A DNA stretch of 48,527 nt, taken from the NCBI RefSeq assembly GCF_001580915.1, contig NZ_LHZQ01000202.1:1-48527 (forward strand), given 5' to 3'. Made by a program: the position numbers and the translations under genes. The notes below the pieces were generated by a model. It was not told the DNA's origin and made no database searches. It was given only the letters and a program-made list of their open reading frames with translations. Below are positions 1 to 48,527 of this stretch, one piece after another (the stretch's first letter is position 1; the number at the start of each line of letters is the position of its first letter). The stretch is from Acetobacter tropicalis (GTDB lineage: Bacteria > Pseudomonadota > Alphaproteobacteria > Acetobacterales > Acetobacteraceae).

Positions 1-129
1 TCTCATTCAAAAGCCACTCTTTTTATGGGGGGATTACCGAATAATAGTGTGTCAGGAGGTCTGCCAGGAAATAGCCGATGGGAACGCTGTGTGTTTTATA
101 AAGAAGTAAGTCAAAGTCGAGAACTGTGA
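1..129 (+). CDS. C-terminal end of an unidentified protein, cut by the left edge
   Basis: Frame 1 is open from the first base to a TGA at 127-129, giving 42 codons. The residues (Gly/Asn/Ser-rich around LFMGGLPNNS, then RWERCVFYKEV) read like real protein. A hairpin followed by a T-run begins at the stop codon, as expected for the end of a plus-strand gene that converges on the TonB receptor. The family is not recognised. It could be chance, since the open stretch is short. Confidence 0.35.
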   Translation, partial: SHSKATLFMGGLPNNSVSGGLPGNSRWERCVFYKEVSQSREL

Positions 130-171
130 GGCCGGTTTTTTCTTGTCTGCTATCGGCCTCACATGGTTTTT
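126..171 (+). terminator. Rho-independent terminator candidate
   Basis: GTGAGGCCG (126-134) pairs perfectly with CGGCCTCAC (154-162) around a 19-base loop, and a T-run follows at 167-171. It overlaps the stop of the edge ORF and lies just past the 3' end of the convergent TonB receptor at 180. It probably ends the plus-strand transcript and may also affect the opposing one. Confidence 0.5.
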
Positions 172-179
172 CAATGTGC

Positions 180-2501
180 CTAGAAATTGTAGGTCAGATC
201 TCCACCAATCCACCGGGGTGTTTGTCTGTATTCCACACGGGAATTGTCGTTGCTGGAAAAAGAGTAGGTATTTCCGTGTTTGTTCAGAAGGTTATCTACC
301 CAGACTGATGCTTCCCACTTGCTGTTGGCGGGACGCAACGCCAGACGCATGCCCATGGAGCTGATTTTGTCGGTAATACCGTTTGGATCGGCCAGACCGT
401 CAATCTGGTTATCTTTCCACGTATAGCTGACCTGATACGCCATGACGTAATTTTTAGACAGATTCCACTGATAGCGTGCCACCGCATCCCATGAAAAACG
501 TGGAGAGAACGGTAGAACGGTATTGTTGGAGATAGGGGCAATCAGGCTCATCCCACGTACAGATGAGGGGGCTTTGAGAATAATCCCATCCATATAGGAA
601 AAACCGGCGTTAAAATCGAGCCCTTTGATCGGTGTTACCCACCGTGCCTGTAGTTCTCCACCGCGGGATCTGGCGCGTGGAACATTGCCCAATGTTCCTG
701 CAACACCAGTAAGCGTGTTAGCGACCACCAGTGTTTGACGGTTATGGTATTCATAGTCAAACAGTGCGCCCTGTAGAGTAAGTTTGCGGTTGAAGAACGA
801 AGCCTTGGCACCGACCTCATACGCTACCAGGTTTTCTGGCCTTACATAGGCCAATGCCTGCTGACTGCCAACGGCAGCAGAATAATAGGTGCCGGGTTTG
901 TAGCCGTTGGAAATTGTAGCATACAGCAGCACATCGGGCGTGACCTGATATTCTGCACCAACTTTTCCGGTAAAGCGGTTATTATATCGTGTCTGGCTGA
1001 TATGGGTGAGATTAGCCATGGGCACGCCGCTGACTGCGCCATCATTATCAACTGTGCCACCAAAATAAGACCGTTGGTCCATGGAATAGCGGCCGCCGAA
1101 AATCAGGCGAAACTTGTTTGTCACTTTTACAACGTTGTTGGTATAGACACCAAACGAGACATTCTGCTGCCGGTAGTCAGATGTAAAATTGGCGCTTGGC
1201 ATCTCATACAGGTCTTTTTCCATATGTTTGTAAAGACCGTCGATATGATCGAAGGATTCAAACAGACCCACTGTCCACCGCACAGGCGACGTCGCTTTGG
1301 AAGCCAGATGGATATCCTGAGACTGCACAAAATAGTTGTCTCGGAAGTGGTAGTCTGACCGTTCCAGACGGGATCCATCAAAGTTATCGTAAATTCGGCG
1401 GGAATACGCATCCACAGCAGAGGTTGCCACCAATGTGGCAAAGCTGAAATCATGCCGGAGCGTAAGAGCGGCACCTCCTCCATTTTCTCGACGGCTAACG
1501 GGAAAATCGCCCACATTTACGCGGGTTGCATCACGGTTGGAACCGGAGACACCATTGGTACCTACAGGCAAGCCCATCAAGCTATCTGTTGTCGTATTCT
1601 GTGGGGAGTTGGGTGTGCCGTAATTACGCGTATAATGGATGTTCAGCAAAAGGGATGTTTTGTCATCCAGTTCAAACTTTGTCATGTTGCGCACAGCAAG
1701 AAGATCATTGCTGCCATAGCGGTTACCGTTATGCAGGTCTTTCTGCCAGCCATCCCCATTGCGATAGGAAAAGGCAAAACGATCTGTAATCCGGTCTGTC
1801 AGTGCACCGTTAATTGCCCCCTTGGCGGTGTTGGTCGCATAACTGCTGTAACCCCATGTCAGATAACCGCCAAATTGATCGGTAGGTTTGACAGATTCAT
1901 AATTTATGGCTCCACCGGTTGCGCTTCGGCCAGAGTCAAACCCTTGCGGGCCTTTCATGACATCTACATGCTGGATATCCAGCATCTGCCCTGAGTAGAA
2001 AACAGGAAAAGGAGAGTAGATCCCATCAAAATACATGCCAATGCCGCTCATGTTCGAGGCATTGAAATCATCCAGTCCTACCCCGCGTATACTGAAAATG
2101 GGTACACTGCCGGACGTAGCTTCAACGGCGCTTAGCCCGGGCACAAACCCCGCAATATCCTTGGGGTTGTTAAGGTTGAGTGCCCGAATTTCCGCGCCAC
2201 CAATGGAGGTGACTGCTCCGGCCGTATGCATGGCGGCATTTCTATGGCTGGTGCGGACCTCAAGATCTTCCACCGCGCCTTCAATGGAGCGGGGACGGGG
2301 CGCAGTCTTTCGTTTTGTAGCTGGGGCGTGTTTTTTTACACTCCCTGCTTTGCCCGTAACTGCTGATACGGGTTGCGCATTTGCAAGGGGGATAAGGTTT
2401 GTATGTGCCCATTCTGCGCCTGCAAAAACGGCACAACAGAGGAGAAGCTGTTTTCTGCGTAGTCCGGTTCTTCCGGAAGGCTGACAACGACCAGACATCA
2501 T
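180..2501 (-). CDS. TonB-dependent outer-membrane receptor
   Basis: This is an outer-membrane gated channel energised by TonB-ExbBD. From the chosen ATG it is about 773 residues, normal for the family. After a hydrophobic export segment comes a basic Pro/Lys/Arg-rich linker and a TonB-box-like stretch (VEDLEVRTS). A plug domain follows, with IAGFVPGLSA, a SIRGVG motif, VDVMKGPQG and ATGGAINYES. The rest is a beta-barrel ending in the aromatic residue typical of porins (TYNF). The frame is open to a TTG at 2525, but tandem ATGs at 2496-2501 preceded by AAGGA are the better start. The gene is divergent from the oxygenase at 2740. The ligand is unknown: iron complexes are usual, but the neighbouring catabolic genes allow an organic substrate. 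There is no STN signalling domain. Confidence 0.9.
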   Translation of the reverse strand: MMSGRCQPSGRTGLRRKQLLLCCAVFAGAEWAHTNLIPLANAQPVSAVTGKAGSVKKHAPATKRKTAPRPRSIEGAVEDLEVRTSHRNAAMHTAGAVTSIGGAEIRALNLNNPKDIAGFVPGLSAVEATSGSVPIFSIRGVGLDDFNASNMSGIGMYFDGIYSPFPVFYSGQMLDIQHVDVMKGPQGFDSGRSATGGAINYESVKPTDQFGGYLTWGYSSYATNTAKGAINGALTDRITDRFAFSYRNGDGWQKDLHNGNRYGSNDLLAVRNMTKFELDDKTSLLLNIHYTRNYGTPNSPQNTTTDSLMGLPVGTNGVSGSNRDATRVNVGDFPVSRRENGGGAALTLRHDFSFATLVATSAVDAYSRRIYDNFDGSRLERSDYHFRDNYFVQSQDIHLASKATSPVRWTVGLFESFDHIDGLYKHMEKDLYEMPSANFTSDYRQQNVSFGVYTNNVVKVTNKFRLIFGGRYSMDQRSYFGGTVDNDGAVSGVPMANLTHISQTRYNNRFTGKVGAEYQVTPDVLLYATISNGYKPGTYYSAAVGSQQALAYVRPENLVAYEVGAKASFFNRKLTLQGALFDYEYHNRQTLVVANTLTGVAGTLGNVPRARSRGGELQARWVTPIKGLDFNAGFSYMDGIILKAPSSVRGMSLIAPISNNTVLPFSPRFSWDAVARYQWNLSKNYVMAYQVSYTWKDNQIDGLADPNGITDKISSMGMRLALRPANSKWEASVWVDNLLNKHGNTYSFSSNDNSRVEYRQTPRWIGGDLTYNF

Positions 2502-2739
2502 GATCTGTGGTTTCCTTATCCTCAAATCTCTGTTGAAGAACCAGCAAGATCTGGCAGGCGGTGTGGCCAGTCTGCATTTTCTTCCGGAAGAGTAACAGAA
2601 TTTGTCTTGAGGAGGAGAGCTTTTCAGGCGTTTCAGTTATCAAATGGAAAAAGTTTACTTTTCGAAATAATTGACCGAAATCATGCTTTTTTTCTGGCAT
2701 TATCCTGGCAACAGAGCCGCAAGAAGGAAGTGATTCGTA
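2502..2739. promoter_or_regulatory. Divergent promoter region, TonB receptor / PhyH oxygenase
   Basis: This 238-bp spacer separates two divergent starts and must hold both promoters. A clear GAAGGAAG ribosome-binding site lies about eight bases before the ATG at 2740. An AT-rich tract at about 2640-2700 is the likeliest promoter site. No confident operator was seen. Confidence 0.4.
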
Positions 2740-3588
2740 ATGTCTCCCTTTATTACCTCTCCGTTCATATCTGAAGAGCAATATGCCCAGTTCCAACAGG
2801 ATGGAGCACTGTGCCTTCGTAACGTGATACCAGATGAAACAGTGGAAGCACTAAAAAAGGCGTTGCCTGAGGCTATCGCTGCGGCTGGCCCGCATCATTT
2901 CAAGTTTGGCAACCCGGAAGAAAAAGGTGGTTTTTTCGGGGATGTTCTAGTGTGGCAGCGTGTTCCTGCTTTTCGTGATTTTGTGTGGTCTGGCCCGCTG
3001 GCACATGTGGCGGGTGCATTGATGCATTCTCGTACTGTCACATTTTACCATGATTTTCTGCTGATCAAGGAGGGAGGTACGTCCAAACGTACACCGTGGC
3101 ATCAGGATCAATCTTACTGGTGTGTGGATGGCTCTCAGGCGCTTACGGTGTGGATGCCGTTAGATGAGATTCCGCTTGAAACATCTCTGGAATTTGTCCG
3201 TGGGTCGCATCTGTGGAACACGCTTTATGAAGCCGTGCCGTTTGACAGTGCCAGTAGTTTCAATGGGAGCCGCGATAATCGCCCTCAGATTCCAGATATT
3301 GATGCTGCACGGGCGGATCATGATATTCTGAAATGGGCTCTGAAGCCCGGTGACTGTTTGGTATTCCACTGTCGTACGTTGCATGCTGCACCAGGAAACG
3401 CCAATCCCAATCGTTCGCGCCGTGTGCTTTCCACGTGCTGGGCTGGGGACGATGCGCGCTATATGGAAATAGAAAGCGATTTGGCTCCGCCCGTGAAAGG
3501 AGACAATCTTATCCCGGGTGGTCCACTCACCTGTGCTACTTTTCCGCAGATACTTCCTGCACCCACTTCAGTGTCAGGTGTCATATAG
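2740..3588 (+). CDS. Phytanoyl-CoA dioxygenase (PhyH) family Fe(II)/2-oxoglutarate oxygenase
   Basis: This cytoplasmic non-haem iron oxygenase would hydroxylate a small substrate using 2-oxoglutarate and O2. At 282 residues it is normal for the family. The iron-binding triad is visible as H121 and D123 in the HQDQSYW motif and H215 in LHAAPGN. Arg227/228 are candidates for the 2-oxoglutarate carboxylate contact. The start has a strong Shine-Dalgarno sequence. It stands alone on the plus strand between the TonB receptor and the minus-strand operon, and a long hairpin follows it. PhyH members act on lipids, amino acids, ectoine and quaternary amines, so the fold and chemistry are clear but the substrate is not. 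It lacks neighbours that would make it an ectoine hydroxylase. Confidence 0.85.
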   Translation: MSPFITSPFISEEQYAQFQQDGALCLRNVIPDETVEALKKALPEAIAAAGPHHFKFGNPEEKGGFFGDVLVWQRVPAFRDFVWSGPLAHVAGALMHSRTVTFYHDFLLIKEGGTSKRTPWHQDQSYWCVDGSQALTVWMPLDEIPLETSLEFVRGSHLWNTLYEAVPFDSASSFNGSRDNRPQIPDIDAARADHDILKWALKPGDCLVFHCRTLHAAPGNANPNRSRRVLSTCWAGDDARYMEIESDLAPPVKGDNLIPGGPLTCATFPQILPAPTSVSGVI

Positions 3589-3601
3589 CGTCTGTGTTAA
3601 G

Positions 3602-3668
3602 GCCTGTTAATGCTTGAATGTTTTTCTATTTTTTTCGTATAGAAAAAAGAAATAACAGGCATTTTTAT
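3602..3668 (+). terminator. Long imperfect hairpin, probable terminator
   Basis: GCCTGTTA (3602-3609) pairs with TAACAGGC (3653-3660). An inner arm, TTTTTCTAT (3621-3629), pairs with ATAGAAAAA just after the inner loop, making a nested, long AT-rich stem. A T-run follows (ATTTTTATAG). It lies just downstream of the PhyH gene and probably terminates it. Confidence 0.55.
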
Positions 3669-3780
3669 AGATGCATTATGAGGAAGGCGGTACAAGCTTA
3701 TCCCCTTGAATAAGTAGATCAAGAGGAACAGATGTGGGGTTGGAAGTAGGCAGAGTTGCCGGCATCCCTGCCCGTAACCG

Positions 3781-3818
3781 GCATAGGGGCGCAGTTGGAT
3801 AACTGTTCGTCCCTATGC
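3781..3818. repeat. Strong inverted repeat downstream of the aldolase operon
   Basis: GCATAGGG (3781-3788) pairs with CCCTATGC (3811-3818). The interior also pairs (CAGTT with AACTG around GGAT), so nearly the whole 38 bases fold. It lies 30 bp past the 3' end of the minus-strand aldolase gene. There is no clear T-run on either side, so it may be an mRNA-stabilising or Rho-dependent end rather than a classical terminator. Confidence 0.45.
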
Positions 3819-3848
3819 CTATCTCCGTATCAGCTGGGTAGTCTAAGG

Positions 3849-4595
3849 TTAGTTCTTGTAGTCAGGCTGTTCTCTGTCCAGTTTGCGGCGGAGTGCCTGC
3901 CAGATAAGCTCGCCCTGATCAGGGTCATCATCAAACTGCTTTTTGGTACGAAGGATTTTTTCTTCGGATGGAATATGCAACGGTACCCCTGTTGCTTGTG
4001 CCGCAATCTGGATACGGCATGCCTGCTCTATATAATACATCCGGTAAAAGGCCTGGGCTACGGTCGCGCCCACAGTGAGGAGGCCGTGATTTTGTAGGAT
4101 GAGCGCGCAATGGCTGCCCAGATCACGCACCAGGCGTTCACGCTCGCTCAGATTATCATCCGCGGCAATACCCTCGTAGCCATGAAAACCCACAGCGTTA
4201 TAAAATTCGATATTCATCTGGTTCAGGGGAAGAATTTTCTGTTCCTGAGCAGCAACAACCATGCCTGCTACGGTATGGCTATGCATGACACACGCGGCAT
4301 CAGGTCTGCTGCGATGGATAGCAGAATGAATGACAAACCCGGCAGGATTGACCGGCCAGGATGTTTCCTGCCGCGGTTGGCCGTCTGCATCCACAATGAC
4401 CAGAGAACTGGCCGTGATTTCCTCAAAAAGCAGCCCATATGGGTTTACCAGATAGCGGTGGCTTTCACCGGGCAACCGTACGGACAGATGCGTGTAAACC
4501 AGATCGGTCATGTTGAAGAGCGCCATAAGGCGGTAGGCCGCCGCCAGTTCTTCACGCAGCGTTTGTTCTGTTGAGGCAGGAGAGGCAAGAGACAT
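3849..4595 (-). CDS. Class II aldolase/adducin family protein
   Basis: This is a zinc-dependent aldolase or decarboxylase fold that retro-aldol-cleaves hydroxy-acid or sugar-phosphate substrates. The length, about 248 residues, fits. Counting from the upstream GTG at 4604, the metal ligands are H108 and H110 (VMHSHTV) and H173 (QNHGLL), with SVR (41-43) and VNPAGFVIHSAI typical of the fold. The ATG at 4595 has AGGA ten bases upstream and is preferred. It lies about 40 bp downstream of the IPNS-like oxygenase, so it is probably the last gene of that operon. Many catabolic clusters use such proteins on 3-keto or 2-hydroxy acids. The substrate is not inferable here. Confidence 0.85.
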   Translation of the reverse strand: MSLASPASTEQTLREELAAAYRLMALFNMTDLVYTHLSVRLPGESHRYLVNPYGLLFEEITASSLVIVDADGQPRQETSWPVNPAGFVIHSAIHRSRPDAACVMHSHTVAGMVVAAQEQKILPLNQMNIEFYNAVGFHGYEGIAADDNLSERERLVRDLGSHCALILQNHGLLTVGATVAQAFYRMYYIEQACRIQIAAQATGVPLHIPSEEKILRTKKQFDDDPDQGELIWQALRRKLDREQPDYKN

Positions 4596-4633
4596 CAAAA
4601 ACACGTCCTGTTTTTATAAAACATGCGGCCGTT

Positions 4634-5698
4634 TCAGGCTGCTGATTGAGGTTTGGCCCGTTTGAAATGGCCAAAAGTAGCAGTTTTGCGTGCCCCTTCA
4701 GGCAGAGTGAGTTTGCCTTCCTGCACGCGGCGCACCAGATACTGATAGGTTTGCAGCGCCTGCGCCCACATATGCTCGCCAATGGTGATGGTTTCGTAAT
4801 TCTCATTCCCTGTGGCGAAGGCGGGCAGCGGACGAATTTGGGTATGATAGTCACAGGCGTAGAACAAAGGAAAGGAGTAGCGTTCTTCCTTGACGCTCCG
4901 TACGCGGTGGGCTGTTGCCACAAAGGCGCCGGCCGTCATCACTTCCAGCATATCCCCGATATTGACCACAAAAGCGCCGGGAATGGGCGGGGCGTCAATC
5001 CAGTCTCCGTGCCCGTTCATAACTTCCAGCCCCGGCTGGTCCGCCAGAAGAATGGTAAAGCACTCGTAATCCGTATGCGCCCCAATACCCGGGGCGTCTT
5101 GCGCCTCGGCATCATAGGGATAGTGGATCATGCGCAGTTTTGACGGTGGAAAATTGGCGTGATCATCAAAATAGGTTTCTGGCAGATCAAGAGCGAGAGC
5201 AAAGCCACGGAACAGCGTGCGACCGAGTGAGAAAACCGCTTTGTAGTAGGCCTGTGCGGCCTCCTTGAAGCCGGGAACTGTGGGCCAGTTATTCGGGCCC
5301 AGCAGCGGCGTGCCTGCCTTGACCAGTGGGTTATCTGCCGGAACCTCAAAGCCGATATCAAAGGCTTCCTTGTGGTCTGGCCGCCCAGAACCGTACACTT
5401 CCTCGCCTTCAGGAACAAAGCCTTTGTGGGTGGCGGACGTGCCGATGTAATAGTCCATCTTGCGCTCAAAGGGTTGAGCGAAGAAGTTTTTCGCGGCTTC
5501 GCGCACGCCTTTGATCAGATCATCAGGCACTTGATGGCCGGAGATATAGAGGAAGCCGACATTCCGGGCGGCTTGCCCTAGCTCTTCCGCCACGGCTTTA
5601 CGGTCTTGCGGGTTTTCACTGTACAGGCCCGCAATATTGACAACCGGGATGGACGTGAAGGTTTCAGTCTGTTCTGCCTGAGGGGTGTTTGATGTCAT
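4634..5698 (-). CDS. Isopenicillin-N-synthase-like 2-oxoglutarate/Fe(II) oxygenase
   Basis: This 354-residue cytoplasmic non-haem iron oxygenase has the DIOX_N domain at about 17-130 ([21 protein letters not shown]) and the 2OG-FeII domain after about 185. Iron ligands are H208 and D210 (GAHTDYE) and H264 (TAHRV). R273 with S275 (RYSFPLFY) binds the 2-oxoglutarate carboxylate. The ATG at 5698 is chosen over a longer open frame because GGAG precedes it and the conserved domain begins soon after. It starts 14 bp after the TIM-barrel gene. The family includes flavone and gibberellin oxidases, the ethylene-forming enzyme and many bacterial catabolic hydroxylases. Real penicillin synthesis is not implied, because no ACV synthetase is present. 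Confidence 0.87.
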
Positions 5699-5712
5699 GT
5701 CGGGATCTCCGG

Positions 5713-6564
5713 TTAAGGGCAGAGGGTCATGAACTGTTTGAAGTGGACCTGTTCCGTTTGGCCCATCCACACATTCAGGCTCCACAAATCGGCAATGGGG
5801 GCGTTGGTGAAGGGCAGCGTGTGCAGGTAACCATCAGGCCCGCATTCTGGGGTGAGAGTGGTGACGCTATACCCACGTTTCTTTTGCGCCAGCCATATCT
5901 GTTCCCAGATGTGCTGATGGAAGCGGAGGGCAGGTTCGTATTCGGGGGCAGCAGGATGCGGCACCTGTGGGCCCTGATCATAGCCAACGCGTGCCTGAAC
6001 GTGATGCACGCGGCTTAGAAAAGCTGAGAAATCATCAAGCGGGTCATTCAGAAGCCGCTCGCAACTGACAACCCAGTGGCTGATATCGGCAGTGAACAGG
6101 ATATCATCGGCAAGCTGTGGCAGCACATCCATCGTGACCCACGGGGTGGCCAGAATGCGGGAGCGATGTGTTTCAAAACTGCACAGCAGCCCCATTTCCT
6201 GCCCGATGGCATGAGCGCGGGTTATGAACTCAGCCTGCTGTGAGGCAGACCAGCGATCATTCCCCCCCAGCACGTTGATGAAGCGCGGCTTCATGCAGAG
6301 TGCGCGCTCAAGAGCAGATCGCAGATCAGCCAGATGATCTTCAATGGTGGCCGCCTGATGCGGGATCACGCCGCCGCCTGTCATGGCGATGGCAATATAG
6401 GGAATACCTTCTCCTGCCAGCACATCCGCATTTTGGCGGGCCTCGTCCATGGTGGCGGGGATGCGGGCTTCAATACCGGTAAAGCCCGCTTTTTTCAGGT
6501 CGTCTATCGCGGCGTGCCAGGGACGGAAATCTCCCCATAATGTTTTGAAAACATCAAGACGCAT
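5713..6564 (-). CDS. Xylose-isomerase-like TIM-barrel protein (sugar phosphate isomerase/epimerase family)
   Basis: This 283-residue AP-endonuclease-2-type TIM barrel would isomerise, epimerise or dehydrate a keto acid or sugar using a divalent metal. The four-ligand pattern of the family can be traced: Glu in SFETHRS, Asp in TADISHWV, His in VHHVQAR and Glu in [10 protein letters not shown]. The barrel starts with [11 protein letters not shown]. The ATG at 6564 is preferred to the upstream in-frame 6663 because the conserved fold begins there and AGGAT precedes it. It heads the segment TIM barrel, oxygenase, aldolase. The substrate is unknown. Confidence 0.82.
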
Positions 6565-6903
6565 TGGATGATCCTGAAAGCAGGCCCCAGCCTGATTGAG
6601 GCAGAACTGGAGCGTATTGATGACCGATAACGAGAGGGGAAGTCCATTCCCGGCAGGTGGCATGCCTGTAGAGGTGGCTTGTCTGGCTGTTTTGTGTAGG
6701 CAGACAGAAATTTGCAGGGGCGTGTACCAAGCCGTTTTTCAGAAAAAAGCGGAGAGAACGGGTGGTCATGACATCCCCTGTAGGCGGAAGCAGGCAAACC
6801 TGCTCAGGTAACAACTTCATTTCTAGTTAATAATGAAGTGGGAGAATTTTCGTTTGAAATGTTGCAAACCTTACTTTTGGTGGGGCTCGCGCGTGGAGGT
6901 GCC
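6565..6903. other. Intergenic region upstream of the TIM-barrel operon
   Basis: No convincing gene is visible in these 339 bp. It separates the ABC ATPase stop from the TIM-barrel start on the same strand, so it may hold an internal promoter. It contains one clean inverted repeat at 6814-6839, listed separately. Confidence 0.4.
6814..6839. repeat. 8-bp inverted repeat, operator or hairpin
   Basis: ACTTCATT (6814-6821) pairs perfectly with AATGAAGT (6832-6839) around a 10-base AT-rich spacer. It lies in the gap between the ABC ATPase and the TIM-barrel gene. It could be a regulator-binding site or a weak intercistronic hairpin. Confidence 0.4.
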
Positions 6904-7704
6904 TCAGTAGCGGATCATCTGGTTCAGGAAGTTCTGGGCCCGTTCCGTCTGCGGCGTTGTGAAAAACTCTTCCGGCGGCGTGATTTCCAGAATGCGGCCA
7001 CGGTCCATGAAAATGATCTTATCAGCAATATGGCGGCTGAAAGCCATCTCATGTGTCACACACAGGGTGGTGATACCCTGTTCTGCCAAAGTGTTCATGA
7101 TGCTGACCACGCCGGTAATGGCTTCCGGATCAAGGGCGGCGGTTGGTTCATCAAACAGTATGACCTCAGGCTGCATGCACAGGGCGCGTGCAATGGCCAC
7201 ACGTTGCTGTTGGCCGCCTGAAAGCTGAATGGGATATTTGTTGGCCTGCTCCGGAATGCCTACCTGTTGCAGAAAGTGGAGGGCCATATCCTTCGCTTCC
7301 TTGCGCGAGAGGCTGCGCACAAGCTGAGGGGCAAGAGTGCAGTTGTCCACTACGCTCAGATGAGGGAACAGATTGTAGTTCTGGAACACCATGCCAACCA
7401 TGCAGCGGAGCGGGGTAAGGTTGGTCTTGTCATCAATCACAGTGCCATCAATCAGAATGCTGCCGCTGTCATGTGGTTCAATTCTGTTGAAGGTGCGGAT
7501 AAGGGTGGATTTGCCCGAGCCGGAGGGCCCCAGCACAACAATCTTCTCCCCACGCTGAACATCAAAGTTCAGTCGGTCCAGCGCAACAAAATCTCCGTAG
7601 AGCTTGCTCATGTTTCGCACGGAAATCATGGAGCCGTCAGCCAAAGGGCCAACGGCGTCGTGAAGGGCAGGGGCCGCGCCGGTCAGATCAGGTTCAGGAG
7701 GCAT
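6904..7704 (-). CDS. Polar amino acid ABC transporter ATP-binding protein
   Basis: This is the ATPase of a family-3 amino-acid uptake system, acting at the inner membrane. About 267 residues from the chosen ATG. Walker A is GPSGSGKST, the signature is LSGGQQQR and Walker B is VILFDEPTAALD, followed by the switch His in CVTHEM. The ATG at 7704 overlaps the permease gene by 11 bp, indicating translational coupling. A later ATG at 7629 would start directly at the ABC domain (MISVRNMSKLYG), leaving the first 25 residues as a non-conserved extension. It is GlnQ/HisP-like. It pairs with the fused binding-protein/permease gene just upstream. Confidence 0.92.
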   Translation of the reverse strand: MPPEPDLTGAAPALHDAVGPLADGSMISVRNMSKLYGDFVALDRLNFDVQRGEKIVVLGPSGSGKSTLIRTFNRIEPHDSGSILIDGTVIDDKTNLTPLRCMVGMVFQNYNLFPHLSVVDNCTLAPQLVRSLSRKEAKDMALHFLQQVGIPEQANKYPIQLSGGQQQRVAIARALCMQPEVILFDEPTAALDPEAITGVVSIMNTLAEQGITTLCVTHEMAFSRHIADKIIFMDRGRILEITPPEEFFTTPQTERAQNFLNQMIRY

Positions 7705-9244
7705 TGGCGGAAGCTTTCTTGCGGTCAGCCCAGGAAAAACGACGCTCAACCCGTTTTTGCAGAAACAGGAAAAAGAACACCATGGCCAGATAATAGACCA
7801 GTGCGGCTGCGTAATATTCCGTAAATTCGAACGTGCGGGCCACCTGTACCTGCGTAATGGCCAGAAGTTCCTGCAGGGAGATCACGGAAGCCAGAGAGGT
7901 AGTTTTCAAGAGACTGATGAAGTCATTGATGGTGGGCGGCAGGGCAATGCGCAGCGCTTGAGGGAAGATCACGTAGCGGTAAACTTGCCGTCGGCTCATG
8001 CCCAGTGCATCTGCCGCCAGTTCCTGTCCTGCATCCACAGCGCTCAGGGCCGAGCGGTTGATTTCCACCTGATAGGCGGATTCATTGATGGAAAGCGCCA
8101 CGAGTGTTGCCAGAAAAGGCGTGAACCATTGTTCCCGGAAGATAGGAAAAAATTGCGGCAAGGCATTCCAGATAAACAGAAGTTGCAAGAGCGTGGGGGC
8201 ACCCCTGAAAACCGAGACATAGGTTTTCAGAACAGCCTTGAGAAGGGAGTTGCCGCGACCATTGAGGGTAATAGCCATGGGGATGGAAATGACAATGGCA
8301 ATGGCGTGGGATAAGAGTGCCACGGCCAAGGTAATAAAGGCTCCCCGCAGGAAGGCCATGGAGGTCAGGGCAGAGAAAAAAGCGCCCCAATTGAAGGCTG
8401 AGGCGCCTGTGTCTTGTGTAAGCGCCTGCTCAGTCTGGGATGAAATGGACCATTTCTGACGGTAGGCGGTAAGGGTACCGTCCTGTTCCAAGGTAGAAAT
8501 GGCATTTTGGACCAGTGTGCGGTCCTGTGCGTTCTTGCGTAGATAGATGGCGAAGTGTCTGTAGTCCGAATAGTCGGGTTTCAGGATAATACGGACCTTG
8601 CCGTGCAGTTGCTTCTGCCGAAAATAAAGTTCCACGTCTTGGCTGACAAAAGCAAACACGCGGCCAATCAGCACCTGCTGTACAACCTGATCTTCTGTAG
8701 GATATTGCTGGATGATAATGGGCAGTTTGCCCGCGGCGGTCAGGGCCTCGTTTTCACGATTGATGCGGGTAGCGTAACTGGTCCCAGACTGCACGGCTAT
8801 GGTTTTGCCGGATAGATCAGCCATGCTGTTGATGGGTGCGGTATTGGCGCGTGCCACAACCGTGAGTGCCGTGTCCTGATAGGCAACAGCATCAAAATTC
8901 TTTTCCCGATCCGGCAACTGGATAATGCCGCTGATCACCATGCCACAGCGTTGTGCGCCAAGGCTGGGGAACAGGCCCGTAAAATCCATGGGAATGATGG
9001 AGAGTGTGGCGTGCCATCGTTCAGCCAGCGCGCGGGCGACATCAATGTCCATGCCCTCCGGCTTGCTGGCGTCCGACCCTTTCACAAAGGTCATGGGAGG
9101 CAAGGTTGGGTTTGTGCAGACTGTTAAAGTGCCATTCTGAACAAAAGATGGGATATCTTCCTGATGACCTTGGGCATGGGCGACGTTTGCGCCTCCCATC
9201 ATCAGTCCGGCCATAAGCAGGAAAGTGGTTCTGATATGGTGCAC
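7694..9244 (-). CDS. Fused solute-binding protein and permease of an amino acid ABC transporter
   Basis: One polypeptide carries a periplasmic family-3 binding domain and then an inner-membrane permease. A signal peptide (FLLMAGLMMGGANVAHA) leads into the binding domain (LTVCTNPTLPPMTF, EGMDIDVARALA, GKTIAVQSGTSY). After a short linker (FNWGAFFSALT) come the membrane segments, with the permease EAA-type loop LGMSRRQVYRYVIFPQALR. The frame is open to an ATG at 9415, which overlaps the LysR stop as TGATG. However, the GTG at 9244 has GAGG six bases upstream and places the signal peptide exactly at the N-terminus, so it is preferred. Such SBP-permease fusions are known in Gln/His-type transporters. 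A single permease implies a homodimer in the membrane. Confidence 0.88.
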   Translation of the reverse strand: MHHIRTTFLLMAGLMMGGANVAHAQGHQEDIPSFVQNGTLTVCTNPTLPPMTFVKGSDASKPEGMDIDVARALAERWHATLSIIPMDFTGLFPSLGAQRCGMVISGIIQLPDREKNFDAVAYQDTALTVVARANTAPINSMADLSGKTIAVQSGTSYATRINRENEALTAAGKLPIIIQQYPTEDQVVQQVLIGRVFAFVSQDVELYFRQKQLHGKVRIILKPDYSDYRHFAIYLRKNAQDRTLVQNAISTLEQDGTLTAYRQKWSISSQTEQALTQDTGASAFNWGAFFSALTSMAFLRGAFITLAVALLSHAIAIVISIPMAITLNGRGNSLLKAVLKTYVSVFRGAPTLLQLLFIWNALPQFFPIFREQWFTPFLATLVALSINESAYQVEINRSALSAVDAGQELAADALGMSRRQVYRYVIFPQALRIALPPTINDFISLLKTTSLASVISLQELLAITQVQVARTFEFTEYYAAALVYYLAMVFFFLFLQKRVERRFSWADRKKASANAS

Positions 9245-9414
9245 CGGTTTCCTCAACGGGAACGCCTTACGGGAGAACCCTATACCGGAGAGGCGTTGCC
9301 GGAAAAAATTGTTCCTGGCGTAAGGTGTTCCAATGGCGGCTCGGGAAGCGTGTAAAGGTGCGGTAAGAGGCAGGTCAGGATGTGAAGACCCAGAAAGCCA
9401 TGGCGTTAAGGGCA

Positions 9415-10395
9415 TCAGTAGGATTCTTCCAAAAGAGCGCGGAATGTTTCAACCATCAATCCTGTTTCCGGAGAGGAACGCGCCAGAAAATGAAAGCAGG
9501 TGATCAGTTGCAGGTTGTGAAACGAAATGCGTCGAAGCAGCCCACGGTCTACCAGTGGTTTGGCGAAGGCCTCTGGTAGAAAGCCAATAAAATTACCGGA
9601 CAGGATAAGGAGGGCGCGGGCATCCACATTTTCCGCGGCAGCGTGAAATGAGAAATGGGAGCGGAGTTCATTCCACTGGGGAGATGTGGCGGCTTCTGCC
9701 ACGGCAATCATGCGCTGGGCGGTCAAGATTTCCAGCGTAATGTTATCTTCCGGCACGGAAAACAGTGGGTGGCGCGCGCCGCAATAGAGATTGAGGGCTT
9801 CTGCCACCAGCGGGGTGCCTTTTACGTCCGGCATGTCCTGCGGGTAGAGGGCGATGCCAGCCGTGGCTTGGCCGTTCATGACGGCAACTTCCACCTCTCG
9901 TGTCGAGGCGGAATGAACGGTCATGAATACATTTGGGTTCTGGGTGGTAAAGGTTTCTATAGCCCTCACCAGAGGAGTTTCCCCATGGGCTTGAATGTTA
10001 TCCGGTACATAAAGGCGAAATATGCCGGAGAGTACCCCGCTGATCTGATTGATGCGCTGTTGAAAGCGCTGAATATCCAGCAAGAGGCTTTTGGTGGCTT
10101 CCAGTAAGGCGCGGCCTTCTCCCGTCAGGGAGAACCCACTACGCCCGCGTAAGCACAGCTTAAGGCCAAGCCGGGTTTCAAGGGCGGAAATGTCCAGACT
10201 GATGGAGGATTTGCTTTTGCCCAAGGAAATTTCTGCCGCAGAAAACCCGCCCTGTTCCGCTACGGTATGAAATACCCGCAGCAGCCGCAGATCAACCTCA
10301 GAAACCTGCCCCTGAAAGCCGCTGCTGCGTCTATGTTTTGGGGAACGAACGACTGAAGATGTTTTTGCTGGCGGGGGAGAAGCTGATCTTATCAT
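9415..10395 (-). CDS. LysR-family transcriptional regulator
   Basis: This 326-residue regulator has an N-terminal winged HTH (DLRLLRVFHTVAEQGGF, then ISLGKSKSSISLDISALE) preceded by a 30-residue basic tail. A LysR substrate-binding domain follows from about residue 120. Its TGA overlaps an in-frame ATG of the next gene (TGATG), so it is the first gene of the transporter operon and is likely co-transcribed with it. Regulation of the downstream transporter and enzymes, in response to the imported compound, is inferred from position only. Confidence 0.9.
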   Translation of the reverse strand: MIRSASPPPAKTSSVVRSPKHRRSSGFQGQVSEVDLRLLRVFHTVAEQGGFSAAEISLGKSKSSISLDISALETRLGLKLCLRGRSGFSLTGEGRALLEATKSLLLDIQRFQQRINQISGVLSGIFRLYVPDNIQAHGETPLVRAIETFTTQNPNVFMTVHSASTREVEVAVMNGQATAGIALYPQDMPDVKGTPLVAEALNLYCGARHPLFSVPEDNITLEILTAQRMIAVAEAATSPQWNELRSHFSFHAAAENVDARALLILSGNFIGFLPEAFAKPLVDRGLLRRISFHNLQLITCFHFLARSSPETGLMVETFRALLEESY

Positions 10396-10822
10396 GTGGA
10401 TCTGGCGTGTCCTCTGTCAGATATAACATGCTGGAGAGATAACAACAGGATGTGAAGCAAGGTTCCTGCCTGATGAACGGCGGATAAACGCTTCGGCTAG
10501 AGGGTGAGCAAGGGGCAGTCCATTCTCCTGAGTTTTTGATCCGGCCTAGAAGACTGAGCCTGCGGCTTTCGAAAAAAAGATGCAAGAGGGGAATGATCCT
10601 CTTCCCCCTATCCTGAAGGCCGTCACAGGATGCGATGAAAGGGAGAGGATTCGGTAGTTATACTGATAATAAAGGCTATTTTTGTAAGAGTAAGATTTTC
10701 GGATGGGGCATTCATTCTGATGATTAACAAAATGACAAAGTGAACTCCGGTTTATTCTTATTTTGGAGCCGTTCTAAATTGGTTAGTGTGGGCGAGAATT
10801 CAGCAGTCTAAGGATTTCAGGA
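10396..10822. promoter_or_regulatory. Divergent regulatory region, LysR operon / dimethylargininase operon
   Basis: This 427-bp gap between divergent starts holds the promoters of both blocks. It contains a minus-strand hairpin with T-run (10572-10603) in the LysR leader. An AT-rich tract at 10660-10780 contains the likely plus-strand promoter. The short ORFs inside it look like chance. Confidence 0.45.
10572..10603 (-). terminator. Terminator-like hairpin in the LysR leader
   Basis: On the minus strand AAGAGG pairs with CCTCTT around an eight-base loop. Five bases later there is a run of seven T. No minus-strand gene lies upstream of it before 10823, so it would act on the LysR-ABC leader transcript (attenuation) or end a short RNA. 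Alternative pairing of GGGGAA with TTCCCC overlaps this stem. Confidence 0.35.
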
Positions 10823-11695
10823 ATGAAAGCGAACCGGTGGTTTATTGATAGCGAGACCGGTGATCTGGCTGATGTGCTTCTGTGCCCGCCTGAGTATTAT
10901 CAGTGGATTCCCAGTAATGATATCGCCATTCAGACCATGGCACAGGGGGGAGCGGTTGACCGTGCAGCCCTGAATATCCAGTTTGCCGAACTGGTTTCCA
11001 CTTTGCGGGAAGCAGATGTTTCCTGCCATTTCCTGAAGCCTCAGGAAGGAATGCCGTATCAGGTCTATACGCGGGATAGCTCACAGACCACACCGTTTGG
11101 TACGGTTGTGACGCGCCTCTCTCGTCCTGAACGGGTTGGGGAAGAAACAGAAATCCGGTCTTTCTATGGGGCGGATGAGATCTGGAAAACCTGTACAAAA
11201 GGAAACATTGAAGGCGGGGATATTCATATCATCCGTCCGGGTCTGCTGGCTGTTGGAGTAAGTGGTGGACGTACGGATGAAGCCGGAGCCGCCGAATTTA
11301 TCAGCTGGTTTGAAGAGGCTGGCTGGACCTGCCGCATGATACGCTTCCCTGAGCATTTCCTGCATCTGGATGTGATTTTCACCATGGTGGCTGAAAATCT
11401 GGCGATTGCAGCCGTTGATTGTATTGCGGATGAAGATCTGGATTGGTTCCGGGCGCAGGGTATTCGTCTTCTGCCGGTGTCCTATAAAGAAGCGATGCGT
11501 GATATGGGGTGTAATGTGCTGGCACTGGGGCGCGAGCGCGTTGTAAGCCCGCACCATTCAACCCGTATTAATCAGATGTTGCGGGCTGAAGGGCTGACAG
11601 TGCTTGACCCAGAACTCAACCAGTTTTCCCGGGGGGGCGGCAGTGTGCACTGCATGACCATGCCACTGCGTCGGAAATCGCTTCAATCAGTCTAA
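10823..11695 (+). CDS. Dimethylargininase / amidinotransferase-superfamily hydrolase (DDAH-like)
   Basis: This 290-residue guanidino-group-modifying enzyme has a beta/alpha-propeller fold. Visible family signatures are TRD (83-85), EGGD (130-133), the catalytic His in HLD (181-183) and the nucleophilic Cys277 near the C-terminus in GGSVHCMTMP. DDAH enzymes convert N-methylated arginines to citrulline plus methylamines. Related arginine deiminases and ornithine-forming enzymes share this motif set. It is first in a plus-strand block with a hydroxyacid dehydrogenase and an N-carbamoyl amidohydrolase, which fits breakdown of a guanidino compound to a ureido intermediate. The exact substrate is an inference. 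Start chosen by the GGA just upstream and conserved N-terminus. Confidence 0.82.
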   Translation: MKANRWFIDSETGDLADVLLCPPEYYQWIPSNDIAIQTMAQGGAVDRAALNIQFAELVSTLREADVSCHFLKPQEGMPYQVYTRDSSQTTPFGTVVTRLSRPERVGEETEIRSFYGADEIWKTCTKGNIEGGDIHIIRPGLLAVGVSGGRTDEAGAAEFISWFEEAGWTCRMIRFPEHFLHLDVIFTMVAENLAIAAVDCIADEDLDWFRAQGIRLLPVSYKEAMRDMGCNVLALGRERVVSPHHSTRINQMLRAEGLTVLDPELNQFSRGGGSVHCMTMPLRRKSLQSV

Positions 11696-11707
11696 AGGCT
11701 GTTTCCG

Positions 11708-11735
11708 CCCCTCTCTTGCAGAAAGCGGAGAGGGG
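11708..11735. repeat. GC-rich inverted repeat after the DDAH gene
   Basis: CCCCTCTC (11708-11715) pairs with GAGAGGGG (11728-11735) around a 12-base loop. It begins 13 bp past the stop. There is no T-run, so it may be an intercistronic stem that tunes downstream expression rather than a full terminator. Confidence 0.4.
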
Positions 11736-11822
11736 GAGTGAAAATCTGGTGCTGAGGCTCTGCGCCCAGCATGACCAGAGGCTGTGGTCGGTAGCAGAAG
11801 CGTGTGCCTGGGAGAATAAAGC

Positions 11823-12764
11823 GTGGTCAGGCTTATTATCAGTGCTGATGGGGCAGACCAATTTGAAAGCTGGAAAAAAGCTTTTTTAGAGGTATCGCCT
11901 GATCTGGATGTCTGTTCGTGGTATGAAGCTTCCGTAAAGCCGGGTGAGGCGGATTATGCTTTGGTCTGGACCCCCGAAGAGGACCATTTTGAACAGCTCT
12001 CTTTCGTAAAAGGTATTTTATGCGTCGGGGCAGGGGTTGATCACCTGCTGCGTACACCGCAGTTTCCGCGTCATGTTCCACTCGTGCGTATGGGGGGGGC
12101 GCAGACGGCTGAACTGATGGCAGATTATATAACCTGGGCGGCAATCGGCCTGTTGCGTGACGCGCGGACATGGGCTGTTCAACAGGCTGGGCATATCTGG
12201 TCCTATAATGGTGTGGCCAGAACCAGTGGGGAGACCCGGATTGGCGTTATGGGGCTTGGGCATCTGGGGAGCCACGTAGCAGCTCATCTGGGGCGCATAG
12301 GGTTTCAGGTCTCAGGCTGGCGGCGTTCAACAGGCCTTCTGGCGGGTGTAGACGTGTTTTCCGGTAAGGCTGCTTTGCCAGATTTTTTGAAAAAATCTGA
12401 TATTCTTGTTAATCTTCTGCCAAGTACAGCCGAAACCCGTGGGTTGATAACATATTCTTTCCTGAGTGCGCTTCCGCAGGGCGCTGGCTTTATTAATGTC
12501 GGCCGTGGAGATCATGTGGTGCAGGCCGATTTGGTGCGTGCATTGGATGAGGGGATGATCAGCGGTGCAGTGCTGGATGTGGTGACACCAGATCCGTTGC
12601 CTCCCACTTCCTCGCTTTGGTCGCACCCGCGTATTACGGTTACTCCGCATGTTGCATCTGTAGCTTCCAGAAATATGCAGGCGCGTTACGTTGCAGAGAC
12701 CATTGCCCAGATGGAGCGTGGTGAACAGCCTCCTCTGCTTTATGATCCTGAAAAAGGATACTAA
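11823..12764 (+). CDS. D-isomer 2-hydroxyacid dehydrogenase, glyoxylate/hydroxypyruvate reductase A type
   Basis: This 313-residue NAD(P)H-dependent cytoplasmic enzyme would reduce a 2-keto acid, or oxidise the D-hydroxy acid. The start is a GTG preceded by GGGAGA. The Rossmann motif is GVMGLGHLGSHVA (141-153). Catalytic Arg228 lies in NVGRGD and His276 in TPHVAS. The expected catalytic Glu of DVFxxEPLP is replaced by Asp257 (DVVTPDPLP). A run of eight G occurs inside the gene at 12092-12099. It is second in the block with the DDAH-like and M20 hydrolases, but no clear overlap or coupling is seen. Confidence 0.87.
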   Translation: MVRLIISADGADQFESWKKAFLEVSPDLDVCSWYEASVKPGEADYALVWTPEEDHFEQLSFVKGILCVGAGVDHLLRTPQFPRHVPLVRMGGAQTAELMADYITWAAIGLLRDARTWAVQQAGHIWSYNGVARTSGETRIGVMGLGHLGSHVAAHLGRIGFQVSGWRRSTGLLAGVDVFSGKAALPDFLKKSDILVNLLPSTAETRGLITYSFLSALPQGAGFINVGRGDHVVQADLVRALDEGMISGAVLDVVTPDPLPPTSSLWSHPRITVTPHVASVASRNMQARYVAETIAQMERGEQPPLLYDPEKGY

Positions 12765-12798
12765 AAACAAAGTGGTTTCAAGATCTCCAATACTGACC

Positions 12799-12820
12799 TT
12801 CTGATAAAAGACGATCAGAA
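12799..12820. repeat. 7-bp inverted repeat before the M20 hydrolase
   Basis: TTCTGAT (12799-12805) pairs with ATCAGAA (12814-12820) around an eight-base spacer, in the 84-bp gap between the dehydrogenase and the hydrolase. It is a possible intercistronic stem or operator, and weak on its own. Confidence 0.3.
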
Positions 12821-12848
12821 CCCTTAACTGAGAAAGCGGAGAAAGCAC

Positions 12849-14099
12849 ATGGTTGCTCAAAGTAATATTGTAGTGGACGGTGCCGCTTTGTGGTCGGACT
12901 TGATGGAAACCGCACAGTTTGGGGCAACAGCCAAAGGGGGGATATGCCGTCTCGCTTTGTCAGGAGAAGATGCAAAAGTAAGGGCGTGGTTCAAAAGTAC
13001 CTGTGAGGCTCTGGGGTGTGTTGTCTCGTGTGATTCCATGGGTAATCAGTTTGCGCGGAGAATGGGTGAAGAAGACGGGCTGGCTCCCATCATGATTGGC
13101 AGTCATCTAGATACCCAACCTACCGGCGGAAAATTTGATGGCATTCTAGGCGTGATGGGCGGTATTGCCGTGTTGCGCGCGCTACGCGATGCTGGCTTGA
13201 GCACGCGGCACCCTATTGAAATTATCAACTGGACCAACGAGGAAGGGGCGCGTTTTACGCCCCCTATGCTGGCATCAGGCGTGTTCGGAGGCGTATTTAC
13301 CCAGGAGTTTGCCCAAAGTCGTGCAGACCGTGCAGGTGTAAGATTAGGGGAAGCACTGGAGGAAATCGGCTACGTTGGAGCGGAGGTCTGCGGTGAGCAT
13401 CCTGCTGCTGCGTATTTTGAACTACACATTGAACAGGGACCAGTGCTGGAAGCCGAGCAGCGGACGATTGGCGTGGTGCAGGGCGTGCAGGGGATGCGCT
13501 GGTATAACGTGACTGTAAAGGGGCAGGATGCGCATGCGGGAACAACTCCCATGACCATGCGCTCTGATGCGTTATGGGGTGCAGCCCGTATGATTGACGC
13601 AGTGCATCAGGTTGCCATGGATCACGCGCCGGATGGTTTGGGTACAGTGGGTATTATAGATTGTTTGCCTGGCAGTAGTAACGTTGTGCCCGGAGAAGTA
13701 CAGTTTACTGTAGATTTACGCCATCCGTCCGATAGTGTTCTTGAAAAGATGGAAGAAAAATTCCGTCAATGCATGAACTATCTGGCCACACAATGCGGTG
13801 TGGAAATGGATATTACCCCCACTTGGGTGTCTGCAGCTGTTCATTTTGACCCGCTTTGCGTGGAATGTGTGCGTGAAAGCGCACAGGCGCTGGGTTATTC
13901 CTTGCGGGATATTGTCTCCGGCGCAGGGCATGACGCTGTCTACGTAGCGCAAGTGGCACCTACAGCCATGATCTTTGTGCCGTGCTGGAAAGGTATCAGC
14001 CACAACGAGGCGGAAAGCGCAGAACCCGAACATGTTACAGCAGGAGCTAATGTGTTGCTGCATGCCATTCTGGCAGCGGACGCCAGACTGGATGCCTGA
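12849..14099 (+). CDS. M20-family Zn-dependent amidohydrolase (N-carbamoyl-L-amino acid hydrolase / allantoate amidohydrolase type)
   Basis: This 416-residue cytoplasmic binuclear-metal hydrolase removes a carbamoyl group (as CO2 plus ammonia) from ureido acids. Metal ligands follow the family: H86 and D88 in GSHLDT, D97 in KFDGILG, E131/E132 in TNEEGARF and H193 in ELHIEQGP. The dimerisation-domain motif AGTTPM is also present. GGAG lies upstream of the ATG. A small hairpin (12799-12820) sits in the gap before it. Hydantoinase, dihydropyrimidinase and allantoicase are not nearby, so the substrate may be an N-carbamoyl or N-formimino amino acid generated by the same block. Allantoate is possible but unsupported. 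Confidence 0.87.
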   Translation: MVAQSNIVVDGAALWSDLMETAQFGATAKGGICRLALSGEDAKVRAWFKSTCEALGCVVSCDSMGNQFARRMGEEDGLAPIMIGSHLDTQPTGGKFDGILGVMGGIAVLRALRDAGLSTRHPIEIINWTNEEGARFTPPMLASGVFGGVFTQEFAQSRADRAGVRLGEALEEIGYVGAEVCGEHPAAAYFELHIEQGPVLEAEQRTIGVVQGVQGMRWYNVTVKGQDAHAGTTPMTMRSDALWGAARMIDAVHQVAMDHAPDGLGTVGIIDCLPGSSNVVPGEVQFTVDLRHPSDSVLEKMEEKFRQCMNYLATQCGVEMDITPTWVSAAVHFDPLCVECVRESAQALGYSLRDIVSGAGHDAVYVAQVAPTAMIFVPCWKGISHNEAESAEPEHVTAGANVLLHAILAADARLDA

Positions 14100-14402
14100 G
14101 GCATCTGGGCTGATAGGGAAACTGCATGATTTGTCTTGAACAAGGCTTCTGGCTTAGCAGTGGTTTTGACAGAACTGTCGTATTGGACGTGTTCTTTCTT
14201 TTCCACCCCGGCAAGCAGGATGTGAGAGATTTTTATTCTTCTCTCACCAAGGTGAAGAAATTGAAAAACCGTCGATTAATAGGCCTGTCTGTCTGATTTT
14301 GGCACAGCAAGTACGGAGTGATCGGCTTTCTGTGCGCAGGACACATAGCTAGAACATGACAGTTACGGAGAGGTAGATATCGAGCTATTTCTTTCGATCA
14401 GG
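14100..14402. other. Convergent intergenic region
   Basis: No gene is visible in these 303 bp between the M20 hydrolase and the ethanolamine permease, which face each other. A short stem with CACC/GGTG at its centre lies near 14238-14262, but there is no convincing T-run. This is the boundary between Region 1 and the ethanolamine island. Confidence 0.4.
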
Positions 14403-15755
14403 TCATGTGCGTTTCATGTGCCTGTCAAATAAAAGACGTCCGCCAGTCATCAGTGCGATGATCGAGACGTAAAGCCCCAGAAGCAGGGGTTTCTGGAGAC
14501 CCACCAGTCCAAGGCAGAGGCCTGTGGCGAGCAGGGCATAGGCTGGGATAAAGGGATAGCCTGGAGCATGCCAGGAGCGCGGCATGTCGGGCGCGATCTG
14601 ACGCAACTTGAAGAGGCTGGCCATGGTCATGATATACATTGTCAGCGCGCCAAAAACAGAAAGCGTGACGATGGATGCAGTCAGGCTTTCTCCTCCGAAT
14701 GATACGATATCATCACTGAAAATGGCCAGAATGCCCACGCCTCCACAGACCAGAACGCTCGTATAGGGTGTCTGAAAACGCGGCGATACCAGCCCCATCC
14801 AGCGTGGCAGGCCGCCCCCCTGTGCAAGGGCGCAGATCTGGCGCGCGCAGCCCATGATAATGGCATGCAGAGAGGCAACAAGGCCAAATAGCCCGAGCCA
14901 GACAAGCATGTGAAGGTAAGGGCTATGTGAACCAACAACTGTTTTCATGGCAAACGGAAGTGGGTCATTGAGATTGGCCAGATTGCGCCAGTCTCCGACA
15001 CCACCAGCAAGAATCATGACGCCAAAAGACAGGAGCACCAGCGTCACGATGGCGGCGATATAGGCGATGGGCAAGGTCCGTCTGGGTGAACGGGCTTCTT
15101 CGGCAGTTAAAGCTACGCCTTCGATGGCAAGGAAGAACCAGATTGCAAAGGGAACAGAGGCTGCAATGCCCCCCAGCACTGACCAGGAGAAATGATCGGT
15201 TCCGGCCCAACCGTGTGTCACGAAACGGTGCCATGAAAAGCCGGGCCAGACCACGCCCATGAAAATGAAAAGCTCAATGATGGCGGCTACGGTTACAATC
15301 AGTTCAAAGCTTGCCGCTACCTGAACGCCCGCGATATTCACGCCCATGAAAAGCAGGTAGGCCATTACGGCACCAGCCTTGGGCGGAAGTGCAGGAAACT
15401 GCACATGCAGGTAGGAACCAATGGCCAGTGCGATGGCCGGCGGCGCGAAAATGAACTCAGCCGTGGAAGCATAGCCCGCCACAAGACCGGCACGATGCCC
15501 GAAAGCGGCACTGACGTAGACGAATGGACCGCCTGCCTTGGGCATGGCGGTTGTAAGTTCAGTGTAGGAAAAAATCAGAGCAAGATACATAAGCGCCACG
15601 AAGATGGTCGCAATCAGGAAGCCCAGGGTGCCAGCGCTTGCCCAGCCGTAGCTCCAGCCGAAATACTCACCGGAAATGACAAGACCTACGGCAATCGCCC
15701 ATAACTGAACGGGGCCGAGGCTCTTGGCCAACTGCGGTTTGGAATGGTCCGTCAT
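14403..15755 (-). CDS. eat: Ethanolamine permease (APC family)
   Basis: This inner-membrane amino-acid/polyamine/organocation transporter has about twelve hydrophobic segments over 450 residues. It resembles the ethanolamine permease subgroup: LWAIAVGLVISGEYFGWSYGW near the start, then MPKAGGPFVYVSAAFG and the EGVALTAEEARSP region. The ATG at 15755 overlaps the stop of eutC as ATGA, which fixes the start and indicates coupling. The open frame extends to 15866, but that part is the end of eutC in another frame. Import of ethanolamine for the lyase encoded just upstream is the natural role. Confidence in the family is high, and the substrate rests on resemblance plus context. Confidence 0.88.
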   Translation of the reverse strand: MTDHSKPQLAKSLGPVQLWAIAVGLVISGEYFGWSYGWASAGTLGFLIATIFVALMYLALIFSYTELTTAMPKAGGPFVYVSAAFGHRAGLVAGYASTAEFIFAPPAIALAIGSYLHVQFPALPPKAGAVMAYLLFMGVNIAGVQVAASFELIVTVAAIIELFIFMGVVWPGFSWHRFVTHGWAGTDHFSWSVLGGIAASVPFAIWFFLAIEGVALTAEEARSPRRTLPIAYIAAIVTLVLLSFGVMILAGGVGDWRNLANLNDPLPFAMKTVVGSHSPYLHMLVWLGLFGLVASLHAIIMGCARQICALAQGGGLPRWMGLVSPRFQTPYTSVLVCGGVGILAIFSDDIVSFGGESLTASIVTLSVFGALTMYIMTMASLFKLRQIAPDMPRSWHAPGYPFIPAYALLATGLCLGLVGLQKPLLLGLYVSIIALMTGGRLLFDRHMKRT

Positions 15756-16507
15756 GGGGTTTTGGTTTCCGGCAGAAGTGTCATGTTCGTGCTTTCGTCC
15801 TTGAGGGCCACGCCCGTATATCCCAGTTTGCGGGCACTTTTCAGAAGCCAGCAAAGCTTGTGGCAACCTTCTCCAGTCGAGAGGCCACGAGCATGGATGT
15901 TGGAGATGCAGTTACGTTCGGAATCTTGCCGCCCAACATGCGGGTTCCATGTCATGTAAAGGCTGAGGCTGTCTGATACGCTCAGTCCTGGACGTTCACC
16001 GATCATCATGACGACACAACGCACGCCAAGGAGAGCGCCAATCTCGTCTCCCAGAGCCACACGGGCATTATGGGCGACTACGAGTGGGGCAATACGCCAT
16101 GTGTGAGCAAGGGCGGCTCGGACGGCGTTCTGAAGGGGGGGGGCTTGTCGTTCAACGGCAACGGCTGACAGCCCATCCGCAGCGACGAGCACAACATCCC
16201 ATGGACCGGCCGGTGCAATCTGTTTCAGGAGTGCGATGGAAGGCCCATCAAGTCTGCGTCCCAGATCAGGCCGACGCACGAATTCAGAGCGATCCTTTGC
16301 TTGGCTTCGTACCTCAATAAAAGAATCTCCGACGGCCAGCTTAGCAGGATCAAGACAGGCATGGACAGCACGGCGAGCACATGCATGGGCGGCCTGCAGG
16401 GCGCGGACTTCGGACCCTGCAATGCTATCGCCCGTTCGTGGTAGTCCTATGCGCGCGTGCGTGTAACGTCGTAACGGTCCCCAGGGATCCTGGGCGAGCT
16501 GGCTCAT
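15752..16507 (-). CDS. eutC: Ethanolamine ammonia-lyase small subunit EutC
   Basis: This is the cobalamin-contacting light chain of adenosylcobalamin-dependent ethanolamine ammonia-lyase, which yields acetaldehyde and ammonia. At 251 residues it is slightly short of enterobacterial EutC but complete. Family stretches include ARIGLPRTGDS, DLGRRL, VVLVAADGLSA, MMIGERPGLSVSDSLSLY and the C-terminal NCISNIHARGLS. Its ATG overlaps the eutB stop (ATGA). A run of nine G (16135-16143, read as C on the coding strand) encodes the PPL of RQAPPLQ and is slippage-prone. There are no microcompartment shell genes nearby, so the enzyme should work free in the cytoplasm. Confidence 0.95.
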   Translation of the reverse strand: MSQLAQDPWGPLRRYTHARIGLPRTGDSIAGSEVRALQAAHACARRAVHACLDPAKLAVGDSFIEVRSQAKDRSEFVRRPDLGRRLDGPSIALLKQIAPAGPWDVVLVAADGLSAVAVERQAPPLQNAVRAALAHTWRIAPLVVAHNARVALGDEIGALLGVRCVVMMIGERPGLSVSDSLSLYMTWNPHVGRQDSERNCISNIHARGLSTGEGCHKLCWLLKSARKLGYTGVALKDESTNMTLLPETKTP

Positions 16508-17901
16508 GAACCGGCTCTGAAATTCGGTAAGGCATACGGCTGGTTCATGCGCAGGCGGGTACCATCCACAAGCGCCATCCTTTCAAGCCACGCTTCAAAT
16601 TCAGGTGCCGGACGCACGCCAAACACAGAGCGTAGGGTCAGGATGTCATGATAGGAGAGGCTTTGGTAGCTGAGCATGACGTCATCGCCACCGGGCACGG
16701 CAATCAGGAAATTCACGCCCGCGGCCGTAAGAAGCATCATCAGGGTGTCCATGTCGTCCTGATCTGTTTCCGCGTGGTTGGTGTAACAGACATCACAGCC
16801 CATCGGCAGTCCCAGCAGCTTGCCACAGAAATGGTCCTCAAGCCCCGCTCGGATGATCTGCTTGCCATCGTAAAGATATTCTGGACCGATAAAGCCCACG
16901 ACCGTATTGACGAGAAGTGGTGAATAGACACGTGCCACGGCATAGGCCCGCACCTCCATGGTCTGCTGATCCACGCCATGATGAGTACCAGACGAAAGTG
17001 CAGATCCTTGCCCTGTCTCGAAATACATGACGTTTGTGCCAACAGTTCCCCGGTTCAGTTCCCGAGCAGCCTGCCAGGCCTCGGAGAGGATACCCAGCGA
17101 AATACCGAAGCCAGAATTGGCTTGTTCTGATCCTGCGATGGACTGGAAAACCAGATCTACCGGCGCACCTTTTTCAATCATGGTAATGGTGTTAGTCACA
17201 TGCGTCAGAAGGCAGCTTTGCACAGGCATATCAAAACGCTGGCGGATATCATCAAAACGCCACAAGATATCCATTCCTCGTCCGATATGATCGGATGCCG
17301 GGTTGATCCCCAGAACCGCATCTCCAGCACCAAGAAGCAAACCATCAAGGAGGGCTGCGGAAATGCCATCTGGATCGTCAGTCGGGTGATTGGGTTGCAG
17401 ACGGGAGCCGAGACGAGCAGGAAGGCCCTGTGTGTTGCGAAATGCGCTGACAACACGCATTTTCCGTCCGACTGAAACCAGATCCTGGTTGCGCATCAGT
17501 TTGCTGACCGCAGCCACCATTTCAGGGGTCAGCCCTGGGGAAAGTTTCTCTAGGCTTGAGGTATCAGCCGCATAACTTAGCAGCCAGTCCCGAAACTGGC
17601 CGACCGTCATGTGTGAGATGGGGGTGAAAGCGGCTTCATCATGGCTGTCCATGATAAGGCGGGTAACTTCATCGGTTTCGTACGGGACAATGGCTTCCGT
17701 CAGGAAATGACGCAGTGGCAGATTAGCCAGCACTTCACGGGCGGCAACCCGTTCAACAGGGTCTCGGGCGGCAATGCCGGCCAGTTCATCTCCCGAACGG
17801 AGCAGCGAGGCGCTGGCCAGGATATGTTTCAGATCCTGAAAAACAAATGTTTCGCCTACGAGGGAAATGCGATGAACCAAAACGTCGATGTCCTGCCACA
17901 A
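16504..17901 (-). CDS. eutB: Ethanolamine ammonia-lyase large subunit EutB
   Basis: This is the catalytic heavy chain of the AdoCbl enzyme, forming a TIM barrel. It is 465 residues long and matches EutB throughout: LRSGDELAGIAA, ERVAAREVLA, GDAVLGINPASD, FETGQGSALS, VVGFIGPEYLYDGKQIIRAGLEDHF and MGCDVCYTNHAE. The start is unclear. The longest frame begins with TTG at 17901, but homologues begin about nine residues later. A second TTG at 17880, with AGGA ten bases upstream, may be the real start. No in-frame ATG is available upstream before a stop. It is followed by eutC with ATGA overlap and preceded by the AraC regulator 85 bp away. Confidence 0.95.
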   Translation of the reverse strand: MWQDIDVLVHRISLVGETFVFQDLKHILASASLLRSGDELAGIAARDPVERVAAREVLANLPLRHFLTEAIVPYETDEVTRLIMDSHDEAAFTPISHMTVGQFRDWLLSYAADTSSLEKLSPGLTPEMVAAVSKLMRNQDLVSVGRKMRVVSAFRNTQGLPARLGSRLQPNHPTDDPDGISAALLDGLLLGAGDAVLGINPASDHIGRGMDILWRFDDIRQRFDMPVQSCLLTHVTNTITMIEKGAPVDLVFQSIAGSEQANSGFGISLGILSEAWQAARELNRGTVGTNVMYFETGQGSALSSGTHHGVDQQTMEVRAYAVARVYSPLLVNTVVGFIGPEYLYDGKQIIRAGLEDHFCGKLLGLPMGCDVCYTNHAETDQDDMDTLMMLLTAAGVNFLIAVPGGDDVMLSYQSLSYHDILTLRSVFGVRPAPEFEAWLERMALVDGTRLRMNQPYALPNFRAGS

Positions 17902-17986
17902 TCCGGATATGTTCTTTGCATAATCCTAACATGGACAGAAGGACGCTGACCGCCCAGCCGACACAATTGGTTGACATCCTGCATCA

Positions 17987-19066
17987 TCACAGTTCCTTGC
18001 GGAATGCCTGGGGCGAAACGCCGTACCATTTGCGGAACGCACGGCTGAAAGCGCTGACTTCAGAATAGCCCAGAAGATAAGCGATTTCCCCAATAGACAC
18101 GCCTTTCTGGCGCAGATAGGTCTGAGCAAGGCTACGGCGTGTCTCGTCCACAAGATTGGTATAAGTAACACCCATGGATTCTAGGCGGCGTTGTAGTGTC
18201 CATCGTGGAACACCAAGTTTTTCAGCCAGAACAGGAAGCTTCACGATTCCCTGTGGCAACATGGTGCGAACTTCACGCCGAGCCAGAAGCAGGAGATCGT
18301 CTCGCCCGTCAGTCGTCAGATGCTGGGAGTGATCAAGACGCGTAAGGCTTTCGCGGAGGACCGAAAGGAGCCCAGCGTTGGCGGCAGGCATGGGGACGTC
18401 CAGACCGATGTCAGAAAACAGGAGGGCGGTCGTGCCGCGCTGGAAGAAAACGGGGGCATCAAAAGCTGCGGCATAATCTGCCGCAGTGGACTGACAGGGA
18501 TGTTCGAACCAGACAGCATCAGGATGCCAGCTCTTGCCAAGCGCCCGACGGAAGACATTGCAGAACATTCCCATGGTCAGCTCGGCGTCCTGTGCACGAC
18601 GGGAGATGAGGGGATCAGTGATGCGGTACTCAATGCGAAACCCACCAGGCATCCGGACCAGACGTGTCTGGGTAGCTTTCTGATGGTAAGGGAAAAGTTC
18701 TGCAAGATTAACGAGAGCATCTCCGAGAGTTGCGGAGGTCAGGGCGATATAGCCGATAAGGCCGAGCTGGTCGGGCTGGAACTGCTGACCATAGACAAGG
18801 CCGGTATCATAACGGCCAGACTGGCGTGCCACTTCCTCGAACAAATTGCAGTAGTCTTCCAGACGAAGCGCAAGAGTGGGTGGCAGATCGTCAGCAATCT
18901 GAAGACCCACTGAACGAGCAATGATGTCAGGGTCACATCCTTGCTGACGGATGAAGGAACTGGCACCCGTCATGGCCGCGGCCAAGACGCTGCCAGTCTG
19001 CCTGTCTGTCTGGGGAAAGGAATGCAGGCAATCATCAGTTAGGACCTGTGCAGAGAACACGGTCAT
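17987..19066 (-). CDS. AraC-family transcriptional regulator of the ethanolamine island (predicted)
   Basis: This 359-residue protein has an N-terminal arabinose-binding-like domain of the OruR/ArgR type (about 20-220) and a C-terminal double HTH (about 275-359: LPVLAEKLGVPRWTLQRRLE, then SIGEIAYLLGYSEVSAFSRAFRKWYG). It is located between the phosphatase and eutB, in the same orientation. EutR of enterobacteria is also AraC-type and senses ethanolamine plus B12. This protein shares the family but no direct orthology is claimed. A 7-bp palindrome lies in its own leader (19108-19128), and a 21-bp-spaced direct repeat lies upstream of the operon's first gene. Both are candidate binding sites. 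Confidence 0.9.
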   Translation of the reverse strand: MTVFSAQVLTDDCLHSFPQTDRQTGSVLAAAMTGASSFIRQQGCDPDIIARSVGLQIADDLPPTLALRLEDYCNLFEEVARQSGRYDTGLVYGQQFQPDQLGLIGYIALTSATLGDALVNLAELFPYHQKATQTRLVRMPGGFRIEYRITDPLISRRAQDAELTMGMFCNVFRRALGKSWHPDAVWFEHPCQSTAADYAAAFDAPVFFQRGTTALLFSDIGLDVPMPAANAGLLSVLRESLTRLDHSQHLTTDGRDDLLLLARREVRTMLPQGIVKLPVLAEKLGVPRWTLQRRLESMGVTYTNLVDETRRSLAQTYLRQKGVSIGEIAYLLGYSEVSAFSRAFRKWYGVSPQAFRKEL

Positions 19067-19107
19067 CTCTCCTCACAACCAGGACGGAGTCCGCCAGTCA
19101 TTTCTGT

Positions 19108-19128
19108 ATCGCAATATCTTGTTGCGAT
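19108..19128. promoter_or_regulatory. Inverted repeat in the AraC-gene leader
   Basis: ATCGCAA (19108-19114) and TTGCGAT (19122-19128) form a perfect 7-bp inverted repeat with a 7-bp spacer, 42 bp upstream of the AraC start. The 21-bp span fits an operator for a dimeric regulator. AraC proteins more often use direct repeats, so another regulator is equally possible. Confidence 0.4.
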
Positions 19129-19190
19129 CTAAATATAAATCCTCCTTCGGAATGAATTTTGTCAAGCATTCTGCCACGAGTAGGGGTCAG

Positions 19191-20432
19191 TTACCCCCCC
19201 AGAAGGCGGGGCGTCTGGCTTCCGAAACCTAGGGTCTCCTCTGAGGGGCACCATTCACCAGTATTGTCATCTCGCCCCTGAAGGATGAATCGGGGCGTAG
19301 ACGATGTCATCTCATTGGCTGCCCGCTGGCTGAGGGCCCCTTCCGTCCCGTCTGCCAGGCGATTGATGATCACGGACAGGCTCGTATCGGGAAAGGCGGT
19401 TTGCATGGCGGTATCCCCGCCACTGTCCCCACACACAAGAACGGGGCCGTGCCCGCGCTCCCGGACAAGCCGGTGGCGTATGGCATCGACTTTCCCTGCA
19501 CCATAGGTCAAAGGCCAGTCTGCAGCAGGTTGAGCCCCCAGCTTTCCGGAAGGCCAAGACATCCGGACACCCAAAATATTGTCAGCAGGCAAGCCGTAGC
19601 CGAAACCGGGGGCCGTGGCAAAAACCCGGACGACAGTTTCCAGAGATGCGGAACAGATGAAAACGTCAATATCTGCCTGTCTCAGGGCTGCTTGCAGGTC
19701 AGCGATTTCCGGGGTCAGACGCAACCCGTGAAAGACTTTGCATTGGAGTATACCTGATCTGCCGGATCGTTCAGGTGGGACGATATGTTCAACATATCCG
19801 ATATCACGACCGAGAGCCCAGTGATTAGCCATGGCAGCAAGAGTCGCAATATCCGTCTCCGTCATGCCGCAGAGCAGACGAATGATCCAGTATAAGGCAA
19901 CTTCTGGCCCAGCTACAGCATCAATGGCTCTATAGCTGAAAAGGAGGCGGGCCCGGAGTGCGACGAGAGCTGTGATGTGAGACGGAACGGGCGCTCGTAC
20001 GGACGACCACGCACCATACCGAGACCAGAGCTCGGTATAATCGCGGGTCATGTCCTCCACGAGATGGGAGAAACGTATCTGCTTTCCGTCCTGATTCAGG
20101 AAGTGGGGACCGAGTTCACCTTCTGGCACGTCCTGCTTGATTACATGCTCAAAACACGCGGGAGTCAGGGCAAAACTGAATGTTTCGAGCATGAACTGCA
20201 GAAGTGTTTCCTGGCAATCGCCAAAAATGCAGGTGTTATCCCAGTCGAATACGGCATAGGGCCGTTTGAATGTCTGCCTACTGACGATCAGTTCTGACAG
20301 GAGGCGCCGGTTGCGCGGTGCCCATTTCAAGGGAGACAATGGGGCGTTGTCGGTCGGCATCGCAAAAGCTGGCCTGCTTCCCATGAAAGCGGCAGTGCAG
20401 GCGAGAAAGCTTCTGCGATCAAGCGTAGTCAT
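19191..20432 (-). CDS. Exported HAD-superfamily phosphatase, predicted phosphoethanolamine/phosphocholine phosphatase
   Basis: This 413-residue protein begins with an export signal containing an Arg pair (LDRRSFLACTAAF), possibly Tat-dependent. HAD motif I is DWDNT with D63 and D65, and motif II is the Ser/Thr region VFICSAS (about 257-263). Lys314 (GAGKVDAI) and D336/D340 (GDSGGDTAM) complete the active site. It resembles the Pseudomonas PchP phosphorylcholine phosphatase type in fold and location. Its ATG overlaps the stop of the phospholipase C gene (ATGA), so the two are coupled. Together they would release a free head-group amine in the periplasm. That the product is ethanolamine is inferred from the downstream eut genes. 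Confidence 0.78.
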   Translation of the reverse strand: MTTLDRRSFLACTAAFMGSRPAFAMPTDNAPLSPLKWAPRNRRLLSELIVSRQTFKRPYAVFDWDNTCIFGDCQETLLQFMLETFSFALTPACFEHVIKQDVPEGELGPHFLNQDGKQIRFSHLVEDMTRDYTELWSRYGAWSSVRAPVPSHITALVALRARLLFSYRAIDAVAGPEVALYWIIRLLCGMTETDIATLAAMANHWALGRDIGYVEHIVPPERSGRSGILQCKVFHGLRLTPEIADLQAALRQADIDVFICSASLETVVRVFATAPGFGYGLPADNILGVRMSWPSGKLGAQPAADWPLTYGAGKVDAIRHRLVRERGHGPVLVCGDSGGDTAMQTAFPDTSLSVIINRLADGTEGALSQRAANEMTSSTPRFILQGRDDNTGEWCPSEETLGFGSQTPRLLGG

Positions 20433-22498
20433 ACGCCGTATCGGCCCATCAGAGGATCAGTTCGGCTCGGACGTCCAGTCTGAATGTGGCCAGCGAAATG
20501 CAGCATGGGTTTGGTAGTTGGGCTAAGCCGTGTGGAGGTCTCGGTCACGACGATATCGTACCAGTTGTCACTGGCGGAAATGTCCCAAGTGACCTGTGCT
20601 TCCTGTTGGGGAAGAAGAATGATCTTGCGTATATCGGAGGGAATGTAATTACTGGAAATGATCAAATTCCGCGTGGTGGAAGAAAAATTTCTGATTTTCA
20701 GGGTGATCTCATCGAAGGACTTGCCCGTTTCAAGAACAGCCTGCGGAAGATCGGTGCCTGAAAAGGCTCGGTAAAACCCGTCTGGGCCATGAAGGGTTAT
20801 TGAATAAGGCTCGTGCGCGTTGAGAAGAACGTCATGTGTGTGACGCGGACCTAAAGTGTAGTGCCGCATAGGGCGACCGTGCTCCAGAAGCTGGAAGACT
20901 GCGCCTTGCGTTCCGGTATTGGCAAGGTGGAGGCTGTGCGGGTTGGTTCTGTCGCGTACAAGGTCTGCGCTCAGCGCGTAGGGAAGTGAACGGGCGGGGC
21001 GCTGCATGATCTCCTGACGTGGCATTGTCTGTGGCTGCGGGATACTGGGCGCAGGAAGGCGGCAGGATGCCCGTGTTTCAGCCAGATAATGTTCGGTTTC
21101 GGGAAGATTGGTATTCCAGTGCAGGTCTGGGTTCGTGAAATCGAAAATACTTGTCAGGTCGCCACAGACTGTCCTGCGCCATGGGGTAATGTTGGGCGCA
21201 GGCACACCGAATCTGGCTTCGAGGAACCTGAGAACGGATGTATGGTCAAAGAGCTGAGAATTGACCCATCCCCCTTTTGTCCAAGGAGAGATGACAATCG
21301 CGGGAACACGTGGGCCGAGCCCGACAGGAACGTTCCCTAAGGCCTCCCCGTCCAATGGGACAGAACTGTAGCCCTGTAACGGATCATCGGCGCGGAGAGG
21401 CGGGACAGGTGCTGGCATATGGTCAAAAAAACCGTCATTCTCATCATAATTGAGGATAAAAACGGTTTTTGCCCAGACCTCTGGATGACGCACAAACACA
21501 TCCATCAGCCTTGAGATCAGGCTTTCGCCATATCCTGGCGGAGCATCCGGATGCTCGGACATGGCTTGGGAAGGGACGATCCATGAGACCTGTGGTAATT
21601 TTCCGGATGCTACGTCTTTCTCGAACTCTTCTACCAGAAACCGACCTTCAGAGGTGGTGCTGTTACCTGCATGAGATCCCGGAACGATCTGGCGTGCCCG
21701 TTTGTGTTGCCAGCTTTCTGCAGGAACATTCCTGAATGTGGCAAAAGACTGGAGGGGATTGTCAGTAAAATTGTCATATTCCTGATAGATGCGCCATGAA
21801 ACTCCGGCTTCCTGCAAGCACTCCGGATAGGTTTTCCAGTCAAAGGGCCTGAAGGAGGGATTATCAAGCGCGCTATCGGCCGAGGGGTTGCCATCATCGA
21901 TATTGACCGTGACCTGAGGTTCCTGGTTCCCAACAGCCAGGCCGCTCGTACCGGTAAAAAAATAGAGGCGGTTTGGATTGGTAGGGCCAAAAATGGACGC
22001 ATGGTAAGAATCGCAGATCGTGAAAGCTTCTGCTAAAGCATAGTAATAAGGGATATCCTCGCGCGTGAAGTGTCCCATGGTCATTGCGGTCTTGTGCGGA
22101 ATCCAGACGTCCCATTCGTTCCAGACGGCTTGGGAAGCTTTCCAGCTATGATCAAGGCTAGCAAGGCAGGCTGAAGATGTATGAACCGTGTTCAGGCGGA
22201 AGGGCAGGATCTGATGGCCGTGTCCGTCCGGCTGGGCAAAGACCGAGTTCCCATCCGGCAGGGGGAGCGCACGGGGATCCCCATAGCCCCGTACCCCGCC
22301 GAGAGACCCAAAATAATGATCGAAAGATCGGTTTTCCTGCATGAGGAGCACGACATGTTGGACATCCTGGATTGTGCCCGTCGTACGTTTGGCGGGAATG
22401 GCAAGAGCCTTGCGGATGTTTGCGGGCAGGAGCGTCATGCTAGCGGCAGTGGCTCCGGCTTTCATGAAAAACCGTCTGCCCGCATTAAACTGCGACAT
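20429..22498 (-). CDS. plcN: Phospholipase C, Pseudomonas PlcN/PlcH type, Tat-exported
   Basis: This enzyme cleaves phospholipids to diacylglycerol and a phospho-head-group. The N-terminus has a twin-arginine signal (NAGRRFFMKAG, R8 and R9, then a hydrophobic run). The catalytic domain opens with HVVLLMQENRSFDHYFGSLG (E55, N56 and D60 lie in the expected metal/nucleophile region). Other family stretches include FFTGTSG, NYDENDGFFDH, VPAIVISPWTKGGWV and the C-terminal pair of PlcH-type beta domains. At 689 residues it is full length. It lies 37 bp after the TonB receptor. The named family is phosphocholine-preferring, and activity on phosphatidylethanolamine is inferred only from the neighbouring lyase. 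Confidence 0.9.
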   Translation of the reverse strand: MSQFNAGRRFFMKAGATAASMTLLPANIRKALAIPAKRTTGTIQDVQHVVLLMQENRSFDHYFGSLGGVRGYGDPRALPLPDGNSVFAQPDGHGHQILPFRLNTVHTSSACLASLDHSWKASQAVWNEWDVWIPHKTAMTMGHFTREDIPYYYALAEAFTICDSYHASIFGPTNPNRLYFFTGTSGLAVGNQEPQVTVNIDDGNPSADSALDNPSFRPFDWKTYPECLQEAGVSWRIYQEYDNFTDNPLQSFATFRNVPAESWQHKRARQIVPGSHAGNSTTSEGRFLVEEFEKDVASGKLPQVSWIVPSQAMSEHPDAPPGYGESLISRLMDVFVRHPEVWAKTVFILNYDENDGFFDHMPAPVPPLRADDPLQGYSSVPLDGEALGNVPVGLGPRVPAIVISPWTKGGWVNSQLFDHTSVLRFLEARFGVPAPNITPWRRTVCGDLTSIFDFTNPDLHWNTNLPETEHYLAETRASCRLPAPSIPQPQTMPRQEIMQRPARSLPYALSADLVRDRTNPHSLHLANTGTQGAVFQLLEHGRPMRHYTLGPRHTHDVLLNAHEPYSITLHGPDGFYRAFSGTDLPQAVLETGKSFDEITLKIRNFSSTTRNLIISSNYIPSDIRKIILLPQQEAQVTWDISASDNWYDIVVTETSTRLSPTTKPMLHFAGHIQTGRPSRTDPLMGRYGV

Positions 22499-22534
22499 GT
22501 GTGATCTCCTTGCCCGTCGGAAGGGTGGTGAGCC

Positions 22535-24946
22535 TCAGAACGCTGCTGCGATGGAGCCGAAATACTGCCGCGGTGCCCCGATAAGGAAGGACTGGTTGTC
22601 TCCGGACATGGAGTTTCCGTTCTCGCCGGCGGTGGCAATATAGGTTGTATTGGTCAGGTTATAGACATTGAAACTGAAGGTCAGGTCCTGCAGGAAGCCG
22701 AGGTGCCGATTATACTGGCCCAGATTGCGCAGATGATATTGTGCGCCAGCACTGGTCAGCCAGTAGGATGGAATGCTCAGATCACCAGTATAGGTATAAT
22801 TGCGCTTTCCCATATAGATCGTGTCGATATGAGCGCTGAGGTCACGCCAAGTGTAAGACAGGCTCGCCTTATACATGAAGCGCGGATAATTGACGATCTG
22901 TTGTCCGGCAATGGCATAAGTTGTGCCGCCACTGGTTACGTTCTGGTCGTAGGTTGCATGATTCCAACTGATGGAGTTGGACAGAGACAGTCCTGTTACA
23001 GGAGTGATAACCAGAGCTGCATCCACGCCGTTCATCGTGACACCGCCCACATTCATAACAGCGGAATAAGGGTTTGTGATCGGGCCGCTCGTTATCTGCT
23101 GCAGGCGGTTGTGGAAATTCGTATGGTAAGCGTAGAGGCTGGTGTTCAGCAGATGGTCCACGTAGCGATAACCGACAGCGAAGTTCCAGTTGGTTTCCGG
23201 CTTCATCTTTCCGGCCCCCATGGTCTGGTCGTAAGCGCTCTGGGTCATTGCGAACGGCGAGGCGCCGCCTTTGTAGCCTGCGATCGGGTATGATTTTACG
23301 TTCTCGGCAACATCGAAGAATAGTTCGTGGTTCTTGAGAAAATGCCAGTCTCCACTAATATGCGGGAGGAACGCGCGGGCAGTTGTTACCGTGCCGCTGG
23401 CAAGGGCATCCGTGCCAGTATAGGCTGGAATGTTGGTGGTTTGATCGCCAGTTACGGATTGCCAGAGGGATTTGAAGCCAAAATGCAGGCTTACATTCGG
23501 CAGGACGCGATAGGTGTCCTGAACGAACGCCGTGAAGCTATTGGACGAGAAGCTGTCGCCCCACAAATGGGCCGTTGGGTCAGGCAAGGATCCCATCGAG
23601 TTGATCGGGTTACCTTCGCCAAGAACTGGTTCCTCGTAGGCGTTGCGGCCTACATTCACATGATAATGTTCGTACCAGATACCAGCGCTCAGATCATTAT
23701 TGGCGATCTGGTAATGTAGGGCTGAGGTGAAGCCTCCGCGCTGGGCATGTTCGAGGGTGATCTGGTCGAAAATCGGAGATCCATTCGGCATTAAGCCATC
23801 CGAATACCACGGATAGGGGCTGGCCCATGTGCCGCGTCCATACTGCCCCTGCGCATAAACGGTCGATTTCCAGCGTAGGCGTGATGTCAGGGCGAAGTCC
23901 ATGTTCAGGCCACCAAGATAGTCACGTTCGACCGTCCCGCCATCATAATATGAGGCATCATACGGGTCCGAGAGCTTGCTGTAGCCAGCAGGAAGGGCTC
24001 CTCCTGGCTTGTTGTTGGCGGCAAGTGCCAGCTTATAGGCTTTCTCATAGGCTTTGGGAGTGCCGATGAAATTGTCCAGACTGGAGCCATAGTTGTTCAG
24101 CATGTCAAACGACAGATCCTGATATTGATACTGATCAAGGTCGCCCCAGTCGAAGATAGCGGAGATATGGCTGTCTTCTCCGATGGGCTGCACGATCTTG
24201 GCATTGACCTGCTGCATGAACTGATTGCCGCCACCTTTCCATTTATTAAGGTTGTTGCGCATGTAGGAGGCATACATCCGCGTACCGGTCTTGTTGAGGT
24301 CTCCGGTATCGAAACGAATGAAGGTGTGCATGTTCATGCTGGACCCGAAGGTTTGGGCGATTTGGCCGCCAGCTTTATGCTTCGGGTCGCTGGAGAAATA
24401 TTCGATCGATCCACCAAGGTTGGAGGTGCTGGCAATAGCTTCTGCGCCTGCGCCTTGGGAAATCACCATATGCCCGATATTCTCGGAAGCGATGGCATTA
24501 ATGATATTGAGGCCGTTGAAGGAATGGTACTGCTGATCCCCAAGTGGGATGCCATCAAGGGTCATGCCGACCTGATTCTGCAGGAAACCATGCATGAAAA
24601 ACATCTGCGACCAGATGTCTACACCCTGTGCGTCAGCAGATTGGAGCATGATGCCTGGCAGCTTTCCCAGCACTTTGAGAACACTGGTTCCAGGTGTTTC
24701 AGCGCGAATAGCTGCCGAACCCACCACTTCCTGCACACCATGTGATCGATGAGCACCCGTGACGGAAATGGCTTCGCTTGAAGACTTGATAACGGCGGTT
24801 TTCCGGCCGGATGCAGTCGGAACGCGCCTTGATTTATCCGTTGTAGGCAGACGGTTTGTGGGGTGATGCGGCATTGCTGCTGCGTTCACACTGAAGCTGA
24901 GAATTGAAATGGCAATGACAAGAGGGGGGCGGTACCCGGATAGCAT
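22535..24946 (-). CDS. TonB-dependent receptor of the ethanolamine/phospholipid island
   Basis: This 803-residue outer-membrane receptor has an N-terminal signal (IAISILSFSVNAAA), a linker and a plug domain: LKVLGKLPGIML, FFMHGFLQNQVGMTLDGIPLG, ISQGAGAEAI and STSNLGGSIEY. A long beta-barrel ends in GAPRQYFGSIAAAF, with the terminal Phe typical of this export class. It is first in the operon, with GAGGAG upstream of the ATG and 37 bp before the phospholipase. It is clearly homologous along its length to the receptor at 31174, which heads the ectoine operon. The ligand is unknown. Position suggests a lipid-derived or head-group compound, or cobalamin for the lyase. Confidence 0.9.
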   Translation of the reverse strand: MLSGYRPPLVIAISILSFSVNAAAMPHHPTNRLPTTDKSRRVPTASGRKTAVIKSSSEAISVTGAHRSHGVQEVVGSAAIRAETPGTSVLKVLGKLPGIMLQSADAQGVDIWSQMFFMHGFLQNQVGMTLDGIPLGDQQYHSFNGLNIINAIASENIGHMVISQGAGAEAIASTSNLGGSIEYFSSDPKHKAGGQIAQTFGSSMNMHTFIRFDTGDLNKTGTRMYASYMRNNLNKWKGGGNQFMQQVNAKIVQPIGEDSHISAIFDWGDLDQYQYQDLSFDMLNNYGSSLDNFIGTPKAYEKAYKLALAANNKPGGALPAGYSKLSDPYDASYYDGGTVERDYLGGLNMDFALTSRLRWKSTVYAQGQYGRGTWASPYPWYSDGLMPNGSPIFDQITLEHAQRGGFTSALHYQIANNDLSAGIWYEHYHVNVGRNAYEEPVLGEGNPINSMGSLPDPTAHLWGDSFSSNSFTAFVQDTYRVLPNVSLHFGFKSLWQSVTGDQTTNIPAYTGTDALASGTVTTARAFLPHISGDWHFLKNHELFFDVAENVKSYPIAGYKGGASPFAMTQSAYDQTMGAGKMKPETNWNFAVGYRYVDHLLNTSLYAYHTNFHNRLQQITSGPITNPYSAVMNVGGVTMNGVDAALVITPVTGLSLSNSISWNHATYDQNVTSGGTTYAIAGQQIVNYPRFMYKASLSYTWRDLSAHIDTIYMGKRNYTYTGDLSIPSYWLTSAGAQYHLRNLGQYNRHLGFLQDLTFSFNVYNLTNTTYIATAGENGNSMSGDNQSFLIGAPRQYFGSIAAAF

Positions 24947-25368
24947 AATATGGTCGTCTCCTCGTAAGAGCGGGAAGATGTGCCCCCTCGGTTCGATACG
25001 AATGTGTTACATTTTTTCTCTACCAAATATCGTGATGCGCAGTCTTGACGGGGCGACACACTTTCTTGACAGGCCGTAATGATGGCGTGCGTCTTCAGGC
25101 CTCGTTGTAAGGAATAAGGAATGGTGCTTCTATCGACCGAAAATTCAGCCTGATCCACAAACGGAAGAGTGCTGATACTATGGTCCAAGGTGATACCAGA
25201 CTGCACGAAGGCTCACTCGGCCAGAGTAACAGGAGGTGATGCGTAGGTGCTTAGCCCTGAGTTTCAAGGATTAAATTAATGATGAATTTTTCCGGTTCGA
25301 GATGTTGTCAGTGAGTACTGATTATAATGGAGATAAGTTGCGTAGCCGTGAGGGAGGAGCCAGTTCTT
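24947..25368. promoter_or_regulatory. Upstream region of the phospholipid/ethanolamine operon
   Basis: This 422-bp stretch separates the first gene of the island from an IS remnant. It must carry the operon promoter on the minus strand. It contains the 21-bp-spaced direct repeat at 25043-25076. No credible gene is seen. Confidence 0.5.
25043..25076 (-). promoter_or_regulatory. Direct repeat, candidate AraC-family operator
   Basis: On the plus strand, TCTTGACGGGGCG (25043-25055) and TCTTGACAGGCCG (25064-25076) match at 11 of 13 positions. They are spaced exactly 21 bp, that is two helical turns. This is the arrangement AraC/XylS proteins bind. It lies about 97-130 bp upstream of the TonB receptor start, suitable for an activator site. 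Confidence 0.5.
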
Positions 25369-25995
25369 AGTTTTTCTTTGACGGAATCGTTCCATCATCC
25401 TGCCGTTTCGCCTTGATAAATTTCAGCCTCTAGCGCGCATGGCGGTCCTTGAGGGACCGCTTTGCGGGGTTGTCCTTGCAAGCCTGATGATACGGTCCGC
25501 TCAGAGACCCGCCTTCTCCGCGTTTATATTGCGCTATTTTGGAGCAGCCACCAGCGTTGCGTCCAAGATCTGACCTGACATCAGTAATAACTGGCGTTAC
25601 GTAGGGAGGCATCAAAGCGATTAAACAGTACGTCACTTACACCAGTCTGTGTCAGTCGTTCGCGAAACAGCCAAACCGTTTGGGCATCAGGCACGCGGTG
25701 CAATAGCCCAGACCAAGGAAACGCATAAAGGAGAGTAGGTCGTTTATGAGGTATGCCGTCCGTTCGTCGGGCAGGTTGTTCAGCGTCTGGATCACCAGGA
25801 TCTTGAACATCAGAACCATATCAAAGGGCGGACGGCCGCGTTTGCTGCCGTCCGCATACGCCAGAACCTTGTCCAGATCAGGGCGGGATGCCTCAAAATC
25901 CACAGTCCGGGAAAATGCTTCAAGCTGAACCCCCAGCCTGCTCAACCGGACAAGGTGCTCTTCAATATCAAAGAAGCCCGGAGGCTTTATGATTC
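25369..25995 (-). pseudogene. Decayed IS5-family transposase remnant
   Basis: Reading the minus strand from about 25995, an IS5-type N-terminus is visible (KPPGFFDIEEHLVRLSRLG, then DLDKVLAYADGSKRGRPP and DERTAYLINDLLSFMRFLGLG). The frame is then lost, where homologues continue with the RVPDA..TVWLFRE region. Further pieces follow in shifted frames (DVRSDLGRNAGG, DNPAKRSLKDRHAR) and, after a TAG where Trp is expected, LKFIKAKRQDDGTIPSK. There are several frameshifts, at least one stop and no C-terminal half, so the element is dead. It lies between the ethanolamine and ectoine islands and marks an old insertion site. Confidence 0.8.
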
Positions 25996-26312
25996 ATCCT
26001 CCTATATCACTATAAGAGGTATGGAATCATAGATATGAATGAAAAACCATGGGTTTTGAGAACACTCCAGATCAGTCGATTGAAAATCATCAAGCGCACG
26101 ATGTTTGGCAGAGTGGGCTTCGAACTCCTAAAGCTGCGTGTGCTTTCACTCTTACAATGCAAAAAACCATACACTTTGCGGAAGAGCCTACTCCTTAATG
26201 AAAATCAGCAGAGAGAGCACAGTCAGATCTGTCTGTTCACCATTACCCACTCCTATGTTGAGGACTGGGTAATCACAGTGAATACAATTTTCGACTGTTT
26301 AGTGATTTTATA
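25996..26312. other. Intergenic region between IS remnant and PLP enzyme
   Basis: These 317 bp hold no recognised gene. The plus-strand open frame from 26035 runs into the 3' end of the PLP-enzyme gene on the other strand and resembles no family. Part of the stretch may be residual IS flank. Confidence 0.35.
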
Positions 26313-27488
26313 TCAGAGTTTGTCTAACGCGCTCGACAGGTCTTCAATCAGATCACAGATGTCTTCCACACCAGCCGAGTATCGGATCAGGCTTTCAGGA
26401 ATGCCGGCAGCCTGACGTTCTTCCGCGCTGAGTTCCACATGGCTGGTAGTTTTTGGGGGGCCAACCAATGTGCCGACAGAGCCAAGGCTGGCTGCCTTGT
26501 GGGCGTAGCGCAGGCTTTCCAGCAAAACGACAACCTTGTCAAAGTCGCCTTTGACAGAAAAGCTGAGCATTCCACCAAAAGCCTTCATCTGCTTTTTGGC
26601 AACGTCATGTCCCGGATGTGTCGCTAGGCCCGGATAAAAGACCTTGTCAATTTTGGGATGGTGAGAAAGAAATTCTGCAACTTTCATGCCATTTTCATTA
26701 TGGCGTTGCATCCTCAGTTCCAGAGTCTTCATTCCTCGTAAAATCATATAGGCCGACTGTGGATGCAGCGTTGCACCCGTAATCTCACGATAATGAAAAA
26801 TCGTATCGATCAGATCTTTCCGGCCGACGGCCAACCCGCCCATTACATCAGAATGGCCGTTCAGATATTTTGTGGCGCTGTAAACCACAATATCGGCTCC
26901 TAGAGCAAGGGGAGTCTGGTTGATCGGGGTGGCGAATGTATTATCCACAATTACAATCGCACCCTGGGCATGGGCGCATTTGGCAAGGCGCTCAATATCC
27001 AGAACTTTCAGCGTCGGGTTGGTTGGTGATTCCAGATAAACGACCTTACAGCCTTTTGCGATCTCACGTTCAATAAGATCATAATCTTCGGTATCACACA
27101 GGCAGACATCAACATTTATGTTTGGCAGAAACTCGATAAAAATCTTGTTTGTGCCGCCATATGTATCCTTGATTGTCACAACACGGTCGCCCGGGCCCAA
27201 AAGAGCCAGCAACGTATTGCTTATGGCCGCCATGCCCGTGGAAAAGCTGGTTGCTTCTTCTCCACCGTCCATGATTTTTATTTTCTCTTCAAGAACACGT
27301 ACCGTCGGGTTTGTGTTTCTTGAATAGATATGGCCGGGTTTTGCCCCCGTGGCGACGGAAAACCATTCCTCCATATCGTCATAGCCGAATGCAACGGAAT
27401 TATAGACCGGCACGCATATGGCACCTTCGGAAAAAACGTCACTTTCTCCGGCCCAAACGGATTCTGTGCCAACACCCACGTTTTTCAT
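26313..27488 (-). CDS. Cystathionine gamma-synthase/lyase family PLP enzyme
   Basis: This 391-residue cytoplasmic fold-type I PLP enzyme belongs to the Cys/Met metabolism family. Substrate and cofactor motifs include YSRNTNPT (55-62), the Tyr110 region DTYGGTN, DNTFATP (182-188) and the PLP lysine K207 in SATKYLNGHSD. Members catalyse gamma-replacement or gamma-elimination on homoserine esters, cystathionine, methionine and related gamma-substituted amino acids. It sits between the IS remnant and a divergent Lrp-type regulator, at the edge of the ectoine genes. It may be ordinary sulfur amino-acid metabolism. A role on diaminobutyrate is only a hypothesis. Confidence 0.85.
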   Translation of the reverse strand: MKNVGVGTESVWAGESDVFSEGAICVPVYNSVAFGYDDMEEWFSVATGAKPGHIYSRNTNPTVRVLEEKIKIMDGGEEATSFSTGMAAISNTLLALLGPGDRVVTIKDTYGGTNKIFIEFLPNINVDVCLCDTEDYDLIEREIAKGCKVVYLESPTNPTLKVLDIERLAKCAHAQGAIVIVDNTFATPINQTPLALGADIVVYSATKYLNGHSDVMGGLAVGRKDLIDTIFHYREITGATLHPQSAYMILRGMKTLELRMQRHNENGMKVAEFLSHHPKIDKVFYPGLATHPGHDVAKKQMKAFGGMLSFSVKGDFDKVVVLLESLRYAHKAASLGSVGTLVGPPKTTSHVELSAEERQAAGIPESLIRYSAGVEDICDLIEDLSSALDKL

Positions 27489-27726
27489 AGCGTATACCTG
27501 AACAGAAGAGATTTCATTGAAGCGGCGGACGTTCTGATTTCATCCATTTTCTGGCTGCCACGCAGTCCGGAACCATTTCATCATTATGTTTCCTTCTTGT
27601 AACAAAAAGTGGAGAACGTCTCGATCATCAGAGTATAGGGCTATCCATAAACATATTTACTGCGTAATCTTCCGATTATGATATGATATCGTTCGTAATG
27701 ATGTATTCGATGAGGATTTCCGGCTT
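27489..27726. promoter_or_regulatory. Divergent promoter region, PLP enzyme / Lrp regulator
   Basis: A 238-bp AT-rich spacer between divergent starts. The segment 27660-27715 contains repeated ATGAT/ATCGT-like words and partial dyads, consistent with an Lrp-type autoregulatory region. No exact operator can be assigned by eye. GAGGA precedes the ATG at 27727. Confidence 0.4.
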
Positions 27727-28206
27727 ATGAAGCTTTATGACCGCATTGATGCGAGTATTCTTGAGATCGTTCAGAAAAATAACCGTCTGACATCTCAGGT
27801 TATCGGAGATCAGGTTGGCTTGTCTGCCACAGCCTGCCAAAGGCGTTTGAAACGGCTTCGTGATATTGGTGTGATTGAAGGGGATGTCTCGATCATTTCC
27901 GCGCGGGCAGTAGGGCGCCCGATTCAGATGATTGTTCTGGTCACTCTTGAACGTGAACGGTCTGATATTATTGATCGTTTCAAAAGAGCACTGCGTATTA
28001 CGCCTGAAATTGTCAATAGCTTTTATGTGACAGGTGAAACAGATTTCGTTCTGTATGTTACTGCCCGTAGCATGGAGGATTATGAAGTCTTCACCAGAAA
28101 CTTCTTCTATGAAAACCCAGATATCCGAGGTTTCAAGACTCTGGTGGTCATGGACAGGGTCAAGGCAGGTTTTTCGGTCCCTGTAGAAGTTCCTGATGAG
28201 GATTAG
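27727..28206 (+). CDS. Lrp/AsnC-family transcriptional regulator
   Basis: This 159-residue feast/famine regulator has an N-terminal HTH (about 3-50; LTSQVIGDQVGLSATACQRR) and a C-terminal RAM ligand-binding domain (VTGETDFVLYVTARSMEDYE). It is divergent from the PLP enzyme and likely controls it. Other ectoine clusters carry an AsnC/Lrp regulator (DoeX or AsnR), and this is one of two in the island. Which of the two serves the ectoine genes cannot be told from sequence alone. Confidence 0.9.
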   Translation: MKLYDRIDASILEIVQKNNRLTSQVIGDQVGLSATACQRRLKRLRDIGVIEGDVSIISARAVGRPIQMIVLVTLERERSDIIDRFKRALRITPEIVNSFYVTGETDFVLYVTARSMEDYEVFTRNFFYENPDIRGFKTLVVMDRVKAGFSVPVEVPDED

Positions 28207-28382
28207 TACCGTTATCAGGAGCTGACAGAACACTCGGCATCATGCTGTATTCTTGCTTGTGCATGCGAAGAGTGTTTGAAAGTTATGTCAGATCCTGATG
28301 GAGGGGTTTCCTTGCCATAACATAGAGGATTTTTCTATTTCTTTTTTAAAAAGACCATTTTGTGGATTATCTGCCCCTCATT

Positions 28383-29351
28383 TCATAAAGTTGTCTTTTC
28401 CCATAGGTCATAAGCCATTGTAGCAATAACAGTGTCCTGAACACCTGTTCCAGTCAGATCGGCTACAGTAATCTCATCCGATGCGCGTCGGCCAGAGTGG
28501 TTTCCGTTCAAAACGGCTCCCAGTTCTGTGGAGCGGGAAGGATCAATGGTTAGGCCGCTTTCCAATGCATGATGAAGCTCCCCAAGACGAGTGGTTTGAG
28601 GGAGACTATCAGCCACATAAAGGGATGCGTGAGAAATAATGGCCGGGTCTAATTCATTCTTGAATTCGGCATCTGATCCCATGGCGGTAACGTGCTGACC
28701 AGGCTCCAGCCAATCCTGTAGCAGAATGGGGCTAGCTGATGGTGTTGTCGTGACGAGTATATCGGCCCCTTTGGCAGCTTCTGCTGGGTTGGCATAAGCC
28801 TGAACGGGCAGACCATATTCTTTTTCACACCATTCAGCAGTTGCTTGCGCCTGCTCCGGGCGGCGCGCCCAAATCCGTGCCTCGGTGATGGGGCGTACCA
28901 GCGTCAGGGCTTCCAGTTGCAGGCGTGCCTGTAAGCCTGCACCATACATAGCAGCAATATGGGAATTCGGGCGTGATAGCGCGCGCGCTGCGACACCACC
29001 GGCTGCTGCAGTCCGTATATCCGTCAGATAGCCGTTATCGAGCAAAAGAGCTTTTGTCAGACCTGTTTCTGCATCCAGAAGAACCATCATGCCGCTTAGG
29101 CTCGGTAGCCCCAAAGCGCTATTTCCAAAAAAACCAGAGCTTATTTTGACAGCAAAGCTTTGAACCCCTTTAACATAGGCTGTTTTGACATCCACTTCCC
29201 CACGATCGGGAATATCAAGCCGCAGGATATCGGGCATCACAACATTGCCCTCGGTCAACGCTTGGAACCCATCGGCTATGGTATCAATCAGCGTTACATC
29301 CAGCTTTATCAGTGAACGCAGTTGAAGTTCGGTCAGAATTTGCATGCTCAT
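28383..29351 (-). CDS. eutC: Ectoine utilization protein EutC (ornithine cyclodeaminase family)
   Basis: This 322-residue NAD-binding protein is of the ornithine cyclodeaminase/mu-crystallin family. Its Rossmann region includes AAMYGAGLQARLQLEAL, and the N-terminal substrate domain has VKISSGFFGN and a DAETG motif. Its ATG overlaps the stop of the threonine-dehydratase-like gene (ATGA). That pairing is the known eutBC arrangement of ectoine/hydroxyectoine catabolic clusters, where EutABC are proposed to convert hydroxyectoine to ectoine. EutA is not in the window. It is unrelated to ethanolamine EutC at 15752 despite the name. Confidence 0.85.
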   Translation of the reverse strand: MSMQILTELQLRSLIKLDVTLIDTIADGFQALTEGNVVMPDILRLDIPDRGEVDVKTAYVKGVQSFAVKISSGFFGNSALGLPSLSGMMVLLDAETGLTKALLLDNGYLTDIRTAAAGGVAARALSRPNSHIAAMYGAGLQARLQLEALTLVRPITEARIWARRPEQAQATAEWCEKEYGLPVQAYANPAEAAKGADILVTTTPSASPILLQDWLEPGQHVTAMGSDAEFKNELDPAIISHASLYVADSLPQTTRLGELHHALESGLTIDPSRSTELGAVLNGNHSGRRASDEITVADLTGTGVQDTVIATMAYDLWEKTTL

Positions 29352-30316
29352 ATCTTCTGGTATTCTGAGACGAGCTTCTGATGCACACCCATGTCGATGT
29401 TTCTCCCAGAAACAACAACAGCTACCGTGCCAGATGGGTGCACTTTCCCTGCCAGTAAAGCTGCAATTCCAACAGCTCCGGCTCCTTCAACAATTTCCTG
29501 TTCCTGCCAGTAGGCATGACTAATGCCAGCACTAATCTCTTCTTCCGTCAGAAGGATAATGTCATCAAGATATGTCTGGCACAGATTAAACGTGTAGTGG
29601 TTGGGAATACCGATGCCACCGCCAAGAGAATCTGCCAGTGTCGGCTCTTCCGTTACCACAACAGGCTTGCCAGCCTGAAGACTGGCCGCCATGGCAGCGC
29701 CCTTTTCCATGCTGACCCCAATAACCCGAATGGAAGGTTTGACTGATTTGGCCGCCATGGCCACACCCGCGGCAAGTCCACCTCCAGAAAGAGGAACAAG
29801 AAGGGTATCAACCTCGGGTCTATCTTCCAGAACTTCCAGTGCGATTGTACCCTGTCCGGCAATCACGCGCTTATCATCAAATGGCGGAACCGGAAGCAAT
29901 CCTTCAGAAAGAACAAGCCGATCAACTTCCTCCTGCGCATCATCCTGCGAGGACCCAACGATTTTTATGTCTGCACCAAGCGCCCTTACAGCGCTGATTT
30001 TATTTTCAGGAACAAGTTTCGACATGCAGACAATGCACGGTTTTCCCATCTGCTGTGCCGCATATGCCAGTGCGCGGGCATGGTTGCCGGTTGAGGCAGC
30101 AACAAATCCTTTTGCCGTCTGGCCAGAGAGAAGAAGCGTGTTGCTGACACCGCGTAATTTGAAACTTCCGGTGGTTTGACGAGTTTCCAGTTTCAAAAAA
30201 ATAGATGAGGCTTGAGTCGTAGATAATGATGCCGACGAGATCAACGGTGTCCGAACAATTCGTTCCCGTAGTCGTCCTGCGGCGGCTATGACGTCACTTA
30301 GTACAGGCAGTGTCAT
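29348..30316 (-). CDS. eutB: Ectoine utilization protein EutB (threonine dehydratase-like PLP enzyme)
   Basis: This 322-residue fold-type II PLP enzyme carries the PLP lysine K53 in TGSFKLRG, the SGGGLAAG phosphate-binding loop and the ending EGAGAVGIAALL typical of serine/threonine dehydratases. There is no C-terminal ACT regulatory domain, so it is the catabolic, unregulated form. It is followed by eutC with a 4-bp ATGA overlap and is divergent from the TonB-doe-ehu operon. Assignment to ectoine use comes from this context. A plain threonine or hydroxy-amino-acid dehydratase remains possible. Confidence 0.85.
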   Translation of the reverse strand: MTLPVLSDVIAAAGRLRERIVRTPLISSASLSTTQASSIFLKLETRQTTGSFKLRGVSNTLLLSGQTAKGFVAASTGNHARALAYAAQQMGKPCIVCMSKLVPENKISAVRALGADIKIVGSSQDDAQEEVDRLVLSEGLLPVPPFDDKRVIAGQGTIALEVLEDRPEVDTLLVPLSGGGLAAGVAMAAKSVKPSIRVIGVSMEKGAAMAASLQAGKPVVVTEEPTLADSLGGGIGIPNHYTFNLCQTYLDDIILLTEEEISAGISHAYWQEQEIVEGAGAVGIAALLAGKVHPSGTVAVVVSGRNIDMGVHQKLVSEYQKI

Positions 30317-31173
30317 GATGAAAGTTGTTCAGAAAAATACGTCGTCACGCCGATTTGTTTTACAGATGATCTCTTGTAATCTGTTTGTAAAGAAAACAGG
30401 AAATCGGGTTTTGTTCTGTAAAGCCTTGCGATAACGGGCAAAGCCCCCTTTTTTGGAAGTTTCATCTGTTTCCTGCTCACGTGCCTGACGAATCGTTTCC
30501 ATAGCACTGTATCATGATGCTGAACTGTTTTCCCGCATTTTGATACGTTGACGATATGGATTTCTACGCATATATGAAAATTAATGCAGAATTTCATCGC
30601 CAAAAGAGACATCGGAATGGCTCTTCTTTTTGTTATTTTTTAGTAACGTTATGCCTCTGAGGGATATTCTCTGCGATACCGCATTCCTATATGAATGAGA
30701 TTGTAATGATAATAAAACGATTTTTCTCAATTATCGTTTTTTTTAGGAATGCAAAAAATCCTTACGTTAAAAAACAGGGAGGTCACTCAAAACGCTGGTC
30801 GGGATACTGTTCTGAAAGAGGATGGGGCTAAGGACTGCAGCCAGTATCTTTCAACGCGTGGACGCAACGTTGCCAAGGAGACTAAAACAGAGGCGCATGC
30901 TTCACTACGAAAATATGTGAGAAGTACGCTTATAGCGCATATTATCCTCTCATATTTGCATCGATATGATGCAAAGAGTCTCCCGCGCTTTGTTATTCTG
31001 GTTTCGATATGAAACTGGAAAAGGCGCGATCCCCAGATCTTCTCGGAATGCTTTCTCCAGCCATGCCATCGCTGTGAGATACGCCCAATACGTAATCTGG
31101 GTTTTCGTTGCCGACTGTTTCCTGACGAGACGCATGGACCAGTGGCCCTTGGCCTTTGATGAGGAACGTACGG
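30317..31173. promoter_or_regulatory. Long divergent regulatory region of the ectoine island
   Basis: This 857-bp gap lies between divergent eutB and the TonB receptor. Short open frames on both strands overlap each other and match nothing recognised. The region is AT-rich around 30540-30760 and contains a hairpin with T-run at 30714-30744. AATGATAAT at about 30705-30713 resembles a partial Fur box. The long, unassigned leader (30745-31173) could hold a regulatory RNA or a lost gene. Confidence 0.4.
30714..30744 (+). terminator. AT-rich hairpin with T-run upstream of the ectoine TonB receptor
   Basis: AAAACGAT (30714-30721) pairs with ATCGTTTT (30733-30740) around an 11-base loop, followed by more T to 30744. 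It resembles a weak intrinsic terminator about 430 bp before the receptor start, so it could act in the leader. The low GC content makes it uncertain. Confidence 0.35.
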
Positions 31174-33537
31174 ATGAAACAAAGCACTTTGTGCCCTTTG
31201 CTTTTATGCTCGACGCTATTTGTGTCGGTCGGGGGCTCTGAAAGTCTCGCAGCTGAGTCGCATCAGAAAGCGAAGGGCCATGTGGCGTTGCCCAAACAGG
31301 CCGGCGTCAAAAAGATTACGAGAGCAAAGGGCCGAGCGCGCGCAGCAATCTCTTCTGGAGAAGAGTCTGTAAATGTTGTCACGCGCCGCGCCTCCCATGG
31401 CTCCAATGAAATCATGACGGCGCGTGACATAGAAAAATTTGTTCCTGGCACCAATCCTCTCAAGGTGATTGCGCAACAGCCGGGTGTGCTCTTAACAGCA
31501 GCCGACCCTATGGGGCAGGATAGCTGGGCGACACAGCTCTACGTTCGCGGTTTCTTTCAGGACCAGATTGGCTTTACCCTTGATGGTATTCCACTTGGCG
31601 AGCTGACTTACAGAAACTACAATGGTCTGGGCATCAATCAGGCGATCTCACCTGATAATATCAGTCGGATGGATGTCTCGCAGGGGGCAGGGGCGGTTGA
31701 TACCCCCAGCACCAATAATCTCGGCGGTGCGATTAGCTTTGTTTCCATGGACCCGACACGGAAGCGGCAGATTGATATTAGCCAGACGTTTGGAAGCAAT
31801 AGTGCTTTTAGAACATTCGTGCGTCTCAATTCCGGCGATCTCAACGCGTCCGGTACACGGTTCTTCGTTTCCTATGCGCGTAGCAATAGCGAAAAATGGA
31901 AAGGTTCCGGCCCGCTGTTTGATCAGAAAGTGAATGCCAAATTGGTTCAGCCGGTTGGTGAGAACAGTGAAATCTCGGCATTTTTTGACTGGGACGACCA
32001 GCAATATCTCAGCTATCAGGACCTTTCTCTTAATTATCTGCACACATTGGGGCCACGTCTGGATAATTTTTATCCAAATTATAAAGGGGCTTATCTTGCT
32101 GCGCAGGGTATTTTCACAAACGGGCAGGATAAAAGCAATGATCCGCTGGATGCCATGTTCTATGATTCAAGTGCAATCGCTCGGGATTATCTGGGTGGGC
32201 TAAAAGCGCATATTACACTTGCCGACAACCTGACATGGGATAGTGTTGCGTATGGTCACTCAAACCTTGGATGGGGCGGCTACGCCAGTCCATTTGCGTC
32301 CTCACCAAATGGTGCCCCCCTGCGTTATCAGGAACATCAAGGATCCATTGCCCGGTATGGCTTTACGACGGGCGTAACATATCAGATCGCTCACAACACG
32401 ATTAACAGTGGCGTATGGTATGAAAATAACCGTTATATGATGGATTATTTTGCGTATCAGATGCCGCTCCTTGGTGAAGGAAAGCCATTGAATCCGCTCT
32501 CCATGAGCAGTTTCAGAAATCCGATTGGGCAATTGTGGGGCACAACGTACAACACAAACACGTTTGAATATCACCTTCAGGACACCTACCGTATTCTCAA
32601 AAATCTAAGCGTACACGCTGGCTTCCGCTCCATGCTGGTTACAACTCATGGTGGTGCAACAGCGAATGATGTGGCTTATACAGGGCAGTCTGAGCTTCCT
32701 TCTGGTTCCTTGACCACAGCCGCCGCTTTTCTTCCGCACATCAGCGCCAACTGGCGTTTCCTGCCGGGGCACGAACTCTATTTTGATATCTCCCAGAACA
32801 AGCGCGCTTATGCTCAGGGTGGTTATCAGATGGGCCAGGCCTGGGGTGTAACCAATCAGGCAACGTTCCATGAATTGCAGAAAACCATCAAACCCGAATC
32901 AGATTGGGCTTATGAATTGGGCTATCGTTATAATTCCAACCTGATTTCGGCGTCGCTTAATCTCTATCGGGTTAATTTTTTCAATCGTCTTCAATCCATG
33001 GCATCCGCATCCATTGTCGATCCGGTTTCTACCGTTGTGAATGTTGGATCCGTTACGATGAACGGTGTTGATGCTGCTTTTACAATCAGGCCAATAAAGA
33101 ACCTTTCCATATATAACAGTATTTCCTATAACGATTCTCGTTACGGATCGGATATAACATCGGCGGGTGTGGTGTATCATCAGGCGGGAAAGAAGGTCGT
33201 GAACTACCCGGATTTCATGTACAAAGCGGGTGTGGATTATACCTATAAACGAATGTCGGCCCATTTTGATGTCAATTATATTGGCAAACGGTATCTGAGC
33301 TATATGAATGATACATCCGTTCCGGGCTACTGGCTTGCCAATCTTGGGGCAAAGTATCAGTTGGGAACAAAAGGCTTCCTGAAAAACATGACGTTTGAAT
33401 TCAACGTCTACAACCTTTTCAATTCCTCTTACATCAGTACGATGGGAGAGAATGGAAACCCCTTTATGGGAGATTATCAGAGCTTCATGATTGGTGCGCC
33501 CAGACAGTATTTCGGGACAGTACGTGCCAGATTCTGA
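31174..33537 (+). CDS. TonB-dependent receptor heading the ectoine operon
   Basis: This outer-membrane receptor has about 787 residues from the chosen ATG. The open frame begins with a TTG at 31156, but the ATG at 31174 has GAGGAA seven bases upstream and leads straight into a signal peptide (CPLLLCSTLFVSVGGSESLAA). Plug motifs are LKVIAQQPGVLL, LYVRGFFQDQIGFTLDGIPLG, DVSQGAGAVDT and STNNLGGAISF. The barrel ends in GAPRQYFGTVRARF. It is paralogous to the 22535 receptor along its length. It lies 57 bp before doeA in the same operon, which suggests outer-membrane uptake of ectoine or a related compound. Ectoine is small enough for porins, so the need is unclear. Confidence 0.9.
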   Translation: MKQSTLCPLLLCSTLFVSVGGSESLAAESHQKAKGHVALPKQAGVKKITRAKGRARAAISSGEESVNVVTRRASHGSNEIMTARDIEKFVPGTNPLKVIAQQPGVLLTAADPMGQDSWATQLYVRGFFQDQIGFTLDGIPLGELTYRNYNGLGINQAISPDNISRMDVSQGAGAVDTPSTNNLGGAISFVSMDPTRKRQIDISQTFGSNSAFRTFVRLNSGDLNASGTRFFVSYARSNSEKWKGSGPLFDQKVNAKLVQPVGENSEISAFFDWDDQQYLSYQDLSLNYLHTLGPRLDNFYPNYKGAYLAAQGIFTNGQDKSNDPLDAMFYDSSAIARDYLGGLKAHITLADNLTWDSVAYGHSNLGWGGYASPFASSPNGAPLRYQEHQGSIARYGFTTGVTYQIAHNTINSGVWYENNRYMMDYFAYQMPLLGEGKPLNPLSMSSFRNPIGQLWGTTYNTNTFEYHLQDTYRILKNLSVHAGFRSMLVTTHGGATANDVAYTGQSELPSGSLTTAAAFLPHISANWRFLPGHELYFDISQNKRAYAQGGYQMGQAWGVTNQATFHELQKTIKPESDWAYELGYRYNSNLISASLNLYRVNFFNRLQSMASASIVDPVSTVVNVGSVTMNGVDAAFTIRPIKNLSIYNSISYNDSRYGSDITSAGVVYHQAGKKVVNYPDFMYKAGVDYTYKRMSAHFDVNYIGKRYLSYMNDTSVPGYWLANLGAKYQLGTKGFLKNMTFEFNVYNLFNSSYISTMGENGNPFMGDYQSFMIGAPRQYFGTVRARF

Positions 33538-33594
33538 CAAACGATATTCGGAAACTGTTTTATAAAATAGCCTGTCTTCACTTTTTCAGAAAGA

Positions 33595-34785
33595 ATGTGT
33601 GATATGGATCATGCAAGGTTGAGATTTTCCCGCGAAGAATATGCTGCGCGTCTTGAGAAGACACGTCAGGAAATGAGCCGACGCAATGTCGATCTTCTGA
33701 TCGTAAGTGATCCATCAAACATGGCATGGCTGACGGGATACGATGGATGGTCATTCTACGTTTATCAATGCGTCATTGTTCCCTTGTCGGGAGAGCCAAT
33801 CTGGTTCGGTCGGGAACAGGATGCCAATGGTGCGCGCAGAACAGCGTGGATCAGTGAAGAGAATATCCTTGGTTATCCTGATATCTATGTTCAGTCACCA
33901 GAACGCCATCCAATGACTTATCTGGCAGCCAAGATCTCGGAACGGGGGTGGCAGGCTGCTACTATTGGCGTGGAGATGGATAATTATTGGTTTTCTGCTG
34001 CCGCTTATGCCGCGTTAATGAAGGGTCTGCCAAATGCCCGGTTTTTGGATATAACTAGTCTTGTCAACTGGCAGCGCGCGGTAAAAAGTCCGCAGGAAAT
34101 TGTTTATATGCGGCGGGCAGGTAAGATCGTCGAGAATATTCATTCCAGAATCTATGAAAAAATAGAACCAGGAATGAGAAAATGTGACCTGGTTGCAGAG
34201 ATTTATGATGCAGGGCTTCGTGGCACAGCGGAGTTTGGTGGAGACTACCCTGCAATTGTTCCTTTGCTGCCATCTGGCACAGATGCGTCGGCTCCTCATC
34301 TTACATGGGATGACCGTCCTATGCTCAAGGGTGAGGGCACTTTTTTTGAAGTTGCCGGATGCTACCATCGGTATCACTGCCCGCTTTCCAGAACAGTCTT
34401 TCTTGGTAAGCCAACACAGGCTTTTCTTGATGCGGAAAAAGCGACTCTTGAGGGTATGGAAGAGGGGCTTCTGGCGGCAAAGCCTGGCAATTTGTGTGAA
34501 GATATTGCCAATGCCTTTTTCGATGTTCTGAAAAAATACGGAATCAAAAAAGATAATCGGACAGGATATCCTATTGGTCTGTCCTATCCGCCAGACTGGG
34601 GCGAACGCACGATGAGTTTGCGGCCCGGAGACAAGACTGAATTGAAACCCGGAATGACGTTTCATTTCATGACTGGTTTATGGCTGGATACAATGGGTTT
34701 TGAAACAACCGAAAGTATTCTTATTACCGAGACAGGGTACGAGTGTTTGGCAAATGTGCCCCGCAAACTGTTTGTGAAGGACTGA
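33595..34785 (+). CDS. doeA: Ectoine hydrolase DoeA (EutD)
   Basis: This 396-residue protein has an M24 (creatinase/prolidase) fold and opens the ectoine ring to N-alpha-acetyl-L-2,4-diaminobutyrate. It shows the creatinase-type N-domain (MAWLTGYDGWSFYVYQ) and a catalytic C-domain with FFEVAGCYHRYHCPLSR and the DoeA-typical GYPIGLSYPPDWGERTMSLR. As in other DoeA proteins, the full metal-ligand set of aminopeptidases is not evident. Two close ATGs (33595, 33604) are possible starts. It follows the TonB receptor and precedes doeB by 10 bp. Confidence 0.92.
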   Translation: MCDMDHARLRFSREEYAARLEKTRQEMSRRNVDLLIVSDPSNMAWLTGYDGWSFYVYQCVIVPLSGEPIWFGREQDANGARRTAWISEENILGYPDIYVQSPERHPMTYLAAKISERGWQAATIGVEMDNYWFSAAAYAALMKGLPNARFLDITSLVNWQRAVKSPQEIVYMRRAGKIVENIHSRIYEKIEPGMRKCDLVAEIYDAGLRGTAEFGGDYPAIVPLLPSGTDASAPHLTWDDRPMLKGEGTFFEVAGCYHRYHCPLSRTVFLGKPTQAFLDAEKATLEGMEEGLLAAKPGNLCEDIANAFFDVLKKYGIKKDNRTGYPIGLSYPPDWGERTMSLRPGDKTELKPGMTFHFMTGLWLDTMGFETTESILITETGYECLANVPRKLFVKD

Positions 34786-34795
34786 GCGCCGCATC

Positions 34796-35806
34796 ATGAC
34801 GGATACACAGCTTGATTCCCCTATTGTCGCTACCGTTCCGTTTGATAAAGACGGTATTCATCATGGCTTCCTCCGCCTGCCTTACAGCCGTGATGATTCC
34901 GCCTGGGGATCAATCATGATTCCCCTAACAGTTGTGCGTAACGGGGAGGGGCCAACCGCTCTTTTGACCGGTGGTAATCATGGCGATGAATATGAAGGGC
35001 CTGTTGCGCTATTTGGGCTTGCGCAAGAAACTGATCCTTTAGATGTTTCTGGTTGTGTCATCATTGTCCCGGCAATGAATTATCCTGCCTTTCGTGCAGC
35101 CACACGTACCTCGCCTATTGATCGTGGGAACATGAACCGCATTTTTCCCGGCCGCCCGGATGGCACGGTGACAGAGAAAATTGCGGATTATTTTCAGCGC
35201 GTTCTATTGCCCATGTGTGATATTGTTCTGGACTTCCATTCTGGTGGTAAAACACTGGATTTTATTCCATTTGCGGCGGCACATGTTTTACCTGATCCTG
35301 TTCAGGAAGAGAAATGTTTCTCTGCTGTCAAGGCTTTTGGAGCTCCCTATTCATTAAAAATGGTCGAAATCGATTCACGCGGAATGTTCGATACAGCCAT
35401 TGAAGAGATGGGAAAGGTATTTGTCACAACCGAACTTGGCGGTGGTGGCACGGTTTCAGCAAGAACAGCGGAAATTGCCCGGCAAGGCGTGAGGAATGTC
35501 CTGCGGCACGTGGGTATCCTTGCGGGTGACGTTGTGACGTCACCTACGCAGTGGTTGGACATGCCGGGAGATGAGAGTTTTGTTTTTGCAGAGCAGGACG
35601 GTCTTCTTGAAATGTGTGTTGATCTTGAAGCTCCGGTAAAAAAAGGTCTGACAATAGCGCGCATTCATACAATTGATAGAACTGGTGTCGCACCGACACG
35701 CATTCTTGCGCCCTGTGATGGTATTCTGATTGCTCGGCACTTTCCAGGCCTTATAAAAATGGGTGACTGTGTGGCATCTTTTGGCGTTGTAATAGAAGAT
35801 TTATGA
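34796..35806 (+). CDS. doeB: N-alpha-acetyl-L-2,4-diaminobutyrate deacetylase DoeB (EutE)
   Basis: This 336-residue zinc deacetylase is of the succinylglutamate desuccinylase/aspartoacylase family. It removes acetate from the DoeA product to give L-2,4-diaminobutyrate. Zinc ligands H62 and E65 lie in GGNHGDEYEG and H148 in LDFHSGG. The substrate-binding R110/N112/R115 region (DRGNMNRIFPG) is present. The last codons overlap ehuA as ATGA. The next steps, DABA aminotransferase (DoeD) and aspartate-semialdehyde dehydrogenase (DoeC), are not in the window. Confidence 0.92.
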   Translation: MTDTQLDSPIVATVPFDKDGIHHGFLRLPYSRDDSAWGSIMIPLTVVRNGEGPTALLTGGNHGDEYEGPVALFGLAQETDPLDVSGCVIIVPAMNYPAFRAATRTSPIDRGNMNRIFPGRPDGTVTEKIADYFQRVLLPMCDIVLDFHSGGKTLDFIPFAAAHVLPDPVQEEKCFSAVKAFGAPYSLKMVEIDSRGMFDTAIEEMGKVFVTTELGGGGTVSARTAEIARQGVRNVLRHVGILAGDVVTSPTQWLDMPGDESFVFAEQDGLLEMCVDLEAPVKKGLTIARIHTIDRTGVAPTRILAPCDGILIARHFPGLIKMGDCVASFGVVIEDL

Positions 35807-36600
35807 TCATCATGGAGCAGATAGCCGCGTCACGTCCGATGGTACAAATTTCAGACGTTTCAAAGGCGTTCAACGGTATATCGGTTCTTGATGGTTTGAA
35901 CCTGGAAATTCCCATAGGCCAGAAAGTTGCTTTGCTTGGCCCTTCAGGGTCCGGAAAAACGACAATCCTGCGTCTTCTCATGACGCTGGAAACAATTGAT
36001 GCAGGCCAGGTGCGGATTGAAGGTGTTCCGATGTATGAGGGAGCACCTGACGCGCCATGCCTGCTTCCCGAAGGCCAGATTCGTGCTGTTAGATCACGAA
36101 TTGGAATGGTATTTCAACATTTCGGTCTTTTTCCGCATTTGAATGTTCTGAATAATATCGCACTTCCTCAGATCCTCAATGGCCAGGCAGGAAAGACTGA
36201 GGCAGAGAACCGAGCACACGAGCTTTTGCAAATGGTTGGATTAGGGGAAAAGGCCTACCTTCTTCCTGACCAGCTTTCTGGCGGCCAGAAGCAACGGGTT
36301 GCTATTGCACGGGCGCTAGCTCTTCAACCTGATATTTTGCTCTTTGATGAACCGACTTCAGCCCTTGATCCGCAGCGCGTTTCTGACGTCCTAGATCTGC
36401 TTAACATGATTTGTCGGAAAACTGGCACCACCATGTTGCTTGTAACTCATGAAATGGAGTTTGCCCGGCAGTTTGCCGATCGTATCCTGTTTTTTGATCA
36501 CGGTCAGATTGTCGAAGATGGCGCACCGGATGTGGTGTTCACCAATCCAAAGGATAATCGCACACGGGCCTTTCTGGGGCTCCCTGTCATAGATGTGTGA
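35803..36600 (+). CDS. ehuA: Ectoine/hydroxyectoine ABC transporter ATP-binding protein EhuA
   Basis: This 265-residue ATPase energises uptake at the inner membrane. It has Walker A GPSGSGKTT, signature LSGGQKQR, Walker B ILLFDEPTSALD and the switch His in VTHEME. The ATG overlaps the doeB stop (ATGA). An ATG three codons later is also possible. It belongs to the polar amino acid family, and the ectoine assignment comes from the EhuB-like partner and the doe genes. Confidence 0.92.
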   Translation: MIIMEQIAASRPMVQISDVSKAFNGISVLDGLNLEIPIGQKVALLGPSGSGKTTILRLLMTLETIDAGQVRIEGVPMYEGAPDAPCLLPEGQIRAVRSRIGMVFQHFGLFPHLNVLNNIALPQILNGQAGKTEAENRAHELLQMVGLGEKAYLLPDQLSGGQKQRVAIARALALQPDILLFDEPTSALDPQRVSDVLDLLNMICRKTGTTMLLVTHEMEFARQFADRILFFDHGQIVEDGAPDVVFTNPKDNRTRAFLGLPVIDV

Positions 36601-37493
36601 TACGGAATATGATTTCTTTTTCAAAGAAAATAAAAAAATATAGTTTTATTTTAGGGATTTCTCTTTCATTTTTGTACTTTATCCATTCAGCAGATTGCCG
36701 AGCAAACGGTGAGAGCCGCCCAACGCGGCTGGAAAAATTGCAAAAACGTGGGTATGTACGAATTGGTCTGTCCAATGAACCTCCCTGGACAGTAATTGAT
36801 GCAGACGGGCAGGTGGGTGGTGCTGGCCCAGACCTGACTCATGCTGTGTTTCAACGAATGGGGGTTTCAGAACTGCAGGGTGTGTTGTCAACTTTTGGCG
36901 GCCTGATTCCAGGGCTTCTGGCCGGACGAAGTGATGCAATCAGCTCAGGTTTGTTTATCCAACCCGGCCGGTGTCAAGCCGTTGCTTTCTCAGAACCGGA
37001 CTTATGTGACCGAGAAGCATTTCTCATGAAAAAGGATATGCCTCTTGCACTAAAAACCTACCGTGATTTGGCGACAGACTCCTCGCTGCAAGTGGGCGTG
37101 CCCGCAGGAGGTACGGAGGAACGAGAGGCGTTGGCTGCGGGGGTTCCAGCGAGCCGCCTTGTTCCCGTTCCAGATGGTCCTAGTGGAATGATCATGCTTC
37201 TGGCAGGCCGCATACAGGTTTATTCCTTACCTGCATCTTCTGCACAGCATCTGGTTGATCTCTGGCGTGGACAAAAATTTTCTCTTGTGACGGTAGAAGA
37301 CGCGCCGGTTATGTGTGCCGGAACAGCGTTCAGCCCGAATGCTGTTGACCTCAGGGATGCTTATGATCATGTGCTGGCAAAACTGAAGGCCGACGGGACG
37401 TATGACCGGATCTTGCGGGCGCACGGCTTTGATCCCTCTCTCGCGCGTGGTCATACGCGAGAGGAGTTTTGTAGGGGGAAAGAGTCCTTATGA
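36597..37493 (+). CDS. ehuB: Ectoine/hydroxyectoine-binding periplasmic protein EhuB
   Basis: This 298-residue family-3 solute-binding protein starts with GTG at 36597, whose last two bases overlap the ehuA TGA. An ATG at 36609 is an alternative. A lysine-rich N-terminus and a hydrophobic core (YSFILGISLSFLYFIHSA) form the export signal. The mature part resembles EhuB: RIGLSNEPPWTVIDADGQVGG, LSTFGGLIPGLLAGRSDAIS and GLFIQPGRCQAVAFSEP, with the ectoine-contacting Glu and Arg positions conserved in character. It delivers the solute to the EhuCD channel. Confidence 0.9.
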   Translation: MIRNMISFSKKIKKYSFILGISLSFLYFIHSADCRANGESRPTRLEKLQKRGYVRIGLSNEPPWTVIDADGQVGGAGPDLTHAVFQRMGVSELQGVLSTFGGLIPGLLAGRSDAISSGLFIQPGRCQAVAFSEPDLCDREAFLMKKDMPLALKTYRDLATDSSLQVGVPAGGTEEREALAAGVPASRLVPVPDGPSGMIMLLAGRIQVYSLPASSAQHLVDLWRGQKFSLVTVEDAPVMCAGTAFSPNAVDLRDAYDHVLAKLKADGTYDRILRAHGFDPSLARGHTREEFCRGKESL

Positions 37494-38149
37494 CAGAACT
37501 CGTTTTATCTGATCTGCTCCGCTCTGTTCTACGTGGGCTGGAAATTACGGTCATTCTGACAATTTCCGGTAGCATTCTCGCTTTTGTGTGCGCGTTCGTT
37601 TTTGGTTTGGGTCGTGTTTCGCGGTGGCGTTTCATTAGAGTTTTCAGCGTTTGCTATATTGAACTTTTCCGCGGTACGTCGGTGTTTGTTCAGGTTTTCT
37701 GGCTTTATTATGCTCTTCCGGCATTCGGGTTGTTACTATCGCCTTTGCTTGCTGGCATCCTGGGGCTGGGTCTCAATGTTGGTGCGTACGGGGCAGAAGT
37801 TGTTAGAAGCGCAGTGCAGGCGACTGGCCGAGATCAGTATGAAGCCTGTTGTGCGTTAAATTTTACCCGGTATCAGACATTCAGATATATTATTCTGCCG
37901 CAGGCTTTTCCCCGTATGTTGCCTGTGTTCGGCAATAATATGGTCGAGTTGATGAAAGCCAGCTCTATTGTCTCGTTAATATCGTTGTCAGATATTACTT
38001 TTCAGGCACAGCAGTTCCGTATCCGGACGGGGCAGACTTTTCTTCCATTTGCAGTGACGCTGATTGTTTATTTTATTCTCTATCTTGGCATTCTTTTCTT
38101 TATTCGTTCTGTAACGCGATTGGCTAACCCTCAAAAGGTGAAGGTATAA
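37490..38149 (+). CDS. ehuC: Ectoine/hydroxyectoine ABC transporter permease EhuC
   Basis: This 219-residue inner-membrane permease is of the His/Glu/Gln/Arg/opine family. It has several hydrophobic segments, the family motif RGTSVFVQVFWLYYALPAFG and the EAA loop ACCALNFTRYQTFRYIILPQAFP. The ATG overlaps the ehuB TGA (ATGA). EhuC pairs with EhuD to make the channel. It is AT-richer than the ethanolamine genes. Confidence 0.9.
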   Translation: MTELVLSDLLRSVLRGLEITVILTISGSILAFVCAFVFGLGRVSRWRFIRVFSVCYIELFRGTSVFVQVFWLYYALPAFGLLLSPLLAGILGLGLNVGAYGAEVVRSAVQATGRDQYEACCALNFTRYQTFRYIILPQAFPRMLPVFGNNMVELMKASSIVSLISLSDITFQAQQFRIRTGQTFLPFAVTLIVYFILYLGILFFIRSVTRLANPQKVKV

Positions 38150-38153
38150 TAAT

Positions 38154-38891
38154 ATGACGTGGGATAACCATTTTGTCGTCATGGTCTTCCCTTATCTGCT
38201 GAAAGGGTTGCAAGTTACTATCATAGCAACTCTCTGCTCATTCGCTGTGGCGGTGTGTCTAGGGCTGGCAATCGCCGTCCTTGAAAAAATAACCCGAGGG
38301 CCAATTTTTTTTCTGATCTCTGGTGTCACACATTTCATTCGTGGCACACCGCTTCTTGTTCAGCTTTTTTTTCTTTACTATCTTCTGCCGTACGCAAATA
38401 TCACGCTTCCAGCGTTTGGTTGTGGAATTTTGGGTTTTGGTGTTCATTACGCAACATATCTGTCAAATGTTTATAAAAGCGGAATTGAAGCAATTCCCGT
38501 ATTGCAGTGGGAAGTGAGTAAAGCCTGCAATTTTTCGCCTTTCCAAACATGGCGATATGTTATTCTCCCTCAGGCCATCCGTTCTGTACTTCCCGTTCTG
38601 GGCAACTATTTCATTGCTCTGATCAAGGAAACACCGCTTTTGTCGTCAATTTCTGTTATGGAAATGATGGGAGAAGCCAGTTTGTTTGGCGATATGCACT
38701 ATCGCTACCTTGAACCCATTACTATGGTCGGAGTGCTGTTTCTAGCTCTTGGTATGGTTGCCAGAGGTTGCGTTGGAAGTATGACGAGGATTCTCGGTGT
38801 GCTGCGTGAAAAAGACGATCATTCTGCGTCTTCTCTCAAGGGGCCTTATGAAAATTCTAAAATGGACCCGTCTGAGAATCTTATCTCGTAA
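38154..38891 (+). CDS. ehuD: Ectoine/hydroxyectoine ABC transporter permease EhuD
   Basis: This 245-residue second permease subunit has the motif HFIRGTPLLVQLFFLYYLLPYA and the EAA loop ACNFSPFQTWRYVILPQAIR. It starts 4 bp after ehuC and is the last gene of the operon. The C-terminal 25 residues are hydrophilic and less conserved. It ends 103 bp before the convergent Lrp-type gene, with only a weak stem (TCCATT/AATGGA at 38928-38950) in the gap. Confidence 0.9.
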   Translation: MTWDNHFVVMVFPYLLKGLQVTIIATLCSFAVAVCLGLAIAVLEKITRGPIFFLISGVTHFIRGTPLLVQLFFLYYLLPYANITLPAFGCGILGFGVHYATYLSNVYKSGIEAIPVLQWEVSKACNFSPFQTWRYVILPQAIRSVLPVLGNYFIALIKETPLLSSISVMEMMGEASLFGDMHYRYLEPITMVGVLFLALGMVARGCVGSMTRILGVLREKDDHSASSLKGPYENSKMDPSENLIS

Positions 38892-38994
38892 AACGTAACA
38901 GAATAGAAATTAATTAACGCAAATAAATCCATTTTTTCAGAAATAATGGAGATTCACTGTATTTTATTATTTGACGAACATGACCTGCTATCAT

Positions 38995-39483
38995 TTATTT
39001 GCCCAGATGTCCTGTTGGAAGAGCGGTTGTGTATTTGATCTGGCTCAGGGCGAAGCTTGAGCGTATATTGGAGACAACAGGAATTTTTGTTAGGAAATCC
39101 AGAATCAATTCCTGAAATTTCACCAGGTCTTCAACAACAATACGCAGCATATAATCAGACTCTCCGGACATAAGATAACATTCCATGACTTCGGGTCTGG
39201 TTTTTACGGCCTTGTTGAAAATCTCAAGAGAGTGTTTGTCCTGATGTGTTAAAGACACGTGGACGAAGACATTCACTGCCAAGCCAAGTGCCAGTGGATT
39301 CACAATGGCGACCGATCGCTGAATTACGCCCTGATTTTTCATCTCATTGACACGGCGCCAGCAGGGAGAGGCTGAAATTCCTGCTGCCATAGCAAGATCG
39401 TTATTGCTGATTTCACAATTTTCCTGAAGCACATTCAGAATGCGTATGCTGGTGGTGTCCAGCGTAAAAGATGTTTCAGGCAA
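38995..39483 (-). CDS. Lrp/AsnC-family regulator, candidate DoeX/AsnR of ectoine genes
   Basis: This 162-residue protein has an AsnC-type HTH (NDLAMAAGISASPCWRRVNEM) and a RAM domain (LMSGESDYMLRIVVEDL). It ends next to ehuD and is convergent with the operon. DoeX of Halomonas and AsnR of other ectoine clusters are in this family, and its location makes it a candidate regulator. No EnuR (MocR/GntR-type) regulator is present in the window. A generic amino-acid-responsive Lrp is possible. Confidence 0.88.
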   Translation of the reverse strand: MPETSFTLDTTSIRILNVLQENCEISNNDLAMAAGISASPCWRRVNEMKNQGVIQRSVAIVNPLALGLAVNVFVHVSLTHQDKHSLEIFNKAVKTRPEVMECYLMSGESDYMLRIVVEDLVKFQELILDFLTKIPVVSNIRSSFALSQIKYTTALPTGHLGK

Positions 39484-39653
39484 GATGTTCCCCTAAATTA
39501 GAGCATCAAGGTTATTATTACCAGATTATTCACAAAAACGCAAAAGATAAGTCAGATTTTCCAACAAGCCTTTTTTAATATTTCGGCACATGATGCTGCA
39601 AGGTTCTTTTTGCTTTGCAGCCCGCGAAATTTCAAAAGAACGGACTTTCTTGA

Positions 39654-40592
39654 ATGTCGTCCTCAATGGTACAGCCAGTAAGAATTTCGGCAACAAATGA
39701 AACTAACTTCTGGTTGGGTGTTATGGTTGTGCTCTGGGGATTAAGTTGGCCTGCTATGAAAATCGCTGTTGGGCTAATGGATCCGCTGTGGATGGCAACA
39801 CTCCGTTTTGCGACGGCAGGATTCTGCCTGTTTCTGTTTCTGGGGTGGCGACGTGAACTCAAACTACCCAAGCGCGGTGACTGGGCCATTCTGGCAAGTA
39901 TAGGCGGCCTGCAAATGATGGCCTTCACAGCGCTTGGTGTAACAGCAATGCAGTATACAGATGCGAGTCACGCGGCACTTCTTGCTTACACAACGCCTTT
40001 ATGGGGCTTGCTGGCTGGTTGGTTGCTTTTTGGGGACAGACCAACTTCAACACAGTTAATTGCACTATGTGTCGGGCTTTGTGGCATTGGTTTGATCTGT
40101 TCGCCGCTAGAGATGGATTGGAATCGTCCTGGCGCAGTGTTGGGGGCCGCTATGTTGCTTCTGGCGGCGGTAGGTTGGGCGTTGGTGATCCTGCATGTAA
40201 AGCGGCATCAGTGGGTTTCCCGTCCTATTGATCTGGCCCCTTGGCAGATGCTGTTTGCAACTGTCAGCCTGACCGCGATGTCCTTGGCTATTGTGGGTTT
40301 GCCCCATGTTAAAAGCTGGACGCCCGAACTGTGGGGACTGCTGCTGTTTATTGGACCGGTTGCAACCTCACTCTGTTTCGTAATTTCAGCGGAATATGGA
40401 CGTCGTGTTTCAACGTTTACCATGTCCAATGTGACATTGGGCGTCCCGGTTATTGGCGTTCTTGCTTCAGTGGTATTCCTTCATGAACACATTACCGCTT
40501 TGCTGGCAATTGGACTGGCGCTGATTGTTGGTGGCGTTATTTTCGCGACATGGGCAGGAGGAAGAGCGCGGAAGAGTGTTGATGAAGGATGA
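39654..40592 (+). CDS. EamA/DMT-superfamily transporter
   Basis: This 312-residue inner-membrane protein carries about ten hydrophobic segments forming two EamA repeats (first about 18-150, second about 160-300). Typical stretches include VVLWGLSWPAMKIAVG and TTPLWGLLAGWLLFGDRPT. Such proteins export metabolites or amino acids. It is divergent from the Lrp regulator with a 170-bp shared upstream region, so the Lrp protein may control it. A second ATG at 39666 is possible. The substrate is unknown. Confidence 0.85.
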   Translation: MSSSMVQPVRISATNETNFWLGVMVVLWGLSWPAMKIAVGLMDPLWMATLRFATAGFCLFLFLGWRRELKLPKRGDWAILASIGGLQMMAFTALGVTAMQYTDASHAALLAYTTPLWGLLAGWLLFGDRPTSTQLIALCVGLCGIGLICSPLEMDWNRPGAVLGAAMLLLAAVGWALVILHVKRHQWVSRPIDLAPWQMLFATVSLTAMSLAIVGLPHVKSWTPELWGLLLFIGPVATSLCFVISAEYGRRVSTFTMSNVTLGVPVIGVLASVVFLHEHITALLAIGLALIVGGVIFATWAGGRARKSVDEG

Positions 40593-40863
40593 TGGAGTAT
40601 CTTTTACTCTCGGTAAGTTTACGTGTTTAGCAAATTCTTTCGTAATTTCGTGACGGTGTTACGTGCTGCTCAGTTTAGCAGGAACATGTAGAGATGTTCC
40701 TGCTAAAAAAGTTTGCTTCTTATTCAGATAGATTGATCTGCTTTTAATACGGCTTCCAGCAATATGTTGCCCTTGGAGGGTTCTAGGGCCAATCCATATT
40801 CATGATTTCCAAATGGCCTGATTGCTGATTGACAGATCTCCGTGCTGATGTGTGGAGCGGACG
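40593..40863. other. Intergenic region before the truncated IS5-type element
   Basis: It holds the strong hairpin at 40674-40707 and then, from about 40780, what is probably the non-coding left end of the IS5-type element. No gene is seen. Confidence 0.4.
40674..40707. repeat. 14-bp perfect inverted repeat downstream of the DMT gene
   Basis: TTTAGCAGGAACAT (40674-40687) and ATGTTCCTGCTAAA (40694-40707) pair perfectly around a six-base loop. It lies 80 bp past the DMT stop. There is an A-run rather than a T-run after it on the plus strand, so it is a strong hairpin whose terminator role is likely but not classical. Confidence 0.6.
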
Positions 40864-41395
40864 ATGGGGATCAAGCAATACGAACTGAGCGCAGCTCAAT
40901 GCGAGCAGATCAGGGTTCTGTGCCCGGGAAAGTGAGTGATCCTGGGCGGACGGGATTATATAATCGTCTGTTTTTAAAAGGATGCTTATGGGTCTTGAGA
41001 TCAAGCGCGTATTGGTTCGATCTGCCTGAACGCTATGGAAACTGGAAGACGCTCCATCGGCGTTTCAGTCGCTTGTGTCATGCCGGCGTGTGGGAGCGGG
41101 TATTTACCGCGCTGGCCGCCGATCGCGACAAAGCGTATATGATGATCGACAGTGCCATCGTCCGCGCCCACCCGCACGCGACGAAAGGAAAAGGCGGGGC
41201 GCAAAATCAGGCGCTGGGGCGTTCCCGAGGTGGATTGGCCACCAAGATCCACACGCTGGCCGACTCCCAGGGGCGACTGTTACGGTTCATTATCACCAGC
41301 GGTCAGCTTCATGATGCCACCCAGGCATCTGCATTGCTCGAAGGTCAGACTGCGGGCGCGCTCATCGCCGATAAGGCCTACGACTGCGATTGTTT
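40864..41395 (+). pseudogene. Truncated, frameshifted IS5-family transposase
   Basis: An ATG at 40864 opens MGIKQYELSAAQCEQIRVLCPGK and stops at once. One frame over, the transposase continues (VSDPGRTGLYNRLFLKGCLWVLRS, then FDLPERYGNWKTLHRRFSR, MMIDSAIVRAHPHA and KIHTLADSQGR with the first DDE aspartate in IDS). Near ADKAYDCDCF it is interrupted at 41395 by the end of the IS3-family element. The catalytic C-terminus, including the Glu, is missing. It is a dead IS427-like element cut by a later insertion. Confidence 0.85.
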
Positions 41396-41421
41396 TGAAT
41401 TGCCCCGGGATTTGTGGAGAC
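41396..41421. repeat. Terminal inverted repeat (orfB-side end) of the IS3-family element
   Basis: This end reads TGAATTGCCCCGGGATTT and continues to GGAGAC. It differs at two of 26 positions from the other end. It directly joins the truncated IS5-type transposase, whose reading frame briefly runs into it. Confidence 0.8.
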
Positions 41422-41426
41422 GTTTT

Positions 41427-42326
41427 TTATCTGATTTCATCGGCTAATGCATGTGATTTCTGTTTCCCATAAAAACGTGCTTCAGCTTCTGCTGGCGGGA
41501 TGTTTCCAATGGAGGACAGGAGCCGCCAATTGTTGAACCAGTCGACCCATTTAAGCGTTGCCAGCTCAACAGCGTCCCTGTTTTTCCATGGCCCCTGCCG
41601 ATAGATCCGTTCGGTTTTGTAAAGTCCGTTAATGGTCTCCGCGAGAGCATTATCATAGGAACCCTCAACACTGCCGACAGAAGCAACAAGACCCGCTTCA
41701 GCCAGTCTTTGTGTGTAGCGAATGGACACATAAGTGACAGCCGCGGTCGGAATGGTGGGTCACTTTTCCCTCAGGTTGCCTCTGGCACAGAGCCTACTCA
41801 AGGGCATCCAGCACGAAGTCGGCATGGGCCGTTGAAGAGACACGCCAGCCCACAATAACCCGGGCAAACACATCAATGATGAAGGCCACATAAACAAAGC
41901 CCTGCCAGGTGGAAACGTAAGTAAAATCCGAAACCCAGAGCCTGTTGGGGGCTGGTGCATGAAACTGGCGCTGCACCAGATCCTGTGGACAGGGCCGTGC
42001 CGGATCGGGCCGTGTGGTTCTGACCTCCTTGCCACGAATGACGCCTTTAGCCCCATCCAGCGCATCAGCCGCTCTACCGTGCAGCGGGCGACATCCAGAC
42101 CTTCACGTTTGAGCTGATACCAGACCTTGCGCGCTCCATAGACGCAAAAATTATCGTTCCAGACCCTGCGGATTTCATGACACATCTCTTTGTTTTTCTG
42201 GTTGCGCAAACAGGGATTTTTCTGTCTCGCCTGATAAGGATAAGAGGCAGATGGTGCAATCGACAGAACCCTGCAGATTGACCCGACAGCATATATCTGC
42301 CGATGCTCCTCAATGAAGCGTGTCAT
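41427..42326 (-). pseudogene. IS3-family orfB transposase, inactivated
   Basis: The orfB start overlaps the orfA stop (ATGA at 42323-42326). The N-terminal HTH_21-type segment is intact (MTRFIEEHRQIYAVGSICR, KVWYQLKREGLDVARCTVE). Near 41976 the frame shifts to RLWVSDFTYVSTWQGFVYV with the first Asp and IIDVFARVIVGWRVS. A TAG interrupts soon after DALE. A second shift occurs near 41745, just after HHSDRG. The last frame has SYDNALAETINGLYK, with the catalytic Glu. Two frameshifts and a stop mean no functional transposase. Confidence 0.85.
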
Positions 42327-42646
42327 GGCCTGAAGATGCGGTCGAGCTCTCCTTCCGCAAAATATGCTGACGCTTTGCGCAGGATTTCATTGGCCGGCCG
42401 CAGTTCGCGGTTCTCTCGCTCCAGTTGCCTGATCTTCTCCCGATCAGGAAGATCACTTACCGCAGGTGCATTGGCCCGCTCATGCAGACGGGTCCATTTT
42501 GACAGCGTGTCAGGATGAATATCCAGCTTTGGCGCTATTATCATCACTGCGGACCAGCGTGATGGATGGTTCTTCTCTTCCTCCAGAACCATGCAGGCTG
42601 CACGGTCACGAAATTCAGGCGGAAAACGCTTCGATTTGTTGCTCAT
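42323..42646 (-). CDS. IS3-family orfA (transposase HTH subunit)
   Basis: This 107-residue protein has a Tnp_1-type helix-turn-helix (RFPPEFRDRAACMV, LDIHPDTLSKWTRLHE) and a C-terminal leucine-zipper-like segment (EKIRQLERENRELRPANEILRKA). It is intact. It would normally be fused to orfB by programmed frameshift, but orfB is broken. Confidence 0.88.
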   Translation of the reverse strand: MSNKSKRFPPEFRDRAACMVLEEEKNHPSRWSAVMIIAPKLDIHPDTLSKWTRLHERANAPAVSDLPDREKIRQLERENRELRPANEILRKASAYFAEGELDRIFRP

Positions 42647-42674
42647 GAATTCTTCTTACCTCTCGGGTCGTTCT

Positions 42675-42700
42675 GCCTCCACAAATCCCAGGGCAATTCA
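42675..42700. repeat. Terminal inverted repeat (orfA-side end) of the IS3-family element
   Basis: This is the reverse complement of the end starting TGAATTGCCCTGGG. It is the outer boundary of the element upstream of orfA. Its terminal TGA also stops a minus-strand frame that comes in from the flank (42701-42850). Confidence 0.8.
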
Positions 42701-42850
42701 CTTCCAGCGCGATTCGGAGATCTTGAAACAGTTCTGGATCAGCCCATCCGGCAGCTCCGCCTCGGGTAGCTCGGCGTCAAACACCATCTGGGTGGTGACA
42801 TCGCCGACAGCCAGCACTACGGCGTCGACGAGTGCGACGGCGTTCAGGAA
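42701..42850 (-). pseudogene. Unidentified gene fragment truncated by the IS3 element
   Basis: A minus-strand frame of about 50 codons reads like protein ([20 protein letters not shown], then [18 protein letters not shown]) and is stopped exactly by the TGA at the IS tip. The family is not recognised. It is too short to be certain and may be chance. Confidence 0.25.
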
Positions 42851-42882
42851 TCAGATCGCCCATTCTCTGGCGGGCGGGGCCA

Positions 42883-43252
42883 ATGCATCGACCTGTTCGG
42901 CCTGCCGTTCTCGGGTATGGCGGTGATCGCCATGCTGCTGACGGGCATTTCGCTGAAGAACGCCATCCTGCTGGTGGATTTCGCCATCCATGCCGAGCGC
43001 GCACGCGGCATGACGGCGCGCGAGGCTATTCGGGAGGCGTGCCTGCTGCGGCTGCGGCCCATCGTCATGACCACCTTTGCCGCCGCTCTTGGCGCGCTGC
43101 CACTAATACTGATGGGCGGCTACGGCGAGGAACTGCGTCAGCCATTGGGTATAGCGCTGATCGGTGGCCTGCTCGTCAGTCAGGCCCAGACCATGTTTAC
43201 CACGCCAGCACTCTATGTGGTGGTGGGGCGGCTTATTGGGTGGAGGAGATAA
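42883..43252 (+). pseudogene. Fragment of an RND multidrug efflux permease (AcrB/MdtB-type C-terminus)
   Basis: The frame begins before the first Met with [15 protein letters not shown] and continues to [39 protein letters not shown] and [20 protein letters not shown]. This is the last part of an RND pump. Between LLTGISL and KNAILLVDF the usual 15-20 residues (NLFSMIGII-type region) are missing in frame, so even this piece has an internal deletion. No pump N-terminus or membrane-fusion partner is present. The stretch is visibly GC-richer than its neighbours, consistent with foreign origin. Confidence 0.8.
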
Positions 43253-43441
43253 ATGATATGTCTGATGGCAGTAGTACGAGATTGTATTCCACATGACTTG
43301 GGTCTCATCCGGCGTAAAATAGGGTTTGACAGAATTAAAATTTACCTGCTGACAGCAGGTTCATGTCCTGCGCAAGAAGAGTTTGCGAATGATTCCTAAA
43401 AATGCTAGGAAGCCTTAGCTCTCATTGGATACCGGCATAAA
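43253..43441. promoter_or_regulatory. Upstream region of the sigma factor
   Basis: This 189-bp spacer should hold the promoter of the sigma/FecR operon. A short perfect dyad ACCTGCTG-a-CAGCAGGT lies near 43348-43364 and could be a terminator stem for upstream transcription or an operator. No clear Fur box is seen. Confidence 0.35.
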
Positions 43442-43945
43442 ATGCAGGACACAATCGCCTTTTTAACGGATATTATTGTCGATGAACGGCCTGTGCTTTT
43501 GCGCCTGATGTACCGTATCATTCGTAATAAAGAAGCAGCAGAAGACGCTGTACAGTCTCTATTTGAGAAAATTCTGCGTATTGAGCAGCCAGGCCTGATT
43601 ACTAACCCCAAAGCTTATCTCTACCGTTTGGCCTCTAATCTTGCCATTGACCACGCCCGTCGTATCGGGCGGCAGGATGATGTGCAGGATAGCATTCATG
43701 ACCTGCTTTGGCTGGAAGATGACAAACCTTCGGCAGAGCAGCATACGGCTGCTAAAAAACAGCTCGAAAATGTTGAAAATATTATAGAGACCATGCCAGA
43801 ACCCATGAAAACCTTTTTCTACCTAAACCGTTTTCAGGGATTGACGCAAACTGAAATTGCCAGCCGCCATGGTAAATCTGTCTCTATTGTCAATCGTTAT
43901 ATTCATCAGGCCCTGGAAAGGTTGTCTTGCGCCAGAGATAAATGA
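43442..43945 (+). CDS. ECF RNA polymerase sigma factor, FecI-like
   Basis: This 167-residue sigma-70-family factor has region 2 (YRIIRNKEAAEDAVQSLFEKI, then YRLASNLAIDHAR) and region 4 with its HTH (GLTQTEIASRHGKSVSIVNRYIHQALERL). It would direct transcription of an iron-transport gene in response to an outer-membrane signal. It is followed by fecR 90 bp downstream on the same strand. The cognate receptor is probably the STN-bearing one at 45028, which is convergent rather than downstream. Confidence 0.9.
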   Translation: MQDTIAFLTDIIVDERPVLLRLMYRIIRNKEAAEDAVQSLFEKILRIEQPGLITNPKAYLYRLASNLAIDHARRIGRQDDVQDSIHDLLWLEDDKPSAEQHTAAKKQLENVENIIETMPEPMKTFFYLNRFQGLTQTEIASRHGKSVSIVNRYIHQALERLSCARDK

Positions 43946-44035
43946 TATTCTTTTGTCAGGGTCATGATGTGTCAATATCCTGCTGATATCGCCTTGATAA
44001 TATGACAATAAAAAACAACTGAGTACGGACAAATC

Positions 44036-44989
44036 TTGATCAGCGCGCACAATGAGATAGCAAAAACTGCACGGTTCTGGATTGTTCGCATGGCATCAGG
44101 CAAGATGACAGCGGATGAACTGTCTGAATTTCAAAAATGGCGGCATCTCTCCCCCGAACATAACAGAATTTTTGAAAGTGAGCGCACACTCTGGCGCACG
44201 CTTGCCGTTACACCCCTACAAGACCACACTTTGCAGGCCTCCGCGCACCGTATGCAGCGCAAGCATAAATTTAAAACACGTCTTTATACTCTGACCGTAC
44301 TTGCTGCATCGGCAGTCTTTTTGTTGTACACACCCACCCTCAAACTATGGTTACAGGCCGACCAGTGGACCGGCACATCTGTTCGCACGGTCATGTTAGC
44401 TGATGGTTCCGAGGTTGTTCTTGATAGCAATACCGCTATTACGGTGCATTACACAGCCACTCGCCGGGATATTGGTTTACTGCGCGGGAATGCTCTTTTT
44501 AAAGTTCGGCATGACCCCGCTCGGCCTTTTCGGGTTGCAGACAGGTACGGCAAGGTGGAGGACATAGGCACTGTTTTTGAGGTGCGCGACCAGTTGGAGA
44601 AAGTGAGCGTCTCGGTTCTTCAGGGGTGTGTTGATGTGCATGGCTCCGAGTCCTCCCGTGTTGCAGCGCGTCTGCACGAAGGGGAGCGTTTTACCTATGG
44701 CGGGCATGGAGATGCTGTATTTGAGAAAAACATAAGCCCGGACGATATTGCAGTCTGGGCGCGGGGTGAGTTGATGCTGGATAACGCAACAGTACCCGAG
44801 GCTGTGCGGGCTATGGCACGCTATCTGCATGGTGCGGTCTATGTTTGGGGAGGAAAAGCAAAAGATATCCGAATAAGTGGGTCTTTTCGCCTGGACCGGA
44901 TAGATGATGCACTCAAAACCATTGCGGCTACCGCAGGGCTGAAAATGCTTTATCTGCCCGGTCATATTCTGGTGTTACGGCCTTTATAA
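44036..44989 (+). CDS. FecR-family anti-sigma/sigma regulator
   Basis: This 317-residue inner-membrane signal transducer has a cytoplasmic DUF4880-like segment (ARFWIVRMASGKMTADELSEFQKWR), a single membrane helix (about residues 82-100, LYTLTVLAASAVFLLY) and a periplasmic FecR domain (VMLADGSEVVLDSNTAI, FKVRHDPARPFRV). It ends with a secretin/STN-like fold (IRISGSFRLDRIDDALKTIA). The start is TTG at 44036. No stronger start is visible nearby. It should relay the receptor signal to the sigma factor. Confidence 0.88.
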   Translation: MISAHNEIAKTARFWIVRMASGKMTADELSEFQKWRHLSPEHNRIFESERTLWRTLAVTPLQDHTLQASAHRMQRKHKFKTRLYTLTVLAASAVFLLYTPTLKLWLQADQWTGTSVRTVMLADGSEVVLDSNTAITVHYTATRRDIGLLRGNALFKVRHDPARPFRVADRYGKVEDIGTVFEVRDQLEKVSVSVLQGCVDVHGSESSRVAARLHEGERFTYGGHGDAVFEKNISPDDIAVWARGELMLDNATVPEAVRAMARYLHGAVYVWGGKAKDIRISGSFRLDRIDDALKTIAATAGLKMLYLPGHILVLRPL

Positions 44990-45004
44990 TAACGGAAAAG
45001 GCCG
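44978..45004. terminator. Convergent terminator between FecR and siderophore receptor
   Basis: CGGCCTTT (44978-44985) pairs with AAAGGCCG (44997-45004). The stem overlaps the FecR stop codon and lies just before the receptor's stop at 45028 on the other strand, so it could serve both. The T-rich arms support this. Confidence 0.55.
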
Positions 45005-45027
45005 CCTGAACAGAGTGTAGGGTACGT

Positions 45028-47478
45028 TTACCAGTGGTAACCAATCGTGCCGTAAACAACGCGCTGGTTACCGTAGTGGCAGAAACGGGTTGAACCGCAC
45101 TGAACATATGTATTATTTGCAAAATTTGTCATGTTCAGGCGAAAATTTAACCCGTTTACGGCTTTAAATACTTCTCCTGCGTTCCAGCTCATACCCGTGT
45201 CAAACAGTATAAAAGATGGGTTTCGGAAAGAGTTGGCCTGGTCTGCCCAGCTTTTATCTTGATACCGGACACCAAAATTGACCGAAAGACCAGGGGCAAG
45301 GCTTTTAGGCAGGTGGTAATCAAGGAAGCCTGATGCCGCATTGGTTGGTTGCTGCACAAGGCGTTTACCCAAAAGAGAAACACTTTCACCAGAAATGGTG
45401 TTACCTGTTAAAGTTGTACGCGAATTGTAAACTTTATTCCATGTATAATTCAGGATAAGGTCAAGGCCCTGTGCCAGGTTGGCATGTGCTGAAACTTCAA
45501 CCCCCCGGGATTTTACTTGCCCTATTTCGCTACTATATTGTGGAAAATAAGGATCACTGACCAGCACATTATTTTCAGAAAGATCATAATAAGCAACGGT
45601 CATAAAAGACTGAAGATGCGGGATCTGATATTTCAGCCCAACCTCCCATTGGTGCCCGCTTAGCGGGTCGGGTTGAACAAGGTTTCCTGCGCTATAAACC
45701 TTCCCGGTTTGCGGCATGAAAGACTTCGAATAATTGAAGTAGGGAGCAAGCCCAATTTTGGAAACATAATTGATGCCAACATTCCATGTAAACGGTCTGT
45801 TAAACATTTTTCCGTAGCCATTCCAGTCTTGCCGCCCTGCAAGGGTTACATAGAAACGCCGCCAGTTAATCTGGTCTTGAAAATAAATACCGTCTTGCCA
45901 GTAAGCATATTTTGCCGTTGTAGATTTGCCGCCCGTAGCCTGAATATAATCTGAAAACGTATATTGGTTATAAAGCGGGTTAGTAATACTGACCGCAGGG
46001 GCAGAAGCAAAGCCCCAGCTTCCCTGCGACCATTGACCACGATAATCAACGCCTACCAGAAAGGAGTGAGAAACAGGGCCAGTTTTCATTTTGTAACTCA
46101 CATTGGCCGTTAACTGTGAAGAGCGCCCGTGTGCATCGCTATTACAAAATGCTGAGCGCTTCATGATGTTTTTTGTAACATCAACCGCACCAGACATCAG
46201 GCTGCAACTTCCATCACTTTGTGCATCAAACCGGGCTGTTACGTTAAACTGGAGGTTTTTTGTAAATTCATGATGAAAAAGGGCTTCCAGCATATATTGC
46301 CGGTTCCAGTTTTCATTAAAAGCCGGGTCACCATAAAATCGTGAAACAGGTATGCGGCCTGTCGGGCTTTTAATCAGGCTTCCATAGGCGGGAATGCCAA
46401 TCCATGGGCTCCAGCTTTGCGGGTCATAGGCAAATTGCCCAATAAGCGTAATATCGGTTTTTTTGTCTATTTTCCATTCAATATCACCCTGTGTCGCAAG
46501 GCGTTTATAGTGGTTATATTGAGTTTGAGAGCCTTGCGTAACACCCATGCCAATAAGCCTGTACAGCACAGTGCGGCTTTTGTTTAAAGGGCCGCTCAGG
46601 TCGATCTGCCCCTGGTAGCGCCCATAATTGCCAAAGCCAATATTTGCCTGCCCTTGCGCTTTTTCTGTTGGGCGCTTCAGTGTCATGTTTATCAGGCCGC
46701 CGGGGTTGGCCTGCCCATACATGACAGAGGAGGGGCCGCTCAGCGCTTCAATCCGGTCAAGAAAAAAGGGATCGGTTACGGATGTGCCATTCAGAAGGCC
46801 ATCCACAAAAGTATAGGACTCAAACCCGCGTTGATGCACAGGCTGAAACAGGCTGGCCGAGGGTGTACTGTCGTTTGCAGTCAAACTGACAACCCCAGGT
46901 GTATAACGAAGCGCAGCACCAATGGTCAGGGGTTGGAGGTCATCCATCTGCTGTCGGGTTACAACGTAAACAGACTTGGGAGTGCTGATTAAAGGTGTAT
47001 CCGTGCGGGTAGCAGATGCACTGCGCGTTGCCACAAACCCTACACCGGGTCCGTAAGCAGATTGTGCGTCTTGTAGTACAGACGCTCTCCCCCCTACACG
47101 CACAGGCCCTAACATGATGGCTGAGTTTTCTTTGCCAAGAGTGGCGCTGTGAGCGCCGGTAAAACGTGGCGAAAGGCCTGAGGCCGCCGCCAGTCGGGTA
47201 AGTGCCTCTTGCGCTGTCATGGTGCCAGATATTGCCGTTGAGCGGGCGTTCCCTGCGGCAAGGGTGGGGTAGGCTACCTGCACACCAGATTGTTCAAGGT
47301 AGTGTTGCAATGCCGTGCGAAGTGGTTGTGCCGGAATTGAAAAATGGTGTGTAGCTTCGCTGTTACTTTCTGCCGCATGGGCCGCCCGTGACAGCAGGCC
47401 AGGCGCGATGGTGGATGTGAGGAGAGTAAGGTAGAGGCTCACAAGAGGGGCTGACGCGTGGCGTCGTATATCATCCAT
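45028..47478 (-). CDS. TonB-dependent siderophore receptor with STN signalling domain
   Basis: This 816-residue outer-membrane receptor is of the FhuA/FpvA type. A signal peptide is followed by the periplasmic STN domain (about 45-110: FSIPAQPLRTALQHYLEQSGV, then ALTRLAAASGL), which contacts FecR. The plug has TPLISTPKSVYVVTRQQM, LRYTPGV, HQRGF and ALSGPSSVMYGQANPGG. The barrel ends with YGTIGYHW, with a terminal Trp in place of the more usual Phe. It faces the sigma/FecR pair tail to tail, so the three form one surface-signalling system although not one operon. The ligand is likely a ferric siderophore of hydroxamate type, by resemblance only. Confidence 0.93.
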   Translation of the reverse strand: MDDIRRHASAPLVSLYLTLLTSTIAPGLLSRAAHAAESNSEATHHFSIPAQPLRTALQHYLEQSGVQVAYPTLAAGNARSTAISGTMTAQEALTRLAAASGLSPRFTGAHSATLGKENSAIMLGPVRVGGRASVLQDAQSAYGPGVGFVATRSASATRTDTPLISTPKSVYVVTRQQMDDLQPLTIGAALRYTPGVVSLTANDSTPSASLFQPVHQRGFESYTFVDGLLNGTSVTDPFFLDRIEALSGPSSVMYGQANPGGLINMTLKRPTEKAQGQANIGFGNYGRYQGQIDLSGPLNKSRTVLYRLIGMGVTQGSQTQYNHYKRLATQGDIEWKIDKKTDITLIGQFAYDPQSWSPWIGIPAYGSLIKSPTGRIPVSRFYGDPAFNENWNRQYMLEALFHHEFTKNLQFNVTARFDAQSDGSCSLMSGAVDVTKNIMKRSAFCNSDAHGRSSQLTANVSYKMKTGPVSHSFLVGVDYRGQWSQGSWGFASAPAVSITNPLYNQYTFSDYIQATGGKSTTAKYAYWQDGIYFQDQINWRRFYVTLAGRQDWNGYGKMFNRPFTWNVGINYVSKIGLAPYFNYSKSFMPQTGKVYSAGNLVQPDPLSGHQWEVGLKYQIPHLQSFMTVAYYDLSENNVLVSDPYFPQYSSEIGQVKSRGVEVSAHANLAQGLDLILNYTWNKVYNSRTTLTGNTISGESVSLLGKRLVQQPTNAASGFLDYHLPKSLAPGLSVNFGVRYQDKSWADQANSFRNPSFILFDTGMSWNAGEVFKAVNGLNFRLNMTNFANNTYVQCGSTRFCHYGNQRVVYGTIGYHW

Positions 47479-48127
47479 CGGCTCTGGTTTCCTAAATGCA
47501 ACTGAGATGTGTTCTCAAAAAGAAAGTTATAAAAGGAAGACGAAATGAAAGTGCGGGTCTTCACATCCGGGTAAGTTTTTTTTGAGATTTTCTTTCTGCG
47601 GCAAAATCGTCTGAAAATTATGCTGGCAAATATAGAGTAATAAATGGTATATTCAGTTTTTAGGATAAAAGATGGTTTTAAAATTTTCAAATTATTATTA
47701 TATATAAAATAAAATTTATACCAAAGGATACCGTATATTTAATTTAAATATTCCAAAAATAGATAATGGTAAAGCAATGGAGTGGTGTTTCGGGAGAAAG
47801 CGCAAAATCTAATGTCGGTTTAAACGTAAGGTCGGAGGGGGCTTGTCTGCTTTCATTTATAGATGGCTTGTGGCGTCCTGAAGAGGGTTGCTGTGGTGCT
47901 GGCTAACATAGTTCTGATTGTCCAGCCGAGCATTAGGGTCATCTAATCGAAGCCGAATAGGCCGGTGGTCTTGCTAAGTAGAAGGAGTGCAATCTGGAGG
48001 GTTCGAAAAACCTTTGACTGACTACTTTTGTGCCTGATTTCCTGTTTTTGACGTGTTAATTTCTGGTTCCTTAGCCTGATTTTCGCTCTGCGATTTGAGC
48101 ATACAGGGGACTGCCCCCTCTGGATGA
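47479..48127. other. Intergenic region between the siderophore receptor and a right-edge IS
   Basis: The first part (47479-47780) is strongly AT-rich and should carry the receptor promoter on the minus strand. The rest (47800-48127) has no recognised gene. From about 48020 it may be the non-coding end of the IS5-family element, where a short GGGG-ACTG-CCCC dyad occurs near 48107-48118. Confidence 0.4.
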
Positions 48128-48527
48128 CTACGCGCTCGCGCTCAATCTTTCGAGGAAGAGAAAGCGGCGCATGTTGTAGACAATATTGGCCAGTCCGATC
48201 CTCATGGTGGCCCGGGTGATACCGATGGTTCGGATGAACAGTCCCGTCTGCAATTTCTGATCGGCAAAGACATGCTCGACACGAGATCGGACCACTGACT
48301 TTCCAGCATTCGATTTCTGGATATGCCGGGGCATAGGTTTGAGATGCGGCTTTTTCCTGTGAACCTTTGAGACAAAGCTCTGCTTTTCCATGAAGTCTTC
48401 GTTGGCTTTGGAGCGATACGCCGTGTCTGCCCAGACGCTTGAGGTCGTATTGGTTTTATCCAGCAGCCCTTCTCGCAATCGCGTGCCATCACTGGCGGCG
48501 GCATCTGTCGTCTTCCATTTCTGGATG
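48128..48527 (-). CDS. IS5-family transposase, C-terminal part, cut by the right edge
   Basis: The frame is open from the right edge. Visible parts are IQKWKTTDAAASDGTRLREG, the catalytic-domain stretch SSVWADTAYRSKAN with the second DDE Asp, then SVVRSRVEHVFADQKLQTG with the catalytic Glu in RVEHVF, and a normal C-terminus MRIGLANIVYNMRRFLFLE. No frameshift is seen in the visible 132 codons, so the element may be intact. It differs from the two IS5-type remnants in this window. Confidence 0.85.
   Translation of the reverse strand, partial: IQKWKTTDAAASDGTRLREGLLDKTNTTSSVWADTAYRSKANEDFMEKQSFVSKVHRKKPHLKPMPRHIQKSNAGKSVVRSRVEHVFADQKLQTGLFIRTIGITRATMRIGLANIVYNMRRFLFLERLSASA

Follow-up and report, generated by a model that had tools for sequence, protein, structure and literature searches.

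The question raised by this locus is whether its seven genes form one system leading from phospholipid to ammonia. They lie in the window, by which we mean the whole analysed stretch of 48,527 nucleotides of Acetobacter tropicalis DNA. Judging from sequence, we consider it likely that they make up a compact scavenging unit under one regulator, which would take phospholipid through ethanolamine to acetaldehyde and ammonia, and whose lipid half is akin to a phosphate-type module.

Gene content and conservation of the island

As the initial annotation had stated, seven genes, all open, run in one direction on the minus strand at 14403-24946 of the window. They encode a TonB receptor, a PC-PLC-family phospholipase C (PLC), a HAD phosphatase, an AraC regulator, EutB, EutC and an ethanolamine permease (Table 1). 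The functions assigned to them there are borne out at family level by profile matches over the cut-offs. In the case of the eut half, EutB scored 691.4 against the subfamily model NF011649 (cut-off 554), EutC 282.3 against the equivalog NF003971 (cut-off 230) and the permease 497.3 bits against the equivalog TIGR00908 (cut-off 381.75). This EutB is the only one matched in the A. tropicalis genome. The permease reading frame as listed begins too far upstream (TTG 15866), the likely start being ATG 15755. Overlaps of 4 bases are found between PLC and HAD, between EutB and EutC, and between the eutC stop and the permease ATG. From this layout we infer at least two transcription units, one spanning 24946 to 19191 and one 17901 to 14403; the regulator gene lies in the interval that separates them.

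Table 1. Genes and predicted operator sites of the island, in window coordinates
Feature	Position	Strand	Basis
TonB-dependent outer-membrane receptor, 803 aa	22535..24946	-	PF00593 8.5e-25, PF07715 1.3e-7
PC-PLC-family phospholipase C, 689 aa	20429..22498	-	TIGR03396; PDB 9gy2 4.4e-156
HAD phosphatase, 413 aa, predicted phosphoethanolamine phosphatase	19191..20432	-	PDB 4gxt 3.4e-45; motifs
AraC-family regulator, 359 aa, predicted ethanolamine-responsive activator	17987..19066	-	PF12625 + HTH_18
EutB, ethanolamine ammonia-lyase large subunit, TTG start as listed	16504..17901	-	PF06751 6.4e-210
EutC, ethanolamine ammonia-lyase small subunit	15752..16507	-	PF05985 1.9e-79
Ethanolamine permease (Eat type), start corrected	14403..15755	-	TIGR00908
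Two-box operator TGTCAAGAAAGTGTGTCGCCCCGTCAAG	25044..25071	-	97 bases before TonB start codon
First operator box TGTCAACCAATTGTGTCG before eutB, second box degenerate	17959..17976	-	exact match to TGTCAANNAANTGTGTCG

In the lipid half, the PLC matches TIGR03396 over its full length (positions 3-688 of 688) with 762.5 bits, the cut-off being 580.25; another PLC of the same family is found elsewhere in the genome. The HAD phosphatase scored 35 bits against PF12710 (cut-off 27) and has catalytic motifs I, II and III (DWDNT, SAS, GK, GDSGGD). Judged by eye, both N-termini are of the twin-arginine type, which would fit export. HAD is far closer to PDB 4GXT, whose entry gives its function as unknown, than to phosphorylcholine phosphatase (PchP, 4as2). 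The latter is its nearest characterised relative among solved structures and a distant one, aligned only in part (5.7e-8, or 6.3e-18 with a profile). As for the TonB receptor, a single-sequence search of the PDB gave no match, and a profile of 7 relatives gave nine, all weak, which include an unnamed TonB receptor, YncD / PQQ transporter and siderophore or metallophore receptors. On these weak and mixed matches a role as B12 receptor was rejected, and any cargo assigned to the receptor is putative.

Among the seven genes and the scanned flanks no shell genes were found. No acetaldehyde dehydrogenase is encoded by the seven genes either, and the flanking genes scanned, a part of the flanking reading frames, encode other enzymes. 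CobN, for cobalamin synthesis, was over the cut-off in 3/3 complete-island genomes. Control by a cobalamin riboswitch was rejected, as the window gave no Rfam match at gathering thresholds. No PLSDB plasmid record covers the seven-gene unit.

Since other genomes keep the block as a whole, it is more than chance. The search for the same order in other Acetobacteraceae, as proposed with the initial annotation, found it in Acetobacter senegalensis and Gluconobacter sp. Dm-62, with homology stopping at the edges of the unit, so that the neighbourhood is conserved elsewhere. Only three complete carriers were found. The unit apparently passes from genome to genome as a single block. A fourth carrier, G361, keeps the lipid half, the regulator and the permease in a genome without any EutB, and the halves are therefore separable. 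The genome G218 was not counted as a carrier; its TonB-PLC pair, which comes without a HAD, is separated from the eut locus by roughly 10 kb.

Operator sites before the TonB receptor gene and eutB

The AraC regulator is 43-47% identical to five AraC proteins that adjoin stand-alone eutBC in Acetobacteraceae. Its best NCBIfam model is QhpR (280.4, cut-off 250), which we take to belong to amine dehydrogenase. EutR was not among the 20 models matched.

In the stand-alone eut loci of relatives, the pattern TGTYAA-N5-TGT-N8-GTCAAG lies upstream of eutB. This two-box pattern, devised after viewing the TonB site of the island and five eut loci, gave seven sites in 299 Acetobacteraceae genomes, six before eutB and one before this TonB-PLC-HAD, and one in the reversed control. 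Within the A. tropicalis genome, the TonB site is the sole two-box match, be it exact or with up to one mismatch (reversed control 2 with up to one mismatch). Each of the four carriers has one such site, exact, before TonB, even when up to one mismatch is allowed (reversed control 2, 0, 2, 1).

A matrix was also built without the island sites and without L138, a near copy of L131; it includes the G218 site, which had been found by the pattern and not used to make it. With this matrix the TonB site ranks first in the window at 23.5 bits, the next reaching 11.8, and it stands well below the training sites (36.5-41.7, high by construction). The eutB promoter of the island has no second box; its score of about 0 places it 43rd in the window. 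Its first box is exact in the window and in A. senegalensis and has one mismatch in Dm-62; in G361, without eutBC, a first box with one mismatch precedes the permease. Exact matches to TGTCAANNAANTGTGTCG in the A. tropicalis genome are found only before eutB and before TonB, whereas the single-box pattern with up to two mismatches is no commoner than in the reversed control (4 sites vs 9).

Altogether this suggests an operator common to both halves, lipid and eut. The possibility raised at the outset, that PLC and phosphatase are not co-expressed with eutBC, is not what the promoters point to at the sequence level. The shared site would also provide a defined, predicted operator for an AraC regulator of which we found no description. 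Three findings go beyond the initial annotation: this operator, the phosphate-type relatives of the lipid half, and the abrupt boundaries of the unit.

Phosphate-type relatives of the lipid half

Stand-alone modules with the same proteins in the same order as the island are found in the family, five as TonB-PLC-HAD (L122-L125, L177) and one without TonB (L178). Identity to the island is 59-63% for PLC, 46-51% for HAD and 33-35% for TonB. Unlike the island, at least three of the six have a Pho-type promoter, and they have neither eut genes in the stretches examined nor the eut operator. With a scoring scheme hand-set around the E. coli consensus, clear Pho repeats were detected in 3/6 modules, with a score reached by 0/300 shuffles. 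Two of these three adjoin pstS and a phosphate-selective porin. No EutB was found in the module genomes G184 and G073.

In the case of the island promoter, the score was reached by 226/300 shuffles in the window, 271/300 in L002, 47/300 in L003 and 288/300 in L191. Pho-box control was consequently rejected, there being no repeat beyond shuffles in any of the four carriers. Nor was a clear Pho repeat seen before the TonB-PLC pair of G218, which scored 14.6 vs a shuffled mean of 14.0.

A tree of 26 PLC rows, two of them long-branched, unites the four island PLCs with support of 100/100. Their clade falls within a group of 16 rows, which also takes in the six module PLCs and six others. A phosphate-type module apparently came under the ethanolamine regulator. 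Because the tree gives no firm branching order within the 16-row group, that the Pho-type state came first is a direction that we infer. The Pho scores before 12 other PLCs, a scan from which L208, L214 and L221 were left out and in which some stretches may fall inside the upstream gene, stand out for L217, L218 and L220 (0, 1 and 3 of 100 shuffles). These three lie outside the island's PLC group, and the remaining PLCs scored as background.

Proposed route, rival readings and known systems

In the proposed route, the AraC-type regulator would sense ethanolamine, or a product, and activate two promoters that share a box; TonB-PLC-HAD would be driven by one of them and eutB-eutC-permease by the other. 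The exported PLC would split phospholipid into diacylglycerol and a phospho-head-group, from which the exported HAD phosphatase would take off the phosphate to give ethanolamine and Pi. Ethanolamine would then be taken up by the permease and converted by the B12-dependent lyase to acetaldehyde and ammonia. The lipid half may descend from, or have a common ancestor with, the TonB-PLC-HAD module of relatives with phosphate-type promoters, and would bear the operator of the ethanolamine regulon in place of such a promoter. We give an even chance to the fuller proposal, in which a PLC module of phosphate starvation was captured by an ethanolamine regulator, yielding a moving unit from phosphatidylethanolamine to ammonia and acetaldehyde, and in which the 4GXT family of HAD proteins are exported phosphoethanolamine phosphatases that also serve the eut loci of Methylobacterium and Fusobacterium.

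That the lipid half is mainly for phosphate acquisition, with PLC and phosphatase yielding Pi, the eut position secondary and ethanolamine a by-product, seems unlikely to us. The Pho repeats of the three modules, the neighbouring pstS and porin genes, and the module genomes without EutB would fit such a role, whereas the island promoter carries the eut operator and no Pho repeat in 4/4 carriers. Slightly less likely still, the two enzymes would act chiefly on choline lipids, with choline lost or kept as osmoprotectant and eutBC serving free ethanolamine only. The TIGR03396 model is named phosphocholine-specific PLC, which counts against the phosphatidylethanolamine reading, and the HAD distantly matches phosphorylcholine phosphatase. 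However, passages of PMC7862535 describe non-specific PLC / PC-PLC enzymes as active on both PC and PE, and HAD relatives lie in the eut loci of two other lineages. BetA-type choline dehydrogenase, moreover, was over the cut-off in 0/3 complete-island genomes (weaker relatives at 475-499 bits) vs 3/6 module genomes, which bears on the BetA route only; for the carriers, the CobN and BetA searches covered the three complete ones and left out G361.

It is improbable that the unit serves the route of some other amino-alcohol or amine head-group, with EutBC not always needed. G361, without eutBC, retains both operator places, the regulator and the permease, and the regulator is above the QhpR cut-off, but the eut proteins score above the cut-offs of ethanolamine models, which are equivalogs for the permease and EutC and a subfamily model for EutB, and similar regulators adjoin eutBC in relatives. 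A chance neighbourhood without functional link is hardly credible: against the small number of complete carriers, and the 78/80 EutB loci whose examined stretch shows neither a PLC nor a HAD relative (some contigs end early), stand the same order with homology stopping at the unit's edges and a rare operator common to both halves.

For the scavenging unit, the closest known logic is the GbdR-PlcH-PchP choline regulon of Pseudomonas aeruginosa, whose genes are scattered in Pseudomonas. There, PlcH, of the PC-PLC family, and the HAD protein PchP are under the regulator of head-group catabolism, according to parts of PMC12323605, which cites Wargo 2009, and PMC3170909. PlcH is PhoB-controlled there as well, and PMC3170909 has PchP accepting phosphorylethanolamine. 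The likeness lies in a PLC and a HAD head-group phosphatase under a catabolic regulator, which for the island is predicted from the shared operator at the sequence level. Unlike that regulon, which is for choline, the island would be for ethanolamine, and its genes lie together, along with those for a TonB receptor of its own and the catabolic lyase.

Short eut loci without microcompartment, with EatR or EutR, resemble the island in having a permease and EutBC and no adjoining shell genes; as far as parts of PMC5821096 and PMC9426561 describe them, they include neither a phospholipase nor a head-group phosphatase. In the same descriptions, the P. aeruginosa locus has an aldehyde dehydrogenase, a trait that not every short eut locus shares and that the seven genes lack, and EatR is a sigma-54 regulator, unlike the AraC-type regulator of the island. 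Passages of PMC5821096 have ethanolamine use starting from ethanolamine freed by phosphodiesterases, and those of PMC13415123 have it freed in P. aeruginosa by secreted phospholipases, uptake and use being under regulators of their own in both. The island joins this release to this use, apparently with one switch, in vinegar-group bacteria, and is a case of a nutrient-release module seemingly shifted from phosphate-type to amine-type control.

The route would also give a testable function to a family of phosphatases that has a solved structure and is so far uncharacterised. In a plasmid collection, 5/7 HAD relatives had no eut gene within about 9 kb. The HAD paralogue G000:C67 was rejected as a part of the system, as seven loci checked (L126-L130, L181, L182) had no adjoining PLC; genes scanned next to this type include a tRNA synthetase (L126, L127) and ketol-acid reductoisomerase (L127), and the motif III acids are missing in the L126 and L127 paralogues. 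As in the island, HAD relatives with the catalytic motifs present lie near eutBC inside the eut loci of Methylobacterium nodulans (pMNOD01) and Fusobacterium vincentii. Unlike the island, these loci (L199, L204) gave no PLC match in the stretches examined, and Fusobacterium uses a microcompartment. The eut locus of F. nucleatum, as printed in part of PMC11796344, includes a HAD-like hydrolase.

Gene content and conservation of the island

The initial annotation had described seven genes running in one direction, and all seven were recovered as open reading frames on the minus strand (see table). The phospholipase C (PLC) and the HAD phosphatase carry twin-arginine-type N-termini, as judged by eye. 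Gene joins overlap by 4 bases at PLC/HAD, EutB/EutC and EutC/permease, and the last of these overlaps places the permease start at 15755 instead of the listed TTG at 15866. The HAD protein shows the superfamily motifs DWDNT, SAS, GK and GDSGGD. Its closest solved structure, 4gxt, is titled functionally unknown, and a distant solved relative is the phosphorylcholine phosphatase 4as2. PchP hydrolyses both phosphorylethanolamine and phosphorylcholine (PMC3170909).

Coordinates of the island and of related or neighbouring features (window positions unless a contig or locus is named)
Feature	Position	Strand	Remarks
Island, 7 open genes	14403-24946	minus	TonB receptor, PC-PLC-family phospholipase C, HAD phosphatase, AraC regulator, EutB, EutC, ethanolamine permease
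Box TGTCAANNAANTGTGTCG, exact	25054-25071		before TonB
Box TGTCAANNAANTGTGTCG, exact	17959-17976		before eutB
Transposase fragment PF05598	25655-25993	minus	gene-poor gap immediately outside island
TonB receptor gene	180-2525	minus	
TonB receptor gene	31156-33537	plus	
TonB receptor gene	45028-47478	minus	
ALIL pseudoknot RF01497	42252-42368	minus	78.5 bits; overlaps small HTH_21 ORF
HAD paralogue (L126), own genome	G000:C67:952-2214		
Second PC-PLC-family gene (L206), own genome	G000:C176:34777-36822		830 bits
Island version of genome G361	L191:3925-12516		eutBC absent

The initial annotation knew of no standard description of this gene order as a single system; the order is kept elsewhere. 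Among 80 EutB loci drawn from the genome collection and rechecked with profiles (some contigs end early), the lipid genes lie near EutB in identical order in two, Acetobacter senegalensis LMG 23690 and Gluconobacter sp. Dm-62. Window 14446-25180 aligned with A. senegalensis at 93.9% identity; in the case of Dm-62, 14439-20484 aligned at 75.5% and 20859-25081 at 80.8%. In both comparisons DNA homology stops at the island edges, with flanks of about 2.7-4.7 kb compared beyond TonB and of 4.5-7.9 kb beyond the permease. Outside the edges the only matches were short, of two kinds (50 and 111 bases), and paired window 31549-31999 with the island TonB gene. The neighbourhood is real and conserved as three complete copies, and apparently moves between genomes as one block.

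The transposase fragment beside the island might be connected with this movement. The ALIL pseudoknot is presumably an insertion-sequence frameshift element. Three more TonB receptor genes lie in the window.

A shared operator

In the window's own genome, TGTCAANNAANTGTGTCG occurs exactly at two places, the boxes before TonB and before eutB. When 2 mismatches were allowed the count rose to 4, but the reversed control then reached 9, and exact matches alone are therefore informative. A fuller site, TGTYAA-N5-TGT-N8-GTCAAG, lies between araC and eutB of stand-alone eut loci. Over 299 genomes it gave seven exact matches in seven genomes (reversed control, 1), six immediately before eutB and one, in the window's own genome, before TonB-PLC-HAD. 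In the four carriers (the three complete copies and G361), with up to 1 mismatch permitted, there was one site each, exact and always before TonB; the reversed control gave 2, 0, 2 and 1. By eye, the araC-eutB gap of M. nodulans reads TGTCAA-N16-GTCAA, with equal spacing.

A matrix was built from five eut sites, none from the island (training scores 36.5-41.7). It ranked the TonB site first in the window at 23.5 bits, the next site reaching 11.8, and first within the A. senegalensis (24.5) and Dm-62 (23.8) loci; the best score in 20 random windows was 16.2, and the maximum on promoters of the stand-alone TonB-PLC-HAD module was 6.3. The island eutB promoter retains the first box alone and scores about 0 (rank 43 in the window, 17 in A. 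senegalensis, 12 in Dm-62), which counts against a shared operator. Because the shared operator is rare, the island is nevertheless probably a single regulatory unit, as judged from sequence.

Distribution of the parts

Among 299 genomes of the window's family, taken as Acetobacteraceae on the basis of its named members, EutB was found in 161, the PLC family above cut-off in 47 and a HAD relative (E<=1e-20) in just nine: the window's own, four with the module and four with a 37-41% paralogue only. In the genus, 29 of 49 genomes had a HAD match, accompanied by the island in the own genome and A. senegalensis (G328, whose sequence overlaps with locus L002) and by the module in G307 and G302; the remaining 25 had a 34-41% match only, taken as the paralogue. 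This paralogue occupies 27 places in the genus (34-41% identical), and is possibly a non-catalytic relative; in both aligned copies (L126, L127) the acids usual for motif III are missing. The second PLC of the genome falls on a branch distant from the island PLC.

In the Dm-62 genus, two of 26 genomes had a HAD match, the second being G361. Its version, TonB-PLC-HAD-AraC-permease, retains both operator places, regulator and permease, and a EutB search of the whole genome gave no match. Either this version has decayed or the imported compound is put to a different use.

Five genomes carry the front half by itself: G226, G189, G073, G307 and G184, where HAD sits at the end of the contig; a sixth, G302, has it minus TonB. 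In G226 and G073 its neighbours include PstS and a phosphate-selective porin. Module promoters carry 11-base Pho-type repeats, whose score was reached by 0/300 shuffles in L122, L123 and L124, 5/300 in L125, 1/300 in L177 and 41/300 in L178; out of a maximum of 21, the three best modules scored 18.4-19.0 and the pstS promoters 19.9 (L124) and 19.1 (L122). The back half, with araC divergent from eutB-eutC-permease, stands by itself in G169, G272, G030, G060, G242 and G218; no such araC was seen in the stretches examined at the EutB loci of G295, G189, G157, G008, G197 and G040. On G218:C171 (L216 with L180) a TonB-PLC pair without HAD lies about 10 kb from a eut locus that has the two-box operator; this is a looser arrangement of the island's parts.

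The HAD relative also occurs in seven PLSDB records. On M. nodulans pMNOD01 it directly follows eutB-eutC-eat. In F. vincentii the eutB-eutC-shell-aldehyde dehydrogenase-eutT-like genes are followed downstream by one opposite-strand gene, then by the HAD relative and then by an iron alcohol dehydrogenase, in line with the published F. nucleatum eut locus, which includes a HAD-like hydrolase (PMC11796344). No eut gene was found within about 9 kb of it in B. stagnalis, B. cenocepacia, P. phymatum and B. arboris (sequence search) or in Peribacillus (annotation and sequence).

Predicted chemistry and known systems

The proposed route from phospholipid through ethanolamine to ammonia is likely what these genes would encode. 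CobN was above cut-off in all three complete carriers (G361 lay outside the search), making B12 synthesis likely there. BetA exceeded its cut-off (732) in none of these three, with weaker relatives at 475-499 bits (G361 again outside), and in three of the six module genomes. Ethanolamine use in A. baumannii proceeds without a microcompartment, and the lyase of this species functions without the reactivase (PMC9426561).

Within a literature coverage that left out most subscription journals, no publication was found that places a phospholipase C and eutBC at one locus or links a phospholipase C to an ethanolamine permease, which is therefore weak evidence of novelty. In P. aeruginosa, plcH is controlled by GbdR, SphR and PhoB (PMC12323605), and ethanolamine and choline uptake have different regulators (PMC13415123). 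The island resembles the GbdR choline regulon, with ethanolamine in the place of choline; unlike in that regulon, its genes are gathered in one cluster, apparently moving as a block.
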